Part shown: one piece after another, positions 1 through 64,000 of the stretch
How positions within the stretch are numbered: the stretch's first letter is position 1
How the letters are laid out: each line of letters starts with the position of its first letter
DNA from: Methylohalobius crimeensis 10Ki
GTDB taxonomy: Bacteria; Pseudomonadota; Gammaproteobacteria; Methylococcales; Methylothermaceae
DNA: 64,000 bases
Direction of reading: 5' to 3'
NCBI RefSeq assembly: GCF_000421465.1
Contig: NZ_ATXB01000001.1
Coordinates: forward strand, 1,550,001 to 1,614,000
Made by a program: the position numbers and the translations under genes
Notes under the pieces: model-generated
The model's input: only the letters and a program-made list of their open reading frames with translations
Database searches by the model: none
Told to the model about the DNA's origin: nothing

Positions 1-2
1 AT

Positions 3-803
3 TTGGCCGATTTGCAAGAAGCGGTCATCGTCGCCACCCGCCGGGCGGGTCAAAAAATCCTCAAAATATATGCCTCCGATTTCCAGGTGGGACACAAGAG
101 CGACAGTTCCCCCTTGACCGCGGCGGATACCGCCGCCCATCGTTATCTGGGGGATGTGTTGCCGGGATTGCCCGGGGGATTTCCCGTCCTGTCGGAAGAG
201 GACAGCGCTCTGTCCTATCAAGAACGGAAGCAATGGCCGACATATTGGCTGGTGGATCCGCTCGACGGCACCAAGGAATTCGTCAACCGGAACGGCGAAT
301 TCACCGTCAACGTGGCGTTGATTCACGGTCATGAACCGGTGCTGGGGGTTGTCCATGTACCGGTTCAAAAGACCACTTATTACGCCGCGGCGGGGTTGGG
401 TGCCTTCAGGCAGGAGGAAGACCGGACGCCGGAAGCGATTAGGGTACGTAAACCCGCGTCGGAGGAATTGGTCGTCGTGGGCAGTCGTTCTCATCGGTCG
501 CCGGCTTTTCAGGTTTACCTGGATAAGTTGAACGGTGCGTATCGATTGATTTCCATCGGCAGTTCCCTCAAGCTTTGTTTGGTTGCCGAGGGGCGGGCCG
601 ACCTCTATCCCCGCCTGGGCCCCACTTCCGAATGGGATACCGCGGCCGCCCATTGCGTGGTGGTGGAAGCCGGCGGGCAAGTGATCGACGTGTCGGGAAA
701 ACCGCTGCGTTACAACACCAAGGATTCGGTGCTCAACCCCTATTTTCTGGTGTATGGAGACGATTCGCGGGATTGGCTCAGCTATTTGCCGGACGAACTT
801 TGA
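3..803 (+). CDS. cysQ: 3'(2'),5'-bisphosphate nucleotidase CysQ, 5' end at window edge
   Basis: Inositol-monophosphatase-fold phosphatase that dephosphorylates 3'-phosphoadenosine 5'-phosphate, the by-product of PAPS use in sulfate assimilation. The metal-binding signatures are clear: LSEED at residues 63-67, DPLDGTKEF at 85-93 and WDTAAAH at 211-217, with the conserved GSSLK at about 187-191. The 266 codons visible are slightly more than the E. coli enzyme (246 aa), so nearly all of the protein is here. The first in-frame start is a TTG at base 3, two bases from the window edge, so the true start may lie outside. It belongs functionally with cysD and cysN at 45-48 kb. Confidence 0.95.
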   Translation: MADLQEAVIVATRRAGQKILKIYASDFQVGHKSDSSPLTAADTAAHRYLGDVLPGLPGGFPVLSEEDSALSYQERKQWPTYWLVDPLDGTKEFVNRNGEFTVNVALIHGHEPVLGVVHVPVQKTTYYAAAGLGAFRQEEDRTPEAIRVRKPASEELVVVGSRSHRSPAFQVYLDKLNGAYRLISIGSSLKLCLVAEGRADLYPRLGPTSEWDTAAAHCVVVEAGGQVIDVSGKPLRYNTKDSVLNPYFLVYGDDSRDWLSYLPDEL

Positions 804-813
804 TGGAGGGCAG

Positions 814-851
814 GGCGGCCCCATGGGGCCGCCGCTTTGTTCGGCCTGTTT
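814..851. terminator. Stem-loop between convergent cysQ and SRPBCC genes
   Basis: Perfect 8-base arms GGCGGCCC (814-821) and GGGCCGCC (826-833) close on the loop CATG. A T-rich stretch follows on the plus strand. It sits 10 bases after the cysQ stop and before the stop of the convergent gene, so it can serve both genes as a terminator. Confidence 0.7.
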
Positions 852-1394
852 TTATGATTCGGATTTGAGCTGCAGATGTTCGATCGCGGGGGGTTGCCCC
901 AGCTTGAGCGCCAGTTCAGCCAAAAACACGTCCATGGCGCTGTAGTAGGAAAGCAAATAGCGGACGCAAAACCGGAAGAGGGGGGAATGGATGCGGTCGA
1001 CCTCGGTAACGGTGAGGATCGTCTCTCCGCTGTCCTCCTCCAGCCGATAACTCCACCGACCGCGCAGGGGAAGCGATTCATTGGCCATTTGGGTCACCAG
1101 CCAGACCGGCGGCTCGGCTTCCACCACCTGAAACGGGATTTTGCTGGCTTCGGCGCAGATCTCGGTCCACATGGGGCGGTTGTCCGGGGTGGAGCCCACT
1201 TCCACCCGCTTCAAGCCCATTCGCCAACTGGGGTAGGAACGGAAATCGGTGAGAATATGCCAGACCTCTTCCGGCTTGGCTTTGAGGCGAATGCGGCTGG
1301 CCGCTACATGGGTTTTGGGGAGGCGGCTGCCCACCATAAGGGTGACGCCTAAAAGGCCGCTCGCGATGAGGACGACGATCAGTATGGTTTGCAT
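852..1394 (-). CDS. Membrane-anchored SRPBCC (START-like) domain protein
   Basis: A 180-residue protein with one hydrophobic segment at residues 2-22. An SRPBCC/polyketide-cyclase-type domain follows: it starts at about residue 30 with a beta strand and the typical 'PEEVWHILTDFRSYPSWR' helix, and ends in a long C-terminal helix rich in hydrophobic residues. SRPBCC domains bind hydrophobic ligands in a helix-grip cavity; the ligand here cannot be read from sequence. It lies 31 bases downstream of the CYTH gene on the same strand, so the two are probably co-transcribed. No catalytic residues are evident. Confidence 0.7.
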   Translation of the reverse strand: MQTILIVVLIASGLLGVTLMVGSRLPKTHVAASRIRLKAKPEEVWHILTDFRSYPSWRMGLKRVEVGSTPDNRPMWTEICAEASKIPFQVVEAEPPVWLVTQMANESLPLRGRWSYRLEEDSGETILTVTEVDRIHSPLFRFCVRYLLSYYSAMDVFLAELALKLGQPPAIEHLQLKSES

Positions 1395-1425
1395 CTCTAG
1401 TTGGATCGATTTCTAAAAGTGTTGT

Positions 1426-1896
1426 TTACCAGGCTTTGAAGGGATTTTGCGCGAGTTGGGTATTGTAATAACGGGGATCATCGGTTACCTCCTGTCCTAC
1501 CCATTGGGGTTTGGAAAACGCGTCATCGGGGTGGGTCAGTTCGATCTCGGCGACGATCAGTCCCGCGTTGTCGCCTTCGAAGACGTCGATTTCCCAAAGG
1601 TGATCACCGGCGGGAACGAAGTGGCGCACTTTTTCGATCAGCGGTTTGCGGCATAAGGTATCCAGCATTTCCTCGGCGTCTCGATAGGGGATCTCGTACT
1701 CGTATTCGTGACGCCGGGCGCCGATGGTGACGCTCTTGACGTTCAACCAGCCCTGTCCGTCCGCGGAACGGACTCGAACCGAACACGCCTTGGCTTCTTG
1801 ATTCAGATACCCTTGGCGAATCGACATCGATCGGCTCACGTCAGCCTGCCAGGAATCGTTTCGAATCAGGAATTTGCGCTCGATTTCCAGGGCCAT
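1426..1896 (-). CDS. CYTH domain protein (triphosphate tunnel metalloenzyme family)
   Basis: A 156-residue CYTH protein that starts with the diagnostic EIERKF motif (residues 4-9). It keeps the alternating acidic and basic strand residues of the triphosphate tunnel fold (RVRSADG near 41-47, YEYEIP near 65-70, EIDVFEG near 103-109, AEIEL near 116-120). Relatives include tripolyphosphatases and class IV adenylate cyclases; short bacterial forms of this length are mostly inorganic tripolyphosphatases, which is the best guess. The ATG at 1896 is preceded by a GGAGG about ten bases upstream. It is the first gene of a two-gene unit with the SRPBCC protein. Confidence 0.85.
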   Translation of the reverse strand: MALEIERKFLIRNDSWQADVSRSMSIRQGYLNQEAKACSVRVRSADGQGWLNVKSVTIGARRHEYEYEIPYRDAEEMLDTLCRKPLIEKVRHFVPAGDHLWEIDVFEGDNAGLIVAEIELTHPDDAFSKPQWVGQEVTDDPRYYNTQLAQNPFKAW

Positions 1897-2008
1897 GTTG
1901 AAAAGTCCTCCATGTAAAATAAGCTATTAAACCGGATCTCGGGGAAATAAAAAACCCACCGCCCAATGCTTTCTTGACCCTCCCCGCCTGGAAAAATTCA
2001 CCGGCTTG

Positions 2009-2033
2009 GTTACTATTGAAATTAGTTACTATT
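2009..2033. repeat. 9-base direct repeat in AT-rich leader
   Basis: GTTACTATT occurs at 2009-2017 and again at 2025-2033, a 16-base period, in the otherwise empty 165-base gap before the lipoprotein gene. The second copy overlaps a weak -10-like TACTAT (2027-2032). It could be a tandem activator or repressor site, or chance in AT-rich DNA. Confidence 0.3.
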
Positions 2034-2061
2034 AAAAAAAGACAACCCTAAAAGGCCGGCG

Positions 2062-3276
2062 ATGAATTCCTTGTTTTTTCCCACTGTTCTAATTGGCTTA
2101 TTTTTGTTGCTCGGCGGATGCAATACCGCGCCCGTCTATGAAGTGAGCGAATCTCCATTCGGAGTCGAATCGATTGCTTCGCGGTCGTTGGAGAAGGCGA
2201 TCATTCAAGCCGGGCGGCGCAGCGGTTGGCGCATCCGAAAAGTGCGTCAAGGGCGGATGATGGGAGAGTTCCGCACTCCCAAAAACAAGCATGTGGCGGT
2301 CGTGGAGATCGACTACACCCCAACCACTTTTAGTATCCGCTACGATCATAGCTTGAATCTCAAGTATCGCCCGGCCGAAGCCGGCGCGGCGGATGCAACC
2401 ATGGGGTTGTCCGATTTGCCCGGTGTCTCGGAACGGAAGCGGCCGACCATTCATAAGGTTTACAACCAGTGGGTGGCCGCTCTGGAAAGCGCCATTTTAA
2501 CCGAAGTCAAAAAAAGCCGTTACACTGTTTCGTCAAATGCTCGGTCCTCCCCACGCCCCAAGCCGTCCGCATCTCCCTGTCCCGCCCCCCATCCCGAAAG
2601 CCTTGCCGGGCGCGGAGTGATCAAGGTCAAGGGGGCGAACCTCAGGAGCGGTCCCGGCATTCATTGCGCCAAAGTGGGTTTCTTGAAAGCGGGGGATGAG
2701 CTTGCAGTCCGGGGCCGGGATGGTAAATGGTTGCTGGTCGAAGCATCGGGTGACCCAGCCTGGATTTACGCCAAATTGGTCGAACGGCAATCGTCCCCGC
2801 CCGGATCCGAAAATCGAAGTGCCGGCGAATCGCAGTCGCCGCCGGTTTCCAAACCCAAGGCCACCATTGCCGTCATCCAATTCAAGACCCTGAACCGGGA
2901 AGCTCAGGAACTCAAGCTAGGGGACTTGGTGTCCGAGTCCTTCACCACTGCTTTGGTCAATTCCCGCGCATTCAAAATCATCGAACGGGACCAATTGAAT
3001 AAGGTGGTGAAGGAGATAGAGCTCAGTCAGACGGGATTCATCGACACCACCCACGCGGTGGAGATCGGGAAGATGCTGAATGCCGACGCCATCATCACCG
3101 GGAGCGTCGCCTTGTTGGCGGGGCAATTGCAAATGAACGCCCGCATCATCGACATCGAAAGCGCTTACGTGTTGAGCGCCGAGTCCCGCACCATTCCTTA
3201 TCGCTTGGAGGAAATCAACCGCGGGGTGCGGGAAATCGTCTTCAGTCTGTCTCGAAAATTCTGGGATCAGCGTTGA
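2062..3276 (+). CDS. Outer-membrane lipoprotein with SH3b and CsgG-like domains
   Basis: 404 residues. The signal peptide ends in the lipobox LLGGC, giving lipidated Cys20. An N-terminal region of about 130 residues follows that I do not recognise. After a Pro/Ser-rich linker comes a bacterial SH3 domain at about 184-242 (VKGANLRSGPG... WIYAKLVE), a second linker (243-265), and a CsgG/FlgT-type alpha/beta domain at about 267-400 (ATIAVIQFKT; ADAIITGSVALL). CsgG-like domains act in outer-membrane assembly or secretion; the SH3b suggests peptidoglycan or peptide binding. Its 3' end overlaps the convergent caspase-like gene by ten bases, and both products are envelope proteins. No specific function can be assigned. 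Confidence 0.75.
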   Translation: MNSLFFPTVLIGLFLLLGGCNTAPVYEVSESPFGVESIASRSLEKAIIQAGRRSGWRIRKVRQGRMMGEFRTPKNKHVAVVEIDYTPTTFSIRYDHSLNLKYRPAEAGAADATMGLSDLPGVSERKRPTIHKVYNQWVAALESAILTEVKKSRYTVSSNARSSPRPKPSASPCPAPHPESLAGRGVIKVKGANLRSGPGIHCAKVGFLKAGDELAVRGRDGKWLLVEASGDPAWIYAKLVERQSSPPGSENRSAGESQSPPVSKPKATIAVIQFKTLNREAQELKLGDLVSESFTTALVNSRAFKIIERDQLNKVVKEIELSQTGFIDTTHAVEIGKMLNADAIITGSVALLAGQLQMNARIIDIESAYVLSAESRTIPYRLEEINRGVREIVFSLSRKFWDQR

Positions 3277-4670
3277 TCGACACAGGCGGTGGAAGCGGCC
3301 CCGATCAGTTCCTGCGCCACCGGGCGCAGCTTGCGCGGGAAGGTTTCGTGCATCACCTGCTGAAAGGAAAGACCGGGCAGGATAAAGCCTTGATGGCGGA
3401 TGGCCAGGCTGCCGCGTTTACTGCCCATATCGACCATTTCCAAGGTTGCGGAGATATCGATTTTTTGCATGCGCGTGGCGATGATCTCGATGGGCATCTG
3501 ACGCGCGGCGAGCCGGATCAATACCAGATAGCCGATCTCCTCCTCCCGGGCGACCCGCATCAATTGTTCGCGCCGGTTTTGCAAATGCCGCAAAATCTTT
3601 GCGCCGCGTTCCGGCCCGGGATCCGCAAGAGAAAGTCCCAGTTCGGCGAACACCGCCCGTAAGGTTGAAGTCAATTGAGGCGGATTGACGAAAGCCTTGC
3701 GACGGTCCTGTTCGCCGCCGCTGGCATGGCCTTCCACCAGCAACAGCCCGCTACCGTCAAGCGGGCATTTTGCAGCGGACGAATTGTTCGAGGAGCGTCC
3801 CGACGAAGGTTCGTGGGAAGGCGGGAGAGCATCGAGGCGACCGGAAACGGCCGGCACGAGTCCGGTAGGCGAGGGGGGAGGCGAATCGGGCGAGGTTTTC
3901 CCGTCGGGTGGGATAAAATAGAAATCGCCGGTGAGGGACGACTCTTCCCACGGGATTTGGCGCCCGTCGGTTTGTCGGCGAACCCCGTTGCGTACCCGCT
4001 TGAAGACTTGCTCCAAGGTGAGGCCGGGACGGGTCATCGCTTCCAGCAAGTGTTGGGTATACACGCCGTTGCGGCCTTCGCCGTCCAGGGCGGTGTCGCC
4101 GGGGGCGGTGGCGTAGGCGATCAGCGAACCCAGCGGCCCCTCCATTTTCGCCAGCCCCCGCTCCAAGGAGCGGTAACTTCGCACGAACGGATTGTCGCGG
4201 CAGGCGTCCAAGATAACAATGTTCACCGGGTTGCCGGCCGATTCCATCTTGCGCATGACCAGGCCGGCGTCGACGGCCTCGTCGATCACTTCGTCGGCGG
4301 CGTGGATTTCCGTCCCCAAGGGGACCAGATAATTGCGTCCGGCGATTTGAACGCCGTGACCGGCGTAATAGAATAGGCCCACGCCGCCCTGCGCCAGTTT
4401 TTCTCCGAACTCCCGCATGGCTGCGCGTATGCCCTTGCGGTCCAGATTGAGTCGAAGATCGACTTCAAAGCCCAAACGTTCGAGAGTGGCGGCCATATCC
4501 CGGGCGTCGTTAACCGGATTGTCGAGGGGAGCGATGCGGTAGTCGCCGTTACCCAGCACCAAGGCGGTGCGTCGTTCCAGGGCGGTTGCCGAAGAGACGG
4601 ACAGGAAACCGCCCAGGTAAAGGGCGAACAAGACCGGCCAGCGATTCAAATTTGCCAATGAGACGCCCAT
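3267..4670 (-). CDS. Secreted caspase-family (peptidase C14, metacaspase-like) protein
   Basis: A 467-residue protein counted from the ATG at 4670, which begins directly before a good Sec signal peptide (hydrophobic core about 11-28, cleavage likely after Ala30). An upstream in-frame ATG at 4724 would bury the signal, so the shorter form is preferred. The caspase-like p20 domain spans about 35-245, with His105 in YYAGHGVQ and Cys157 in LDACRDNP as the expected dyad. A Pro/Ser-rich linker leads to a C-terminal region (about 310-467) of unknown type. Such bacterial proteins are Arg/Lys- or Asp-directed cysteine proteases or their relatives; the substrate is unknown. The 3' end overlaps the convergent CsgG-like gene by ten bases. 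Confidence 0.85.
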   Translation of the reverse strand: MGVSLANLNRWPVLFALYLGGFLSVSSATALERRTALVLGNGDYRIAPLDNPVNDARDMAATLERLGFEVDLRLNLDRKGIRAAMREFGEKLAQGGVGLFYYAGHGVQIAGRNYLVPLGTEIHAADEVIDEAVDAGLVMRKMESAGNPVNIVILDACRDNPFVRSYRSLERGLAKMEGPLGSLIAYATAPGDTALDGEGRNGVYTQHLLEAMTRPGLTLEQVFKRVRNGVRRQTDGRQIPWEESSLTGDFYFIPPDGKTSPDSPPPSPTGLVPAVSGRLDALPPSHEPSSGRSSNNSSAAKCPLDGSGLLLVEGHASGGEQDRRKAFVNPPQLTSTLRAVFAELGLSLADPGPERGAKILRHLQNRREQLMRVAREEEIGYLVLIRLAARQMPIEIIATRMQKIDISATLEMVDMGSKRGSLAIRHQGFILPGLSFQQVMHETFPRKLRPVAQELIGAASTACVDQR

Positions 4671-4794
4671 GCTAAAATTTCCGCGCTCTCTTGGAATATT
4701 TTGTTCTTTTTGTGCGTGAAGCATAGCATAGTGCGGAATTAGGCGACCGATATTCCCGCGTTATTTTTTTGAATATTCAAATTCATCTGTAGGA

Positions 4795-7700
4795 ATGCGA
4801 ACCCAAATAGAGCGATTGAAAATCCAACTGGATCATTGTCTGAGTCGAGACCGTTACGGTTTGGCCAAACGCCTGGCGCGTCTGGGCGACCGGCCCGAAA
4901 AAGCATCCCTGGAAAAGCTGGCGGTCGCCGTCGAACGTTCGGTGTCCCAGGTGGAGGCCCGGAAGGCCAAAATTCCCGCCCTTGCCTATCCAACCTTGCC
5001 GGTGGCCGAGAAAAAGGACGAAATCGCCCGGGCCTTGCGCGACCATCAGGTGGTCGTGGTCTGCGGCGAGACCGGTTCGGGAAAGACCACCCAGTTGCCC
5101 AAAATCTGTTTGGAGTCCGGGCGCGGCACTCGGGGAATGATCGGTCACACCCAGCCGCGGCGGATCGCCGCCCGCAGCGTCGCCGCCCGGATCGCCGAGG
5201 AACTGGGGCAGCCCCTGGGCGATCTGGTGGGTTATAAAATCCGCTTCCAGGACCAGACCCGGCCCCAAAGCGCGATCAAGCTGATGACCGACGGTATTCT
5301 TCTGGCCGAAACCCAGGCGGACCGTTACCTGACCCAATACGACACCCTCATCATCGACGAGGCTCACGAACGCAGCCTCAACATCGATTTTCTGTTGGGC
5401 TATCTCAAGTGGCTGCTTCCCAGGCGCCCCGATTTGAAGCTCATCATCACCTCCGCCACCATCGACCCCAAGCGCTTTTCCGAGCATTTCGGCGGTGCGC
5501 CCATCGTGGAAGTATCGGGGCGAAGCTTCCCGGTTGAGTTGCGTTACCGCCCGCCGGGAGAAGGAGAAAACGCCGACCAGGACATGATCCAGGCGATTCT
5601 GGAGAGGGTGGACGAACTGGCGCGCGAGAGGCTTTCCGATATCTTGGTGTTCCTCAGCGGCGAACGAGATATTCGCGACACCACCGAAGCGCTGCGCAAA
5701 CATCATCCGGAGCGCTATGAGGTCTTGCCCCTCTATGCCCGCCTGAGCGCCCGCGAGCAGCAGAAGGCGTTTCAGATAGGAGGCCGTCCGCGGATCATCC
5801 TGGCCACCAACGTGGCCGAGACCTCGCTCACCGTCCCCGGCATCCGGGCGGTGATCGATACGGGGATCGCCCGTATCAGCCGCTTTAGTCCGCGCAGCAA
5901 GTTGCAGCGCTTACCGATCGAACCCATTTCCCAGGCCTCGGCCAAGCAGCGCGCCGGACGTTGCGGCCGGGTCGCGCCCGGGGTTTGCATCCGACTTTAT
6001 GCGGAAGAGGATCTCAGCGCCCGCCCGACCTTCACCGACCCGGAGATCCGGCGCACCAATCTGGCTGCGGTGATTCTCCAAATGAAGGCCCTGCGGCTCG
6101 GCGATATCGAGCGTTTTCCCTTCGTCGACATGCCGGACAGTAAGCAGGTCCGCGCCGGCGTCAAATTGCTCCAGGAGCTGCAAGCTTTGGACGCGGCGGG
6201 CCGCTTGACCGAGATCGGCCGCCAATTGATCAAATTCCCCATCGACCCCCGCCTGGGCAGAATGGTTGCGGCGGCCAAAGGCGGAAATTGCCTTACCGAG
6301 ATGGCGGTGATCGCCGCCGGTTTGAGTGTTCAGGATCCCCGGGAACGGCCCGCCGATCAGGCCGATGCCGCCGATGCCAAACACGCCCTGTGGCGCGATG
6401 AAAAATCCGATTTTCTCAGTTTTCTCAAACTTTGGCAGTTGTATACCGAGCAGCAGAAACATCTGTCCAAGACCCAGTTGCGCAAATACTGCAAGGCGCA
6501 TTTCCTTTCTTATCTCCGGATGCGCGAGTGGCAGGATATCCACGCCCAGCTCATGGAGGTGATCAAGGGGGAATTGGGCTGGCGCCCCAATCAGCAACCG
6601 GCAGACTATGCGGAGATTCACCGGGCGATATTGAGCGGTCTGCTGTCGCAGGTGGGGTTTCGCAAGGATAAATTCGAATACGAGGGGGCCCGCGGCCTCA
6701 AATTTTTCATTTTTCCCGGTTCCGGCTTGTTCAAAACCCGCCCCAAGTGGTTGATCAGCGCCGAACAGGTGGAAACCAGCAAGGTTTACGCGCGCATCAA
6801 CGCCCACGTGGAACCCCAGTGGATCGAGCAATGCGCGGACCATCTGGTCAAACGCCATCACTACGATCCTCATTGGGAACGCAAGGGCCGACGGGTGGCC
6901 GCGTTCGAACGGGTGACCTTGTTCGGTCTGACCTTGGTGGAAAGGCGCAAGGTTGCCTACGAGCGGATCAATCCCACCCAGTCGCGGGAAATCTTTATCC
7001 GCTCCGCTCTGGCGGGACAGGATTACGACTGCAAGCTGGCGTTTTTCCGCCATAATCAGGCACTGCTCGAGGAATTCGGGGTATTGCAGCAAAAAGCCCG
7101 GCGCCTGGACCTGATGGTGGACGAGGCTTGGTTGTTCGATTTTTACGATAAACGCGTGCCGGAAGCTATTTGCAATGCCGACGACTTCGAGCGCTGGTAC
7201 CGGCAGATCGTCCGGCGGCAGCCCGACGCCCTCAAGCTGACGCGGGAAATGATCGCCCGAAACTTGCAGGGGATGAAAGTCGCCGATTTTCCCGATTCCT
7301 GGGAAGTGGAGGGAATGGAGCTGGCGCTGCGTTATCAATTCCAGCCGGGAAACGAGGCCGACGGGGTTTCCCTGCAGGTGCCCCTGGCGGTGCTGCCCCA
7401 ATTGGATCAGGCCGCCTTCGATTGGCTGGTGCCGGGCTTTCTCGAAGAAAAACTCATCTTTATTCTCAAGGGTTTGCCGCGAAGCGTGCGGCGCCACTTG
7501 GTACCGATTCCCGACACCGCCGGCCGCGCTTTGACCGAATTGGATTTCGCCCAGGGTCCGTTTTGGCCGGCATTGGCGCGGGCGGTGCTTCGGGTTTCGG
7601 GATTAGAGGTGAGCTCCGACCAGCTCCAGGCGGTGGATTTGCCCGACCATCTGAAAATGAACTTTCAGGTAATCGACGATCGCCGCCGTCTGGTCGCCCA

Positions 7701-8679
7701 GGGGCGGGATTTGGAGAGACTCAAAGCGAAATTGGCGATTTCGGCCCGACAGGGATTCGAACGGTCGGTGGAGGATCGCCCCGAGCTGACCCGCTCGGGC
7801 CTGCGCCGCTGGGAATTCGACGAATTGCCGCGGTCTTGCAAGATGCGTCAAAAAGGCCAGGTGGTGGTGGGATTTCCGGCCTTGGTGGACGAGGGCCAAA
7901 GCTGCGGGGTCCAATTGTTCGCCACCACCGAGGAGGCCCGCGCCGCCCATCGCCGCGGCCTCAATCGCCTGATTCAATTGGTTCTGGCCAAGGATATCAA
8001 GTATCTCAAGAAGCAGTTGCCCTTCAGTACCGCCGACGAATTGGTTTATGCTCGTCTGCCGCGACATTTGTGGTTGTATCAAGATGAAACCGGGCGGCAG
8101 CTTGTGGATGATGTGGCCGATCGGCTGGTGGAGGAGGTTTTTCTGAAAGAAGGCGCGGATGAAATCCGCACCCGCGAGGCGTTCGAGACCTGCTTGGAAA
8201 CCCACCGCAATTCATTGCTTCGGCGCGCGCAGGAAATGGGCGACAGGATTCGGGAAATCCTGCAATTGGTCCAGGAATGCCGGAAGCGTCGCAGCGGGAT
8301 GAAGCATCTGGACCGATCCCCCAGCGGCATCGATATGGACGCTCAGTTGAATTTGCTCTGTTACCGGGGGTTCGTGGGCCATGTGTCCTGGTCCTACTTG
8401 CGTGAATTTCCCCGCTATCTCAAGGCCTTGCAATACCGATTGGACAAGGCGGCGTTTGAATTGGCCAAGGACGAAGCCCGGCTGGCTCGGCTCAGGGATT
8501 TCTGGGAGCCTTATTGGAAACAAGTCGAAACCGGGGATATCCCATCTCCCGATAGCGATCCGTTTCGTTGGAGCCTGGAGGAATTTCGGGTGTCCTTGTT
8601 CGCCCAGCAGATCAAGACCGCCTATCCGATTTCGGAAAAACGCCTGGCCAAGGCGTGGGAGCAATATCGGGCGGCTTAG
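4795..8679 (+). CDS. hrpA: ATP-dependent RNA helicase HrpA (DEAH box)
   Basis: 1294 residues, essentially the length of E. coli HrpA (about 1300). Helicase motifs are intact: Walker A GETGSGKTT at 91-99, DEAH at 188-191, SAT at 220-222 and motif VI QRAGRCGR at about 385-392. The HA2 and OB-type domains follow, and then the long HrpA-specific C-terminal region (DUF3418), which ends in an Arg-rich helical segment. The enzyme unwinds RNA in an NTP-dependent way and has been linked to ribosome rescue and mRNA processing. The ATG at 4795 follows an AGG at short distance. It is monocistronic, with a divergent caspase-like gene upstream and a repeat element 21 bases after the stop. Confidence 0.97.
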   Translation: MRTQIERLKIQLDHCLSRDRYGLAKRLARLGDRPEKASLEKLAVAVERSVSQVEARKAKIPALAYPTLPVAEKKDEIARALRDHQVVVVCGETGSGKTTQLPKICLESGRGTRGMIGHTQPRRIAARSVAARIAEELGQPLGDLVGYKIRFQDQTRPQSAIKLMTDGILLAETQADRYLTQYDTLIIDEAHERSLNIDFLLGYLKWLLPRRPDLKLIITSATIDPKRFSEHFGGAPIVEVSGRSFPVELRYRPPGEGENADQDMIQAILERVDELARERLSDILVFLSGERDIRDTTEALRKHHPERYEVLPLYARLSAREQQKAFQIGGRPRIILATNVAETSLTVPGIRAVIDTGIARISRFSPRSKLQRLPIEPISQASAKQRAGRCGRVAPGVCIRLYAEEDLSARPTFTDPEIRRTNLAAVILQMKALRLGDIERFPFVDMPDSKQVRAGVKLLQELQALDAAGRLTEIGRQLIKFPIDPRLGRMVAAAKGGNCLTEMAVIAAGLSVQDPRERPADQADAADAKHALWRDEKSDFLSFLKLWQLYTEQQKHLSKTQLRKYCKAHFLSYLRMREWQDIHAQLMEVIKGELGWRPNQQPADYAEIHRAILSGLLSQVGFRKDKFEYEGARGLKFFIFPGSGLFKTRPKWLISAEQVETSKVYARINAHVEPQWIEQCADHLVKRHHYDPHWERKGRRVAAFERVTLFGLTLVERRKVAYERINPTQSREIFIRSALAGQDYDCKLAFFRHNQALLEEFGVLQQKARRLDLMVDEAWLFDFYDKRVPEAICNADDFERWYRQIVRRQPDALKLTREMIARNLQGMKVADFPDSWEVEGMELALRYQFQPGNEADGVSLQVPLAVLPQLDQAAFDWLVPGFLEEKLIFILKGLPRSVRRHLVPIPDTAGRALTELDFAQGPFWPALARAVLRVSGLEVSSDQLQAVDLPDHLKMNFQVIDDRRRLVAQGRDLERLKAKLAISARQGFERSVEDRPELTRSGLRRWEFDELPRSCKMRQKGQVVVGFPALVDEGQSCGVQLFATTEEARAAHRRGLNRLIQLVLAKDIKYLKKQLPFSTADELVYARLPRHLWLYQDETGRQLVDDVADRLVEEVFLKEGADEIRTREAFETCLETHRNSLLRRAQEMGDRIREILQLVQECRKRRSGMKHLDRSPSGIDMDAQLNLLCYRGFVGHVSWSYLREFPRYLKALQYRLDKAAFELAKDEARLARLRDFWEPYWKQVETGDIPSPDSDPFRWSLEEFRVSLFAQQIKTAYPISEKRLAKAWEQYRAA

Positions 8680-8700
8680 AGGGGCGCGCCGGGTAGCGGC

Positions 8701-8777
8701 GGCTTGCCGGACACGCCGTAGACCCTTCCCTGGGGGCTCGATGGTGCCAGTCCGGGGCGCCAACGGTCCGGCAAGCC
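8701..8777. repeat. Dispersed inverted-repeat element, copy A
   Basis: 12-base perfect arms GGCTTGCCGGAC (8701-8712) and GTCCGGCAAGCC (8766-8777) enclose a 26-base core (8714-8739) that begins CGCCGT and ends CCCTGGGGGCTC. The same core occurs inverted at 15500-15525 and directly at 63551-63576, in each case inside a pair of inverted arms. The arms themselves differ between copies. It is probably a non-autonomous, REP/MITE-like element, and it lies just after the hrpA stop. Confidence 0.75.
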
Positions 8778-8835
8778 TCTCGTTGTTCTTGGGGTGTTGA
8801 TCCCTGATACCGTGGATTTTATTGACATGACGGTT

Positions 8836-8862
8836 GTAGGGGCGATCCTTGTGATCGCCTAC
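8836..8862. repeat. Short palindromic repeat
   Basis: An imperfect palindrome built on GTAGGGGCGATC (8836-8847) and GATCGCCTAC (8853-8862). Palindromes of this GTAGGGGCG-type are scattered in many bacterial genomes as REP-like sequences. No second copy was noticed in this window. Confidence 0.5.
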
Positions 8863-8880
8863 CATTTCTTTAGGGATGCT

Positions 8881-8910
8881 TTGGAAGCGACCTGATCTAC
8901 TTCGTATAGT
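8881..8910 (+). promoter_or_regulatory. Candidate sigma70 promoter of purT
   Basis: TTGGAA (8881-8886), an 18-base spacer and TATAGT (8905-8910) lie 42 bases before the purT start. A small hairpin CTACT/AGTAG overlaps the spacer and the -10 element. Confidence 0.45.
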
Positions 8911-8951
8911 AGTGTTTCAGTCAATGGCAACTCAAAGTAAAGGAGTCGTTT

Positions 8952-10160
8952 ATGCAAATCGGAACCGCTCTGACGGCCAGCGCCACCAAGGTGATGTTGC
9001 TGGGGGCAGGAGAATTGGGCAAGGAGGTGGCGATCTGCCTGCAGCGCTACGGGATCGAAGTGATTGCGGTGGATCGGTACGAAAACGCCCCGGCCCACCA
9101 CGTCGCACAAGTTCGGCATGTGATCGACATGACCGACGGGGTTCAGCTTCGAGCGCTGGTGGAGCGGGAACAACCGGATTGGATCGTGCCGGAAATCGAG
9201 GCTTTGGCCACCGACACTTTACTGGAAATCGAAAGAGACGGTCTGGCACAGGTGGTTCCCTCCGCCCAAGCGGTGCAGCTGACCATGGACCGGGAAGGGA
9301 TCCGGCGCTTGGCGGCCGAAACGTTGGGATTGCCCACTTCCGGCTATGGGTTTGCCGGCTCCCTGGAAGCGTTGATCGAGACGGCCGAGAAAGTGGGTTA
9401 TCCCTGTTTCGTCAAACCCACCATGTCCTCCTCGGGAAAGGGGCAATCCCAAGTCCATGGGCGGGAGGAACTGGCTGCGGCGTGGGAGAAAGCGCGTGCC
9501 GGCGGCCGCGTGGACCGGAAGCGAGTGATCGTGGAGTCGAAAGTGGATTTCGATTTCGAGATTACCTTGCTCACGGTGCGCGCCTTGAATCTTCAAGGAC
9601 AAACCGAAACTTATTTTTGCCAACCCGTCGGCCACCGCCAGGAGAACGGCGATTACGTGGAAAGCTGGCAACCCCAAGCGATGACGCCCAAAGCCTTGGT
9701 CGAAGCCCAGCGCATTGCGGCGGCGGTGGTGGAGTCTTTGGGTGGACGAGGGTTGTTCGGGGTGGAACTGTTTGTGCGCGGGGACCGGGTTTGGTTCAGC
9801 GAAGTCAGTCCCCGCCCCCATGACACCGGCATGGTGACCATGGCCGGTCAGGGACAGAGCGAATTCGAACTGCATGTGCGGGCCTTGCTGGGCTTGCCGG
9901 TGGATACCCGTCTGTTGCGTCCTGCGGCGAGCGCGGTGATTTATGGCGGAATGGAAGGCAGCGGTCTTATTTATGAGGGCATAGAAGCGGCTTTGGCCGT
10001 TCCCGAAAGCCGGTTGCGTCTATTTTCCAAGCCGCTCGCGTTCCACCGCCGCCGGATGGGGGTGGCGCTGGCCGAAGGGAAAGACGTGGAAGAAGCCCGA
10101 GTCCGAGCCCGAGCTTGCGCGGCCAAGGTGCAACCAAAGTCACACTCCGCAATGCCTTGA
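8952..10160 (+). CDS. purT: Formate-dependent phosphoribosylglycinamide formyltransferase PurT
   Basis: 402 residues (E. coli 392). This ATP-grasp enzyme makes formyl-GAR from GAR, formate and ATP in purine synthesis, by-passing 10-formyl-tetrahydrofolate. The N-terminal domain carries [14 protein letters not shown] (about 14-27) and [14 protein letters not shown] (about 82-95). The ATP-grasp part holds [16 protein letters not shown] near 152-167 and the metal-binding [13 protein letters not shown] near 287-299. A strong Shine-Dalgarno (AAAGGAG, 8939-8945) fixes the ATG. Using formate directly fits a C1 metabolism in which formate is abundant. Confidence 0.97.
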
Positions 10161-10209
10161 GTGAACTAGACTTGAATGGTCACTGAACGAACTTATTGAA
10201 TGAGAGGTC

Positions 10210-10776
10210 ATGGCGCGGCATCGGAGTTTGTGGTTGGGAATCGTTTTGGTTGCCATGCCGGCAGCGGCGGATATTTACAAATATGTGGATGCGAATGGCC
10301 AAGTGTATTACGCCGATGAACGCAAGCACGCCGGCTATCGGTTGATCATTCGCACCCCTGGACCCAGGCGGTCCGGGGGCCAATGGACTTTGCGGCGAGC
10401 CAAATATACGCCCATGGTGGAAAAAGTGGCGAAAAAGTACCGCCTCGACCCACAGTTGTTGCACGCCGTGATTCGTGCCGAATCGGCCTATAATCCTCAA
10501 GCGATCTCTCCCAAGGGAGCGGTGGGGTTGATGCAACTGATGCCGGAAACCGCCGCCCGGTACGGTATCCAGGATCGTTACGACCCCCTCAAAAACATCG
10601 AAGCCGGGGCTCATTATTTGCGCGATTTGTTGGCGGACTTCAAGGATGTCAAACTGGCGGTGGCGGCTTATAATGCCGGGGAGGCGGCGGTGCACAAATA
10701 CGGCAACCGAGTACCTCCTTACCTGGAAACCCGCCAATACGTTGCCCGGGTCCTGAAATTTTACGGTGACTCATGA
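10210..10776 (+). CDS. Secreted lytic transglycosylase with DUF4124 and SLT domains
   Basis: 188 residues. A signal peptide of about 20 residues is followed by a short DUF4124-type segment (DIYKYVDANGQVYYAD, 21-36). A goose-lysozyme-like SLT domain spans about 65-185. The catalytic glutamate is Glu91 in RAESAYNP, followed by the hallmark GAVGLMQLMPETA (103-115) and AAYNAGEAAV. It cleaves the glycan strand of peptidoglycan to 1,6-anhydro products in the periplasm. Its stop overlaps the start of the HDOD gene by four bases (ATGA), so the two are translationally coupled. Confidence 0.92.
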   Translation: MARHRSLWLGIVLVAMPAAADIYKYVDANGQVYYADERKHAGYRLIIRTPGPRRSGGQWTLRRAKYTPMVEKVAKKYRLDPQLLHAVIRAESAYNPQAISPKGAVGLMQLMPETAARYGIQDRYDPLKNIEAGAHYLRDLLADFKDVKLAVAAYNAGEAAVHKYGNRVPPYLETRQYVARVLKFYGDS

Positions 10777-11630
10777 GCAAATATAGCTCTCCCGCCCAAC
10801 TTTTGGAAAGCGAACGGGATTTGGTTTCCCTGCCCGATGTGGTTTTCCAACTGCAAGCATCTATCGGCGATCCTCGCAGCACAGCCGACAGCGTCGGTGC
10901 CGTCATCTCCCGCGATCCCGCGTTGACCGCCCGCTTGTTAAAGCTGGCCAACAGCCCTATTTATGGCTTTGGGGGGCGCATCGACACCGTTTCCCGGGCA
11001 GTGTCCCTAGTCGGTATGGAGCCGCTGTACAATCTGGCATTGGCCACCTGCGCGGTGGGTGCTTTCCGGAATATTCCCGTTCAACTGATCGACATGGAGG
11101 AATTCTGGCTGCAGAATGTCTATTGCGCGGTGGTTGCCCGCCTGCTCGCCAGGGAAGCCAAGGTTTTGCACCCGGAGCGTCTATTCGTGGCCGGTCTGTT
11201 GCGTTCCATCGGCTCTTTGGCGATTTATATGAAATGTTCGGACGAGGCCCGGGAGATTCTCCTGGCGAGCCAGGGGAAGCGCGCCTTGGTGCCGATGCTG
11301 GAAAAGGACCTGCTCGGGTTTACCTACGCCGAGGTGGGGGCGGAGCTAGCCCGGATGTGGCGTATGCCTCGGTGGCTGCAAGAGGCGATCGGTTGTCACC
11401 TTTTTCCCGAATCCGCCTCCGACTATGTCTTCGAGGCCGCTTTGATTCACCTGGCGGATCGGTTGACCGACGTGTTGATGGAGGGAGATGCGGTGGAAGA
11501 CGTTTTGGCGGAATTGCCAGAAGAAGATATTCTTGATTTGTTGGGCGTAAGCGAGCAGCAGATACTTGAACTGATGACCCAAGTTTATTACGAATTCACC
11601 GAAGTTGCCCACTCGTTGTTGTCGGTCTGA
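10773..11630 (+). CDS. HDOD domain protein
   Basis: 285 residues with an HDOD domain (degenerate HD-type regulatory fold) over about 15-210: LPDVVFQLQ, DPALTARLLKLANSPIYG, and a SRAVSLVGMEPLYNL helix. The metal ligands of true HD phosphohydrolases are not evident, as is normal for HDOD. Such proteins work in signalling, often beside chemotaxis and c-di-GMP proteins. A second protein of the same kind and length is encoded at 32562-33443. It lies between the transglycosylase (four-base overlap) and the protease gene (two-base gap) in one operon. Confidence 0.88.
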   Translation: MSKYSSPAQLLESERDLVSLPDVVFQLQASIGDPRSTADSVGAVISRDPALTARLLKLANSPIYGFGGRIDTVSRAVSLVGMEPLYNLALATCAVGAFRNIPVQLIDMEEFWLQNVYCAVVARLLAREAKVLHPERLFVAGLLRSIGSLAIYMKCSDEAREILLASQGKRALVPMLEKDLLGFTYAEVGAELARMWRMPRWLQEAIGCHLFPESASDYVFEAALIHLADRLTDVLMEGDAVEDVLAELPEEDILDLLGVSEQQILELMTQVYYEFTEVAHSLLSV

Positions 11631-11632
11631 AA

Positions 11633-12412
11633 ATGGCAACTTATAGAGGGATACGGCTATTCCTTCTCGGGGCTTTTTGGCTTGCCGGCATGGGAAGCGC
11701 TGTCGCGGCTTTGCCCGAGACGGTGGCGCGGATCAAGTCGAGTATACTGGCTGTCGGTACCTATCAACGTACCCGAACGCCTTCGGCGGTGTTTCGTGGC
11801 ACTGGCTTCGTGGTCGGCGACGGCCGTCATGTTTTGACCAACGCCCATGTTTTGCCGGAAACCGTCGACCGGGAGCATTCCGAGGTTTTGGCGGTGTTTT
11901 TCAAATTCCATGGCAAGGATCGATTACGAGGAGCGAAAGTCGTGGACATGGATAAGACCTACGACATAGCGGTACTGAAAATCGCCGGCGATCCTCTGCC
12001 CGCCCTATCCCTCGGCGATTCCGACACAGTGCGGGAGGGAGAGAACTATGCCTTTACCGGTTATCCCATCGGCATGGTATTGGGGCTGTATCCGGTGACC
12101 CACCGCGGGATCGTTGCCAGCATTACCCCCATTGCGATTCCCGCTCTCCGCGCCGGTCAATTGAACCCCAAGCTGCTGCGCCGTCTCCACCGACCCTATC
12201 GAGTGTTTCAATTGGATGCCACCGCCTATCCCGGCAATAGCGGCAGCCCCTTGTATGATCCGAAGTCGGGGAAGGTGATTGGAATCATCAATAAGGTATT
12301 CGTCAAGGAAAGCAAGGAGAATCTCCTTGCCAAGCCTAGTGGGATCAGTTATGCGGTACCGATCGAATATGCGAAGCAATTGCTTCGGGAAAGCGGTGTC
12401 CTGGGACACTGA
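11633..12412 (+). CDS. Exported trypsin-like serine protease (S1 family)
   Basis: 259 residues with an N-terminal signal or membrane segment (about 8-26) and then a chymotrypsin-fold domain. The triad is visible: His72 in TNAHV, Asp111 in DIAVLKI and Ser203 in YPGNSGSPL. No PDZ domain follows, unlike DegP/DegS, so this is a stand-alone periplasmic protease of the S1C kind. The start is two bases after the HDOD stop. The substrate is unknown; the operon suggests an envelope maintenance role with the transglycosylase. Confidence 0.88.
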   Translation: MATYRGIRLFLLGAFWLAGMGSAVAALPETVARIKSSILAVGTYQRTRTPSAVFRGTGFVVGDGRHVLTNAHVLPETVDREHSEVLAVFFKFHGKDRLRGAKVVDMDKTYDIAVLKIAGDPLPALSLGDSDTVREGENYAFTGYPIGMVLGLYPVTHRGIVASITPIAIPALRAGQLNPKLLRRLHRPYRVFQLDATAYPGNSGSPLYDPKSGKVIGIINKVFVKESKENLLAKPSGISYAVPIEYAKQLLRESGVLGH

Positions 12413-12494
12413 GTTGTCAGAAAATTTTACATCTCCGGGGCTGTGATTATATAACCAACTGAATTTAAGAGAATTAATTCGTTTGGTGTGGAAA

Positions 12495-12523
12495 TTGCCT
12501 TAGTTTGTGAAGGGTGGTTTATT
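12495..12523 (+). promoter_or_regulatory. Candidate promoter of the HPr-rel-A locus
   Basis: TTGCCT (12495-12500), a 17-base spacer and TTTATT (12518-12523) lie in a 139-base AT-rich gap. Both boxes match the consensus at four of six positions, so this is only a candidate. Confidence 0.35.
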
Positions 12524-12551
12524 CATTACAGGTGTCCATGAGGAAATAACA

Positions 12552-13127
12552 ATGGATGAAAACGAACACAAATCAGTGGGAGAAGTCGGTCGTGATAAAT
12601 CTGGACCGGAAGTTTCCCGAACGAGGCGACGTTTGGTCAAATCGGCGGTGGCGGCCGCGCCGGTGGTGTTGACCTTGCGGAGCGGAGCGGCACTGGCCAA
12701 TGCCAGCGCGTATCAATGTATCGAAAAGAATCAGAATGAGCCGACGCCGGATGTTTTGTTGGGGCCTGAGGAAGAGGCGGATATGTGGGTTCGAGAGTCG
12801 GTGCAGTGCCGTCAGTTGCAACAACAAGGAAGTGACGATTCATTTTGGGTTTATGAAGATCGCAATTCTTCAGGCCAGTGGATAGAGGAAACGGATGATT
12901 TAATCGAACCTAGAATTTTTGAAGATCAAGGAGGTTCGGGAAAGATGCGTAATGCCAAGGACGAAAGCGACAATAATTATGACGTAATAAGTGAGAGAAC
13001 TTGCGAAATTTTGGTACTGTTCGATGCGGAGGGGAATCGGGTGGGAATCGGTCAACCCGAAGCCGATGCCATGCCCATCACCGGTTCCTGTTGGGCCTCG
13101 ATCGATCCCGCCTGGGCGGATATGTAA
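12552..13127 (+). CDS. Tat-type signal protein of unknown function, first gene of HPr-rel-A locus
   Basis: 191 residues from the ATG at 12552, which follows AGGAAATAAC; an in-frame ATG at 12507 lacks a ribosome site. The N-terminus has an Arg-rich TRRRLVKS motif (24-31), a hydrophobic stretch (about 32-42) and a likely cleavage after Ala49 (AALA), as in twin-arginine signal peptides. The mature part is acidic and has exactly four cysteines (56, 86, 151, 180), which could form two disulfides. It ends in GSCWASIDPAWADM. I recognise no catalytic domain. It leads a unit with PqqD-like, HprK-like and nucleotidyltransferase genes, so it may be their substrate; that is inference from position only. 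Confidence 0.7.
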   Translation: MDENEHKSVGEVGRDKSGPEVSRTRRRLVKSAVAAAPVVLTLRSGAALANASAYQCIEKNQNEPTPDVLLGPEEEADMWVRESVQCRQLQQQGSDDSFWVYEDRNSSGQWIEETDDLIEPRIFEDQGGSGKMRNAKDESDNNYDVISERTCEILVLFDAEGNRVGIGQPEADAMPITGSCWASIDPAWADM

Positions 13128-13138
13128 AGTAAATCGGA

Positions 13139-13432
13139 TTGGCTGTGGATGTCTACTCCTGTTGGCGAGTGCCTCGAGAAGTGGAATTACTCTGGGAAAA
13201 ATGGCCCAAGGATGCGCTTGTTTTCAACACCCTGTCGGGAGAGACCCATCATTTGAACGATACCGCCGCCACGGCTTTGGAGGAACTCGAACGGGCGCCT
13301 CAGTCGACGAAAACATTGATGGAAACACTGGCAGAAAAATTCGAATTTGATGATGTCGAAGGATTTGTGCATCAAATTCAGCAACTGTTGGAAGAGTTCG
13401 ACCGTTTGGGATTGATCGAGCCGAGCGCGTGA
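13139..13432 (+). CDS. PqqD-like protein of the HPr-rel-A system
   Basis: A small protein (97 residues from TTG 13139; GTG 13145 is an equally possible start, and no clear ribosome site decides). The body ALVFNTLSGETHHLNDTAATALEEL is the winged-helix PqqD pattern, in which a beta hairpin reads 'NPLSGETHxLN'. The C-terminal helix runs to LDRLGLIEP. PqqD domains bind the leader of a precursor peptide and present it to a modifying enzyme. Its stop overlaps the next gene's GTG start by four bases, so its output is tied to the kinase. Confidence 0.8.
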   Translation: MAVDVYSCWRVPREVELLWEKWPKDALVFNTLSGETHHLNDTAATALEELERAPQSTKTLMETLAEKFEFDDVEGFVHQIQQLLEEFDRLGLIEPSA

Positions 13433-14337
13433 AAGTCGCCGACTTGGGACAGCCCGAGCTGGCTCAGTGTTTGCTCAACCCGCAAGGGATTGTGCTGAAA
13501 AGCGGCCCTTTCAGTGTCCGGATACGATCGAGCGTCGGTTGTTTTGCCCCTTTTTTGCATCGTATGTATGCGAATTTTTCCTTATTGGCCGGCGATGCCC
13601 TGGCCGATTTTAGAATTCAATTGCGGCGGCCGGGCACGATTCGCTATTTTTTTCGCCCCCAAGTTTATTTCAAGCACGACGGACGCAGGCTGTTTGAGCC
13701 CTTTCCGCTCAACTTGGCGCCCCCTCTCTTCGAATGGGGGTTGAATTGGTGTATCGCTACCCGCGCCCATCAATATTTGATGCTCCATGCAGCGGTGTTG
13801 GAACGGGAGGGTCGCGCGGTGGTCATGCCGGCTCTGCCCGGAGCCGGCAAAAGTACCTTGTGCGCGGCCTTGATGTTGAATGGCTGGCGATTGTTGTCGG
13901 ACGAATTCGGTTTGCTCCGCGCCGACGGTGCCTTGGATCCCCTCCCGCGCCCGATTCCGCTGAAAAACCAATCGATCGAGGTCATCCGGACATTCGCTCC
14001 GGACGCGGTGCTGGGTCCCTTGTTTCCGAAAACCCGCAAGGGAACCGTTGCCCATTTGCAGCCGACTTCCGTCAGCGTGGAAAAGATCGCGGAATCGGCG
14101 ATTCCCGCCTGGATCGTGTTTCCCCGTTTTCGTAAAGATGCGTCGGCATCGCTCAAACCGGTGGTGCCTTCCTATGCGGTCCTCAAATTGGCGACCAACG
14201 CGTTCAATTATGAAATCTTGGGCGCGGAAGGTTTTCGCCGCGTGGGGCGTTTGGTCGGAAATTGTCGTCTTTACAATTTCACCTATGGACGCCTGGAGGA
14301 TGCGATGAACGTTTTCGACTCCCTCCCGGTTCCATGA
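13429..14337 (+). CDS. HprK-related kinase A
   Basis: 302 residues from a GTG that overlaps the preceding stop. The C-terminal half resembles the HPr kinase/phosphorylase core: a Walker A PALPGAGKST at 134-143, an acidic LLSDEF at 155-160 where HprK has its catalytic Asp region, and a downstream PLKNQSIE strand. The N-terminal 110 residues differ from HprK. HPr kinases phosphorylate a serine on HPr; related kinases in lasso-peptide clusters phosphorylate the peptide, and the target here is unknown. A four-base overlap (ATGA) couples it to the nucleotidyltransferase gene. Confidence 0.82.
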   Translation: MKVADLGQPELAQCLLNPQGIVLKSGPFSVRIRSSVGCFAPFLHRMYANFSLLAGDALADFRIQLRRPGTIRYFFRPQVYFKHDGRRLFEPFPLNLAPPLFEWGLNWCIATRAHQYLMLHAAVLEREGRAVVMPALPGAGKSTLCAALMLNGWRLLSDEFGLLRADGALDPLPRPIPLKNQSIEVIRTFAPDAVLGPLFPKTRKGTVAHLQPTSVSVEKIAESAIPAWIVFPRFRKDASASLKPVVPSYAVLKLATNAFNYEILGAEGFRRVGRLVGNCRLYNFTYGRLEDAMNVFDSLPVP

Positions 14338-15389
14338 GCGATCCCCGACTATTGACCAAGGTTTGGCGGGAGCCGGCGATTGTGCGGGAATTTGACAATC
14401 CGGACTGGGAGGCGTTGCTCGTGCTTGCCGGTCGAGCCAGGTTGATCGCTACTATTAGTTACCGGATCGAACGTTGCGGTCTGCGCGAAGCGGTGCCGGA
14501 CAAAGTCTGGAACCACTTTCAAGCCGGTCGCGTCTTCGCCGATTTCCGCAACCGCCGGATCCGCTGGGAAATGAACCGCTTGCAACGCGTTCTACGGCAA
14601 GTGGATTGCGAAGTCATCGCTTTGAAAGGAGGGGCCTATTTACTTCTGGATTTGCCCCTGGCGAAAGGGCGCCTGCCGGCGGATTTGGATGTGTTAGTCC
14701 GCCGGGAGCACTTGTCTATCTTGGAAGACTTGCTCTTGAACGAAGGATGGCAAGACGTCAAATTGAACGACTATGACCAGCGCTATTACCGGGAATGGAT
14801 GCATGAAATTCCACCGCTACGCCATCCGCAGCGCGGGGTGGAAGTGGACGTCCACCATGCCTTGCTTCCTCTGACGGCCAGATTGCACGCCGATAACGAA
14901 CTTTTGTGGGCGTCGGCGCGGAACGTCGAGGCTAGCCGGTTTAAGGTGCTGGCACCCGAAGATATGATCCTCCACGCGGTGGTCCATCTGTTTTACGATT
15001 CGGATTTCGACAACCGCTTGCGGGATCTTATCGACATCGATGAAATGCTGCGGTTTTTTAGCGCCCGGGAAGGGAATTTCTGGGAAAGTCTGATTCGGCG
15101 GGCCGAGGTTCATGGTTTGGAGAAGCCGTTAACCTATGCGCTTCATAACGCTAGCCGGATTCTGGGGACTCCCGTGCCGTCCAATTTGTCTTTGCAGGCA
15201 GTCAAGCCATGGTCGGTGCAAGGAATGGGCTTTCTCGTCGGTCGGGCGTTGTTGCCGGAGGATCCCGAAAGTTTTAACGGGATTGACGCGATGGTCCGGT
15301 GGCTGTTGTATGTGCGATCTCACTATCTACGTATGCCGCTCAGACTGCTCCTGCCGCATTTGTTGTATAAGGCGGTAAAGCCATCTTGA
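14334..15389 (+). CDS. Nucleotidyltransferase family protein (NTP_transf_5 type) of the HPr-rel-A system
   Basis: 351 residues from the ATG at 14334 (overlapping the kinase stop); the longer frame to 14262 lies inside the kinase gene. It shows the nucleotidyltransferase pattern of this family: LKGGAYL at 97-103, then PADLDVLV at 115-122 and EVDVHHAL at 170-177, giving the three acidic positions expected for metal binding. A helical C-terminal part follows, with HAVVHLFYDSDFDNRLRDLIDI near 215-240. The acceptor is not known. With the kinase and the PqqD-like gene it makes the three-gene HPr-rel-A cassette. Confidence 0.8.
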   Translation: MSDPRLLTKVWREPAIVREFDNPDWEALLVLAGRARLIATISYRIERCGLREAVPDKVWNHFQAGRVFADFRNRRIRWEMNRLQRVLRQVDCEVIALKGGAYLLLDLPLAKGRLPADLDVLVRREHLSILEDLLLNEGWQDVKLNDYDQRYYREWMHEIPPLRHPQRGVEVDVHHALLPLTARLHADNELLWASARNVEASRFKVLAPEDMILHAVVHLFYDSDFDNRLRDLIDIDEMLRFFSAREGNFWESLIRRAEVHGLEKPLTYALHNASRILGTPVPSNLSLQAVKPWSVQGMGFLVGRALLPEDPESFNGIDAMVRWLLYVRSHYLRMPLRLLLPHLLYKAVKPS

Positions 15390-15423
15390 ACGACAGCTTC
15401 CTGTTCGAGACAGCTCCGATCCT

Positions 15424-15587
15424 AGAGGCTGTTTACAAAGTTGATCCGAACTGATCTGAAGAAGGGTCCGGCGGCTTGACCGGAGGGCGTTCGCGATTCG
15501 AGCCCCCAGGGACGGGATCACGGCGTCCCGGAGGTCAAGCCTCCGGGACCCTGCCCCAGTTTGAGATAAGCTTTACAAACAGTCTCT
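15424..15587. mobile_element. MITE-like element containing dispersed repeat copy B
   Basis: The 164-base unit has imperfect terminal inverted repeats: AGAGGCTGTTTACAAAG (15424-15440) and CTTTACAAACAGTCTCT (15571-15587), 14 of 17 paired. Inside are smaller arms GGCTTGACC (15473-15481) and GGTCAAGCC (15533-15541) around the 26-base core in inverse orientation (15500-15525). It has no coding capacity and no clear target duplication. The right end of the element at 63 kb has the same GTAAACAGCCTCT terminus. It fills most of the gap before the chemoreceptor gene's 3' end. Confidence 0.7.
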
Positions 15588-15598
15588 ACGAATGCCCT

Positions 15599-17473
15599 CT
15601 AGGGGCTTCCCGCCTTGAAGTTCGTGAGCAGGGATTCCAACTCCTCGGAGAGTCGGCCCAGGGCAAGGCTTGTATCGGCCGTATTGTTGGCGCTGACCAC
15701 GGTATCTTCGCCAACTTTGGTAATACGGCTGAGGCCTGAGTTGATACTTCCGGCTGTTTGGGATTGCTCCTCGACAGCACTGGCGATTTGCTCGCTCATC
15801 TCCCGGATGCGGTTTATCGCCTCGACGATGGTGTCGAAGGTTGAACCGACTCGTGTGGCATGTTCCACATTCCCTTGCACCAGGGTTTGGCTGTTTTGCA
15901 TTGCCTCCACGGAGGCGCGGCTCTCGCTCTGTAGTCGTTCGATGAGCGTTTGTATTTCTTCGATGGACAGCTTCGTTCGACCGGCAAGTCCCCGTACTTC
16001 CTCGGCCACCACCGCGAATCCCCGTCCTCTCTCACCGGCCCGTGCGGCCTCGATAGCGGCGTTTAATGCCAGAAGATTGGTCTGTTCGGAGATGTTGTGA
16101 ATGACTTCGAGGACGGCGCCGATATCGTCGCTCGCACGGTGGACCGAATCGATCACCGCCGATGTCTTTTGCATTTCTCCGGCTAAGTCAGAGATGGCGC
16201 TCTGGCTTTCTTTCACGACGCCGCGTCCCGTTTCCGCTTGGCTATAGGCTTCGGCGGCCGCTTCATTGGTGGAAACCACCAGACGTGCGATTTCCTCGGA
16301 AGCTTCCGTCATGCCTTCGACGGAATGGGCTAAAAGCGTGGTTTCTTCCTGTTGTAGTCCGGTGCGTTCGCGGGTTTCCTCGGCAATGTCAGAGACCCGT
16401 TGAGTTTGATCGGCCAATGATTTTGACGTGGATTGTATCCGATTGAGCACGGTGCGCAGTTGACCAAGCATTTGCACCAAGGCCCGTTCTAGAATGCCAA
16501 TCTCGCCCCGGTGATGGACGCTTGCTTCGATCTCCAAATCACCTTCGGCCACGGCCATCAGTTCCCCTGCCAGGGCCTGCAAGGGGCGTAGGGAAAACTG
16601 TAAATACCAATGCAACCAAACTCCGGCGGCCAGAACGACGGCGGCGACCAGGATCAGGGTAATGGATCGTAATTTCAGTTGTTCCCCGACGGTTTCGGTT
16701 TCATCCGTGGCGCTGACCAGATGGGCGATCGGTCGGTCGGAATAATCAGTCACGGGGATGGTCGTCACCACTTGAGTGGCGGCTTCTTGCTGCACGATTT
16801 CGGTACCGATTTCACCGAGAGCGGGAAGTTCGATGTCGATATCGGACAAGGGGACGTTGGAAGTGGCATAGAAAGTGCTCCCGGAAGAATCCGCGACGTA
16901 GAGAACGGATTCGTCTTCTTCCACGAAGGCTTGCAGCGCATGCTCCAAAGGAGTGGCTAAAATGCCGAACCCGATGAGCCTGCGTCCCAACCCCAAGGGG
17001 AAGACCGCCACCGCTACAGGTCGTCCTCTGGTATCGGCGGCGATGCCGGTGGTGATACGGTTCTCCCTTTCCACATGTTTTAGAAGTTCGAAACCGTTCG
17101 GATCTATGGTTGGGGTGGGAAGTGCCAAGAGCGTGGCGTTGCTGTTAGAGTCGATGATCTGCAGGCCACTGAAGCGGTCGGAACCTAACAGATCCAATGT
17201 ATTTCTCGCCTGACTTCGCAATGTTGCGATATCACCGTCGCGCAGTGCGGCCCGCAGACCGTAATTGCTTTGCAAGTCCGCGGCCGATTGTTTGAGCGAT
17301 TCCATGACGCTTTGGGCCGCACGTCGCCAGAGGAGACTTTTTCCTTTAGCCAAAGCCGCAGAGTAACGTTCCATCATCTGGTGTTCGAACAACACTCCGG
17401 CACTGACGATCGTGCCGGCGATTACGACCATCATTATCAAGGTCGCCAAGGATAGTCGTAAGCGCAGTGTCAT
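15599..17473 (-). CDS. Methyl-accepting chemotaxis protein
   Basis: 624 residues. The first membrane helix is at about 7-29, followed by a periplasmic sensor region of some 240 residues that looks like a double-CACHE type ([35 protein letters not shown]). The second helix is at about 270-290, then a HAMP segment ([23 protein letters not shown]) and the MA signalling domain to the C-terminus. The hairpin tip is intact ([18 protein letters not shown]). There is no CheR/CheB tethering pentapeptide at the C-terminus (ends FKAGSP). The ligand is unknown. No chemotaxis operon is in the window, so this is an orphan receptor gene. Confidence 0.93.
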
Positions 17474-17680
17474 TTTATGGATCCCTTGGGCTTTCCAGTT
17501 TCCATCCGTATCTCCTTATTGAACTCAGTGTGTAGGCCCATCCAACCAAGTGTGTTTTCGACCCTCCGGAAAGCATCGGTGGCGCGACCAATATAGTTGG
17601 CCTATGTTGCAATAATATTAAGGCGTCGGGAGGCAATTCGTTCGACTAAATGGAAAGACAGGATGCGGATGGTGAGGTGA

Positions 17681-18502
17681 TTAGGTGTAAGGCTGTCGGG
17701 GGGTTAGCCGGAAAGGATAGGTGGCGAATCTTGATCCATTCTCGAGCAGAGCCGCTTTGCCGCGCTCGGTGAGATCGGTGACGAAGCGAAATTGTAGTCG
17801 CGGGTCGATGGGATAGGCTTTGAGGCGGTAGTGGGTACCCCAAGGCTTTTCGTGGGCAATGACCAAGATCGGTCGATCGAAGCTTAGGAAGGCGCTGGTC
17901 AACGCCACATCGTGGAGTAGATTTCTGACCCGCGTGCCGTCGTGGTCGGGGTGAAGGTAAAAATCGGCGATGCATTGCAGGTATCGGCTGCCGTCGTTGG
18001 CGTTATGGATCAAGTGGTTCCAAGCCATCAGATGCGGAATGAAAACCGCGGTGTCGTCCGGCGTTAGAATTTTGATTGTCCGCATTCCGATCTCTTTTAC
18101 CTCCCCGTAAACACCGTTCACTTCGATCCAGTCGCCGGGACGATACGGTGTTTCACCCAGGGTGACCACGCCGGCGGTCAAGCTGCTGATATAGTCTTTG
18201 ACTGCGAACCCCAAAGCCAAGGCGAAGGCAACGAATACCGACAACAGATTTTCAATGGTTGGTTCAACCAGGCGAAAAAGAATCAGAATGAAGGCCGTGA
18301 CGACGATCACCAATCGCAAGATTGGTACCATTGCCAGCAACCCGTATCGCGCATAGGTGGGTACCCGGTCGGCGATCAGGGGGACGAGGCGTTGCGCCAG
18401 AAGGATCAGCAACCATGCGCCAAGCAGGATGAGACCGATTTGGATAAAAGCGATCTCGCCGACGTTTCTGAGGTGATCGTTGATTTTGTCTATGGCGTCC
18501 AT
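17681..18502 (-). CDS. MscS-family mechanosensitive channel
   Basis: 273 residues with three membrane helices (about 15-37, 58-82 and the pore helix near 85-115). The MscS beta domain follows (TLGETPYRPGDWIEVNGVYGEVKEIGMRTIKI), and then the alpha/beta C-terminal part. The length fits small-conductance MscS (E. coli 286). It releases solutes from the cytoplasm upon hypo-osmotic shock. It is the last gene of a minus-strand run that starts with the DUF6513 gene, nine bases after the unknown 410-residue gene. Confidence 0.88.
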   Translation of the reverse strand: MDAIDKINDHLRNVGEIAFIQIGLILLGAWLLILLAQRLVPLIADRVPTYARYGLLAMVPILRLVIVVTAFILILFRLVEPTIENLLSVFVAFALALGFAVKDYISSLTAGVVTLGETPYRPGDWIEVNGVYGEVKEIGMRTIKILTPDDTAVFIPHLMAWNHLIHNANDGSRYLQCIADFYLHPDHDGTRVRNLLHDVALTSAFLSFDRPILVIAHEKPWGTHYRLKAYPIDPRLQFRFVTDLTERGKAALLENGSRFATYPFRLTPRQPYT

Positions 18503-18511
18503 GGAAAATGA

Positions 18512-19744
18512 TCAAAAAGCGTCTGTTAAATAGCCGGAAGCTTGCATGAAATTACGAACCGCCGGATAGCCGCGGGATGAGACCCGCCATACATCGTCTT
18601 TTTGTTCCAGCAAGCTCCGAGACTCCAACAGCGTCAAAATGCCCGTCAATCGATGGAACGGGAAGGGAAGCAGCCGACTCAACCAGTGCTCGGATAACCC
18701 GTTGTGGAGAAGGAGGCTATGTAAGACCCAGCCTTCCTCCCATCCGGCGGACTCCGGAATACCGGGGTGTCTGAATTGATCCCAAGCGGCCACCCAAATC
18801 GTGTTTGCCCGAGTGGAGGAATCCCCTGCATCGAGCTCTCTTTTTTCAGCTTCCGGCTGCTCGGGCTCGGAGCGCAGGCCGGCACGCCAGTAGGCCCGGG
18901 CCACGCCGAGGTTGCCGCGGCTATATGCCGCCAGATGTAGAAAAAAATCGTTGGGTTCGGCCGGTTCATCCGAAGATTCGGTCGGCGATAATAGGTGCTC
19001 CCCGTTATCCGCTTTGCGAAATCGTTTCGGAGCCCCATCGGAAATTTGAGCCTGGTGTTGGAAATAATTGGCCAGAGAACCGCCGTCCAGCGCTTGCAGG
19101 GTCATCACCGGAGGCAAGGGCGTTTCCCAGACGTGTCGCAGGAACGCCCACGCCCAGCTGTCGCAACCGATTAGCCCGTGTCCGAGACGGCCGGATAGGG
19201 CTTGAGCAAAAAAATCCCGAACCAAGTCCAGCCCGTCCACGTGTCGCAGGTAAAGCCGTTCCAGGGCGGGTAGAACCCAGATGCTTCGAGTTGTTTCCTC
19301 TTCGGCGGTCCAGGATGAATGACCGGTGACGATGGCATCGGGGGGGGGAGGGTGCAGGATGGGCAGGTCCCGTTCCTTCGCCCAGTCGGTTAGAATCTGA
19401 GGGTGGCCGTTATGGGGAGGCAGTACCAGGAACAGCACCGGTTGCTCCGGCGGCTGGCGCGCTTTCCAGTCGGCGAGGGTTCGATCTAACGTTCGGGCCG
19501 CTTCTTCCCAGGCCGGTTCGGGTATGATCCGGGCAAGTTGGCTTTCGCTCAGGGATTTGAGATCCTCCATGGGTTTTAAGTAGGACTCGGATTCCGGCGG
19601 GCGAAACTTTCGCCAGAGGGCGGTCAATCCAGTATGGGCGGTTTGGGTGACTTTCGGTGCCGGTGCTTGGAAATCCTCGCCGGAAACGAAACGCCAAAAG
19701 GAATTCGATTGCTCGGGGAGCTGCCGGGGGGAGGGGGCCGACAT
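18512..19744 (-). CDS. Uncharacterised protein between pyrD and mscS
   Basis: 410 residues, soluble, no signal peptide. The N-terminus is Pro/Ser-rich (SAPSPRQLPEQSN, FRPPESES). A central alpha/beta part (about 95-235) has strands such as VLFLVLPPHNGHP and GHGLIGCDSWAWAFLRHVW, reminiscent of an ATPase fold but without a Walker A. The C-terminus (about 330-410) looks like a winged helix (RLTGILTLLESRSLLEQKDDVWRVSSRG). I do not recognise the family. Gaps of three bases to pyrD and nine to mscS place it firmly in the operon, and it may assist the channel. Confidence 0.6.
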   Translation of the reverse strand: MSAPSPRQLPEQSNSFWRFVSGEDFQAPAPKVTQTAHTGLTALWRKFRPPESESYLKPMEDLKSLSESQLARIIPEPAWEEAARTLDRTLADWKARQPPEQPVLFLVLPPHNGHPQILTDWAKERDLPILHPPPPDAIVTGHSSWTAEEETTRSIWVLPALERLYLRHVDGLDLVRDFFAQALSGRLGHGLIGCDSWAWAFLRHVWETPLPPVMTLQALDGGSLANYFQHQAQISDGAPKRFRKADNGEHLLSPTESSDEPAEPNDFFLHLAAYSRGNLGVARAYWRAGLRSEPEQPEAEKRELDAGDSSTRANTIWVAAWDQFRHPGIPESAGWEEGWVLHSLLLHNGLSEHWLSRLLPFPFHRLTGILTLLESRSLLEQKDDVWRVSSRGYPAVRNFMQASGYLTDAF

Positions 19745-19747
19745 GAT

Positions 19748-20797
19748 TTAAGGCTCTCCGGTAGGGTGCATTTGCCGCTTTTTCAACCGATCTAGGGTCA
19801 GGTCGATTAAACCGGAACCATGGTATATCAATCCGGTGTAAAGTTGCACCAAGCGGGCGCCGGCTTCGAATTTCGCGATCGCATCTTCGGGGGTCAGGAT
19901 TCCGCCGCAGGCGATGATGGGCAGCCGGTTTCCCAACCGATTATGCAGTCGGCGGACCACCGAGGTCGATTGATCGAATACCGGCCGTCCACTCAATCCC
20001 CCGGTTTCCAAGCCGTGCGGCAGATTTTGGACGGCGCTGTGATCCAAGGTGGTATTGGTGGCAATGACCGCATCCATGTGGTGGCGTAGAAAAGTTTGGG
20101 CTTGTTCCTCCAGTTGTGCCGGAGATAGATCGGGGGCGATCTTGACCGCGATCGGGAGCCGCCGGCCGTGGGTTTGGGCCAAGGATTCCCGCGTTTCATC
20201 CAGACGGGAAAGCAGGGAATCGAGGGCTTTACCGTGTTGCAGGTCTCTCAGCCCGGGGGTGTTGGGGGAGGAAATGTTGAGGGTGACATAATCGGCAAGC
20301 GGGTAAACCTTTTCCAGGCCGACGAGGTAGTCTTCCACGGCCTTTTCTTGCGGCGTGTCCTTGTTTTTGCCCAGGTTGACACCGAGGATATAGCCTCGCT
20401 TGCCGAGTCGCTCCAAATTGCCGGCGAGATGAGCCAAGCCTTTGTTGTTGAAGCCCATACGGTTGATCAAGGCCTCGGCTTCGGGAAGGCGGAACAGCCG
20501 CGGTTTGGAATTGCCGGGCTGGGGACGAGGGGTAACGGTGCCCACTTCGATAAACCCGAATCCCAGCCCGGCCAATCCTTCGATATGGTCGCCGTTTTTA
20601 TCCAGCCCGGCCGCCAATCCCACCGGATTGGGGAAACGCAGCCCCATCACTTCGGTTTCCAGTTTTGGTAAATGCTTTTTAAAGGGATTGAAAGGACCCA
20701 GTTTAACGGTCAGATCCAGGGCGGCGAGCGTCCACCGGTGAGCGGTTTCCGGGTCGAGTCGAAATAACAAGGGACGGAGCAAAGCGTAGCTATCCAT
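19748..20797 (-). CDS. pyrD: Dihydroorotate dehydrogenase (quinone), class 2
   Basis: 349 residues with the N-terminal membrane-associating helices typical of class 2 enzymes (ALLRPLLFRLDPETAHRWTL). The FMN barrel includes GLAAGLDKNGD (60-70), RMGFNNKG (113-120) and NISSPNTPGLRDLQ (174-187) with the catalytic serine. It oxidises dihydroorotate to orotate and passes electrons to ubiquinone. It is eight bases downstream of mfnB and in the same operon, an unusual partnership. Confidence 0.96.
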   Translation of the reverse strand: MDSYALLRPLLFRLDPETAHRWTLAALDLTVKLGPFNPFKKHLPKLETEVMGLRFPNPVGLAAGLDKNGDHIEGLAGLGFGFIEVGTVTPRPQPGNSKPRLFRLPEAEALINRMGFNNKGLAHLAGNLERLGKRGYILGVNLGKNKDTPQEKAVEDYLVGLEKVYPLADYVTLNISSPNTPGLRDLQHGKALDSLLSRLDETRESLAQTHGRRLPIAVKIAPDLSPAQLEEQAQTFLRHHMDAVIATNTTLDHSAVQNLPHGLETGGLSGRPVFDQSTSVVRRLHNRLGNRLPIIACGGILTPEDAIAKFEAGARLVQLYTGLIYHGSGLIDLTLDRLKKRQMHPTGEP

Positions 20798-20805
20798 CTC
20801 GATTC

Positions 20806-21525
20806 CTAGGGGCTGGCGGATGCCAAACCGTTATCGGTGGCCGGAGTCGAATGCAGTTCGGGAATGGCCTTGCGAATGTCGGCCAATCGCTCCGGGTCGA
20901 GTTGATGGGTTCGAAGCTTCCGATGGCACAGAGCACCGCGGAATCCCAGGTAATCCGGGTCCAGTTCCAAGAGCTGGGGAATATCGTCCAATCCCAGGGA
21001 ACCGGCTAAACCGACTAATAGATCACCGCTTCGGGCGCAGTAAACGAAACGGTCGAGAAATGTCGGCGGGCGCATTCGGGTCAGCGATCCCTTGTCTTTA
21101 CCGGCGGTGTCCAGCATGACTCCGGCAAAGCCCGCGTCCGCCAGGACATCGATCACTTGTAGGGAGATCAGATAATCGGCGAACAGCACTCCGATCAGGG
21201 CATGTTTTTGGGCCAAGGGTCGCAGCGCCGTCAGCGTGCCCTCCAGATCCCCGCCCGGAAACAGCCCGATTTTGACGTAGTCCGCTCCGGTGGCTGCAAT
21301 TCGGGCGACGGCATCGGTGATCATTTCCGGATGCAAGGGAAGATCGCCGATGGTGGCGCTGATCGGATGGTCCGGCAAAACGTTCCTGATTGTTTCGATC
21401 GTTGAGGGCGCCAAAGCTCCCAAGGCGCCGTCGGCGGGGTTTTTGAGATCGATCAGATCCACGCCGGCATGATAGGCCGAGCGGGCTTCCTCCAGATCGG
21501 TGACGCTGGCGAGCAATCGGGTCAT
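20806..21525 (-). CDS. mfnB: (5-Formylfuran-3-yl)methyl phosphate synthase (DUF556)
   Basis: 239 residues, matching the archaeal MfnB family, which condenses two glyceraldehyde-3-phosphate molecules to the furan precursor of methanofuran. The TIM-barrel N-terminus reads VTDLEEARSAYHAGVDLIDLKNP, with Lys28 at the place of the Schiff-base lysine of the archaeal enzyme (placed from memory). Lys85 in YVKIGL and the MLDTAGKDKG loop (137-146) are also family features. Methylotrophic bacteria carry this gene with the methanofuran/H4MPT pathway. Four-base overlap with the DUF447 gene. Confidence 0.9.
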   Translation of the reverse strand: MTRLLASVTDLEEARSAYHAGVDLIDLKNPADGALGALAPSTIETIRNVLPDHPISATIGDLPLHPEMITDAVARIAATGADYVKIGLFPGGDLEGTLTALRPLAQKHALIGVLFADYLISLQVIDVLADAGFAGVMLDTAGKDKGSLTRMRPPTFLDRFVYCARSGDLLVGLAGSLGLDDIPQLLELDPDYLGFRGALCHRKLRTHQLDPERLADIRKAIPELHSTPATDNGLASASP

Positions 21526-22088
21526 GTGACTCCCTGTAGTTGTTTAAAATATTCGATTTTTTCCATCAGCCAGCCCCAAGCTTCGTATTCCCTGGGGCCG
21601 GCGGTTTTCTCCAAGCCGATTTTCAAATAGGCCAGTTCGGATTCAATTTTTTCCCACGGCAGACGGTCGAGGCGGCTGACCAGAATCGCCGCTTCCAGGA
21701 CGGCGAACTGGGCGCGGTTGAAGCCGGCAAAAGGCGCGTGGTTGACTTGGTGGACGGGACGGAAATACAGCTTGGGGCGGATTGGATCATCCTCGCGCCG
21801 GACCAGGGTCAGTTCGGTATGGGCCAGGGCATCGCGCAGGCGCCTGCCGGCGACTTTTTCCGCCGGGACCAAAGGCCAATTCCGGCGCCCGGTCAGGCAA
21901 CCGGCGAAAATGCGCACATCGTCGACGGCATTCACCACCGCCACCTGGGAGGCCAAGAGATTATCCAGGGTGCGCGATGGACGGAAGGGAAGGATAATTA
22001 TACCGTTACCCCATTGATGGACACCCATCGGCGCGATATGGACACTGCCATCGGTATCTTGAGTGGTGACAATGGTTTCCAGGATCAT
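21522..22088 (-). CDS. DUF447 family protein, C1-cofactor cluster
   Basis: 188 residues. The N-terminal part has the flavin-reductase-like split-barrel pattern of DUF447 (ILETIVTTQDTDGSVHIAPMGV; IILPFRPSRTLDNL), and the second half is helical (NRAQFAVLEAAILVSRLD). DUF447 members accompany H4MPT genes in methylotrophs and archaea, and their precise reaction is not settled. It overlaps both neighbours (DUF6513 gene and mfnB) by four bases each, so all three are made together. Confidence 0.82.
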   Translation of the reverse strand: MILETIVTTQDTDGSVHIAPMGVHQWGNGIIILPFRPSRTLDNLLASQVAVVNAVDDVRIFAGCLTGRRNWPLVPAEKVAGRRLRDALAHTELTLVRREDDPIRPKLYFRPVHQVNHAPFAGFNRAQFAVLEAAILVSRLDRLPWEKIESELAYLKIGLEKTAGPREYEAWGWLMEKIEYFKQLQGVT

Positions 22089-23518
22089 GTTTTGGTCTTT
22101 TTATCTTGGGACGGTTTGCGAGCTTGTAGGGTGGAGCCGGCCGGCTTATAGGCGTGGGGATCGGTTTGTTCGGGTGTTTTCGGTTCCACCGCGCAGCCCC
22201 AGTCGACGGTCTCGTCCTGGTTGTAGCGTTTGCCCAACTGCCAAGCGATCTGCGCCCGCCCCAGTTCCACCCCCAAATAAAAAGCATGTCCGCCGTCGTC
22301 TTCCACGCCCAACGAGGGGAAGAGATTGAACGGATCGGTGGCGCTGTGAAAACCGTCGCGGTTGAAAATGTGGAGGCCTTCGTCGGTAATCTGGATGCGG
22401 TAACTGGGATCGCGGATCATTCCCGCCAGTTCCTTCACTTCGTCCAGATTATAAGGGAAAGGTTTGGGTTCGTGCAGACTCATCAAGCCCGGGTGGATGT
22501 GCTTGGGCAGGGTGTTGTTCTCGCGCGCATAGTAGAAGATACGGCGGGCCAGATCCGCTTCCGGGACGGCGCGCCGGCAGTGGCCGCTGACTTGCGTGGT
22601 CAAAATGTGGTGGATGTGGAGCTCCGAGCAGATGCCCAGCAGCATGGCGTTGATGCCGACCGTATCGGCGTGGGTCAGTTCGGTGAGATTGCCCACGCCC
22701 ATCAGCATCTCCGCGTCCGGATAGCGGCGGCGGGTTTCGTGGTAGCGCGCGATGGAGGCGGTGAAACCGAAGTGGATGGGTTCCAGAATGGGATCGAGAA
22801 TATAAGGTCTGCCCTGTTTTTCCATCGTTTCCACCGCCGCATCCAGGCTTTCCAGATCGGCGGGAGGCTGGGGAATGAGGATGGGCGTGCCGGCCACTTC
22901 CTCGGCGATCCAGAGGGTGTCTTGGTGTAGGCTGAGCAGATAATCGGCGCCGGCTTTCCCGCCGCGGATGAGGTCGTCCGGATGGAGCGAGTCGATGCTG
23001 ACCAGATGGCCTTCGGCCTTGAGCGCTTGAATGGTTTCTTCCAGATGGGGGAATTCGGTGTTGGGCAGACAACCCACGTCGATGACATCCGCCCCGTGGC
23101 GACGATGCCAATCCGCCTCGCTCAATATCGACGCCAGTGTCATGTGGGGGGCTTCGGTCAGCTCGGCAAAAATACGAATGTCGTATTCAGTCAGATCCGG
23201 CTCGACGGTTTCGTGACCGAAAAAGGCGGGCAGGTCCTTGAGTTCGTTGGGACCGCGCTCCACCGGAATCCCCAGATCCTGAGACAGTTTTTCCAAATCG
23301 CCGCGGCAGCGTCCGGGAACCATGATCCGATCGGCGCCGAAGGTGTCCTTCAGCCGGCGGTGGATCATATCGGCGGTCATGAGCGCAGCGACCGTCAGGC
23401 CCAATTGATGGACGGTGTAGTCGAACGCCGGTTGGATGGCCTGGAGGATCTGGTGCAATTGCTTTTCCGCCAGCTTGCCGGTGAGAAAGAGGATGTGTTC
23501 GCGCTTGTCTTCAGTCAT
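22085..23518 (-). CDS. DUF6513 dihydropteroate synthase-like protein
   Basis: 477 residues. An N-terminal domain of about 120 residues (HILFLTGKLAEKQLHQIL...) precedes a pterin-binding TIM barrel related to dihydropteroate synthase (ASILSEADWHRRHGADVIDVGC near 128-150; DSLHPDDLIRGGKAGADYLLSL). A C-terminal extension of about 150 residues follows. In methylotrophs this gene is linked to tetrahydromethanopterin synthesis and is thought to act where folP acts for folate; the reaction is inferred, not shown. True folP stands divergently 59 bases away. First gene of the minus-strand C1 operon. Confidence 0.85.
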   Translation of the reverse strand: MTEDKREHILFLTGKLAEKQLHQILQAIQPAFDYTVHQLGLTVAALMTADMIHRRLKDTFGADRIMVPGRCRGDLEKLSQDLGIPVERGPNELKDLPAFFGHETVEPDLTEYDIRIFAELTEAPHMTLASILSEADWHRRHGADVIDVGCLPNTEFPHLEETIQALKAEGHLVSIDSLHPDDLIRGGKAGADYLLSLHQDTLWIAEEVAGTPILIPQPPADLESLDAAVETMEKQGRPYILDPILEPIHFGFTASIARYHETRRRYPDAEMLMGVGNLTELTHADTVGINAMLLGICSELHIHHILTTQVSGHCRRAVPEADLARRIFYYARENNTLPKHIHPGLMSLHEPKPFPYNLDEVKELAGMIRDPSYRIQITDEGLHIFNRDGFHSATDPFNLFPSLGVEDDGGHAFYLGVELGRAQIAWQLGKRYNQDETVDWGCAVEPKTPEQTDPHAYKPAGSTLQARKPSQDKKTKT

Positions 23519-23577
23519 GAGATAAAGAGCTTGGAAACGGCGAGATCCCTATATGCTATCATCGGCCCGAGTTGGAT

Positions 23578-24432
23578 ATGGATGGATTTCGACGAAAAAT
23601 GCGCTTTACGGAACGTCTCCGGCAGGACAAGCCCATGCTCATGGGCATTCTCAATGTGACCCCCGACAGTTTTTCCGACGGCGGGCGATATGCTGATGCA
23701 TCCGACGCGGTGGCGGAGGGAGGCCGGATGGCGGCGGCGGGCGCCGAAATCATCGACGTGGGCGGGGAATCCACCCGCCCCGGGGCCGATCGGGTGGCGG
23801 CGGAGGCGCAAATTCGGCGGGCGGTGCCGGTGATCCAAGCCTTGCGCGAAACCTTGCCGCCCGACTGCTGCATCAGTATCGATACCACTTTGGGGCCTGT
23901 AGCCGAAGCCGCCTTGACGGCCGGCGCCGGCCTTATCAACGACGTGTCGGCCGGGCGGGACGATCCCGGTATCTTTCGAGTTGCCGCCCAATACCGCGTC
24001 CCCATCGTGCTCATGCATATGCAGGGAACTCCCAAGACCATGCAAAACAATCCCCGCTATGAGGATGTGGTGGAGGAGGTATTGGATTTCTTGCAGGCCC
24101 GTGCGCTGGCGGCGCAAGAAGCGGGGGTGCCCAGAGAGCTCATCTTGATCGACCCGGGTATCGGATTCGGCAAGCGGAAAATCGACAATCTTCGTTTGCT
24201 GGCCCATTTGGACCGCTTCGTGGCGACCGGTTTCCCGGTGCTGTTGGGTGCGAGCCGCAAGCGCTTCATGGGAGCGATTCTGGAGGTTAGCCAGCCTAGC
24301 GAATTGGTCGCCGCCACGGTGGCCACGACCACCTTGGGAGTGACGGCGGGCGTGAAAATCTTCCGCGTTCACGATGTGGAGGAAAACCGTCAGGCGTTGG
24401 AAGTGACTTGGGCCATCCGCCAGGCACGTTAA
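23578..24432 (+). CDS. folP: Dihydropteroate synthase
   Basis: About 284 residues. It joins 6-hydroxymethyl-dihydropterin diphosphate and p-aminobenzoate. Signatures in order: MGILNVTPDSFSDGGRY, IIDVGGESTRPGA, INDVSAGRDD, LMHMQGTPKTM, IDPGIGFGKR and GASRKRFMG. The start is uncertain: ATG 23578 is used here; ATG 23599 would give the usual short lead before MGILNVTP, and a TTG lies at 23572. None has a strong ribosome site. It stands back to back with the DUF6513 paralogue. Confidence 0.95.
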   Translation: MDGFRRKMRFTERLRQDKPMLMGILNVTPDSFSDGGRYADASDAVAEGGRMAAAGAEIIDVGGESTRPGADRVAAEAQIRRAVPVIQALRETLPPDCCISIDTTLGPVAEAALTAGAGLINDVSAGRDDPGIFRVAAQYRVPIVLMHMQGTPKTMQNNPRYEDVVEEVLDFLQARALAAQEAGVPRELILIDPGIGFGKRKIDNLRLLAHLDRFVATGFPVLLGASRKRFMGAILEVSQPSELVAATVATTTLGVTAGVKIFRVHDVEENRQALEVTWAIRQAR

Positions 24433-24525
24433 GATGTAGGGGGTCAAACCGTCGAACCCTGCTTCACATCGAACGGATAATGTAATCCCTGTCTAGCCGC
24501 CATCGATCCAGCAAACCGCCATCCG

Positions 24526-24554
24526 GTGCCAAAACGGGATGCCTCTTGTATTAT
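24526..24554 (+). promoter_or_regulatory. Candidate promoter of the pterin dehydratase gene
   Basis: GTGCCA (24526-24531), a 17-base spacer and TATTAT (24549-24554) lie 53 bases before the start codon, in the 175-base gap after folP. Confidence 0.45.
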
Positions 24555-24607
24555 TTCTGACTTAAGTGGTAGGTTTTAACCTGGCAAACGGATAAAGGAG
24601 ACCCTCT

Positions 24608-24991
24608 ATGGCTTGGCGTAAACGGGGACCTGAAGAAACATACACCGGGGAAGAGATCGAAGCGCGGCTGAAGGAGGAGCTGCCTCATTGGTATTACGAA
24701 AAAGGATGGATCCGGCGCAAATACAAGACCGCGGGATGGAAAGGCACCTTAATGGTGGTCAACACCGTAGGACATCTGGCGGAGGCGGCTTTCCACCACC
24801 CCGATCTGACCGTTTCCTATGCTTTTGTGATCGTCAAATTGGTCACCCATTCGGCCAAGGGAATCACCGCCAAGGACTTCGAGCTGGCGAAAAAGATCGA
24901 GGAAGTGGTGATGTGGCGTCCGGACGAAGATAGCGCCCTGGAAGGTACGCCGGAGGATGCGCGCTTTAAATATATCAAGTACGACGCTTGA
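24608..24991 (+). CDS. Pterin-4a-carbinolamine dehydratase family protein
   Basis: 127 residues of the PCD/DCoH fold. The signature appears as NTVGHLAEAAFHHPDLTVSYAFVIVKLVTHSAKGIT (residues 57-92), with the paired histidines HH followed by PDL, and a later conserved W. The protein has about 25 residues more than the minimal family length, split over both ends. A strong AAAGGAG Shine-Dalgarno sets the start. There is no phenylalanine hydroxylase gene nearby. Since it sits in the H4MPT/folate region, a role in reduced-pterin handling for C1 carriers is more likely than aromatic amino acid catabolism. Confidence 0.88.
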   Translation: MAWRKRGPEETYTGEEIEARLKEELPHWYYEKGWIRRKYKTAGWKGTLMVVNTVGHLAEAAFHHPDLTVSYAFVIVKLVTHSAKGITAKDFELAKKIEEVVMWRPDEDSALEGTPEDARFKYIKYDA

Positions 24992-25001
24992 GAACAGGGA
25001 A

Positions 25002-25033
25002 GCCGTCGTATCTTCCGGGGAAGATACGACGGC
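25002..25033. terminator. Long perfect stem-loop between convergent genes
   Basis: Arms of 15 bases, GCCGTCGTATCTTCC (25002-25016) and its exact complement (25019-25033), are separated by only GG. It stands between the pterin dehydratase stop and the stop of the convergent fae-like gene. No long T-run follows on either strand, so the stem itself is the main evidence. Confidence 0.65.
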
Positions 25034-25042
25034 CGGCGGGCT

Positions 25043-25603
25043 TTAGATCTTGCCGTCCAGCCCCATCTGATAATATTTGTGGACGATTTTGTCCTGATTT
25101 TCCAGCAACCAGTCGATGTCCGGCTGGTTGTTCATGGCCTTGTGGATGGCTTGGGCGGTGGCTTTGCGGTGGATTTCAAACAGCGCCTTGTGGTCGCATT
25201 CGTAATCCTCCTGACCCACCATCGGATTCAGCCATACCGAGAGGATGATTCCCAGGTCGTTGGCCTTCTCCTTGGGAATGTCGCCGGCCCGCACCGCATC
25301 CAAAACGCCGTTGGCGATCGCGCCTTGCACGGTACCCATGAGGATGTTGGTGTAGCGCTTGGCCATTTTACCTTTCACGGTCACCTTGCTCACCATCAGA
25401 GTCAAGGGGCGCACCTGAATGTCGGTGTTCAGGATCGCGAAAACCCGGCTGTGTCCCGCCACCTGGTCGCCGGTGACGGTTGCCAGCGCGGTTCCCACCG
25501 GTCCGTCCAGTTCGCCGATGATGACTTCCGGTTCAGCCGCGGTTCCGGGAGGTCCACCGCCAACCAGGGATTCACCGCTGCGAAATACGATGCGTTCACT
25601 CAT
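25043..25603 (-). CDS. Formaldehyde-activating enzyme homologue (Fae-like, altered active site)
   Basis: 186 residues. It aligns along its length with Fae, which speeds condensation of formaldehyde with tetrahydromethanopterin: GESLVGGG at 10-17, VIIG at 27-30, RPLTLMVSKVTVKG near 65-78, TVQGAIANGVLDAVRAGDIP near 90-110. In the M. extorquens enzyme the N-terminal motif reads VAHIDLIIG, and its histidine is in the active site. The matching stretch here is AAEPEVIIG, with Glu in place of His. It also has a C-terminal extension of about 30 residues. It is therefore more like the Fae2/Fae3 paralogues of unsettled function than canonical Fae. AAGGAG precedes the ATG. Confidence 0.85.
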   Translation of the reverse strand: MSERIVFRSGESLVGGGPPGTAAEPEVIIGELDGPVGTALATVTGDQVAGHSRVFAILNTDIQVRPLTLMVSKVTVKGKMAKRYTNILMGTVQGAIANGVLDAVRAGDIPKEKANDLGIILSVWLNPMVGQEDYECDHKALFEIHRKATAQAIHKAMNNQPDIDWLLENQDKIVHKYYQMGLDGKI

Positions 25604-25662
25604 GATTCGACTCCTTGTTCTGAATTATCGAGAGGGGGTTAGCTTAAAACCTCAGCCAAGAA

Positions 25663-25761
25663 TGTCAATCGTTGACAAAACGGCAGGAGAGCCGTTTTGC
25701 ACAGCCGCAGGCCGCCCGAAGGACAGCGTACAGGGAAGGAGGCCATCAAACCGGGTATACT
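25663..25761. promoter_or_regulatory. Divergent control region between fae-like gene and folE
   Basis: A perfect palindrome TGTCAA-TCG-TTGACA (25663-25677) offers a -35 box on each strand. On the minus strand a TAAGCT lies 16 bases on (25641-25646) and could serve the fae-like gene. It runs directly into a second inverted repeat, CAAAACGGC (25676-25684) and GCCGTTTTG (25691-25699). On the plus strand TATACT (25756-25761) is the best -10 for folE, 40 bases before its start, but its -35 is poor. The paired palindromes look like operator sites. Confidence 0.45.
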
Positions 25762-25801
25762 AACCCCTGATTCATCAATTTCCCGAGTACGAGGGGAGGA
25801 A

Positions 25802-26350
25802 ATGGAAAAAATTTTTAGCGAGCTCATCGACGCCATTGGGGAAGACCCCACCCGCGAAGGGCTGGTCGATACCCCCAGGCGGGCTTCGGCCGCCTTCCGC
25901 TATCTCAATAGCGGTTATCATCAGACCTTGGAAAACGTCCTCAACAACGCCATCTTCGAGGCGGATACCGAGGACATGGTGATCGTGCGCAATATCGAAT
26001 TGTATTCTTTATGCGAACACCATTTACTGCCTTTCATCGGCAAATGCCACATAGGCTATCTTCCCGCGGGCAAGGTGATCGGGCTTTCCAAAACCGCCCG
26101 AATCGTCGAGATGTATTCCCGGCGCCTCCAGATTCAGGAGCGTTTGACCAAGCAGATCGCCGATGCCATTCAAATCGCAATCAATCCCCGCGGGGTGGCG
26201 GTGGTGGTGGAAGCGAAGCATTTATGCATGATGATGCGGGGAGTGGAGAAGCAGAATTCGGTGATGACCACTTCGGCCATGCTGGGCTTGTTCCGGGAAC
26301 GCATCAATACCCGCTCCGAGTTTTTGAATCTCATCGATCGGCAAATTTAA
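25802..26350 (+). CDS. folE: GTP cyclohydrolase I
   Basis: 182 residues from the ATG at 25802, which follows a very strong GAGGGGAGGAA; the longer open frame to 25697 is not needed. It converts GTP to 7,8-dihydroneopterin triphosphate, the entry to folate and to methanopterin-type pterins. The zinc and active-site signatures are present: [18 protein letters not shown] (70-87) and the later CMMMRGV cysteine, plus [13 protein letters not shown]. The hemH gene follows after four bases. Confidence 0.96.
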
Positions 26351-26354
26351 TCTC

Positions 26355-27311
26355 ATGAAGTGGGGCGTTCTGCTGGTCAATTTGGGCACCCCCGATGCGC
26401 CGACACCCAAGGCGGTACGGGCGTATCTGCGGGAATTTCTCGGCGATCGGCGGGTCGTGCCCCTGCCGCGCCTTTTGTGGCTGCCTTTTTTGTACGGGGT
26501 GGTATCGACTTTGCGTTCCCGAAGGGTCGCCCACTCGTATCGATCGATCTGGATGGAGGCGGGTTCTCCCTTGGCGGTGTACAGCCGGCGCCTGGCTGAA
26601 AAGCTGGATGTTCGGGAAGGTAGGGTAAGGGTAGGCATGTGCTATGGGCGGCCGGATTTGGCCTCGGGATTGAAAGCTTTGCGCGCTCAGGGAGCGGAGC
26701 AGATATTCATCCTCCCGCTGTATCCCCAATATTCCCGGACCACGACCGCGGCGGTGTTCGATCGGGTCAATCGGATTCTCGCCGGCTGGCCGTATCTGCC
26801 GGGATGTTATTTCTTGAACGATTATCACGCCGAGCCGGCTTACGTCGATGCGGTGGCCGGCAAAATCGACGAGTTCTGGCGGGCGAGTGGCCGCCCGGAA
26901 AGATTGTTGATGTCCTTTCACGGCCTGCCGGAAAAAAGCCGCGCTCAGGGCGATCCCTATTACGACCAGTGTCTGACTTCGGCCGGTTTGATCGCCGAGG
27001 CACTGAATCTTCGGGATTCGGAATGGCAGGTGGTGTTCCAGTCGCGGTTCGGACCGGCCAAATGGCTCAAACCCTATTGCGTGGAAGTGTTAAAAGCACT
27101 TCCCGAAGAGGGTATTCGGGCGGTGGATGTGGTCTGTCCCGGTTTTGCGGTGGATTGTCTCGAGACCCTGGAGGAAATCGCCGTCGTCAACCGGGAAATC
27201 TTCCTGCAGGCCGGTGGAGAACAATATCGCTATATCCCCGCCCTCAATGACGACGATGAGCACGTGGCGATGTTCGCGAGACTGATTCGCGATCGACTGC
27301 AATTTTCCTGA
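26355..27311 (+). CDS. hemH: Ferrochelatase
   Basis: 318 residues. It inserts ferrous iron into protoporphyrin IX. The conserved active-site histidine is in LMSFHGLPEKS (about 193-203), with YPQYSRTTTAAVFD (near 122-135) and CPGFAVDCLETLEEI (near 255-269), whose Glu residues are family hallmarks. VLLVNLGTPDAPT opens the protein. Four bases after folE, so co-transcription is likely. Confidence 0.96.
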   Translation: MKWGVLLVNLGTPDAPTPKAVRAYLREFLGDRRVVPLPRLLWLPFLYGVVSTLRSRRVAHSYRSIWMEAGSPLAVYSRRLAEKLDVREGRVRVGMCYGRPDLASGLKALRAQGAEQIFILPLYPQYSRTTTAAVFDRVNRILAGWPYLPGCYFLNDYHAEPAYVDAVAGKIDEFWRASGRPERLLMSFHGLPEKSRAQGDPYYDQCLTSAGLIAEALNLRDSEWQVVFQSRFGPAKWLKPYCVEVLKALPEEGIRAVDVVCPGFAVDCLETLEEIAVVNREIFLQAGGEQYRYIPALNDDDEHVAMFARLIRDRLQFS

Positions 27312-27365
27312 TGGCCGGACGCGGTTGCCACGGTAACGAAAATCTGACATCGGAGGTATTGGTTT

Positions 27366-28004
27366 CTGAATATCCTTCCCCTGCTGTTGCTTCTGTTTTG
27401 CACCGCCTGTACCAGCGCCGGGTCTTGGCAGCAAATGGAAGGGACCGGGCCGGGAAATGCCATTTACGTGGTCAACCACGGCAAACACGCGGGACTGATG
27501 ATCAGGCGCGCCGATATTCCGGCGAACCAGATTCCGGAGCGGGTCGATTTTCCGGGTGCCGAATATTTGGAGATCGGCTGGGGGGAGCGTGACTATTACC
27601 AGGCCGACGATCCGGGGGTTTGGTTGACTTTGAAAGCCGCTTTATGGCCCACCGCCAGCGTTCTCCACGTAGTCGGCGTCCCCGGCACTCCGCAAGAAGC
27701 CTTCGCCGGCCTTGAGGTTTTGCGTGTGACGCTGAATCGAGATGCCTTCTTGCGTTTGGTTAGGGATATCCATGGGAGTTTCGTCAGAATGAACGGAGAC
27801 AAAGCCCTTCCCCTGCGTCGAGGTCAATACGGAGACAGTTGGTTTTATCCGGCCAGGGGGAGATTTCATATTTTCAATACGTGTAACGGCTGGCTAGCGG
27901 ATAAACTGAAGCGTGCCGGCTTGCGGTTGGGGTGGGTCGACCCGTTCACGTCCGATCAATTGATGGCCAGGCTCCGGCGGAGCGGAGCGGCGGTCGAGCA
28001 TTAA
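27366..28004 (+). CDS. DUF2459 (TIGR02117) lipoprotein
   Basis: About 212 residues. The family pattern is clear: YVVNHGKHAGLMIRRADIP, AEYLEIGWGERDYYQADDP and a C-terminal FHIFNTCNGWLADKLKRAG. The function of the family is unknown. The reading frame opens at 27348 and has no ATG or GTG before the lipobox. A CTG at 27366, nine bases after GGAGG (27352-27356), would give a complete lipoprotein signal NILPLLLLLFCTAC; a TTG at 27387 would shorten it to MLLFCTAC. The CTG start is favoured on signal-peptide grounds but is unusual. Separated from hemH by 54 bases. Confidence 0.75.
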   Translation: MNILPLLLLLFCTACTSAGSWQQMEGTGPGNAIYVVNHGKHAGLMIRRADIPANQIPERVDFPGAEYLEIGWGERDYYQADDPGVWLTLKAALWPTASVLHVVGVPGTPQEAFAGLEVLRVTLNRDAFLRLVRDIHGSFVRMNGDKALPLRRGQYGDSWFYPARGRFHIFNTCNGWLADKLKRAGLRLGWVDPFTSDQLMARLRRSGAAVEH

Positions 28005-28018
28005 ACGGAGTGTAAACG

Positions 28019-28204
28019 ATGCGTAAACAGCGCGATTGCGTCCTTTGCCGGGTGATGCGGGCGATGGCTTTCAGTGGATTGGGGGCCGCCATCGCCGGCT
28101 TTGGGGCGTTGTTTTTGTTCGACGCTTCCAAGCAAACCGCGTTGACGGCGGCGGTGGTGGGCGCATCGATTCTGGTTCTGGGTTCCTCTAAAACAAATTC
28201 TTAA
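28019..28204 (+). CDS. Small two-helix membrane protein
   Basis: 61 residues. It starts with Arg/Lys and a CVLC motif (7-10), then two short hydrophobic helices (about 14-34 and 38-56) with Gly and Ala. An ACGGAG stands ten bases before the ATG. It follows the DUF2459 gene by 14 bases and overlaps the convergent PBP1b gene's 3' end by 17 bases. No family recognised. The size is small enough that it could be non-coding, but the start site and the helix pattern argue for a gene. Confidence 0.5.
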   Translation: MRKQRDCVLCRVMRAMAFSGLGAAIAGFGALFLFDASKQTALTAAVVGASILVLGSSKTNS

Positions 28205-30578
28205 ACCAGCCTCGTATCGAGGCGGGTTCCGGTTGGCGGACGCAGGGGGCGTTCTCTTTGGGGGCGGTGCCTTCGACGAAGGGAAATCGGTCGGCACCCG
28301 GGCAGTCCGCATCGGCCAATGAACCGGTATCGGGATCGATCCATACCCACTCTACCGTATCAGGCGGGTTGAGGCTCAGCGGTCGCTCGGAGATTTGTCC
28401 CATCAATTTGGCCCAAAGCTGGAGGGCTCCCGTGGCGCCGGTCAGTTTGGTGGGGAGATTGTCGTCGCGGCCGATCCAGGTCACGGCCAGATAATCCCCG
28501 CTGAAACCGGCGAACCAGCTGTCGCGCAGATCGTCGGTGGTACCGGTCTTGCCCGCCACTTGCATGCGGTCGGGCAAAATTCGGTAAGCGCTGCGGCCGG
28601 TGCCTTCTCGAACCACTTCTTGCAAAATGGTATTGAGGAGATAAACCGGCGCCGCATCGACCGTCTGACGGATTGTCAGGGGGTAGCGTTGGAGCGGTTG
28701 ATTGTCGTTGGCAAGGACGGCGCGAATCACCCGCAGGGGGGTGGCGAATCCTTGATTGGCGAGGGTTTGATACATTTGGGTCACTTCCAGCGGCGTCATG
28801 GAAGCGGCGCCCAGCAGCATGGACGGATACAATTTAAGGGGACGGCTGACTCCGAGTCGTCGAACGGTTTGAGCGACGTGATCCAAGCCCAGATCCATGC
28901 CGAGATGGATGGTGGCCAGATTGTACGAGTGGGCCAGCGCCTGATGCAGCGGCACCTGGCCGTGGCTTTTGCGATCGTAATTTTGCGGCCGCCAGGCGCT
29001 GCCATCCGGGTTTTTGATCCGCACCGGCGTATCGGAGAGAGGCGAGATGACGGTGTAACGATCGGCTTGTTCCAAGGCGGTGAGATAGACCGCCGGCTTG
29101 ATGAGGGAACCGATTTGACGCACGCCGTCCAAGGCGCGATTAAAGCCGGCGTGGCGAGGGTCGCGGCCGCCTATCAAGGCGACGATTTCCCCGCTGTCGC
29201 GGCGGGTGACCAAGCTGGCGGTTTCCAATGGATCGAGCCGGTAGCCTTTTTCCAGCCGCGCCAAGGTGGTTTGGGCGGTTTGTTCCAGAGTATTCTGAAT
29301 GGCCACTTCCAGGGTGGTGAAAATTTTCAGCCCTTCCGAAGTAATGTCTTCCTCTTTGTATTCCAAGCCCAAATGTCGTTTGACCAGATCCAAAAATGCC
29401 GGGTGACGGGCACTGGGGCGGTGGAAATGGGGCGTGACTTCCAACGATTCGCGTTTGGCCCGGCGCAGGGTTTTGCTATCGATCACCCCTGCTTGCGCCA
29501 TGAGGTCGAGGACCAGATTGCGGCGTTTGAGTGCGCGCTCCGGATGGCGGCGCGGATCGTAATAGCTGGGGCCGCGAACCAAGCCGACCAAGAGGGCGAT
29601 GTGGTGAATCTCCAAGTCATCCAAGGGACGGCTGAAATAAAATTCGCTCGCCAAGCCGAATCCGTGAATGGCGCGAGCGCCGTCTTGCCCTAGATAGATT
29701 TCGTTCAAGTAGGCTTCCAAAATTTCATCTTTTTCATAGCGAGCCTCCAGAATCAGCGCCATCAGCGCCTCATTGGCCTTGCGCCAGAGGGTCCGCTTGG
29801 AAGTTAGAAAGAAATTTTTCACCAATTGTTGGGTGAGGGTGCTGCCTCCCTGGACGATGTGGCCGGCTCTGATGTCCGCCCACAAGGCGCGAGCGATGGC
29901 TCGTGGTGAAACGCCGTGGTGGCGATAAAAATCCCGATCTTCGACCGTGATTAGGGATTCGATCAATGCCGGCGGGACTCGATCCGACTGGACCAGAATT
30001 CGGTCTTCCTTGCGGCCGGGATAGAAACTGCCGATCTGGATGGGATCCAGTCGCAGCAAGGCTAAGTCGGTTTCCCCTTGGAGGTCGTAAAGCCCGGTCA
30101 AGCGATTTCCCTGAAGGGTCAAGCGGACTTTGTGGCTGGGTTCGAGGCCGTCGGGAAAATGAAACGCCCGGCTGCGTAAAAACCAGCGGGTACCACGGCG
30201 GTAATAACTGGCTTGACTGCTTAGGTGCGGGTCGTACCGGTAATTGAGCTGCTTCAGGAAACCCTCCAAGCGGTCGGGTGAAAGCTTCAAGCCGGCATAC
30301 ATTTCCAAAGGTGCCGCATAGACGCTGGCCGGCAATGCCCAGCGCCGACCTTCGAACTGATGGCGGATGGTGTAATCCAGGTAGCCGAGATACACCGCCA
30401 TGACAAACAAAGCACCGCCGATGGCCCACCAGATGGTTTTTTTCAGCCAGCTTTTGAAGGGATGGGTGTTTTTCGGAGCGCGTTTACTCGGTCTGGTGGT
30501 GGCGCGGGAGCGCTTTTTGCGGGCGGTTTTCTTGGGGGATGCTTTGGGCTTTCGTTTAGCGGATTTGCGTTCGGGCAT
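28188..30578 (-). CDS. mrcB: Bifunctional penicillin-binding protein 1B
   Basis: 796 residues. A Lys/Arg-rich cytoplasmic tail (1-45) precedes one membrane helix (about 46-68) and a UB2H-type domain (about 75-165). The glycosyltransferase domain carries TVEDRDFYRHHGVSPRAIARAL with the catalytic Glu, and QGGSTLTQQLVKNFFL. The transpeptidase domain has the serine motif GSLIKP, then SYN and KTGTTDD. It polymerises and cross-links peptidoglycan. UB2H binds the LpoB activator in enterobacteria; no lpoB-like gene is evident here. It lies six bases after the GGDEF/EAL gene. Confidence 0.95.
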   Translation of the reverse strand: MPERKSAKRKPKASPKKTARKKRSRATTRPSKRAPKNTHPFKSWLKKTIWWAIGGALFVMAVYLGYLDYTIRHQFEGRRWALPASVYAAPLEMYAGLKLSPDRLEGFLKQLNYRYDPHLSSQASYYRRGTRWFLRSRAFHFPDGLEPSHKVRLTLQGNRLTGLYDLQGETDLALLRLDPIQIGSFYPGRKEDRILVQSDRVPPALIESLITVEDRDFYRHHGVSPRAIARALWADIRAGHIVQGGSTLTQQLVKNFFLTSKRTLWRKANEALMALILEARYEKDEILEAYLNEIYLGQDGARAIHGFGLASEFYFSRPLDDLEIHHIALLVGLVRGPSYYDPRRHPERALKRRNLVLDLMAQAGVIDSKTLRRAKRESLEVTPHFHRPSARHPAFLDLVKRHLGLEYKEEDITSEGLKIFTTLEVAIQNTLEQTAQTTLARLEKGYRLDPLETASLVTRRDSGEIVALIGGRDPRHAGFNRALDGVRQIGSLIKPAVYLTALEQADRYTVISPLSDTPVRIKNPDGSAWRPQNYDRKSHGQVPLHQALAHSYNLATIHLGMDLGLDHVAQTVRRLGVSRPLKLYPSMLLGAASMTPLEVTQMYQTLANQGFATPLRVIRAVLANDNQPLQRYPLTIRQTVDAAPVYLLNTILQEVVREGTGRSAYRILPDRMQVAGKTGTTDDLRDSWFAGFSGDYLAVTWIGRDDNLPTKLTGATGALQLWAKLMGQISERPLSLNPPDTVEWVWIDPDTGSLADADCPGADRFPFVEGTAPKENAPCVRQPEPASIRGWFKNLF

Positions 30579-30584
30579 AGGCGA

Positions 30585-32429
30585 TCAGTCGCCGAATAAA
30601 GGCATATCGTCGGTCCGGTTTGAATTGGGATAAAAGTCGGTCAGTTCAAGGGTCGCGAGTTGAAGCAGTTGCGCATGGGGTTTGCCTAATAGAAACCCCT
30701 GGGCGTAATCCACGTCTAGGCGGCCCAGCAATTCTAACACTTTTGGGGTCTCGATGTATTCGGCGATGACTTGTTTGCCGAGTTTATGGGCGATCTCGAC
30801 GGTGGCCTTGACCAAAACCTGATCGGTTTCGTCGTCGACGAGATTTTGGATGAACTGGCCGTCGATCTTGATGTAGTCGGCGGGAAAATTCTTGATATAT
30901 TCGAAAGAGCTGAAGCCGGTACCGAAATCGTCCAGCGCGAAACCGCATCCCAGCGACCGCAGTTTGGCCATCATGGTGCGCGTACGCTCGAAGTTGGCGA
31001 TGGCGGCGGTTTCGGTTATTTCGAAAATCAAGCGCTTGGGAGAAACCCAGGTGGATTCCAGCTTTTCCTCCAGAAGCGGCAAGAGTCGGTTGTTCTGGAA
31101 GGCGTGGCCGGATAGGTTGATGGTGAAAGTCACATGGTTTTGATCGGCCGGCAATTGGGCGAGAAAGTCGATGGCGTGTTCGATGACCCACATGTCGATG
31201 TTGTGAATCAACCCCATGCGCTCGGCGACCGGAATGAATATATTGGGGCTGAAAATCTTGCCGTTTTCCCCTCGCATCCGGAGCAGCACTTCGTAATGAC
31301 TGACGAGGCCATCCTGGAGCCGGATAATCGGTTGGAATACCAGTTGGAATCGTTCGTGTTTGAGTGCGTCGCGCAGAAGGGGCACCCACCGGACATCGTT
31401 GAAGTGGGTGGTGGCCACATCATTGGCATCGTACAGATTGACCAGATTGCGCCCCCGGTTTTTGGCGACGAAACAGGCCTGATGGGCCTGCGCGATCAAT
31501 TCGTTGGGGTGGTTGAAAGGGATGGCGGAAGTCAGCAGGGTAATTCCGATGCTGATCGAAATGTGATAACAATCGTTGGAAGTTAGGAAACGGAACTCGT
31601 CCACCGCCTGGCGGATGGCTTCGGCGGTTTCCATCGCGCTTGTTCGATCGGCTCCGGGTAGATGAATGCAAAATTCGTCGGCGCCGATTCTAGATAAGCT
31701 GAGTTTGCCGTTCGCGGTATGCCGGATAAGATTGATGACCTCCACCAGTAGGCGGTCGCCGGCATCGTGCCCTTCGATATCGTTGATGATATTGAATCGG
31801 TCGATATCTACGTAGAGGAGGGCGCTTTCCTGCTGGTATGCCTGGCAGTGATGGATGGCCAGCTGCAGGGTCTGTTCCAGGCTGCGGCGGTTGCCGACGC
31901 CGGTAAGCTCGTCGTGAAGAATCAGATATTTGAGTCGGGCCTCGAGGATTTTATGCTCCGCCAATTCGGTCAACATCTGCTCCTGAAGCAGATGGGTTCG
32001 ATTGCGTTCCTTCTTTAAAACCAGCGCCAATTGAACCAAGGGCATAAAGTCCTGGGCCCGGATTGGCTTTTCAATCAAGGTCACGCCGAAAGGCTTGAGG
32101 GACTCGAGCGTCTCGGAACGGCTGGTGTCTCCGGCGGAGCTGTTCCGCAGGATGATGATCGGTACCTTGATTTCACTGTGTTCGTCGGCTAAGGCTTGGC
32201 ATAGTTCCAGGAGCTGGCAATCGGGCAGTTGATCGCTGAGAATGGTCAAGCCGATTTGGGAAAAATCCTTTTGCAGTTGTTGCAATAAACTGCGCAGTTT
32301 TTCGCCATCGGAAGCGGAGTGGATTTGTTTGAAATCGTGTTGAGAAAGAATGGTTTCTATTTGGTGCCGATGATGGCTATTGGGTTCGGCAACGATGATG
32401 GCGTTGTCGGAAAAATTGGAAGTATTCAT
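30585..32429 (-). CDS. REC-GGDEF-EAL c-di-GMP signalling protein
   Basis: 614 residues. An N-terminal receiver-like domain (about 8-135) has the conserved Lys in IEKPI and an acidic site near LSDQLPD. A short coiled coil leads to a GGDEF domain (about 165-330) whose signature is GADEF rather than GGDEF, so cyclase activity is doubtful. The EAL domain (about 345-600) begins YEVLLRM and keeps the metal and catalytic residues (INLSG, EITET, DDFGTG, IKIDGQFI), so phosphodiesterase activity looks intact. The gene is six bases upstream of mrcB, on the same strand. Confidence 0.9.
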   Translation of the reverse strand: MNTSNFSDNAIIVAEPNSHHRHQIETILSQHDFKQIHSASDGEKLRSLLQQLQKDFSQIGLTILSDQLPDCQLLELCQALADEHSEIKVPIIILRNSSAGDTSRSETLESLKPFGVTLIEKPIRAQDFMPLVQLALVLKKERNRTHLLQEQMLTELAEHKILEARLKYLILHDELTGVGNRRSLEQTLQLAIHHCQAYQQESALLYVDIDRFNIINDIEGHDAGDRLLVEVINLIRHTANGKLSLSRIGADEFCIHLPGADRTSAMETAEAIRQAVDEFRFLTSNDCYHISISIGITLLTSAIPFNHPNELIAQAHQACFVAKNRGRNLVNLYDANDVATTHFNDVRWVPLLRDALKHERFQLVFQPIIRLQDGLVSHYEVLLRMRGENGKIFSPNIFIPVAERMGLIHNIDMWVIEHAIDFLAQLPADQNHVTFTINLSGHAFQNNRLLPLLEEKLESTWVSPKRLIFEITETAAIANFERTRTMMAKLRSLGCGFALDDFGTGFSSFEYIKNFPADYIKIDGQFIQNLVDDETDQVLVKATVEIAHKLGKQVIAEYIETPKVLELLGRLDVDYAQGFLLGKPHAQLLQLATLELTDFYPNSNRTDDMPLFGD

Positions 32430-32561
32430 AGGCGCCCAAGGGAAACCGATTTCATTTTATTGGTTTTTCATGGCTTATAGCCTATTTTTAGAAAACAAGC
32501 CATCAATCGGATGTTGCTGTGACAACATTACTCTTAATCGTAGCGTAATTACAACTTTATC

Positions 32562-33443
32562 ATGATAGCCGGGTTGGGTGGGAATACCGCGTTCACTGTG
32601 GACACTTTGTTGAGGGGCGAAGTGCAATTAGCCTCTCCGCCGGAGATTTTTCTGCAAGTGAGCGAGGTTATAGAGGATCCCACCAAATCCAATCGAGATG
32701 TCGAGCGTATCATCCTTCATGATCCGGCTCTGGCGGCACGTTTGTTGCGATTAGCCAACAGTGCTTATTATGGTTTTCCCAGACAGATCGCCTCTCTGTC
32801 GCGGGCTATTTCCATTATCGGGCTGCAAGAACTGCGTGACTTGGTTTTATCCACGGTGATGGTCGAGCGGTTCAGTCGTCTGCCTAACCAATTGATGGAT
32901 ATGCGGGAGTTTTGGCGAGCCAGCGTGCGCTGCGCTTTATGGGCCAAATATCTCGGTCGGCGTCAACCTCAAGCAAAAACTTTGCGTTCGGTCTTCGTTT
33001 GCGGTTTATTGCATGAAATCGGACGCCTGGTCGTTTATGCCAAAATTCCCGAATTGGCGCGGGCCGCGATACTTCTGTCCGAGGCCGAGGGCATCGAGGA
33101 AATTCAAGCCGAACGCGCCACTTATGGCTTCGACCATTATCAAGTGGGGGCTGAATTAGCCCACCGTTGGCGGCTGCCGGAAGTGTTCGTCGCCACTTTG
33201 AAGGGGCATGGAACCCCCTCCGAGACAAGTGCTTTCCCCCGGGAAACCGCCTTGATGACTTTGGCCAGCCGGTTGAGTCTGGCGGAAATCGCGTCGCCCG
33301 AGCGGCTGGAGGAGACCTTGCCGGAGTTGTCTTCGTTGCTGGATTTTCTGGGCCTAAAAGCCCACCTGTTGCCCGAGGTGCTGGCGGAGGTGGAGTCCCA
33401 ATTCGAGGAGATATTTCACTTATTGTTCGACGGTCGAGTATAG
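32562..33443 (+). CDS. HDOD domain protein (second copy)
   Basis: 293 residues, HDOD domain over about 25-215: SPPEIFLQVSEVIEDPTKSN, DPALAARLLRLANSAYYGFP, LSRAISIIGLQELRDLVL, and a helix VFVCGLLHEIGRLVVYAKIP. It resembles the 285-residue protein at 10773-11630 in length and layout, so the two are paralogues. It stands divergently from the GGDEF/EAL gene across 132 bases, which fits a shared signalling role. The start at 32562 lacks a clear ribosome site. Confidence 0.88.
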   Translation: MIAGLGGNTAFTVDTLLRGEVQLASPPEIFLQVSEVIEDPTKSNRDVERIILHDPALAARLLRLANSAYYGFPRQIASLSRAISIIGLQELRDLVLSTVMVERFSRLPNQLMDMREFWRASVRCALWAKYLGRRQPQAKTLRSVFVCGLLHEIGRLVVYAKIPELARAAILLSEAEGIEEIQAERATYGFDHYQVGAELAHRWRLPEVFVATLKGHGTPSETSAFPRETALMTLASRLSLAEIASPERLEETLPELSSLLDFLGLKAHLLPEVLAEVESQFEEIFHLLFDGRV

Positions 33444-33460
33444 GGTTTGACTGAATCCCT

Positions 33461-33489
33461 TTGTCAGTCCGGCATAGGACAAGTATACT
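33461..33489 (+). promoter_or_regulatory. Strong sigma70 promoter of the methyltransferase gene
   Basis: TTGTCA (33461-33466), a 17-base spacer and TATACT (33484-33489): five of six matches in each box. It lies 45 bases before the start codon. Confidence 0.65.
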
Positions 33490-33534
33490 TCGCCGAGTCC
33501 ATGCCGATAACTACAACGATAAATAACGAATGTT

Positions 33535-34206
33535 ATGAACGCCAATACGCAAGCCGAAATTTCCGTTCCCCGCCATAATTTGATCAGCGTCTTGCGGGGG
33601 ATGATTTACGACCATACTTTTGCCAAGCTCACCATCGATTGGTATCGTGCGGTTTTGGAGCGTTTGCCCGACCATGCCGAAGTGCTCGACGTGGGCATCG
33701 GAACCGGCGGTGCGGTGATCGCCAGTGCCGATTTGATCCTCCGCAAAGATCTCAAGATTTTGGGGTTGGACATCGATGCCGATTATCTGGAGCGTTGCAA
33801 TAAAGCGTTGCTTCGAGCGGGCCTGAGCGAGCACGTCCAGGTTCAACTGGAGTCGATTTACGATCATCAGGGCGGCCCCTATGACGCGGTTTATTTCAGC
33901 GGCAGCTTCATGCTGCTCCCCGATCCGGTCGGTGCGCTCGCCCATGTACTCCAGCAGCTCAGACCCGATGGTAGGGTCTTTTTTACTCAGACGTTCCAGG
34001 AACGGCGTTCCCGCTTGGTTGAAAAAATCAAGCCGCTGTTGCATCGGATCACGACCATTCACTTCGGTCAGGTGACTTATTGGGAAGATTTTGAGAAGGT
34101 GCTCACTCAAGCGGGGGCAGAGGTAGTGGAGATGGTGGTCTTAAAGCAGTTGCGCAATGCCTCGTTCCGGTTGGTTGAAGCGGCCCCAAAACACCTCGAT
34201 TCCTAG
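33535..34206 (+). CDS. Class I SAM-dependent methyltransferase
   Basis: 223 residues. Motif I is VLDVGIGTGGAVI (about 45-57), followed by the acidic LGLDIDADYLERC at the end of strand 2 and PYDAVYFSGSFMLLPDP as motif IV region. The C-terminus ends in a typical strand pair (EVVEMVVLKQLRNASFRLVEA). The substrate cannot be told. It has its own promoter and is followed after nine bases by the P-type ATPase gene. Confidence 0.85.
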   Translation: MNANTQAEISVPRHNLISVLRGMIYDHTFAKLTIDWYRAVLERLPDHAEVLDVGIGTGGAVIASADLILRKDLKILGLDIDADYLERCNKALLRAGLSEHVQVQLESIYDHQGGPYDAVYFSGSFMLLPDPVGALAHVLQQLRPDGRVFFTQTFQERRSRLVEKIKPLLHRITTIHFGQVTYWEDFEKVLTQAGAEVVEMVVLKQLRNASFRLVEAAPKHLDS

Positions 34207-34215
34207 TCTAATGGA

Positions 34216-37098
34216 GTGGTGAAGCCGGTCTTTCTTTCCGGATTCGGCTTTCCCGGAGTGAAATTGCCGCACTACTTCGATGGGTGGCCTTATGGTTGGC
34301 TAGCCGCCGTTTTGTTGTTTCTGGGGGTGGTAGGGGGCGCCTTCGGGATCTATCTGCGCATTCGGTCTAGACAGAGGAAGGCCAGCGGGCCGGTTTCCGA
34401 ACAAAGACGGGTTCCTTGGCATATTCTGCCGATCGAGGAATTGGTCTCCCGTCTAAACTTCGATCTTGAGCAAGGACTGGGCGAGAAGGAAGCGACGTCG
34501 CGTCTCACTCGCTACGGCCCCAACGCAATCGAAGAAGGAAAACGCCGTACGCTGGTGCGGATGCTCCTCGATCAATTCCTCGATTTCATGATCCTCGTGC
34601 TCATCGTGGCCGCCGGCATTTCTTTCTGGTTGGGGGAGCGTGAGGACGCCTTGGCGATTTCCGCCATTCTTTTCCTCAACGCGCTGATCGGTACGTTTCA
34701 GGAGTACCGGGCTGAAAAGGCAGTCGCGGCATTGCGACGATTGGCGAGACCTTCTTGTAAAGGCGTGCGGGGGGGCGAGGTGAAATCTTTGCGCGCTCGG
34801 GAACTCGTGCCGGGAGATGTGGTGGTGTTGGAGGCGGGGGATGTAGTGCCCGCGGATATCCGGCTGTTGGAAGGGGCGGGATTGCAGGTGGACGAAGCGC
34901 CCCTCACCGGAGAGTCGGTAGCGGTCGCCAAAGATCCCGCCGCTTCGGTGCCGGAAGATGCCCCTTTGGCCGAGCGGCGCAACCTGGTTTACCGGGGAAC
35001 TTCGGTCACCATCGGTAGAGCGAAGGGCGTCGTGGTCACCACCGGGATGGCCACCGAAATGGGCCATATCGCTGCGCTCTTGGGTCGAACCCAGGCGGAA
35101 AGGACGCCCCTCCAGAAACGTTTGGCGCGCTTCAGCGGACGTTTGGCTGCCGGGGTGATAGGGATATGCGCGTTGATTTTCGCTTTGGGATGGTGGCGCG
35201 GCGAGCCTTTGTTGTTGATGTTTATGACTTCGGTGAGCTTGGCGGTGGCCGCGGTACCGGAAGCGTTGCCGGTGGTGGTGACCATCGCCTTGGCGCTGGG
35301 GGCCCGCGCCATGGTTCGCTGCCATGCCCTGATTCGGCGTTTACCGGCCGTGGAAACCCTGGGATCGGTGACCTATATCTGCACCGATAAGACTGGCACC
35401 TTGACCGAAAATCGGATGCGCGCCGATGCAATCTGGACCGGCGATTGGCATGAAAACTTTCCGGGAGAGGCGGCATTGTTCGGCCGGGCGGTGGCGCTCA
35501 ACAATGACGTCAAGGAGGGTTGCAAGGAGGGGGAACCCACCGAGGTGGCCTTGTGTCGCCTGGCATTGGAAGCCGGGTTGGAGAGAGCTGAATTGGAATC
35601 GACCTTGCCCCGAATCGGGGAGTTGCCTTTCGATACCCGACGCAAACGGATGGCCACCGCTCACCAAACTTCCGACGGGGATTGCTTGATCTTCGTCAAG
35701 GGGGCGCCCGAATCCGTTCTCCCTCTTTGCCGTGGTCGGTGGGAAGACGACACAATAATATCACTGCAACCGGAGAGGATCGAACAGGCGATCGAGGCGA
35801 AGGCGACCGAGGGTTACCGTTTGCTCGCCTTCGCCTTTCGGCGAGTGGAGGAAGCGCCCCCACGAGACGAAGACTTGGAGAAGGAATTGGTGTTTTTGGG
35901 GCTGGTGGCCTTGCGCGATCCGCTGCGTCCCGAGGTGTCCGACGCCATCGACCAATGTCGTTCGGCGGGCATCAAGGTGGTCATGATCACCGGCGACCAT
36001 CCCGCCACCGCCTTGGCCTATGCCCGTCAACTGGGTTTCACCGCCTCCGAGCAAAGTTTGATCGACGGGCCTGCTTTGACCGCCTTGGATGATGAAGGTT
36101 TCCGGAGCGGGGTCGGAAACTTGCGTGTCTATGCCCGCGTGGATCCGGCGCAAAAGCTCCGCATTGTCGAGGCCCTGCAAGCCCGGGGGGAATTCGTGGC
36201 GATGACCGGGGATGGGGTCAACGATGCACCGGCTTTGAAGAAAGCCGACATCGGGGTAGCAATGGGGCAAATCGGGACCGACGTGGCCCGCGAGGCGGCC
36301 GACATGGTGCTGTTGGATGACAATTTCGCCACGATCGTGGCGGCCGTGCATGAAGGCCGCCGGATTTTCGATAACATTCGCAAATTCATTAAATACACGC
36401 TCACCTCCAATTCAGGCGAAATCTGGACCTTGCTACTGGCGCCATTGGTGGGATTGCCTTTGCCCTTGCTGCCCTTGCAAATTCTCTGGGTCAATTTGGT
36501 TACCGACGGCCTGCCTGGATTGGCGCTTACTTTCGAGCCGCAAGAAAAAGGGGTGATGGCGCGTCCGCCCCGCCGGACCGACGAAAGTATTTTTGCCCAT
36601 GGGTTGGGATATCACATGGTTTGGGTGGGGCTTCTGATCGGTTTGGTGTGTCTACTCGCTTTATATTGGGCCTATTTCGAGGACGTCGCCGCATGGCGGA
36701 GCCTCGTGTTCACTCTGTTGGTGTTTTGTCAATTGGCCCACGCGTTGGTGATCCGGTCGGAAAGAGAGTCCCTGTGGCGACAAGGCTTGTTTTCAAACCT
36801 TCCCCTTCTGGGGGCGGTTGCGATCGGTATTTTGTTACAGCTTGCGGTGGTTTATCTTCCTTTTCTGAATGATATTTTTAAGACGCGTCCCCTTCCGGCA
36901 GGGCTGTTGGGAATATGCTTTGTCTTGCCTCTCGTGATCGTGGCGGCGGTGGAAACGGAAAAATGGCTGGTGCGTCGGAACTTGATATATCAGCCGTCTG
37001 CGCCCCAAGAAAAGCGCAGCATTCGTCCACTTATCCTCGCCATATGCCGCTGGGGGGTGTTTTTGACCGCTTGTTTCTACAGTGCATCGGTGAAATGA
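34216..37098 (+). CDS. P2-type cation-transporting ATPase
   Basis: 960 residues. After a first hydrophobic segment (about 17-42) that is extra to most family members comes the cation-ATPase N-terminal domain (about 76-150). The actuator TGES motif follows (LTGESVAV near 232-239). The phosphorylation site [11 protein letters not shown] starts at Asp391. KGAPE in the nucleotide domain, the hinge [18 protein letters not shown] and a six-helix C-terminal membrane region complete the pump. The PEALP membrane motif ([18 protein letters not shown]) resembles calcium and related P2 pumps, so Ca2+ export is likely but not proven. GTG start, with GGAG close upstream. Confidence 0.9.
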
Positions 37099-37108
37099 GA
37101 AAAGCGAT

Positions 37109-37579
37109 ATGACCAAACCCATTACCCCCTTGCTGGCGGCGGATCTGATCATCGAATTATCCGATCGCCCAGAGTGGCCCATCGTGTTGATCGAGCGCAA
37201 GTATCCCCCTTACGGCTGGGCGATTCCGGGCGGCTTCGTGGATGTGGGAGAAACGGTGGAGTGCGCCGCGGTACGTGAGGCCCGGGAAGAAACCGGTCTG
37301 AACGTACGCTTGGCGGCATTGCTCGGCATCTATTCCGATCCCGGACGCGATCCTCGCGGCCACACGGTAACGGCGGTCTATGTAGGGGAAGCGGCAGGCG
37401 AGCCCCGGGCGGCCGATGATGCCAAGCATCTGGATATCTTTCGCCCCGACCAACCGCCGATTGCTTTGGCGTTCGATCATGCCCTGGTATTGGCCGATTA
37501 TCGAAGGTTTCGGGAAACCGGACGTGCGGCGCCTATACGTTTGCAAGGCTGGAAGGAGGGGGAGGGCGGAAAAGGCTAG
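37109..37579 (+). CDS. Nudix hydrolase
   Basis: 156 residues with a full Nudix box at about 42-64 ([23 protein letters not shown]). It hydrolyses a nucleoside diphosphate linked to another group. The [19 protein letters not shown] context is like ADP-ribose and NADH pyrophosphatase-type members, but the substrate is not decided by sequence. Ten bases after the ATPase gene; its stop overlaps the convergent smpB stop by four bases. Confidence 0.92.
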
Positions 37580-38058
37580 ACCGCTGTTTTCAGGAGGCGT
37601 CGTTTCTCCCGCTGCCAATCCCGCTCCTTTTCGGTGGCGCGTTTGTCGTAGAGCTTCTTGCCTTTGGCCAGACCGATTTCCAGTTTGATCCGGTTTTTTT
37701 TCCAATAAAGCTTTAAGGGGACCAGGGTATATCCGCGCCGTTCCACCTGACCGATCAATCGGGCCAGTTCTTTCTTGTGCAGGAGGAGCTTGCGGGTGCG
37801 GGTCGGGTCCGGATGGATGTGGGTGGACGCCGAGGCCAAGGGCGAAATGTGGGCGCCGAACAACCAAGCCTCGGCATCCTTGATCAGGACGTAGCTTTCC
37901 TTCAGGTTGGCCCGTCCCGCGCGCAGGCTTTTGACTTCCCACCCTTCAAGTGCGAGACCCGCCTCGAAGGTTTCTTCGATGAAGAAATCGTGCCGGGCTT
38001 GCCGATTCAGGGCGATGGTGTTGCCGCCCATGTCCTTTTTGTTTTTCTTGCGTGCCAT
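37576..38058 (-). CDS. smpB: SsrA-binding protein SmpB
   Basis: 160 residues. It binds tmRNA and helps it rescue stalled ribosomes. Signatures: [20 protein letters not shown] at the start, [19 protein letters not shown] in the middle and the C-terminal Lys/Arg tail [19 protein letters not shown] that enters the mRNA channel. The ssrA gene itself is not within the window. Convergent with the Nudix gene and divergent from ratA. Confidence 0.97.
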
Positions 38059-38183
38059 AATTTTGTTATTTTATCGTATTTTGCGTATTTAATGGGGATT
38101 TGCGGCGAATTAAGGGAATGCGCCTGCTTCGTGCTCGGGAGTGATGGGTAATGATAGGGCTACCTACACGCAATGGGAATTCT

Positions 38184-38615
38184 ATGAGGAAAATACACAA
38201 AAGCGCTTTGGTCCGTCATTCGGCGGATCTATTGTTCGACTTGGTGGACGATATCGAGTCCTACTCCAAATTTTTACCCTGGTGTCGCGCCAGTCGGGTT
38301 TTGAAGCGGGAGGGGAATATGGTGGAAGCGGAATTGGAAATCGCCCGCGGACGCTTTCAACAGACCTTTGCCACCCGCAATTTCAACGATCCGGGACGGC
38401 AAATCCATATGACCTTGTTGCGCGGGCCGTTTACTCACCTGGAGGGCGTTTGGCGATTCCAGCCCTTGCGCGAGAATGCCAGCAAGATTACGCTCGATCT
38501 CGAGTTTGAAATGGCATCCCGCTTGGGGCGGTTGGCTTTCGGTCCGGTATTCAACCATATTTGCGAGACATTGGTGGATGCTTTCACCCAGCGAGCGAGA
38601 TCGTTGTATGGTTGA
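38184..38615 (+). CDS. ratA: RatA/Coq10-type START-domain protein
   Basis: 143 residues from the ATG at 38184. This SRPBCC fold of the Coq10 family has VDDIESYSKFLPWCRASRVL (about 22-41) and GPFTHLEGVWRFQPL. Homologues are named RatA for a reported effect on ribosome subunit joining in E. coli, while the Coq10 relatives bind ubiquinone; the second role is perhaps more general. It overlaps rnfH by eight bases, the usual ratA-rnfH pairing near smpB and bamE. Confidence 0.9.
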   Translation: MRKIHKSALVRHSADLLFDLVDDIESYSKFLPWCRASRVLKREGNMVEAELEIARGRFQQTFATRNFNDPGRQIHMTLLRGPFTHLEGVWRFQPLRENASKITLDLEFEMASRLGRLAFGPVFNHICETLVDAFTQRARSLYG

Positions 38616-38877
38616 CACGGTGGAGGTGGTCTATGCCTTGCCCGAAACGCAGCGCTTGATTCAGATTCCCTATGCGACCGGAATGACCGTAGCCGAAGCG
38701 CTGGAAGAAAGCGGTATTCTCAAGGTGTTCCCCGAGATCGATCCGACTGCGGCGAAGGTCGGGGTTTTCGGACGCCCTTGCCGTTTGGATCGCAAATTGA
38801 AGGCGGGGGATCGAGTCGAAATTTACCGGCCGTTAACCATGGATCCCAAGGAAGCGCGTCGCTACCGGATCAACTGA
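38608..38877 (+). CDS. rnfH: RnfH-family ubiquitin-like protein
   Basis: 89 residues with a beta-grasp fold: VEVVYALPETQRLIQIPYATGMTVAEALE, then GVFGRPCRLDRKLKAGDRVEIYRPL. It ends DPKEARRYRIN, the classic RnfH tail. The function is unknown in detail; the partner gene ratA overlaps it upstream. Its 3' end overlaps the convergent bamE by eight bases. Confidence 0.92.
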   Translation: MVDTVEVVYALPETQRLIQIPYATGMTVAEALEESGILKVFPEIDPTAAKVGVFGRPCRLDRKLKAGDRVEIYRPLTMDPKEARRYRIN

Positions 38878-39295
38878 ACAGGTTTTTCACCAAATCGCCG
38901 AGCAGTTCGAAAATGCCCTTTTCGATTTTGCGTGGAGGAACCTCCACCGTGGTGACCTCGGACGCTTCCAGTCCCGCCTTGGGGTGGGGGCGAAAATCGC
39001 CGTGTAGCCCCTTGAGCGTCTGATCGGCGTCGAACAATAGGGTCAGATATTGCATTTGGCGGCTGCCGCCGCCTTCTTGGAGACTATAGACGTAATCCCA
39101 GCGTCGGGGATGAAATGGATCCCGGAGCAACGGGGTTCCCAGAACATAGCGTACCTGGTCCGGAGTCATCCCCGGTCGCAATTGGTTGACCTGCTTCTGG
39201 GTGATGACGTTGCCTTGTTGCACGTCGATTTTATAGGCACAGCCGGTTAAAACCAGACTTGCAAAGGAGGTAATAAGAATGAGATGCTTTCCCAT
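38870..39295 (-). CDS. bamE: Outer-membrane protein assembly factor BamE
   Basis: 141 residues. The lipoprotein signal ends LVLTGC with lipid-bearing Cys19. The SmpA/OmlA domain follows: IDVQQGNVITQKQVNQLRPGMTPDQVRYVLGTPLL, DPFHPRRWDYVYSL and the strand LTLLFDADQTLKGL. It is a part of the BAM complex that folds outer-membrane proteins. A C-terminal extension of about 35 residues lies beyond the minimal domain. Divergent from fur, a common gammaproteobacterial order. Confidence 0.95.
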   Translation of the reverse strand: MGKHLILITSFASLVLTGCAYKIDVQQGNVITQKQVNQLRPGMTPDQVRYVLGTPLLRDPFHPRRWDYVYSLQEGGGSRQMQYLTLLFDADQTLKGLHGDFRPHPKAGLEASEVTTVEVPPRKIEKGIFELLGDLVKNLFS

Positions 39296-39393
39296 TGAAT
39301 TGTGTTCATTGCCCCGCGAGGGTCAAATGATACTTGATCGTCATCGGGTTTGCATGGTGGTTTTCGGCCGCGAAAATCGTTAGGGGAGCTAGC

Positions 39394-39813
39394 GTGGAAT
39401 CACAAGATCTTAGAAACGTCGGTCTCAAGGTAACGCTGCCGCGAATGCGGATACTGGAAATCCTGGAACGGCAGCAAGAGTCCCAGCATCATTTGAGTGC
39501 GGAAGATGTCTATAAAATCCTCCTGGATGAGGGAGAAAAAATTGGCTTGGCCACGGTATACCGGGTCCTGACCCAATTCGAGGCGGCGGGACTGGTCCGC
39601 CGGCATTATTTCGAAGGCGGCAACTCCGTATTTGAACTCAACCGCGGTTGCCATCACGACCATATCGTCTGCCTCAAGTGCGGTCGGGTGGACGAGTTTG
39701 CGGACGAGAAAATCGAGCAGCGTCAGAAAAAAATCGCCACGGAATTGGGTTATCAGCTCCAGGATCACAGCCTGATTCTCTACGGCCTTTGTCCCGCCTG
39801 CCAAAAAAAATAA
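39394..39813 (+). CDS. fur: Ferric uptake regulator Fur
   Basis: 139 residues from the GTG at 39394, which follows AGGGGAG at the right distance; the open frame further upstream is not used. The winged-helix part holds LRNVGLKVTLPRMRILEIL and GLATVYRVLTQFEAAGLV. The metal sites include HH in the hinge, CHHDHIVCLKCGRVDEF (about 87-103) and C-terminal CPAC. It represses iron uptake genes when bound to Fe2+. lolC follows after nine bases. Confidence 0.96.
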   Translation: MESQDLRNVGLKVTLPRMRILEILERQQESQHHLSAEDVYKILLDEGEKIGLATVYRVLTQFEAAGLVRRHYFEGGNSVFELNRGCHHDHIVCLKCGRVDEFADEKIEQRQKKIATELGYQLQDHSLILYGLCPACQKK

Positions 39814-39822
39814 TTCCAATCC

Positions 39823-41070
39823 ATGTTCAAACCGTTGACCCTTTTCCTCGCCCTGCGTTATACGCGGGCGAAGAAACGAACCCATTTTATCTCTTTTATT
39901 ACCCTGACTTCGGTACTGGGCATCACCCTGGGGGTCACCGCCCTGATTACGGTTTTGTCGGTGATGAACGGATTTGAATCCGAACTGCGTCGGCGTATTT
40001 TGGGAATGACCGCCCACGTGACGGTCACGGGGTTCGATGGTCAACTCCGGAACTGGCAAGGCTTGGCCAAGCGATTGCAAGGCCTGGAGGATCTCACCGG
40101 AACCGCACCGTTCGTCGAGGGCCAGGTGATGGTCACCTTTCAGCGCCGGGTTTCGGGCACCCTGTTGCGAGGCGTGTTTCCGGGGCGCGAGCACCAGGTA
40201 TCGGCGGTGGTGGAGCATATCGCTGAGGGGAATTTGCAAGCGCTGCAGCCGGGGGAATACGGAATCATCCTGGGAGCCGAACTCGGCCGTTATCTGGGCG
40301 TTTCCCGAGGCGACAAAGTCACGGTGATCACCCCCCGAATGACCACAACCCCGGCCGGTATTTTGCCTCGGCTGAAACGCTTTACCGTAATGGGATTCTT
40401 TGAAGTGGGGATGTACGAGTACGATCGCAACATGGTTTTAGTGCATCTGGCCGATGCGGCCAAGTTGTTGCGCTTGGAGGACGCGGTCAGCGGTTTGCGA
40501 TTGAAACTGGACGACGTGTTCGCCGCACCAAAGGTCGCCGAAGCCCTGACCCGTCGGTTGGACCGCAACTATTTCGTGACCGATTGGACCCGGCTTCACA
40601 GCAATTTTTTCAAGGCCATTCGGATGGAGAAAACCGTCATGTTCATCATCTTGCTCCTGATCGTGGCGGTGGCGGCATTCAATATCGTTTCCACCCTGGT
40701 GATGGTGGTGACCGACAAACGTGCCGATATCGCCATTTTGCGCACCCAAGGCATGACCCCGGGAGCGGTGATGGGGGTGTTCATCCTGCTGGGCTCGATT
40801 ATCGGATTGGTGGGGACCCTGGCTGGGGTGGTCGGCGGGGTGGCCCTGGCGCTGAATGTGGAGACGCTGGTGCCGGCCATAGAGCGTCTTTTCGGCGTGC
40901 ATTTTCTGGCCGCGGACGTGTACTACATCAGCGAACTGCCCTCGGAGCTTCATTGGGAGGATGTTTGGCGGATCAGCGGGATGGCTTTTCTGCTGACCTT
41001 GATGGCGACCTTGTATCCGGCCTGGCATGCGGCCAAGGTGAAACCGGCCGAGGAATTGCGCTATGAGTGA
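39823..41070 (+). CDS. lolC: Lipoprotein-releasing ABC transporter permease LolC/LolE
   Basis: 415 residues. One N-terminal membrane helix (about 23-48) precedes a large periplasmic domain of the MacB-core type and three C-terminal helices (about 265-295, 312-340, 378-398). The opening [36 protein letters not shown] is typical. With LolD it extracts outer-membrane lipoproteins from the inner membrane and passes them to LolA. Only one permease gene is present here, so it may form a homodimer (LolF-like) or pair with an unlinked LolE. Overlaps lolD by eight bases. Confidence 0.94.
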
Positions 41071-41770
41071 ATCGAAAACTTCCGCCCTGAAAGTGCCGGT
41101 TTTATCTTGCCAAGGACTGGTCAAGCAGTATCGGCAGGGGCCATTGGAAGTGGCGGTGCTCAACGGGGTCGATTTGCAAGTGGAGCCGGGTCAGCGGATC
41201 GCCATCATGGGCGCTTCCGGTTCCGGCAAAAGTACCCTGCTTCATCTGCTGGGTGGATTGGAGCGTCCGAGTGCCGGGACGGTGCGATGGGAAAATATCG
41301 ATATTGCCCGCTTGGGGGAACGCGCGTTGAGCCGCAGGCGCAATCAAACCCTGGGATTCGTTTATCAATTTCATCACCTGTTGCCCGAGTTCACGGTGCT
41401 GGAGAATGTCGCCATGCCGCTTTTGATCGGCGGAGCGGCGATCAACGAAGGGCGGGATCGAGCGGTGGAAATTCTCGCCCGGGTGGGATTGGATAAACGA
41501 ATGTATCACAAACCGGGCGAATTATCCGGGGGCGAACGGCAGCGCGCGGCAGTGGCCCGGGCCTTGGTAACCCGTCCCCGCTGTGTCCTGGCGGACGAAC
41601 CCACGGGCAATCTGGACAGCAAAACGGCGGATAGGGTCTACCGTTTGATGCTGGAATTGAATCGAGAGTACGGAGTCGCCTTTCTGGTGGTCACCCACGA
41701 CCGGGATTTGGCCGATCGCATGGATCTAATCCTCCGTCTGGAGGAAGGCCGCCTATGCCCCGCCGACTAA
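41063..41770 (+). CDS. lolD: Lipoprotein-releasing ABC transporter ATPase LolD
   Basis: 235 residues. Walker [10 protein letters not shown] (about 48-56), the LolD-type Q-loop region [16 protein letters not shown], the signature [16 protein letters not shown] and Walker [12 protein letters not shown] are intact, followed by VVTHD. It powers the LolC(D)E complex. Four bases separate its stop from the convergent DUF2062 gene. Confidence 0.96.
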
Positions 41771-41774
41771 ACAC

Positions 41775-42299
41775 CTAGCTCCGTTGCTGACGCTTGCGCC
41801 ACCGTTGAATCATCATCCATCGCCATAGGAGCCGCACCCCCACATAACCGACCGCGGACAGAATGGTCCCGAAAATCAGGCTTCCCAGCAGCAGGGGCCA
41901 CCAGATGTCTCCCAGGTTATGCAGCGCTTTTCCCAGCGTGAAGATTTCCGGATCGATATTTTGTTCTACCTGTCTTGGAGCGCCCATAATCCAGGCGCCC
42001 ATCTTGTAGGCGGCGTAAAACATGGGGGGCATCGTCAGGGGGTTGGTGATCCACACCAATACCACCGACAAGGGTAGGTTGGCTCCAATCAAGAAGGCGA
42101 GAAACGCCGCCACGATCATTTGCCCGGGAATCGGCAGATACATGCAAAAAAATCCCACGGCGACGGCAAGTGCCGCCGAACGGCGATTCAGATGCCATAA
42201 ATTGGGGTTATGCAAATGCTCACCGAGGAACTGCAAATGTTTATGTTCCTTGATGACGTGATGTTCCGGCATGAGGCGTTGAAAGAATTTTTTCGGCAT
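41775..42299 (-). CDS. DUF2062 membrane protein
   Basis: 174 residues with the DUF2062 pattern: an N-terminal Arg/Lys/His-rich amphipathic part, then LAVAVGFFCMYLPIPGQMIVAAFLA, a loop ANLPLSVVLVWITNPLTMPPMFYAAYKMG, and a last helix near 135-158. The C-terminus is Arg-rich. The function is not known, although relatives are often beside comEC and lol genes as here. Confidence 0.85.
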   Translation of the reverse strand: MPKKFFQRLMPEHHVIKEHKHLQFLGEHLHNPNLWHLNRRSAALAVAVGFFCMYLPIPGQMIVAAFLAFLIGANLPLSVVLVWITNPLTMPPMFYAAYKMGAWIMGAPRQVEQNIDPEIFTLGKALHNLGDIWWPLLLGSLIFGTILSAVGYVGVRLLWRWMMIQRWRKRQQRS

Positions 42300-42416
42300 A
42301 GGGATTTTTTTCGATCAAACGTACGGATATTCTACCTAAGTGTGATTGTTAATCGTGGCGGTGAATACGCATAATTTTATCCTGAAACGCTTACAAACAT
42401 ATGTTCGATTTTGACG

Positions 42417-42452
42417 GGGGTAGGTTCCCCGTAAAAGCGGGTTTGTTACCCC
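42417..42452 (+). promoter_or_regulatory. Structured leader before marC
   Basis: GGGGTA (42417-42422) pairs with TACCCC (42447-42452), and inside it CCCG (42428-42431) pairs with CGGG (42438-42441) over the loop TAAAAG. This nested hairpin ends 23 bases before the start codon and 9 bases before the AGGAG ribosome site. It matches no riboswitch class that I know. Confidence 0.4.
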
Positions 42453-42475
42453 ATATCAGCGGATAGGAGACGGGA

Positions 42476-43093
42476 ATGTTGTTTTTTCTGAAGGCGTTTT
42501 TTAGTTTTTTGATCATCGTCAATCCCTTGGACGTATTGGCCAATTTCGTCGCGTTGACCGTGGATCGTCCGCTTGCGGAGCGCCATGCCATCGCCCGGAC
42601 CGCAACTTTGACCATGACGGTTATCTTGTTGGCGGCGATATGGCTGGGCGAATTGGTCTTGGGTTTGTTCGATGTGGGTTTGCCGGCTTTTCGGGTCGGG
42701 GGCGGGATTATGATCTTGATGACCGCGATTGCCATGATTTACTCGCGGCGCAACGTCATGCCACTTGCCGATTCCAAGGAGGAGAGCGGTTCGGAAAGCG
42801 TCGCCTTTGTCCCCTTGGCGATTCCCATTATGGCGGGTCCGGGCGCCATCAGCTTGGGTGTGATTTATGCCGACCAAGCGGGAGATTTCGGGGGGCGAAT
42901 GATTTTGACCGTGGCGGTGGCGACATTGGCGGGCTTGATCTGGTGGGTGCTCCGGAAAGGAGAGTCCATCGGGGATTATCTCGGGGCGAACGGAGGCAAA
43001 ATCTTGATGAAAATCGTCGGCTTATTGCTGGCGGCCATCGGCATACAAATCATCGCCGACGGTTTGATGGGCTTGTTTCCGGGGCTGATCTAA
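42476..43093 (+). CDS. MarC-family integral membrane protein
   Basis: 205 residues with six predicted helices. Landmarks are SFLIIVNPLDVLANFVALT near the N-terminus and PLAIPIMAGPGAISLGVI in the middle, the two repeat halves of the family. Members were once tied to multiple antibiotic resistance but that was not upheld, and the function is unknown. A good ribosome site (AGGAG) precedes the ATG. comEC follows after 12 bases. Confidence 0.9.
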   Translation: MLFFLKAFFSFLIIVNPLDVLANFVALTVDRPLAERHAIARTATLTMTVILLAAIWLGELVLGLFDVGLPAFRVGGGIMILMTAIAMIYSRRNVMPLADSKEESGSESVAFVPLAIPIMAGPGAISLGVIYADQAGDFGGRMILTVAVATLAGLIWWVLRKGESIGDYLGANGGKILMKIVGLLLAAIGIQIIADGLMGLFPGLI

Positions 43094-43105
43094 GTCGCCT
43101 CAGCG

Positions 43106-45394
43106 GTGATGCATTGGGCCGGTCCCGGCTTTTTGTTGGGCGAGGCGGGAATATTCCTGCTCTCCGAGCCGCTCGGCTGGGAATGGTTGGCGGCGTTGGG
43201 GATCACGCTAGGGATGGTCTTGGTTTGGCGCCGGAATTGGCCGGTGCTATGGATCCTGGCGGGTTTCGTTTGGGTTTCAACCTATGTGCAGTGGCATTGG
43301 CACCCTTTAGAACCGGGGCTGGAAGGGCGGGATTCAATCGTTACCGGACGCATCGAAGGCCTGCCGGTCAAGCGGCCATGGGGCTGGCGTTTCAACTTCA
43401 AAGTGGACGATCGAGCCGCGGAAAGGGGGTTTCCTGAACTTCTCCGTTTGAGTTGGTATGGAAGGCCCCGGCTCGAGGCCGGTCAAAGCTGGCAACTTCA
43501 AGTCCGATTAAAGCGTCCGCACGGTTTTGCCAATCCGGGCGGCTTCGATTACGAACGTTGGTTGTTCACCCATCATATCGGCGCCACCGGTTATGTTCGA
43601 AGTCGCGGGCCGAACCGGTTGTTGACCGAAAGCGGTGGATTGGCCGGTCTGCGCCAACATTTGGCCGATTATATCGACGACACCCTCGGCGGGTCGCCGT
43701 ATCGTGGGGTTGTGAAAGCATTGGCGGTGGGCGTTCGGGAAGGAATCGACGAGGAGCAATGGGCGGTTTTGCGCCGCACCGGCACCGCCCATCTGGTGGC
43801 GATTTCCGGTTTGCATGTGGGTTTGGTGGCCGGCCTCCTGTTTTGGTTGGGGCGTAGCTTCTGGCTCCGCTTAGGACATTGGCGGCTGGGGAGCGATCAA
43901 GCGGGGGTATTGCTGGCATTGCCCGGCGCAGTCGGTTATGCGGCACTGGCCGGGTTTTCGGTGCCGACTCAACGGGCCTTGATTATGCTGGGGGTCGGGT
44001 TTGGCGCGGTGCTTTGGCGTCGGCGTTCAGGTCCTTGGCAACCCTTGGGACTGGCGTTGCTGACGGTATGTCTGATCGATCCTTTGGCCCCGTTGACCCC
44101 GGGGTTCTGGCTGTCTTTCGGGGCGGTGGGATGGATTCTGTTTGCGCTGTCGGGACGCCTGCGGCGACCGCGCCGGCCGCTGCTGCGGGTGCAAGGATAT
44201 TTGTTGGTAGGTTTGGCGCCTTTCCTGGTTTTTTTCTTCAAGCAGGTGGGCTGGGCCGCGCCATTGGCGAATCTGTTCGCGGTTCCGATAATGACGTTCG
44301 GCGTGGTTCCGTGGGTGTTGTTGGGTGGTATCGGAGGTATGTGGCTGCCGGATGTGGGTTCCATCTTGTTGGCGCTGGGAGCCCGGGTATTGGATTGGCT
44401 TTGGTGGGGGCTCGCTTGGCTGGCCGAATTGCCCGGCGTGGTTTGGTCCACGGTTGCGCCTCCTCTTTGGAGTCTGCCGCTGGTCTTGCTGGGGCTGGGA
44501 TGGCTCTTGGCCCCCCGGGGACTGCCGGGGCGCTGGCTGGGCGGGGTTTTCCTGCTCCCCCTGGTATGGGTGTCGGCGCCTCGTCCTGACACCGGCGAAC
44601 TTTGGTTGACCGTTCTAGAGGTGGGTCAAGGGTTGTCGGTGGTGGTGGAAACGGCCGATCACGCCTTGGTATTCGATACCGGTCCCCGTTTCAGCGAACG
44701 CTTCGATGCCGGCGCCGACATTATCGCTCCCTTCCTTCAGCAGCGTGGTCGGCGCCATTTGGATAAGATCATCGTTAGCCACGGCGATAGCGATCACAGC
44801 GGCGGACTGGCGGGATTGCTCCGCCATTATCCCGCCCGTGCCTTGACCAGCGCGGAGGAGTTGTTTTCCCTCCCGAATGTGGCGCCATGCCGATCCGGCC
44901 AGGAGTGGCTTTGGAATGGCGTACGATTCACCATGCTGTGGCCGGAGCACTCAGGCAGTGCGGAAAGTGAAAATGATCGTTCCTGTGTGCTGAAAATCGA
45001 AGCCGGGGGAGGGAGTGTTCTGCTCCCCGGCGACATAGAGCAGGCCGGAGAAACGGCGTTGGTGAACCGGTACGGTTCCGCCCTTGAGTCACCGCTCATG
45101 ATCGCTCCTCACCATGGCAGCACCACTTCGTCTTCTTGGCCGTTTTTGAGGAAGGTTCAGCCGGATTATGTGTTTATTTCGAGCGGTTATCGCAATCGCT
45201 TCGATTTCCCGCGGCCGGAAATCGTGGACCGTTACCGGAAGATCCATGCCCACGTATTCAACACCGCAACCGACGGCGCGCTTCAAGTTCGAGTCGGCGC
45301 GAATGGAGTTGATGTGAGGGGATGGCGGCAAATCCACCGTCCCCTATGGGCTTGGAAACCCGTGCCGGCTAGCGCAGGATCCGTTCCGCCTTGA
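43106..45394 (+). CDS. ComEC/Rec2 DNA-uptake channel
   Basis: 762 residues in the full three-part layout. An N-terminal membrane pair with the OB-like DUF4131 domain spans about 25-175. The competence domain has many helices ([21 protein letters not shown]; about 215-480). The C-terminal metallo-beta-lactamase domain (about 500-740) carries [10 protein letters not shown] and [11 protein letters not shown]. It passes single-stranded DNA over the inner membrane during transformation. The start is the GTG at 43106 or ATG at 43109. The 3' end overlaps the convergent cysN by 26 bases. Confidence 0.93.
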
Positions 45395-47033
45395 GAAGAT
45401 TCAAGGCTTGTTCCAAGTCGAGATTGTCCGCATCCAAGGTCAGCCCTTCGGCTGTTGCCGGAGCGGTGTCGGTTTGGGGCCAGAGCACGATCAGGCCGGC
45501 GTGGGTGAGGGCTTGAGCGACGTTTTCGCTGACTTCCGGTAGGCTGCGCCCATCCAGGACGGTCGCGGCATGCCCGGTATCGAACAGACGGCGCTCCAAT
45601 TGATAGGCCAAATCCGGCGCGCCGATGCCGGTTAAGGCGATCACCGAGGGCGCTTGGCCGAAACGGGTGGCGCGCTCTTCCGGGGTCACCGGGCGGCGAG
45701 CGCCTTCGGTTTCGGCGATCGAAGTGATCATGCCGGCGCCGACGGTGATATTGGTCAGCCGGTCGATCAGAATGAACGCGCCGGTGCCCTTGCATTTTTT
45801 ATAAGGATCGAACGCCAGCGGCGCATTGAAAGCCATCTCGCACAGGCCGATCTCGTTCATTTGGAGCGCTTCGGCGCTGCCTTTGTCCAAGGTGTTGATG
45901 TCGATCTGATGCAGAATTCGCGACACCGATCCAGTGACGGTGCGGGTGGCTTGCTTGATCAGGTATTGGCGCCCCGGAATCAGGGGTTTGTCGGTCATCC
46001 AAACGATGTGCGCCTGGCAACGGTCGGCCACATGGGGCAGAGCGTCGGTGCGCGCGATCATATCGCCGCGGCTCACGTCGATTTCGTCTTCCAAGGTCAA
46101 GGTGACCGCCATCGGCGGAAAAGCTTTGTCTACATCGCCGTCGAAAGTCACGATTTGTCGAACGCGGCTTTTTTGTCCGGAAGGCAGTACGACGATTTCA
46201 TCGCCGGGATGCAGCACGCCTGCGGCAAGGGTGCCGCTGAAACCGCGGAAGTCCAGATTGGGGCGATTGACGTATTGCACCGGAAAGCGCGCATCCTGGA
46301 AGTTCTGGTCCTTGGCGATTTCCACCGTCTCGAGGATTTCCAGCATGGAGGGACCGCTGTACCAAGGCATGTTGGGGCTGGGGCCCGCCACGTTGTCGCC
46401 TTTGAGCGCGGAGAGGGGGATGAAGCGGATATCGGGTAGATTCAGCTTGTCGCTGAAGGTGAGATAATCCCGGCGAATCGCGTCGAATACATCCTGGCGG
46501 TATTCCATCAGATCCATCTTGTTGACCGCCACCACGATGTGTTTGATTCCCAGCAAGGAGGCGATGAAGCTGTGCCGCCGGGTTTGAGTGAGCACTCCTT
46601 TGCGCGCGTCGACCAAAATCACCGCCAGATCGCAAGTGGAGGCGCCGGTGGCCATATTGCGGGTGTATTGTTCGTGGCCGGGGGTGTCGGCGATGATGAA
46701 TTTGCGTTTCTCGGTGGAGAAATAGCGATAGGCCACGTCGATGGTGATGCCTTGTTCGCGCTCGGCCTGAAGGCCGTCCACCAGCAGGGCCAGATCCAAT
46801 TCGTCCCCGGTGGTGCCGATGCGGTCGCTGTCCTTCTTGAGGGCCTGGAGGTGGTCCTCATAGATCATCTGCGTGTCGTGGAGCAGGCGTCCGATCAAGG
46901 TGCTCTTGCCGTCGTCCACGCTGCCGCAGGTGAGGAAACGCAAGAGCTCCTTGTGTTCGTGTTGGTGCAGATAAGCCTCGATATCCGTCTGGATCAGGGA
47001 TTCCACGGGATTGCTCATCGTGTCGTTCGCCAT
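45369..47033 (-). CDS. cysN: Sulfate adenylyltransferase subunit 1 CysN with decayed APS-kinase-like tail
   Basis: 554 residues. The GTPase part has GSVDDGKST (37-45), DTPGHEQY (about 116-123) and NKMD (about 169-172), followed by the elongation-factor-like domains. With CysD it makes adenosine 5'-phosphosulfate, driven by GTP hydrolysis. CysN alone has about 475 residues and the CysNC fusion about 640; this protein is in between. Residues from about 455 on resemble APS kinase ([10 protein letters not shown], then VLDGRSL and [10 protein letters not shown]), but the P-loop GLSGSGKST is gone. The tail is probably a relic of a CysC domain. It shares one base with the cysD stop. Confidence 0.94.
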
Positions 47034-47935
47034 TAGAAATACCCTTCGCGTTTTTTGTCTTCCATGGAACCGGCCTGATCGTGATCGATCAGACGCCCTT
47101 GACGTTCCGAGGTACGGGCCAAAAGCATCTCTTGGATGATTTCGGGCAGGGTGGTCGCCTCGGATTCGATCGCGCCGGTCAGCGGATAGCAGCCCAGGGT
47201 TCGGAAGCGCACTCGCTTCATCTGGGGACGCTCGTCGGCATGGAGGCGCATGCGTTCGTCATCCACCAGGATCCAGGTGCCATCCCGCCAGACCACCGGT
47301 CTTTCCTTGGCGAGATAGAGCGGGACGATGGGAATGTTTTCCAAATAAATATAGAGCCAGACGTCCAGTTCGGTCCAGTTGGATAGAGGGAAGACGCGGA
47401 TGCTTTCGCCCTTGTTGATCTTGCCGTTGTAAATGTTCCAGAGTTCCGGGCGTTGATTCTTGGGGTCCCAGCGGTGATTCCGGTCGCGGAAGGAGTAGAT
47501 TCTTTCCTTGGCGCGGGATTTTTCCTCGTCCCGGCGGGCGCCGCCGAAGGCGGCGTCGAAACCGTATTTGGTCAGGGCTTGCTTGAGCCCTTCGGTTTTC
47601 CAAATGTCGGTGTGTTTTTGGCTGCCGTGATCGAAAGGGTTGATGCCCAAGGCTTCGGCTTCCGGGTTTTTGTGAACGAGCAGCTCGAATTCCTCGGCGA
47701 TCCGGTCGCGCAGCTGGTACATTTCCTGGAATTTCCAGGTGGTGTCCACATGCATCAAGGGAAACGGTGGTTTGCCCGGATGGAAGGCTTTTTGGGCCAG
47801 GTGCAACATCACCGAGGAATCCTTGCCGATGGAGTAGAGCATCACCGGATTATCGAATTCGGCCGCCACTTCGCGGATGATATGGATGCTCTCGGCTTCC
47901 AGTTCCTTCAAATGGGTTAGTTTGTACTCGGTCAT
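47033..47935 (-). CDS. cysD: Sulfate adenylyltransferase subunit 2 CysD
   Basis: 300 residues from the ATG at 47935; the frame is open to 48013 but the conserved start [19 protein letters not shown] is here. This PP-loop enzyme has [19 protein letters not shown] (about 34-52), [21 protein letters not shown] and [14 protein letters not shown]. It adenylylates sulfate. It is the first gene of cysDN; the AT-rich 157-base gap upstream has no CysB site that I can name. Confidence 0.97.
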
Positions 47936-48024
47936 GAATCGTCCGAATTTTGCGCCGGGAAGACAGTCAATAAGATTGATTATCTTAACATAAAACTTCC
48001 GATCCTCGGCCAAGCCGGCATTCT

Positions 48025-48053
48025 TAGACCGGTCTTAAGGGGAGGGGTATACT
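48025..48053 (+). promoter_or_regulatory. Candidate promoter of the ferritin-like gene
   Basis: TAGACC (48025-48030), a 17-base spacer and TATACT (48048-48053), 39 bases before the start. Confidence 0.5.
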
Positions 48054-48092
48054 CCTTATCCAAGTCAATCATCTTTGATGTAAGGAGGAGTC

Positions 48093-48563
48093 ATGAAAAA
48101 GCAAGTCTATCAACTCAAACAAGTCAGGGACGTATTGGCGTTCGGCAGTCATCTCCATGCCGAAATGAAGCGGATGGCGGAGAAAATGGAAAGCGAGGAG
48201 CACAACGCCCGCCTGAAATTGTTGCTGGAATATCTGCAACGTCACGAGGGGGAAATGGCCGCCAGTTTGAACCGGTTCGAGGAAAACACCCAGCCGCACA
48301 TTCTGGATCTGTGGTTGCCCTATCCGCCGGACTCCCGGATCGAAACGAAGCTTCAGTCCCTGAAGATACATCCCGATATGTCCTTGGAAGAGATCGTCAA
48401 GGTGGTGATGGAGTTCGAGGATGCCTTGATCGAGCTTTACCGGGAATCCTTGAACGAAATCGACGATCCTCCCGTGCAGGAGATTCTTAACAATCTACTC
48501 CAATTGGAGGATGCGGAAAAACATCGCTTCGCGATGAACGTGGCGAGGTTTCAGGAGATGTGA
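48093..48563 (+). CDS. Ferritin-like four-helix protein, unknown function
   Basis: 156 residues, fully helical by pattern. Possible diiron ligands occur in each helix: HLHAEM and EEHNARL near 20-38, HEGEMAASLNRFEE near 50-64, MEFEDALIELYRESLNEI near 109-126 and LEDAEKHRFAMNVARF near 137-153. This is the layout of rubrerythrin-type domains, though the E..H spacing is not exact enough to claim a metal centre. AAGGAGGAG gives a very strong ribosome site, and a promoter is close upstream, so the gene may be highly expressed. Single gene between cysD and acs. Confidence 0.65.
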   Translation: MKKQVYQLKQVRDVLAFGSHLHAEMKRMAEKMESEEHNARLKLLLEYLQRHEGEMAASLNRFEENTQPHILDLWLPYPPDSRIETKLQSLKIHPDMSLEEIVKVVMEFEDALIELYRESLNEIDDPPVQEILNNLLQLEDAEKHRFAMNVARFQEM

Positions 48564-48569
48564 GCTTGC

Positions 48570-48590
48570 GGGCGGCGTTTTTCGCCGCCC
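48570..48590. terminator. Stem-loop between convergent ferritin-like gene and acs
   Basis: GGGCGGCG (48570-48577), loop TTTTT, CGCCGCCC (48583-48590): perfect 8-base arms seven bases after the stop. No U-run follows. Confidence 0.55.
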
Positions 48591-48601
48591 CTCATCCGCT
48601 C

Positions 48602-50554
<1,953 letters not shown>

Positions 50555-50576
50555 GCGGACTCCTCATCGGTTTTTT

Positions 50577-50609
50577 AAAGCCATCCTAATTAATTAGGAT
50601 GGCTTTTTT
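50577..50609. terminator. Perfect 30-base palindrome with T-run, gluQ-acs gap
   Basis: The palindrome at 50577-50606 reads AAAGCCATCCTAATT and its exact complement, and T continues to 50608 on the plus strand. For the minus-strand genes the stem is followed by CTTT and then A, a poor U-tract. It may end transcription both ways, better for plus-strand antisense transcripts. Confidence 0.6.
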
Positions 50610-50617
50610 AATTTCTC

Positions 50618-51505
50618 CTAGGATATTACAGTGATCCGGGTCCGTCGAGGCAGGCGCTCCGGTTGCCAGTGAGCGATGGCCCAAGGCAGGATGTCCTCCG
50701 GTGGCGCTGGTTGAAGTTCCTCCGGCGGGGGGTGCCCGAGCCAAGCGAGCAATTGGCAGAGCAAAGGGCCGGGGGCGGTGTTTTCCACGCTCGGGGCGCC
50801 GGTCTGTTTGCTGAGTTTTTGACCGGCCCGATTTTCCAACACCGGAAGGTGGCAATAGGCGGGCGTGGTTAATCCCAGCAGTTGTTGGAGATGGATCTGG
50901 CGCGGGGTAGAGGAAAGAAGATCGCAGCCCCGCACAATCTCCGTGATGTGCTGTCGGGCGTCGTCGATCACCACCGCGAGCTGATACGCGATGATCCGAT
51001 CCCGGCGCCGGACCACGAAATCGCCGCCATGGGCGGCCAGGTTATAGGATTGTTCGCCTTGCAACCGGTCTCTGAAGGTGACGGGACAAGCGCTTGTTTT
51101 GACTCGCAAGGCGTGAGGACGGTTGCAGTCGATAGGGCGGTCGCGGCAGTGTCCGGGGTAGGCGCTCATTCCTTTGAGTGATTTGCGGCTGCAAACGCAG
51201 GGATAAATCCGTCCTTCCCGCTCCAACTGTGTCAAAGCCTCGTCGTAGGCGGCCTGCATTCGACTTTGATAAACCACGGGGCCGTCCCAGAAAAGCCCGA
51301 AACGTTCTAACGTCCGCAGGATGGCGTCTGCGGCGCCGGGGACGCAACGCGGGGTGTCGAGGTCGTCGATCCGGAGATGCCACTGGCCGCTTCTTGAACG
51401 CGCTTGCAGAAAGCTGGCCAGGGCGGTCAGAAGAGATCCCGGATGAAGGGAGCCGGTGGGGGACGGAGCAAAACGGCCTCGGTAGTTGCTTGAGGCGGTT
51501 TGCAT
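50618..51505 (-). CDS. gluQ: Glutamyl-Q tRNA(Asp) synthetase
   Basis: 295 residues, about two-thirds of a glutamyl-tRNA synthetase with no anticodon-binding domain, as expected. The class I HIGH-type motif is GRFAPSPTGSLHPGSLLTAL (10-29). Four zinc-ligand residues are likely in CVCS and the later Y..C part (CSRKSLKGMSAYPGHCRDR). The KMSKS counterpart is QKLSKQTGA near 228-236. It glutamylates queuosine in tRNA(Asp). Twelve bases after dksA, the same order as in E. coli. Confidence 0.95.
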   Translation of the reverse strand: MQTASSNYRGRFAPSPTGSLHPGSLLTALASFLQARSRSGQWHLRIDDLDTPRCVPGAADAILRTLERFGLFWDGPVVYQSRMQAAYDEALTQLEREGRIYPCVCSRKSLKGMSAYPGHCRDRPIDCNRPHALRVKTSACPVTFRDRLQGEQSYNLAAHGGDFVVRRRDRIIAYQLAVVIDDARQHITEIVRGCDLLSSTPRQIHLQQLLGLTTPAYCHLPVLENRAGQKLSKQTGAPSVENTAPGPLLCQLLAWLGHPPPEELQPAPPEDILPWAIAHWQPERLPRRTRITVIS

Positions 51506-51517
51506 AAAGTGCGCGGT

Positions 51518-51958
51518 TCAACCCATTTGCTTTTCGCGCAATTCATCCAAAGTCTTGCAGTCGATGCACTGGGTGGCGGTGGGCCGAGCTTCCAGGCGCC
51601 TGAGACCGATTTCCACGCCGCAGGTTTCGCAAAAACCATAGTCGGCGGTTTCGATCCGTTCCAGTGCCTCGTCGATCTTCTTGATCAGCTTGCGTTCCCG
51701 GTCGCGGGTGCGCAGCTCCAGGCTGAACTCGGATTCCTGGGTGGCCCGATCGGTGGGGTCGGGAAAGTTGGCGGCGTCGTTCTGCATGTGATGGAGGGTT
51801 CGGTCCACCTCTTCCATCAATTGAGACTTCCAGCCACGCAAAATTTTGCGGAAATGCTCCAACTGGGCCGGATTCATATATTCCTCGCCTTCCACAGGCT
51901 GGTAAGGCTTGAAGGCGTACGGATTGGTTTTGTTGGGGTCTTCTTGTGCGGTCGCCAT
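51518..51958 (-). CDS. dksA: RNA polymerase-binding transcription factor DksA
   Basis: 146 residues from the ATG at 51958. The coiled-coil part holds FRKILRGWKSQLMEEVDRTLHHMQ and, at its tip, DPTDRATQESEFSLELRTRDRE with the functional acidic residues. The C4 zinc finger is CETCGVEIGLRRLEARP...CIDC. With ppGpp it resets RNA polymerase at stringent promoters. A longer open frame to 52138 exists, but the known start and the domain fit the shorter form. Confidence 0.96.
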   Translation of the reverse strand: MATAQEDPNKTNPYAFKPYQPVEGEEYMNPAQLEHFRKILRGWKSQLMEEVDRTLHHMQNDAANFPDPTDRATQESEFSLELRTRDRERKLIKKIDEALERIETADYGFCETCGVEIGLRRLEARPTATQCIDCKTLDELREKQMG

Positions 51959-52044
51959 GGATATAGAACCTTGATTTTGGAAAACGCGAACTTTTACCAG
52001 ATACGCAAACATTGCGCAATTCTTTTTCGGCCGAAATACCAACT

Positions 52045-52050
52045 TATAAT
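52045..52050 (+). promoter_or_regulatory. Candidate -10 box of the aminotransferase gene
   Basis: A perfect TATAAT, 38 bases before the TTG start, in the 130-base dksA/aminotransferase divergent gap. No good -35 is seen at 16-18 bases (CTTTTT), so an activator may be needed. Confidence 0.35.
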
Positions 52051-52088
52051 AGATTATCTTTGACTTATCCGTTTCGGGAGAGTTTCCC

Positions 52089-53258
52089 TTGCAACCGTAT
52101 TTGACCAGACTCGAATCCATCCGGCCTTTTATTGTCATGGAGCTCTTGGCAAGAGCCCGGGCACTGGAGGCCCAAGGAACAAGCGTCGTTCACATGGAGA
52201 TCGGAGAACCGGATTTTCCCACGCCCGACCCCATCGCACAAGCAGGGATGGAAACGATTGCCAAAGGCCGGGTTCAGTATACGCCTGCCGCCGGATTGCC
52301 CCAACTTCGCGAGGCAATCGCTGCGTTTTATCGCCAACGTTACGGCATTCGAATTGCCCCGGAGAGGGTGTTTTTGACCCCCGGTGCTTCGGGCGCATTT
52401 TTGCTGGCCTTGTCGCTTCTGCTGGAATCCGGAAAACGGGTGTTGATGACCGACCCCGGTTATCCGTGCAACCGGCATTTCGTGCATTTGTTCGGTGGCA
52501 TTCCGGATGCGGTGCCGGTGACGGCGGACACAAGATTTCATCTTACGGAAACCCTGGTTCGGGAGTATTGGCGGCCGGAAACGGTCGGGGTTTGGTTGGC
52601 TTCGCCGGCCAATCCCACGGGAACCGTTATCGATCCGGATGAACTGGCTCGCATTTGCCGAGCAGTAGCGTCAAAAAACGGTTTTTTGATTTCGGATGAA
52701 ATCTACCACGGTTTGGAGTATCACGGCGGACGATGTGTGTCGGCTCTGGAGGTCGCCGAGAGGGTGTTCGTGGTGAACAGCTTTTCCAAATATTTCGGGA
52801 TGACGGGTTGGCGGCTCGGTTGGCTGGTGGTGCCGGAAGCATTTATTGACGCGGCGGAACGTGTCGCCCAGAATATTTTCATTTCCGCGCCGACCCATTC
52901 CCAGTACGCCGCCTTGGCGGCTTTCGAGCCCCGTACTTTGGATATTCTGGAAGCAAGGCGGCGCAGGTTTGAAGATAGACGGGATTTCTTATACGATGCC
53001 TTGTGTTCGCTAGGGTTCAAGATGGGGGGCAAGCCTCGGGGGGCATTTTATCTTTATGCCGATTGTTCCGATTTTACCGCCGACAGCTATCGGTTTGCCT
53101 TGGCGCTACTCGATAGGGCTGGCGTGGCGGTGACTCCCGGCTGCGATTTCGGTCGCGCAGGGGCATCCGCGTATGTCCGATTTGCCTATACCGTGGAGCT
53201 GGAAGCGCTGCGAGAAGGCGTGGAACGAATCGCTGCCTTTCTAGACCGGGATGTATAA
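52089..53258 (+). CDS. Class I/II pyridoxal-phosphate aminotransferase
   Basis: 389 residues from a TTG with GGGAGAG upstream; the conserved opening RLESIRPFIVMELLARARAL requires this start. The fold-type I elements are MEIGEPDFPTPDP (35-47), ASPANPTGTVI, SDEIYHGL, and NSFSKYFGMTGWRLGW, in which the Lys binds PLP, and a C-terminal Arg in YVRFAY. Members close to this are annotated as aspartate/alanine-type aminotransferases; the exact substrate is not decided. Divergent from dksA. Confidence 0.92.
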   Translation: MQPYLTRLESIRPFIVMELLARARALEAQGTSVVHMEIGEPDFPTPDPIAQAGMETIAKGRVQYTPAAGLPQLREAIAAFYRQRYGIRIAPERVFLTPGASGAFLLALSLLLESGKRVLMTDPGYPCNRHFVHLFGGIPDAVPVTADTRFHLTETLVREYWRPETVGVWLASPANPTGTVIDPDELARICRAVASKNGFLISDEIYHGLEYHGGRCVSALEVAERVFVVNSFSKYFGMTGWRLGWLVVPEAFIDAAERVAQNIFISAPTHSQYAALAAFEPRTLDILEARRRRFEDRRDFLYDALCSLGFKMGGKPRGAFYLYADCSDFTADSYRFALALLDRAGVAVTPGCDFGRAGASAYVRFAYTVELEALREGVERIAAFLDRDV

Positions 53259-53331
53259 AAATATAGTTATTTCTGAATTCTTTGCTAAATTTAGATGGAT
53301 CCAACCAACTGCGGTGCTGAGGAGTTAGGCA

Positions 53332-53961
53332 GTGGAGAAAAATAAACCGTGTTTCCGGAAATTCAAGTTCGCTGGCTTTTTGGCTGTCCTACTGATCGTT
53401 TTGTATGGGTGCAGTCCCTATCCACCCTTAAACCCTCGCGCCGAACCTCCGGCCGATTATACCTACATCATCGGTCCGGGAGATTCCCTGGAAATGTTTG
53501 TTTGGGGAAATCCGGAAATTACTCGTACCGTGGTGGTGCGTCCCGACGGCAAAATATCCGCTCCCTTGGTGGAGGAATTGCCGGCCACCGGTAAAACCCC
53601 TTATCAATTGGCTCGGGATATCGAAGGGGAATTGGCTCGTTATATTCGCAACCCCTTGGTCACGGTGATCGTTTCCGGTTTCGTGGGGCCTTACAGCGAG
53701 CAGATACGGGTGGTGGGGGAAGCGGCCAATCCCCAAGCGGTGCCTTATCGAGAGCACATGACCTTGCTTGATCTGATGATCCAAGTGGGTGGTTTGACCG
53801 AATTCGCGGCAGGCAATCGGGCGACGCTGGTTCGTTGGATCAACGGGGAACAGCGCCAGTTCAATGTTCGGATCGACGATTTGATCGAGGACGGGGATAT
53901 TACCGCCAATGTCGACATGCTGCCGGGCGATATCTTGATCGTTCCCGAGGCGTTTTTCTAA
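53332..53961 (+). CDS. XrtA-system polysaccharide export lipoprotein (Wza-like)
   Basis: 209 residues from a GTG with GAGGAG upstream. The lipoprotein signal ends LIVLYGC (Cys27). The export domain opens YTYIIGPGDSLEMFVWGNPEITRTVVVRPDGKI (48-80), then a SLBB-type strand set (IRVVGEAANPQAVPY). It has the short form without the C-terminal amphipathic helix of Wza. It should form the outer-membrane or periplasmic export channel for exopolysaccharide. First gene of the XrtA operon; the next gene follows after 14 bases. Confidence 0.93.
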   Translation: MEKNKPCFRKFKFAGFLAVLLIVLYGCSPYPPLNPRAEPPADYTYIIGPGDSLEMFVWGNPEITRTVVVRPDGKISAPLVEELPATGKTPYQLARDIEGELARYIRNPLVTVIVSGFVGPYSEQIRVVGEAANPQAVPYREHMTLLDLMIQVGGLTEFAAGNRATLVRWINGEQRQFNVRIDDLIEDGDITANVDMLPGDILIVPEAFF

Positions 53962-53975
53962 TCGCGGAGGCGGTT

Positions 53976-55532
53976 ATGTATGAATTGCTGCAAGAAGCAC
54001 TGGGTTATCTGAAGGTTGCCAGCCGCTACAAATGGTGGGGGGTTTTGGTTGCCTGGATGGTTTGTATCGCAGGCTGGGTGTTTGTCTCCCAGATGCCGGA
54101 TCAATACCGAGCCGAAGCCAAGGTCTTCGTGGATACCCGCTCCATTCTACGTCCTTTGCTGCATGGCCTGACCATCGAACCGGATGTGAGCGGACAGGTC
54201 CGGCTCATGACCCGACTGCTGTTTACCCGCCCGAATCTGGAGAAAATCGCGCGCATGACCGATCTGGATTTGGCCGCCAAGGATGAAAAAGCCATGGAAG
54301 CCATTGTCAATCGCCTGGAATCATCCCTCAGTATCAATAGCGCCCGCCAGACCAATATCTTTACCATCAGCGCCGACGACGACGATCCCCAACTGGCCAA
54401 GCGATTGGTGCAGTCGATGTTGACCGTGTTCGTGGAACAAGCCTTGGGTGAGGCCCGGCGGGATTCGGACAATGCGCAAAGATTTCTGGATCAGCAGATC
54501 AAGGAATACGAGCGCCGCTTGCAGGCGGCGGAAGCGAGAATCGAGAGCTTCAAGCGCGAGAATTACGGCTTGCTTCCAAAACAGGGAGGAGATCTTTACA
54601 GTCAATTGCAAACGGCCCATGCCGAGTTGGAAGAGGCCAAGCTGGCTGTGCAGGAGGCGATCAATCGCCGCGATCAAATCGCCAGCCAGTTGGAAAGCGA
54701 GGAACCCATGTTCATGGAATTCGGACAAGCCCTCAGCCCGCTGGAAACTGAAATCCAGTCCCTTCAGGCGCGCATGGATGAAATGCTCCTCAAATATACC
54801 GATCGTCATCCGGAGGTGATCACGTTAAAGCGCCGCATCGCCCAGTTGAAAAAACAGCAGGCGGAACAGGAAGAGCGTGCCATGGGAGAAGGATCGTTCA
54901 TGGAGAGCGTGGGAGCGGGTGGCGAAACGAACCCGGTTTTTCAGCAGATGAAAATCACCCTTAGCGAGGCCGAGGCCAACGTAGCATCATTGCAGGCGCG
55001 GGTGAATAGTTACGAAAATCGGATTCAAAAACTCAAGGAACAGATGGATTCGCGTCTAAAGGTAGAAACGCAATTGAAAGATTTGAACCGTGATTACGGC
55101 ACCATCAGAAAGAACTATGAGGCCCTGTTGGCGCGCCGAGAGCAGGCCAGGCTCTCCGAAAGCGTGGAGCAAAACACCGATACGATTAAATTCCGAGTGG
55201 TCGACCCCCCGCAAGTACCTTCCAAGCCGTCGGCGCCGAACCGTATTCTCTTGTCGGCGGGGGTGCTGGGCGGCGGTTTCGTGATCGGGGTGGGTTTGCC
55301 CGTCTTACTGGCTTTATTGCGTCCCACCCTCGTTTCGACTCAGCAATTGCGGGAAATCGCCGGATTGCCGGTGTTGGGCTCGGTTTCCATGAACTGGGTG
55401 CCGGCAATTCGGAAACGAAAATGGCGCGAGCTGATTCGTTTCAGCGGTGCTTGTGCGGGACTTTTACTCTTTTTTGCCGTGCTTGTGCTGATGGAGGTCA
55501 AGGGGATTAATTTGTATTCCATAAACACATAG
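53976..55532 (+). CDS. XrtA-system polysaccharide chain-length determinant
   Basis: 518 residues from the ATG at 53976 (GCGGAGGCGGTT upstream). Membrane helices at about 22-42 and 425-448 frame a long periplasmic coiled coil (about 150-410, with many Glu, Gln and Lys). The N-terminal half is the Wzz domain (PDQYRAEAKVFVDTRSIL). A further hydrophobic helix near the C-terminus (about 484-506) is typical of the PEP-CTERM-locus version. It controls polymer length and export. The kinase domain is a separate protein encoded by the next gene. Confidence 0.93.
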   Translation: MYELLQEALGYLKVASRYKWWGVLVAWMVCIAGWVFVSQMPDQYRAEAKVFVDTRSILRPLLHGLTIEPDVSGQVRLMTRLLFTRPNLEKIARMTDLDLAAKDEKAMEAIVNRLESSLSINSARQTNIFTISADDDDPQLAKRLVQSMLTVFVEQALGEARRDSDNAQRFLDQQIKEYERRLQAAEARIESFKRENYGLLPKQGGDLYSQLQTAHAELEEAKLAVQEAINRRDQIASQLESEEPMFMEFGQALSPLETEIQSLQARMDEMLLKYTDRHPEVITLKRRIAQLKKQQAEQEERAMGEGSFMESVGAGGETNPVFQQMKITLSEAEANVASLQARVNSYENRIQKLKEQMDSRLKVETQLKDLNRDYGTIRKNYEALLARREQARLSESVEQNTDTIKFRVVDPPQVPSKPSAPNRILLSAGVLGGGFVIGVGLPVLLALLRPTLVSTQQLREIAGLPVLGSVSMNWVPAIRKRKWRELIRFSGACAGLLLFFAVLVLMEVKGINLYSINT

Positions 55533-55541
55533 GTTGGTGTC

Positions 55542-56429
55542 GTGAGTACGATTGAAAAGGCATTGGAAAAGCAGGAAGAATCCTCGAATGGGCAAGCGCC
55601 GGAAAAAAATGAGGCCGAGCCTGTCTCTGGCAGTGCGGCTGCACCGGCTCGGGGGGCTTCCAGCCATGCTGCGGAACTAAGGGATAAAGCTCCCCAGATT
55701 CAGGTGGATGTGGCGCAGTTGGAGGCGCGCGGAATGTTGTCTCCCGATGCAGCCCATGGCAATTTGGCGGAGGAATATCGGTTAATCAAGCGTCCTTTGT
55801 TGATGAACGCCTTTGGAGAGGGGCGCAACCGGATCGACAATGCCAACCTGATTCTGGTGACCAGCAGTCTGCCGGGAGAGGGAAAAACCTTTACGGCGGT
55901 CAACCTGGCCCTGAGTATTGCCGCGGAGCGAGACAAGACGGTTCTGTTGGTGGATGCCGATGTGGTGAAGCCGGCTGCCTCCCGAATATTCGGGGTAGTC
56001 GATCGGCCGGGTTTGATCGATTTGCTGGAAGGAGAAACGACATTTTCCGAGGCTTTGCTCAGAACCGATATCCCCAAGTTGACCCTGCTGCCATCCGGAC
56101 GTCGGCATTCCCACGCCACCGAACTGCTGGCCAGCGAAGGAATGGTGCAATTGGCGGAAGAGGTGTCGAGGCGCTATCCGGACCGCGTTATTATCTTCGA
56201 TTCTCCACCCCTTTTGGCGACGACTCAGGCCAGTGTCCTGGCGACTCATGTGGGACAAGTGGTATTGGTGGTGGAAGCTGAATCCACCCCTCAGCACATC
56301 GTCAAGGAGGCCACCGAAATGCTTTCGGATTGCGAAATAGTGGGCTGTATCTTGAATAAAACCATGCAAGGTTTCGGGCTGGGGTATTACGCTTATTATG
56401 GTTACAGATACTACAACTACGGCGAATAA
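55542..56429 (+). CDS. XrtA-associated tyrosine autokinase
   Basis: 295 residues, BY-kinase type. A Ser/Ala-rich lead (1-45) precedes the ATPase domain: Walker A' LPGEGKTFTAVNLALS near 108-123, Walker A'' LLVDADVVKPAASRI near 138-152 and Walker B VIIFDSPPLLATTQA. The C-terminus is a Tyr cluster (YYAYYGYRYYNYGE), the autophosphorylation tail. It acts with the chain-length protein from the previous gene, nine bases upstream, and is GTG-initiated. Confidence 0.93.
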   Translation: MSTIEKALEKQEESSNGQAPEKNEAEPVSGSAAAPARGASSHAAELRDKAPQIQVDVAQLEARGMLSPDAAHGNLAEEYRLIKRPLLMNAFGEGRNRIDNANLILVTSSLPGEGKTFTAVNLALSIAAERDKTVLLVDADVVKPAASRIFGVVDRPGLIDLLEGETTFSEALLRTDIPKLTLLPSGRRHSHATELLASEGMVQLAEEVSRRYPDRVIIFDSPPLLATTQASVLATHVGQVVLVVEAESTPQHIVKEATEMLSDCEIVGCILNKTMQGFGLGYYAYYGYRYYNYGE

Positions 56430-56435
56430 CCGAGC

Positions 56436-58340
56436 ATGGAACGCATCCGTTGGATTCTGCTGGGAGTGGTGTTGCTGGAAATGCAAAGTCCTGTCGTGGG
56501 TGCCGATTGGTATATCACTCCTAGCCTGATTCTTAGGGAAACCTATACTGATAACTTCAGTCTGCAGCAAGGCGAGGCCGAGAGTGCCTGGCTGACTGAA
56601 ATCAATCCGGGTATTTCTATTTCCAATACTGGCCGAGGAGGTGGTCTCGGTGGAGGCGGTCTCGGCGGAGGTGGTTTCGGCGGCGGCGGTCTCGGCGGCG
56701 GCGGTCTCGGCGGAGGTGGTCTCGGCGGAGGTGGTCTCGGCGGAGGCAGTCTCGGTGGAGACGGTCTCGGTGGAGGCGGTCTTGGCGGTGGTCTCGGCGG
56801 AGGCGGTCTTAGCGGTGGTCTTGGCGGTGGTCTTGGTGGGGCCGGTTTCGGCGGAGGTGGTTTCGGCGGAGGTGGCCTTGGAGGCGTTGGCGGCGGCGGC
56901 CTTGGCGGTGGCCTCGGAGGGAGCGGCTTCGGGGGTGGCCTCGGCGGAGGCGGCTTCGGTGGAGGCGGCTTCGGTGGCGTGGGTGGTGCGAGCAGGCCTC
57001 AAGGCCCGCGTGTGCGAATGAACCTCAACTACCGAATGCAAAATATATTGTCCACCCAGGAAAACCGAACCTTTCAACAAGCCCATCAGCTGCAAGCCAA
57101 CAGCACGGCGGAAGTGATCGACCAATCGGTCTATCTGCAAACCCGCGCCACCGCCGGGCAAACCCTGGTCAATCCCCGGGGCAGACAAACGACCGACAAT
57201 CTCTCCAATACCGGCAACCGCGCCAATTTCTATACGGTCAGCGTGAGCCCTTATTGGCTGCCTCATTTTGGCGGCTACGCCGATGGCGCGGTGCGCTTGC
57301 GTTATGACTACACCACCACTTCCAGCGGGCAGGCATCGGATACCCAGAACCATACCGAGTCGGTTTTTTTTCGAAGCGGGCGGCGCTTCAGTCTTCTGAA
57401 TTGGCAAATCGGTGCGCAAAACCGAGAAAGCATACGCACTTCGACCTCGGGACAAAACGTTCAATTCCGAAACGCCTTTGGACAAGTAAGCTACCGTTGG
57501 CACCGAAAGTTCAGTACCTTCGTCCAAGGAGGATGGCAAGACAATTCTTTCCGTAGCCGGACCAACACCAACAATAATGGCCTGTTTTATACCGTCGGGG
57601 CGACCTGGACTCCCAGCCGCATGCTGATGCTGCAGGCGGGGGGCGGCAACAACAGTTTCGCGACAATCCGAATTCAGCCTTCTCGAAGAACGCTGCTTCA
57701 GGGCACTTACCGACGCAACAACGTGGGGACCAATACCGGTGACGTGTTTTTCGGGCTGCTTCAGCACCGCACCCGCCATACGCTTTGGCAAGGGCAATAT
57801 TTCGAGGATACCACCACGACTCAAACCGTCCTCGCCGAACAACAGATTTTCCTGGTGACCGATCAATTCGGCAACCCCGTCTTGGACCCGGTCACCAATC
57901 AGCCCGCCCTGGTGGCGATCGATCTGCCTCAATTGGTGGATGAAGTCTTCGTGCGCAAGCGCGGACAATTGTCGTTTACCGGCTTTACCGCCAAACATAC
58001 TTTCAATGCCCGTGTATTTGTGGAGAAGCGAACCTTCCAGGTTCAGGAAAACGATTCGGATATATTGGGTTTTTCGGGAGGCTGGAATTGGCGCTGGGGA
58101 ACCCGGACCAATGCCTCCCTCTTTTTCAATTGGCAGCAATCCGATTTCACCCAAGGGCAGCAGAACCAGGGCGATCTAACCAATACTTTTTGGACGACTT
58201 CCTTCCGCATCACCCGGCGTTTGACGCCAGATGTGAACGCCTATTTGCAATACCTACACTCGGAACAAACATCGGATAGCGTTTCCGATTTGGATTTTCA
58301 GGAAAACCGGGCGGTTGCGGCCATCGCGATGACTTTTTGA
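56436..58340 (+). CDS. XrtA-system outer-membrane beta-barrel protein with glycine-repeat insertion
   Basis: 634 residues. After a signal peptide (cleavage near 23) the protein starts the first barrel strands (DWYITPSLILRETYTDN; INPGISISNTG). Residues about 66-188 are almost only Gly with Leu, Phe and few others, and the barrel resumes at VRMNLNYRMQN. The rest is strands to the C-terminal aromatic end (AAIAMTF), as in TIGR03016-type proteins. Without the insertion the length would be about 510, the family range. Its role is probably as the outer-membrane pore of the XrtA EPS system. The insertion sits between two strands, so it is likely tolerated as a loop. Confidence 0.9.
   Translation: MERIRWILLGVVLLEMQSPVVGADWYITPSLILRETYTDNFSLQQGEAESAWLTEINPGISISNTGRGGGLGGGGLGGGGFGGGGLGGGGLGGGGLGGGGLGGGSLGGDGLGGGGLGGGLGGGGLSGGLGGGLGGAGFGGGGFGGGGLGGVGGGGLGGGLGGSGFGGGLGGGGFGGGGFGGVGGASRPQGPRVRMNLNYRMQNILSTQENRTFQQAHQLQANSTAEVIDQSVYLQTRATAGQTLVNPRGRQTTDNLSNTGNRANFYTVSVSPYWLPHFGGYADGAVRLRYDYTTTSSGQASDTQNHTESVFFRSGRRFSLLNWQIGAQNRESIRTSTSGQNVQFRNAFGQVSYRWHRKFSTFVQGGWQDNSFRSRTNTNNNGLFYTVGATWTPSRMLMLQAGGGNNSFATIRIQPSRRTLLQGTYRRNNVGTNTGDVFFGLLQHRTRHTLWQGQYFEDTTTTQTVLAEQQIFLVTDQFGNPVLDPVTNQPALVAIDLPQLVDEVFVRKRGQLSFTGFTAKHTFNARVFVEKRTFQVQENDSDILGFSGGWNWRWGTRTNASLFFNWQQSDFTQGQQNQGDLTNTFWTTSFRITRRLTPDVNAYLQYLHSEQTSDSVSDLDFQENRAVAAIAMTF
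56636..56995 (+). repeat. Tandem 15-base repeat encoding Gly-rich loop
   Basis: About 24 imperfect units of the type GGCGGTCTCGGCGGA encode mostly GGLGG and GGFGG. Drift is at third codon positions and Leu/Phe exchange (CTC/TTC); GAC, AGT and GGG variants are few. The repeat is in frame throughout, so unit gain or loss keeps the reading frame. Confidence 0.9.
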
Positions 58341-58343
58341 TTT

Positions 58344-59486
58344 ATGTATACGAAATATTACCGACTCAGCAAAAAACCTTTCCAACTGACGCCGGATCCG
58401 GAATTTTTCTTCAACAGTTCGGTGCACAAACGCGCGTTGGCGTATCTGCGCTACGGTTTGGCTCAAGGGGAAGGTTTCATCGTGGTGACCGGAATGCCGG
58501 GGACCGGCAAGACCTTGCTGGTCAAGGCCTTGTTTCAATCGCTCCAGCTTCAGAATGTGGTCGCCGGCTTGATGGTCACATCCCAAGTGGGAGCGGAGGA
58601 TACGCTCAGAATCATTTCCGCCACTTTCGGGCTGTCCTACGACGGCGACGACAAAGCCACCTTGCTTAGAAATTTGGAAGCCTTTTTTAAAGATAAGGCT
58701 CGCGAGGGCAAGCGGATCCTGTTGGTGGTGGACGAAGCTCAGAATCTTCCCCGGCAATCGCTGGAAGAACTTCGCATGCTGTCCAATTTCGAGATGAGCG
58801 GGCGGCCTTTGTTTCAAGCCTTTCTCCTGGGACAGGACGAATTCCGCTTGGCGCTTCAAGACGAGCATATGGCTCAGGTGCGCCAGCGGGTGATTGCCAC
58901 CTATCACCTCCGTCCCTTAACCATGGAGGAAACCCAGGCTTATATTCTCCATCGCTTGAAGCTGGCCGGATGGCAGTCCGACCCCGGTTTCACCGAGGAA
59001 TCGTTCGCGCGGCTGCACGAATTCACCGGCGGTATTCCCCGAACCATCAACACCCTGTGCGATCGATTGCTGTTGTTTTCCTATTTGGAGGAAATCCACG
59101 AGATTGATGAACAAGCGGTAGGGACCGTCATCGAGGAAATCGAAGAGGAAGCACCTAGAGACGTCTCCGGACAGGAGGCGGTGAGCCCGGTATATAGCGA
59201 ACCGCTGGCAACGCCATCCGAACGAATCGATACCCCTTATTTGGAGCGCATCGCCAAACTCGAGCGTTCGGTCGCGGAAATGCAGCAAATCATTCGGCAG
59301 GAACGCGCCCTATTGCGTAAGGCGATCCTGCTGCAATTGGACATGGATTCGGTTTACGAACTCGAGGAGACGCTGTCGTCCAATCCTCCCGTGACTTCAT
59401 CTCTTTCCTCCCGGCGGGAGGAAGCAAAAAATGCAGAGGGAGAGAAATCCCCACCAAAGAAGCAAACTCACCAGGAGAATGCATGA
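58344..59486 (+). CDS. XrtA/PEP-CTERM-associated ATPase (ExeA-like AAA)
   Basis: 380 residues. It starts with the family's YTKYYRLSKKPFQLTPDPEFFF; Walker A is GMPGTGKTLL (about 50-59) and Walker B LLVVDEAQNLP (about 128-138). The C-terminal 90 residues are a Glu-rich coiled coil (IAKLERSVAEMQQIIRQERAL) and a low-complexity tail. Related to ExeA and general secretion ATPases, it may energise or gate EPS transport. It overlaps wecB by four bases. Confidence 0.92.
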   Translation: MYTKYYRLSKKPFQLTPDPEFFFNSSVHKRALAYLRYGLAQGEGFIVVTGMPGTGKTLLVKALFQSLQLQNVVAGLMVTSQVGAEDTLRIISATFGLSYDGDDKATLLRNLEAFFKDKAREGKRILLVVDEAQNLPRQSLEELRMLSNFEMSGRPLFQAFLLGQDEFRLALQDEHMAQVRQRVIATYHLRPLTMEETQAYILHRLKLAGWQSDPGFTEESFARLHEFTGGIPRTINTLCDRLLLFSYLEEIHEIDEQAVGTVIEEIEEEAPRDVSGQEAVSPVYSEPLATPSERIDTPYLERIAKLERSVAEMQQIIRQERALLRKAILLQLDMDSVYELEETLSSNPPVTSSLSSRREEAKNAEGEKSPPKKQTHQENA

Positions 59487-60613
59487 AGCGGCGACCACAA
59501 CTCGTGTGTGTGGTGGGGGCGCGGCCCAATTTCATGAAAATCGCCCCTATCTATACGGCTTTGGAGCGACCAGGAACCATCGATCCGATCCTCGTCCACA
59601 CCGGCCAACATTACGACGAGGCGATGAAGGACACCTTTTTCCGACAACTGGGTATTCCGGAGCCGGATCTGGATCTGGAGGTCGGTTCCGGCAGTCACGC
59701 GGTCCAAACCGCCCAAATCATGCAGCGTTTCGAGCCGGTGTTGGAGGATGCGGCACCCTTCGCCGTGTTGGTGGTGGGGGATGTCAATTCGACCATCGCC
59801 TGTGGTCTGGTTGCGGCTAAAAAACAGGTGCCCTTGATCCATGTCGAAGCAGGTCTTCGCAGCGGTGATCGTACCATGCCGGAAGAAATCAACCGGGTCC
59901 TGACCGATCAGCTTTCGGCGCTTTTGTTCACCACCGAACGTGCGGCGAGAGACAATCTGCTCCGCGAAGGAATCGCCGAGGATAAAATCCATTTCGTCGG
60001 CAACGTCATGATCGATTCCCTGCTGGGGCATTTGGATCAAGCGTTTCCTCCCGCCGAGACATTGGCCCGGCATGGCCGAAAGTGGCCTCTCAACTCAAAC
60101 AACAACGCCTCTGACTACGCAGTCCTCACCTTGCACCGGCCATCGAACGTCGACGATCCCGAAGTTTTGGGGCGTTTGCTGCAAACATTGACGGAAATCA
60201 GTCGGCGCATGCCAATTATATTCCCCTGCCATCCGCGTACCGACAAGATGATCGAACGCTTCGGTCTGGATGGCCTGATCGCGGCGTCCGGGATCATCTC
60301 GACGCCTCCGTTAGGCTATTTGGAAATGCTGGGCTTGATTCGCTCCGCGCGTCTGGTTCTGACCGATTCCGGCGGCCTCCAGGAAGAGACCACCGCCTTG
60401 GGGGTTCCGTGCGTGACCCTGCGCGAAAACACCGAGCGCCCCATAACGATTACCGAGGGTACCAATACCCTCGTGGGCAGCGATCCCGATGCGATTTTTA
60501 CTTGCGTGGAAGATATTCTGAACGGCGGCGGCAAGCGCGGGCGGATTCCGGCGCGCTGGGACGGCAAGGCGGCGCAGCGGATCGTTCAGGTCATCGAAAA
60601 AAAGTTGCTTTGA
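59483..60613 (+). CDS. wecB: UDP-N-acetylglucosamine 2-epimerase (non-hydrolysing)
   Basis: 376 residues. It interconverts UDP-GlcNAc and UDP-ManNAc. Motifs: VVGARPNFMKIAPI (9-22), HTGQHYDEAM (40-49), HVEAGLRSGDRTMPEEINR, and SGGLQEETTALGVPCVTLRENTERP. The active-site Asp, Glu and His positions are kept. It provides a ManNAc-type precursor for the polymer of this operon. Confidence 0.96.
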   Translation: MKRRPQLVCVVGARPNFMKIAPIYTALERPGTIDPILVHTGQHYDEAMKDTFFRQLGIPEPDLDLEVGSGSHAVQTAQIMQRFEPVLEDAAPFAVLVVGDVNSTIACGLVAAKKQVPLIHVEAGLRSGDRTMPEEINRVLTDQLSALLFTTERAARDNLLREGIAEDKIHFVGNVMIDSLLGHLDQAFPPAETLARHGRKWPLNSNNNASDYAVLTLHRPSNVDDPEVLGRLLQTLTEISRRMPIIFPCHPRTDKMIERFGLDGLIAASGIISTPPLGYLEMLGLIRSARLVLTDSGGLQEETTALGVPCVTLRENTERPITITEGTNTLVGSDPDAIFTCVEDILNGGGKRGRIPARWDGKAAQRIVQVIEKKLL

Positions 60614-60614
60614 C

Positions 60615-61463
60615 ATGTCAAGCCAACCCTGCAACGCCATGAGCGTGGATGTGGAAGACTATTTTCAAGTCTCCGCCTTCGAGCCGCATATCGATAGCGC
60701 GGATTGGGATCGCTGGCCCCACCGGGTGGTTGCCAACACCGAGCGCATTTTGAATCTTTTTGATCGACACGAGGTAAAAGCGACCTTCTTCATCTTGGGT
60801 TGGGTGGCCGAACGTTATCCCCATCTGATCCGCGAAATCGTCGACCGCGGTCATGAATTGGCCTGTCACGGATACGCCCACGTGCGGGTCACCCGGCAAT
60901 CCCCGGAGGCATTTCGCCGGGACGTGACCCGGGCCAAAGCCATTCTCGAGGAGGTGGGCGGGGTCGAAGTGACCGGCTACCGCGCCGCCAGCTATTCCAT
61001 CGGTCGCGGCAATCTATGGGCCCTGAAGGTGCTCGAGGAATCGGGGTTCCGATACAGCTCCAGCATCTATCCGGTCAAGCACGATCTTTACGGGATGCCC
61101 GAGGCGCCCCGTTTTCTTTTTTATCCGGATAACGCCCCCGGGCTTGCCGAAATCCCCGTCAGTACGATCCGATTGGGCAAGCGGAATTTTCCCTGCGGCG
61201 GCGGAGGCTATTTCCGCCTTTATCCTTACCGCTTCTCTCGTTGGGCTCTGAACCGAATCAACGGGGAAGGGCGCCCGGCGGTGTTTTATTTCCATCCTTG
61301 GGAAATCGACTCGGACCAGCCTCGCCCCGCCGACTTAAAACTCAAAACCCGCCTGCGTCACTATCTCAACCTGGCGCGGATGGAATCCCGCCTGGAACGG
61401 CTACTGCGGGATTTTAGCTGGGATACGATGGAAAACGTCTTTTTTAATCAATCGGTTGCCTAA
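60615..61463 (+). CDS. XrtA-system polysaccharide deacetylase (DUF3473)
   Basis: 282 residues. The NodB-type domain begins SVDVEDYFQVSAFEP (10-24), with the metal Asp pair in DVED and the catalytic HGYAH (about 88-92, GHELACHGYAHV). The GYRAASYSIGRGN loop and the C-terminal FYFHPWEIDSDQPR are DUF3473 features. It would deacetylate N-acetylhexosamines in the growing or exported polymer. No signal peptide, so it may act in the cytoplasm. One base after wecB; its stop shares one base with the FemAB gene start. Confidence 0.93.
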   Translation: MSSQPCNAMSVDVEDYFQVSAFEPHIDSADWDRWPHRVVANTERILNLFDRHEVKATFFILGWVAERYPHLIREIVDRGHELACHGYAHVRVTRQSPEAFRRDVTRAKAILEEVGGVEVTGYRAASYSIGRGNLWALKVLEESGFRYSSSIYPVKHDLYGMPEAPRFLFYPDNAPGLAEIPVSTIRLGKRNFPCGGGGYFRLYPYRFSRWALNRINGEGRPAVFYFHPWEIDSDQPRPADLKLKTRLRHYLNLARMESRLERLLRDFSWDTMENVFFNQSVA

Positions 61464-62485
61464 TGGAAGTTAAAGTATTCACTTCGGCCGACGCCGGTCG
61501 CTGGGATGCGTTCGTGGCGGATCGGCCAGAGGCCACTTTTTTTCATCTTTCCGATTGGCGTAAGGTGCTGGAAAACGCTCTCGGCCACGCCACTTATTAT
61601 CTTTACGCGGAGAAGGCAGGTGAAATCGTCGGTATTTTGCCTTTGGGCCATATTCGTAGCCGTTTGTTTTCCAATGCGCTCATATCCACGCCGTTCTGCG
61701 TCTATGGCGGATCGGTGGCCGGGGACCCCGCCGTCAGAGACGCTTTGGAGGCTGCCGCCTGTGATCTGGCGCGGGATTTGAACGTCGACCATCTGGAACT
61801 GCGCAATCTTCAACCTTCGGGGGCGGGTCGTCCTGTCAAGGACCTTTATGTCACTTTTCGCAAAACCCTCGATCCGGATCCGGAGACTAATCTGAAGGCC
61901 ATCCCCAGAAAACAGCGGGCCATGATACGAAAAGGCATCCAAGCCGGTTTGGAAAGCGTGATCGACGAGTCGGTGGACCGCTTTTACGAGATTTACGCGG
62001 AAAGCGTGCGTAATCTGGGAACCCCGGTATTTCCCAAATCCTATTTTCGCAGTTTGAAAGACACTTTCGGCAAGATGTGCGAAATCCTGATGGTGGAATA
62101 CCAAGGCGAGCCGGTGGCCGCGGTCATGAATTTTTATTTCCGCGACGAAGTGTTGCCTTATTACGGCGGAGGGTCCACCGCCGCGCGGCAATTGAAGGCG
62201 AATGATTTCATGTATTGGGAGGTGATGCGGCGGGCGGTCGAGAAAGGGGTGAAAACCTTCGATTACGGCCGCAGCAAAAAAGGCACCGGTTCTTACCGTT
62301 TCAAGACCCATTGGGGTTTCGAGCCCCAGCCGTTGCACTACGAATACGAATTGATCCGGGCCAAGGAACTGCCGGACATCAATCCCTTGAACCCCAAATA
62401 CCGGCTGTTCATTCAAGCCTGGCAGAAACTCCCTTTGCCGGTCAGCAAACTGATCGGGCCCTGGTTGGCGCGGAGTCTCGGCTAG
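61463..62485 (+). CDS. FemAB-family XrtA-associated protein
   Basis: 340 residues with two GNAT-like folds as in FemX/FemAB: TFFHLSDWRKVLENALGHATYYLYAEKAGEIVGILPL, then FYEIYAESVRNLGTPVFPKSYFRSL and EVLPYYGGGSTAARQLKANDFMYWE, ending DYGRSKKGTGSYRFKTHWGFEP. FemAB uses aminoacyl-tRNA to add residues to peptidoglycan; XrtA-locus members may add an amino acid or acyl group to polymer or protein, but this is not shown. Directly upstream (0 bases) of the glycosyltransferase. Confidence 0.92.
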   Translation: MEVKVFTSADAGRWDAFVADRPEATFFHLSDWRKVLENALGHATYYLYAEKAGEIVGILPLGHIRSRLFSNALISTPFCVYGGSVAGDPAVRDALEAAACDLARDLNVDHLELRNLQPSGAGRPVKDLYVTFRKTLDPDPETNLKAIPRKQRAMIRKGIQAGLESVIDESVDRFYEIYAESVRNLGTPVFPKSYFRSLKDTFGKMCEILMVEYQGEPVAAVMNFYFRDEVLPYYGGGSTAARQLKANDFMYWEVMRRAVEKGVKTFDYGRSKKGTGSYRFKTHWGFEPQPLHYEYELIRAKELPDINPLNPKYRLFIQAWQKLPLPVSKLIGPWLARSLG

Positions 62486-63877
62486 ATGGCGAATCTTCTC
62501 TACCTGACCCATCGAATTCCCTATCCGCCCAACAAGGGGGACAAGATTCGCTCTTTTCACTGGCTCAAGCATTTTGCCAGTCGGCATCAGGTGTATTTGG
62601 GGACCTTCATCGACGATCCCCGGGACTGGCGGCACGCCGAAGCGGTGAAAAAATACAGCCGGGATGCTTTGATTCTAAATCTACCTCGGCGTTGGGCGAC
62701 CTTGAAAAGCCTGACCGGTTTGTTGCGGGATCGGCCGCTGACCCTGCCGTATTATGCCAACGCGCGCATGGCCAATTGGGTCCGCGAGTTGGCGGATGCC
62801 GGCAAAATCGATGCGGCCTTCGTATTCTCCTCCGCCATGGCCCAGTTCGTCGATCCGCGTTGGGAGTTGCCCAAAATCATCGATTACGTCGATGTGGATT
62901 CGGACAAGTGGCGCCAATACGCCGCCAGCAAGCCGGTTTGGAGTCGCTGGATTTACCGTCGCGAAGGGGAGAAACTCCTGGCCTATGATCGACAAGTGGC
63001 GAAGTCGTTTGATCTCAATCTGTTCGTTTCGCCGGCCGAGGCGGAATTGTTTAAACGATTGGCCCCGGAGGCGACGGGCAAGGTGGATTACGTGGAAAAC
63101 GGCGTGGATCTGGAGTATTTCCAGGGCGGGCGCGAGTTTTCCTCGCCCTATCACCCCGGTGAACAGGTATTCGTTTTCACCGGCGCCATGGATTACTGGG
63201 CCAACATCGACGCGGTGCGCTGGTTCGCCGACCGGGTATTTCCCAAACTACTGCAATATCACGTGGAAGCCCGTTTCTACATCGTCGGCGCCCGTCCCGC
63301 CGAGGCGGTCAAGGCCCTCGGTCGCCGCGAGGGCGTCGTGGTGACCGGCGCGGTCGAAGATATCCGCCCCTATCTGGCCCATGCCCGCTTGGCGGTGGCG
63401 CCGCTACGGATCGCCCGAGGCATTCAGAACAAAGTGCTGGAGGCATGGGCCATGGGCAAGTCGGTGCTGGCTACCTCGATGGCCATGGACGGACTGGATC
63501 TTGGAGCTTGCTTTCCCGGGGTGGAGAGGCCGGGGGATGGCCTTCAGGGACGCCGTGAACCCTTCCCTGGGGGCTCCCCCCCACCCAACCCTCCCCCCAA
63601 TGGGGGGAGGGCAAGGGAGGGGGGGCGCGAACGCCCTTCAGGCCATCCCCCGGCCTCTTATCGGGCGTCAAAGACTGTTGGTAAACAGCCTCTTGCATCG
63701 AGTTTTTCCGTGGAGGTGGCCGACGACCCCGATGTCATGGCCGATCTGGCTATCCGGGCTTTGACCGAGCGGGATTTTTTGCCCCGATATTCCGCCGGCA
63801 ACCGGAGGTTTGTGGAAATGCGCTATAGTTGGGAAAGGCATCTGGAACGCTTGGACACACTTTTGGACGTGTTATGA
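62486..63877 (+). CDS. XrtA-system glycosyltransferase (TIGR03087) with in-frame repeat insertion
   Basis: 463 residues; the family has about 400. It is a GT-B fold GT4-like enzyme: NLLYLTHRIPYPPNKGDKIRSFH (3-25), FVFTGAMDYWANIDAVRWF near 230-248, and LAVAPLRIARGIQNKVLEAWAMGKSVLATS. The C-terminal part is normal again from VADDPDVMADLAIRALTER to the end (RYSWERHLERLDTLL). Between the two, residues about 347-403 come from a repeat element (bases 63525-63693), with Pro/Gly/Arg-rich low-complexity peptide. The insert replaces no conserved motif and lies before the last helices, so the enzyme could still work. Confidence 0.9.
   Translation: MANLLYLTHRIPYPPNKGDKIRSFHWLKHFASRHQVYLGTFIDDPRDWRHAEAVKKYSRDALILNLPRRWATLKSLTGLLRDRPLTLPYYANARMANWVRELADAGKIDAAFVFSSAMAQFVDPRWELPKIIDYVDVDSDKWRQYAASKPVWSRWIYRREGEKLLAYDRQVAKSFDLNLFVSPAEAELFKRLAPEATGKVDYVENGVDLEYFQGGREFSSPYHPGEQVFVFTGAMDYWANIDAVRWFADRVFPKLLQYHVEARFYIVGARPAEAVKALGRREGVVVTGAVEDIRPYLAHARLAVAPLRIARGIQNKVLEAWAMGKSVLATSMAMDGLDLGACFPGVERPGDGLQGRREPFPGGSPPPNPPPNGGRAREGGRERPSGHPPASYRASKTVGKQPLASSFSVEVADDPDVMADLAIRALTERDFLPRYSAGNRRFVEMRYSWERHLERLDTLLDVL
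63525..63693. mobile_element. Dispersed inverted-repeat element, copy C, inside the glycosyltransferase gene
   Basis: 18-base perfect arms AGAGGCCGGGGGATGGCC (63525-63542) and its complement (63641-63658) enclose the 26-base core (63551-63576) and a C-rich/G-rich hairpin CCCTCCCCCC-AAT-GGGGGGAGGG (63590-63612). A right terminus GTAAACAGCCTCT (63681-63693) equals the terminal repeat of the 15 kb element. So the whole starts AGAGGC and ends GCCTCT, 169 bases. The frame is open throughout on the gene's strand. Confidence 0.75.
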
Positions 63878-64000
63878 ACACAACCCGTCTGAGCCGAAAT
63901 CGCGCATCGGAAATGGGGGTGGTTTCTCGAAACTGGCGAATCCCTCTGTTGGCGTTGGGAATCGGGGTGACGGTGCTGTTTGCCTTTTATTGGCGGACTT
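63874..64000 (+). CDS. xrtA: Exosortase A, N-terminal part only (cut by window end)
   Basis: 42 codons are visible: a basic N-terminus (TTRLSRNRAS, then SRNWRIP) followed by the first hydrophobic helix (LLALGIGVTVLFAFYW). The ATG overlaps the glycosyltransferase stop by four bases (ATGA). Position after the TIGR03087 gene in an XrtA operon, together with the sequence start, makes exosortase A the likely identity. It would process PEP-CTERM proteins at the membrane; the catalytic residues lie outside the window. Confidence 0.75.
   Translation, partial: MNTTRLSRNRASEMGVVSRNWRIPLLALGIGVTVLFAFYWRT

Follow-up and report, generated by a model that had tools for sequence, protein, structure and literature searches.

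What do a PqqD-like protein, an HprK-like kinase and a nucleotidyltransferase modify when they are encoded together, and is the protein encoded directly ahead of them their substrate? This question is raised by four genes of Methylohalobius crimeensis 10Ki, located in a stretch of 64,000 nucleotides that was analysed as a whole (the window):

12552-13127, + strand: Tat-leader protein (class A) of 191 residues with four Cys, the proposed dedicated substrate
13139-13432, + strand: PqqD-like (RRE-type) protein with a TTG start (TIGR04353, PF05402), presumed to bind the leader
13429-14337, + strand: HprK-related kinase A (TIGR04352)
14334-15389, + strand: NTP_transf_5 nucleotidyltransferase (PF14907)

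Each of the four genes is real and intact. The genes for the PqqD-like protein, kinase and nucleotidyltransferase overlap consecutively by four bases and 11 bases separate the Tat gene from the PqqD-like gene, so the ORF coordinates bear out an earlier reading made from the letters alone (the sequence-only reading), which had described four tightly coupled genes with four-base overlaps between the last three. The cassette was seen again at more than 100 distinct loci, and because of this recurrence chance is no concern. A second DNA match of the window locus within its own genome (L002) was rejected as chance, with other genes lying there.

Families of the three enzymes and their lasso counterparts

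The window kinase and PqqD-like protein exceed both curated cut-offs of the HPr-rel-A system of NCBIfam, with 382.9 bits against HprK_rel_A TIGR04352 (cut-off 200) and 61.7 bits against PqqD_rel_X TIGR04353 (cut-off 35), as had been assigned by the sequence-only reading. The PqqD-like protein also matches Pfam PqqD PF05402 (25.8 bits, cut-off 23.4) and the nucleotidyltransferase matches NTP_transf_5 PF14907 (183.2 bits, cut-off 31.2). The HPr-rel-A names indicate no substrate and the Tat protein has no model; against Pfam and NCBIfam it matched no family better than E 0.11, and Sphingomonas and Vibrio plasmid records annotate it as hypothetical.

The kinase residues H120, G138, G140, K141, T143, R154, D158 and E159 are each invariant among 121 aligned kinases. 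Walker A, H120, D158 and E159 are common to HPr kinase/phosphorylase, but the window kinase matches no Pfam family at E<=1. We take H120 to be the position of the catalytic His of HPr kinase, and the catalytic His/Asp roles are presumed from HPr kinase/phosphorylase. Both the Walker A of the kinase and the acidic triad of the nucleotidyltransferase are intact, as noted before:

13786-13788, + strand: kinase H120, invariant in 121 kinases
13837-13857, + strand: kinase Walker A, P137-T143, from the kinase alignment
14682-14690, + strand: nucleotidyltransferase D117-x-D119, part of the acidic triad (D117 in 116/116, D119 in 115/116)
14847-14849, + strand: nucleotidyltransferase D172, the third acidic residue (116/116)

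The sequence-only reading knew of no characterised pathway with this gene set. This has to be corrected, since in NCBIfam the kinase and PqqD already bear the name of a system and, according to a review, the same three enzymes occur in paeninodin/pseudomycoidin-type lasso clusters (PMC8498205). The K (an HPr-kinase homologue), PqqD-like B1 and nucleotidyltransferase N of these clusters are all homologous to the window trio; hhalign against the Paenibacillus cellulosilyticus lasso cluster gave 95.8 for the kinase, 95.8 for the nucleotidyltransferase and 90.7 for PqqD, and 0.4 for a negative control. In lasso clusters K phosphorylates Ser, and in vivo the phosphate then receives one or two hexoses through N, as that review states (PMC8498205). 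The window system differs in that its putative substrate bears a Tat leader and a body of ~140 residues, and whereas the target of the lasso kinases is a terminal Ser, the window protein has none. No lasso cyclase or B2 protease was recognised by eye among the ORFs of window positions 8000-20000. A sequence search of solved structures gave no relative of the kinase, the nucleotidyltransferase or the class B protein (see below). Within a library of open papers nothing was found on HPr-rel-A, HprK-related kinase or PF14907/TIGR04352/TIGR04353/NTP_transf_5, nor anything combining at least two of PqqD, HprK and exosortase.

The Tat leader and its linkage with the trio

The first protein had been described as an exported type with a twin-arginine-like signal. 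This is supported by R25-R26 followed by a hydrophobic stretch, and TatC is encoded in the genome (231 bits). The features of the protein are:

12624-12698, + strand: conserved leader with the twin arginine R25-R26, K30 and PVVLTLRSGAALA to A49, from the sequence and the leader alignment
12717-12719, + strand: C56, the first Cys, which does not vary in class A
13086-13100, + strand: C-terminal S-C-W-A-S, candidate acceptor site (class A keeps S179, C180 and S183 throughout)

R26, K30, P37, A47 and A49 are invariant in 16 class A proteins, and the distance from RR to the first Cys is 25-34 residues in 112/118 proteins. Curated Tat signal models hardly recognise these leaders: that of the window is missed by both the Pfam and the NCBIfam model, none of the 16 class A proteins matched the NCBIfam model, and one of 52 class B proteins matched in each library. 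The leader is present once in the window genome (65.9 bits; runner-up 15.7).

The Tat-leader protein lies immediately upstream of the trio in 112/122 surveyed loci by HMM, and in 117/122 when five loci read by eye are included; the other five comprise three that stop at a contig edge and two without Tat protein (L009, L063). Leader scoring in two genome samples covered, for each genome, the 22-24 candidates that ranked best at first look, at E<=1e-5. The class sample (274 genomes) had the leader in 29, a kinase over the cut-off in 27 and both in 25, with a Fisher p of 4e-29 that treats genomes as independent and uses a leader profile built partly from members of the same sample. All 29 leader genomes have an HprK-like kinase, and in 28 of them the top leader match lies upstream of it, on the same strand and within 3 kb. 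In the phylum sample (299 genomes) the 36 leader-positive genomes all fall within the 51 kinase genomes (p 8e-35, kinship ignored), and 30 of the 36 belong outside the class of the window. The Tat-leader protein is present in 49/51 kinase genomes of this sample. In G391 and G586 the Tat gene and PqqD are on one contig and the kinase and nucleotidyltransferase on another, with all of them present.

A near one-to-one linkage of trio and leader protein is thus shown. The sequence-only reading had proposed that the first product is the substrate, an idea to be given up if most trios stood without it or if the Tat protein were widespread without the trio. Neither is the case, as the counts of 112/122 loci, 29/29 and 36/36 genomes indicate. 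The substrate idea has therefore withstood this test; the phosphorylation or nucleotidylation of the Tat protein we still infer. It is very improbable that the Tat protein is neutral cargo, hitch-hiking in the operon of a regulatory HprK-like kinase. Both descend vertically and the genome samples are phylogenetically non-independent, which would fit this, but the linkage persists across classes within the phylum and also where a genome has the genes split, and co-occurrence has already largely refuted the idea.

Exceptions exist. One of the 51 kinase genomes (G532) has no adjacent Tat protein. Among ten further stretches examined (L187 was left out), those of two same-genus genomes (L184, L185) have PqqD, a weak kinase and a nucleotidyltransferase beside a different secreted protein, with no leader match. 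L188-L190 have nucleotidyltransferase, PqqD and a divergent kinase, and no Tat gene was seen there. The surroundings of weaker kinase matches formed 34 divergent loci, for which the leader models included six short leaders copied in. Seven of them have a Tat-leader peptide at E<=0.1 (L192, L193, L195, L198, L203, L211, L219); at the other 27, where the kinase is in many cases weak or generic, none was found at this threshold.

Linkage alone does not tell a substrate from a partner. Signal-binding chaperones exist for Tat substrates, and the three trio proteins could likewise be a chaperone or proofreading set, in which reversible phosphorylation or nucleotidylation times the export of the Tat protein. 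The conserved leader, the Tat route, the 11-base spacing and the gene overlaps would fit this. However, the short peptides beside divergent kinases, many of 56-90 residues, hardly need folding control and the lasso counterparts are tailoring enzymes, which makes this role quite improbable.

Mature regions and the candidate acceptor

The constant part is the leader, which is shared by mature regions of unrelated classes. Substrate class tracks the kinase tree, with 7 changes compared to at least 25 in 500 shuffles. The mature domain of class B is not confined to the system, since 5/25 class-sample matches are in ORFs without a leader match there (G075 C37, G140, G144, G159, G274). Fold prediction gave the window protein a mean pLDDT of 63.9 with a beta-rich region at residues 78-167, and the model had no match in the PDB at E<=0.001; the best hits, from E 0.05 upward with low TM-scores, were noise. 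The class B model is confident for residues 80-190 and had no match (best E 3.6).

The sequence-only reading had asked whether a protein with four Cys and a GSCWAS-like C-terminus recurs upstream of the trio. The four-Cys pattern is not conserved and was rejected as a defining feature, as class A retains just the first and the last Cys without exception. The GSCWAS-like C-terminus does recur, in 18/18 class A and 33/38 other proteins, but in only 4/86 of class B. As the C-terminal CxxS motif is absent from most of class B, no single acceptor covers all substrates. An S-A/G-N/Q type motif was rejected as acceptor for all; it is enriched in class B and overall, but not in the group belonging to neither class. 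In the window protein S183, the last conserved Ser, is followed by eight residues.

Proposed modification and its genomic setting

We propose, with somewhat more confidence than doubt, that a leader-guided, RiPP-like cytoplasmic system modifying a Tat-exported protein is the best explanation. An RRE/PqqD-type domain is encoded beside a precursor with a conserved leader. In the cytoplasm, the PqqD-like protein would bind the N-terminal Tat leader of the first gene product. The HprK-like kinase would then phosphorylate a Ser (or Thr) of this protein; in the window class the best candidates are the serines within the invariant SCWxS at the C-terminus. The NTP_transf_5 enzyme would next, probably, extend the phosphate with a sugar or a nucleotide, like its lasso counterpart, and Tat would export the finished protein, plausibly because the modification has to precede export. 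Bufferin-type RiPPs (HvfABC) provide a parallel, as their precursors retain an export signal that doubles as leader. There, however, export is by Sec instead of Tat and the enzymes differ; the HvfC model matches the window PqqD only with E 0.0026, far under the HvfC cut-off. According to a further paper, DUF2063-associated RREs pair with DUF2282 precursors (PMC12710340).

Outside the cell the protein may work, in many species, alongside exosortase-A polysaccharide. In the class sample XrtA exceeds its cut-off in 22/27 kinase genomes compared to 29/247 others (genomes treated as independent), and of 73 loci taken with flanking DNA of at most 6 kb, 32 have a neighbour that falls in a cluster represented by an XrtA/PEP-CTERM polysaccharide family. 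These associations would also fit a trio that acts on something else, such as a polysaccharide precursor or small molecule, and whose product the Tat protein, as a secreted partner, uses or carries. We consider this unlikely, since the PqqD-like protein indicates peptide recognition, conservation sits in the leader and not in the mature part, the kinase genomes G112 and G117 have no XrtA match, and in the window the XrtA locus is ~38 kb from the cassette.

If the proposed system is correct, the orphan HPr-rel-A enzymes gain a concrete, testable candidate substrate and the range of a lasso-peptide tailoring module widens to large exported proteins. This suggests that proteins and peptides may leave the cell through Tat after chemical modification. 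A tentative extension, which we regard as possible but not probable, is a large unrecognised class of ribosomal, leader-guided products with the Tat signal as leader. In the cytoplasm, HprK/PqqD/NTP_transf_5 would phosphorylate these proteobacterial proteins and short peptides and cap them with a sugar or nucleotide; after export by Tat, many species would use them together with exosortase-A polysaccharide, perhaps as its covalent anchor or primer.

Lastly, one further gene precedes the cassette in the window:

11633-12412, + strand: secreted trypsin/HtrA-like protease, a possible accessory with a weak link

The protease scores under every curated cut-off and was rejected as a member of the system, as relatives occur at only 20/122 loci; 18 of these 20 lie upstream of the cassette.

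The four-gene cassette of the window

The sequence-only reading had described four tightly coupled genes for an exported protein, a PqqD-like protein, an HprK-like kinase and a nucleotidyltransferase. Gene calls, family cut-offs and conserved catalytic positions confirmed this cassette:

12552-13127, + strand, 191-residue protein (Tat protein), no NCBIfam or Pfam family found
13139-13432, + strand, PqqD-like protein, over the cut-off of the NCBIfam 'HPr-rel-A system' model
13429-14337, + strand, HprK-related kinase, over the cut-off of NCBIfam HprK-related kinase A
14334-15389, + strand, NTP_transf_5 nucleotidyltransferase, over the cut-off of Pfam PF14907

The first gene is separated from the PqqD-like gene by 11 bases, and four-base overlaps join the three enzyme genes (the trio). 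Kinase residues H120, G138, G140, K141, T143, R154, D158 and E159 are invariant in all 121 aligned kinases; in the nucleotidyltransferase K98, G99, D117 and D172 are invariant (116/116) and D119 is present in 115 of 116. The gammaproteobacterial window genome is 3.5 Mb, and the two closest named kinases, among the best 80 of 252 named genome contigs, come from MAGs of Methylothermaceae (67 and 65% identity), so that the window probably belongs to a methanotroph of that family. The stretch 11633-12412, immediately before the Tat gene, encodes a secreted trypsin/HtrA-like protease, a relative of which occupies the usual place of the Tat protein at one other locus (L009). The enzymes are of the lasso-tailoring kind and the trio's kinase and PqqD are already named; in the open-access literature, with most subscription journals outside its scope, we found no paper naming the system of trio and Tat protein.

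Linkage of the Tat protein to the trio

Kinase loci came from genomes of relatives (24 of 61 over the cut-off), a class sample (27 of 274 over the cut-off) and named genome contigs (best 80 of 252), giving 122 loci with a kinase above 300 bits after duplicates were dropped. The Tat protein had been expected to recur upstream of the trio, and an HMM seeded with the window protein located it there, on the same strand, at 112 of the 122 loci. Since iteration of this HMM used the very ORFs that it scored, position and strand, beyond the E-value, carry the linkage argument. Among the ten misses, a contig edge truncates three loci (L006, L053, L109) and cuts before the leader in two where the body of the protein is present (L071, L093). 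By eye, two loci have a divergent twin-arginine protein upstream (L039, L103) and one a short one (L133). Only L009 and L063 showed no Tat protein upstream of the kinase by HMM and inspection. A Methylobacter locus (L122) encodes two different Tat-leader proteins (3387-3950 and 5092-5679) beside one kinase, and in a mussel methanotrophic symbiont (L065) the leader and body lie on separate ORFs (4814-5044 and 5178-5714), possibly a broken gene.

The constant part of these proteins is the leader, and the mature regions differ by class. Nearly all upstream proteins share RRx(F/L)xK, followed by P-V-x-L-T-L-x-S-type residues and a first Cys, which lies 25-34 residues past RR in 112 of 118. By mature region, the 120 upstream proteins compared (114 HMM matches and six hand-picked, two loci contributing two ORFs each) fell into class A (18, including the window protein), class B (86) and neither (16); class A and mature class B profiles did not match (0.04% probability).

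A profile of 69 leaders had one match in the window genome (65.9 bits; next best 15.7). In the class sample, where the best 24 or fewer first-look candidates per genome were scored, 29 of 274 genomes had a leader match at E<=1e-5, 25 of them among the 27 kinase genomes; this test is not independent, since the profile includes several leaders from sampled genomes. The other two kinase genomes have a divergent Tat protein by eye (G167) or a contig edge (G317). The remaining four leader genomes each encode a weaker HprK-like kinase, on the leader's contig in three; in the fourth (G096) it lies on another contig, which has a full cassette of its own, including a Tat peptide of 90 aa. Thus, rather than being common without the trio, the leader was accompanied by an HprK-like kinase in 29 of 29 genomes, and in 28 of the 29 the best match was upstream, on the kinase's strand and within 3 kb.

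In a phylum sample (best 22 or fewer candidates per genome scored), 36 of 299 genomes had a leader match, all 36 among the 51 kinase genomes (p 8e-35, relatedness of genomes ignored); by genus, with E-value-limited searches, the counts were 21 (leader) and 28 (kinase) of 154. Profile rows are, by title, mainly from Gamma- and Betaproteobacteria, and 30 of the 36 genomes are outside the window's taxonomic class and therefore almost certainly absent from the profile. The six same-class genomes include the window genome, and named profile rows may correspond to some of the others. Of 15 kinase genomes without a leader match, inspection revealed an upstream Tat protein in 13 (G167 among them), one has a contig edge at the kinase locus (G508) and one showed no upstream Tat protein by profile or inspection (G532), so that profile matches and inspection place the protein in 49 of 51. 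Leader match and kinase are on different contigs in five genomes (G403, G391, G586, G444, G349), with the Tat gene beside a PqqD gene and kinase and nucleotidyltransferase elsewhere in G391 and G586; G504 has a leader match on another contig plus a Tat gene adjoining the kinase. A plasmid search with the nucleotidyltransferase gave 10 records. Two of the four inspected (Sphingomonas parapaucimobilis, Vibrio alfacsensis) carry an annotated kinase A, both with an upstream 'hypothetical protein' that shows a twin arginine within a leader of the usual shape.

C-terminal motif and the lasso-peptide parallel

The sequence-only reading had also named four Cys and a GSCWAS-like C-terminus as hallmarks. 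The C-terminus recurs, but four Cys are not found generally. Across 16 class A proteins, the first Cys and S179, C180 and S183 of 'SCWxS' are invariant. Another 38 Tat proteins were compared, 37 of them from phylum-sample genomes and one from a plasmid. C-x-x-S, mostly as (S/T)CWxS(F/L/I), occurs within the last 25 residues of 33 of them, where shuffling gave a mean of 3.8 and at most 11; these proteins are related and the 33 are not independent events. All 33, and none of the rest, come from genomes outside the window's taxonomic class; the remaining five belong to four genomes of that class and to the Vibrio plasmid. By mature-region class, the motif is present in 18/18 (A), 4/86 (B) and 5/16 (others). 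Class B is marked instead by an SPGYWK motif and by Ser residues close to the start that never vary; its predicted model (L106:5081-5650) has high confidence over residues 80-190 and had no match in a PDB structure comparison. ORFs that lack a leader match (G075 contig C37, G140, G144, G159, G274) contain relatives of its domain too.

The nearest functional parallel is a lasso-type cluster on a plasmid of Paenibacillus cellulosilyticus. It encodes a PF14907 nucleotidyltransferase and Asn synthase, and four more members were first recognized by eye: a 64-aa ORF that resembles a precursor and ends in Ser, an HprK-like kinase, a PqqD-like protein and a further ORF of B2 type. Window-type profiles matched its enzymes with 95.8 (kinase), 95.8 (nucleotidyltransferase) and 90.7 (PqqD), against 0.4 for a mismatched control. 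On a Deinococcus plasmid, PF14907 lies inside a gene annotated as lasso B2 (L222:4824-6164), where NTP_transf_5 is fused to a transglutaminase-like domain, and a PqqD-family gene is close by. A review describes HprK-like kinases of lasso clusters that phosphorylate the C-terminal Ser, and a pseudomycoidin nucleotidyltransferase that adds one or two hexoses onto the phosphate in vivo (PMC8498205). Given this homology and these activities, the best explanation is probably that a three-enzyme module known from lasso tailoring acts on a Tat-leader protein, and the modification chemistry that we propose would follow that of the lasso enzymes. If the protein is modified in the cytoplasm, Tat would be its natural exit. 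Linkage strongly supports the Tat protein as substrate, as was first suggested, but does not prove it.

Short peptides and exosortase surroundings

Tat-leader peptides, many of 56-90 residues, occur beside divergent HprK-like kinases. In L178 the kinase is flanked by peptides of 57 and 59 aa, in L182 a 90-aa peptide lies between PqqD and kinase, and in L192 and L193 a short peptide with a FAVYTPPA motif precedes a PqqD-kinase fusion, with the nucleotidyltransferase also present. The link is suggestive only, because such a peptide was found in 7 of 34 fetched divergent-kinase loci and because two genomes of one genus (L184, L185) have a related trio, with a weak HprK-like kinase, in which PqqD is preceded by the gene for another kind of secreted protein (~270-280 aa, no leader match). 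No Tat gene was seen in L188, L189 and L190, which combine nucleotidyltransferase, PqqD and divergent HprK-like kinase.

The exosortase XrtA passed its cut-off in 22 of the 27 kinase genomes, compared with 51 of all 274 genomes in the class sample (p 4e-14, genome relatedness ignored), and 32 of 73 loci taken together with as much as 6 kb of flanking sequence have a neighbour in a cluster represented by XrtA/PEP-CTERM polysaccharide families. We regard a possible extracellular-matrix role of the Tat-protein system as a lead only. In the window the cassette is not adjacent to such genes: the nearest begins at ~53,332, as read by eye, and XrtA at ~63,955. The start of an exosortase-A polysaccharide locus is seen in L183 and at 53332-64000 of the window:

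53332-53961, export-like protein (by eye)
53835-55532, chain-length-like protein (by eye)
60615-61463, deacetylase-like protein (by eye)
from 63955 onward, XrtA (family search)
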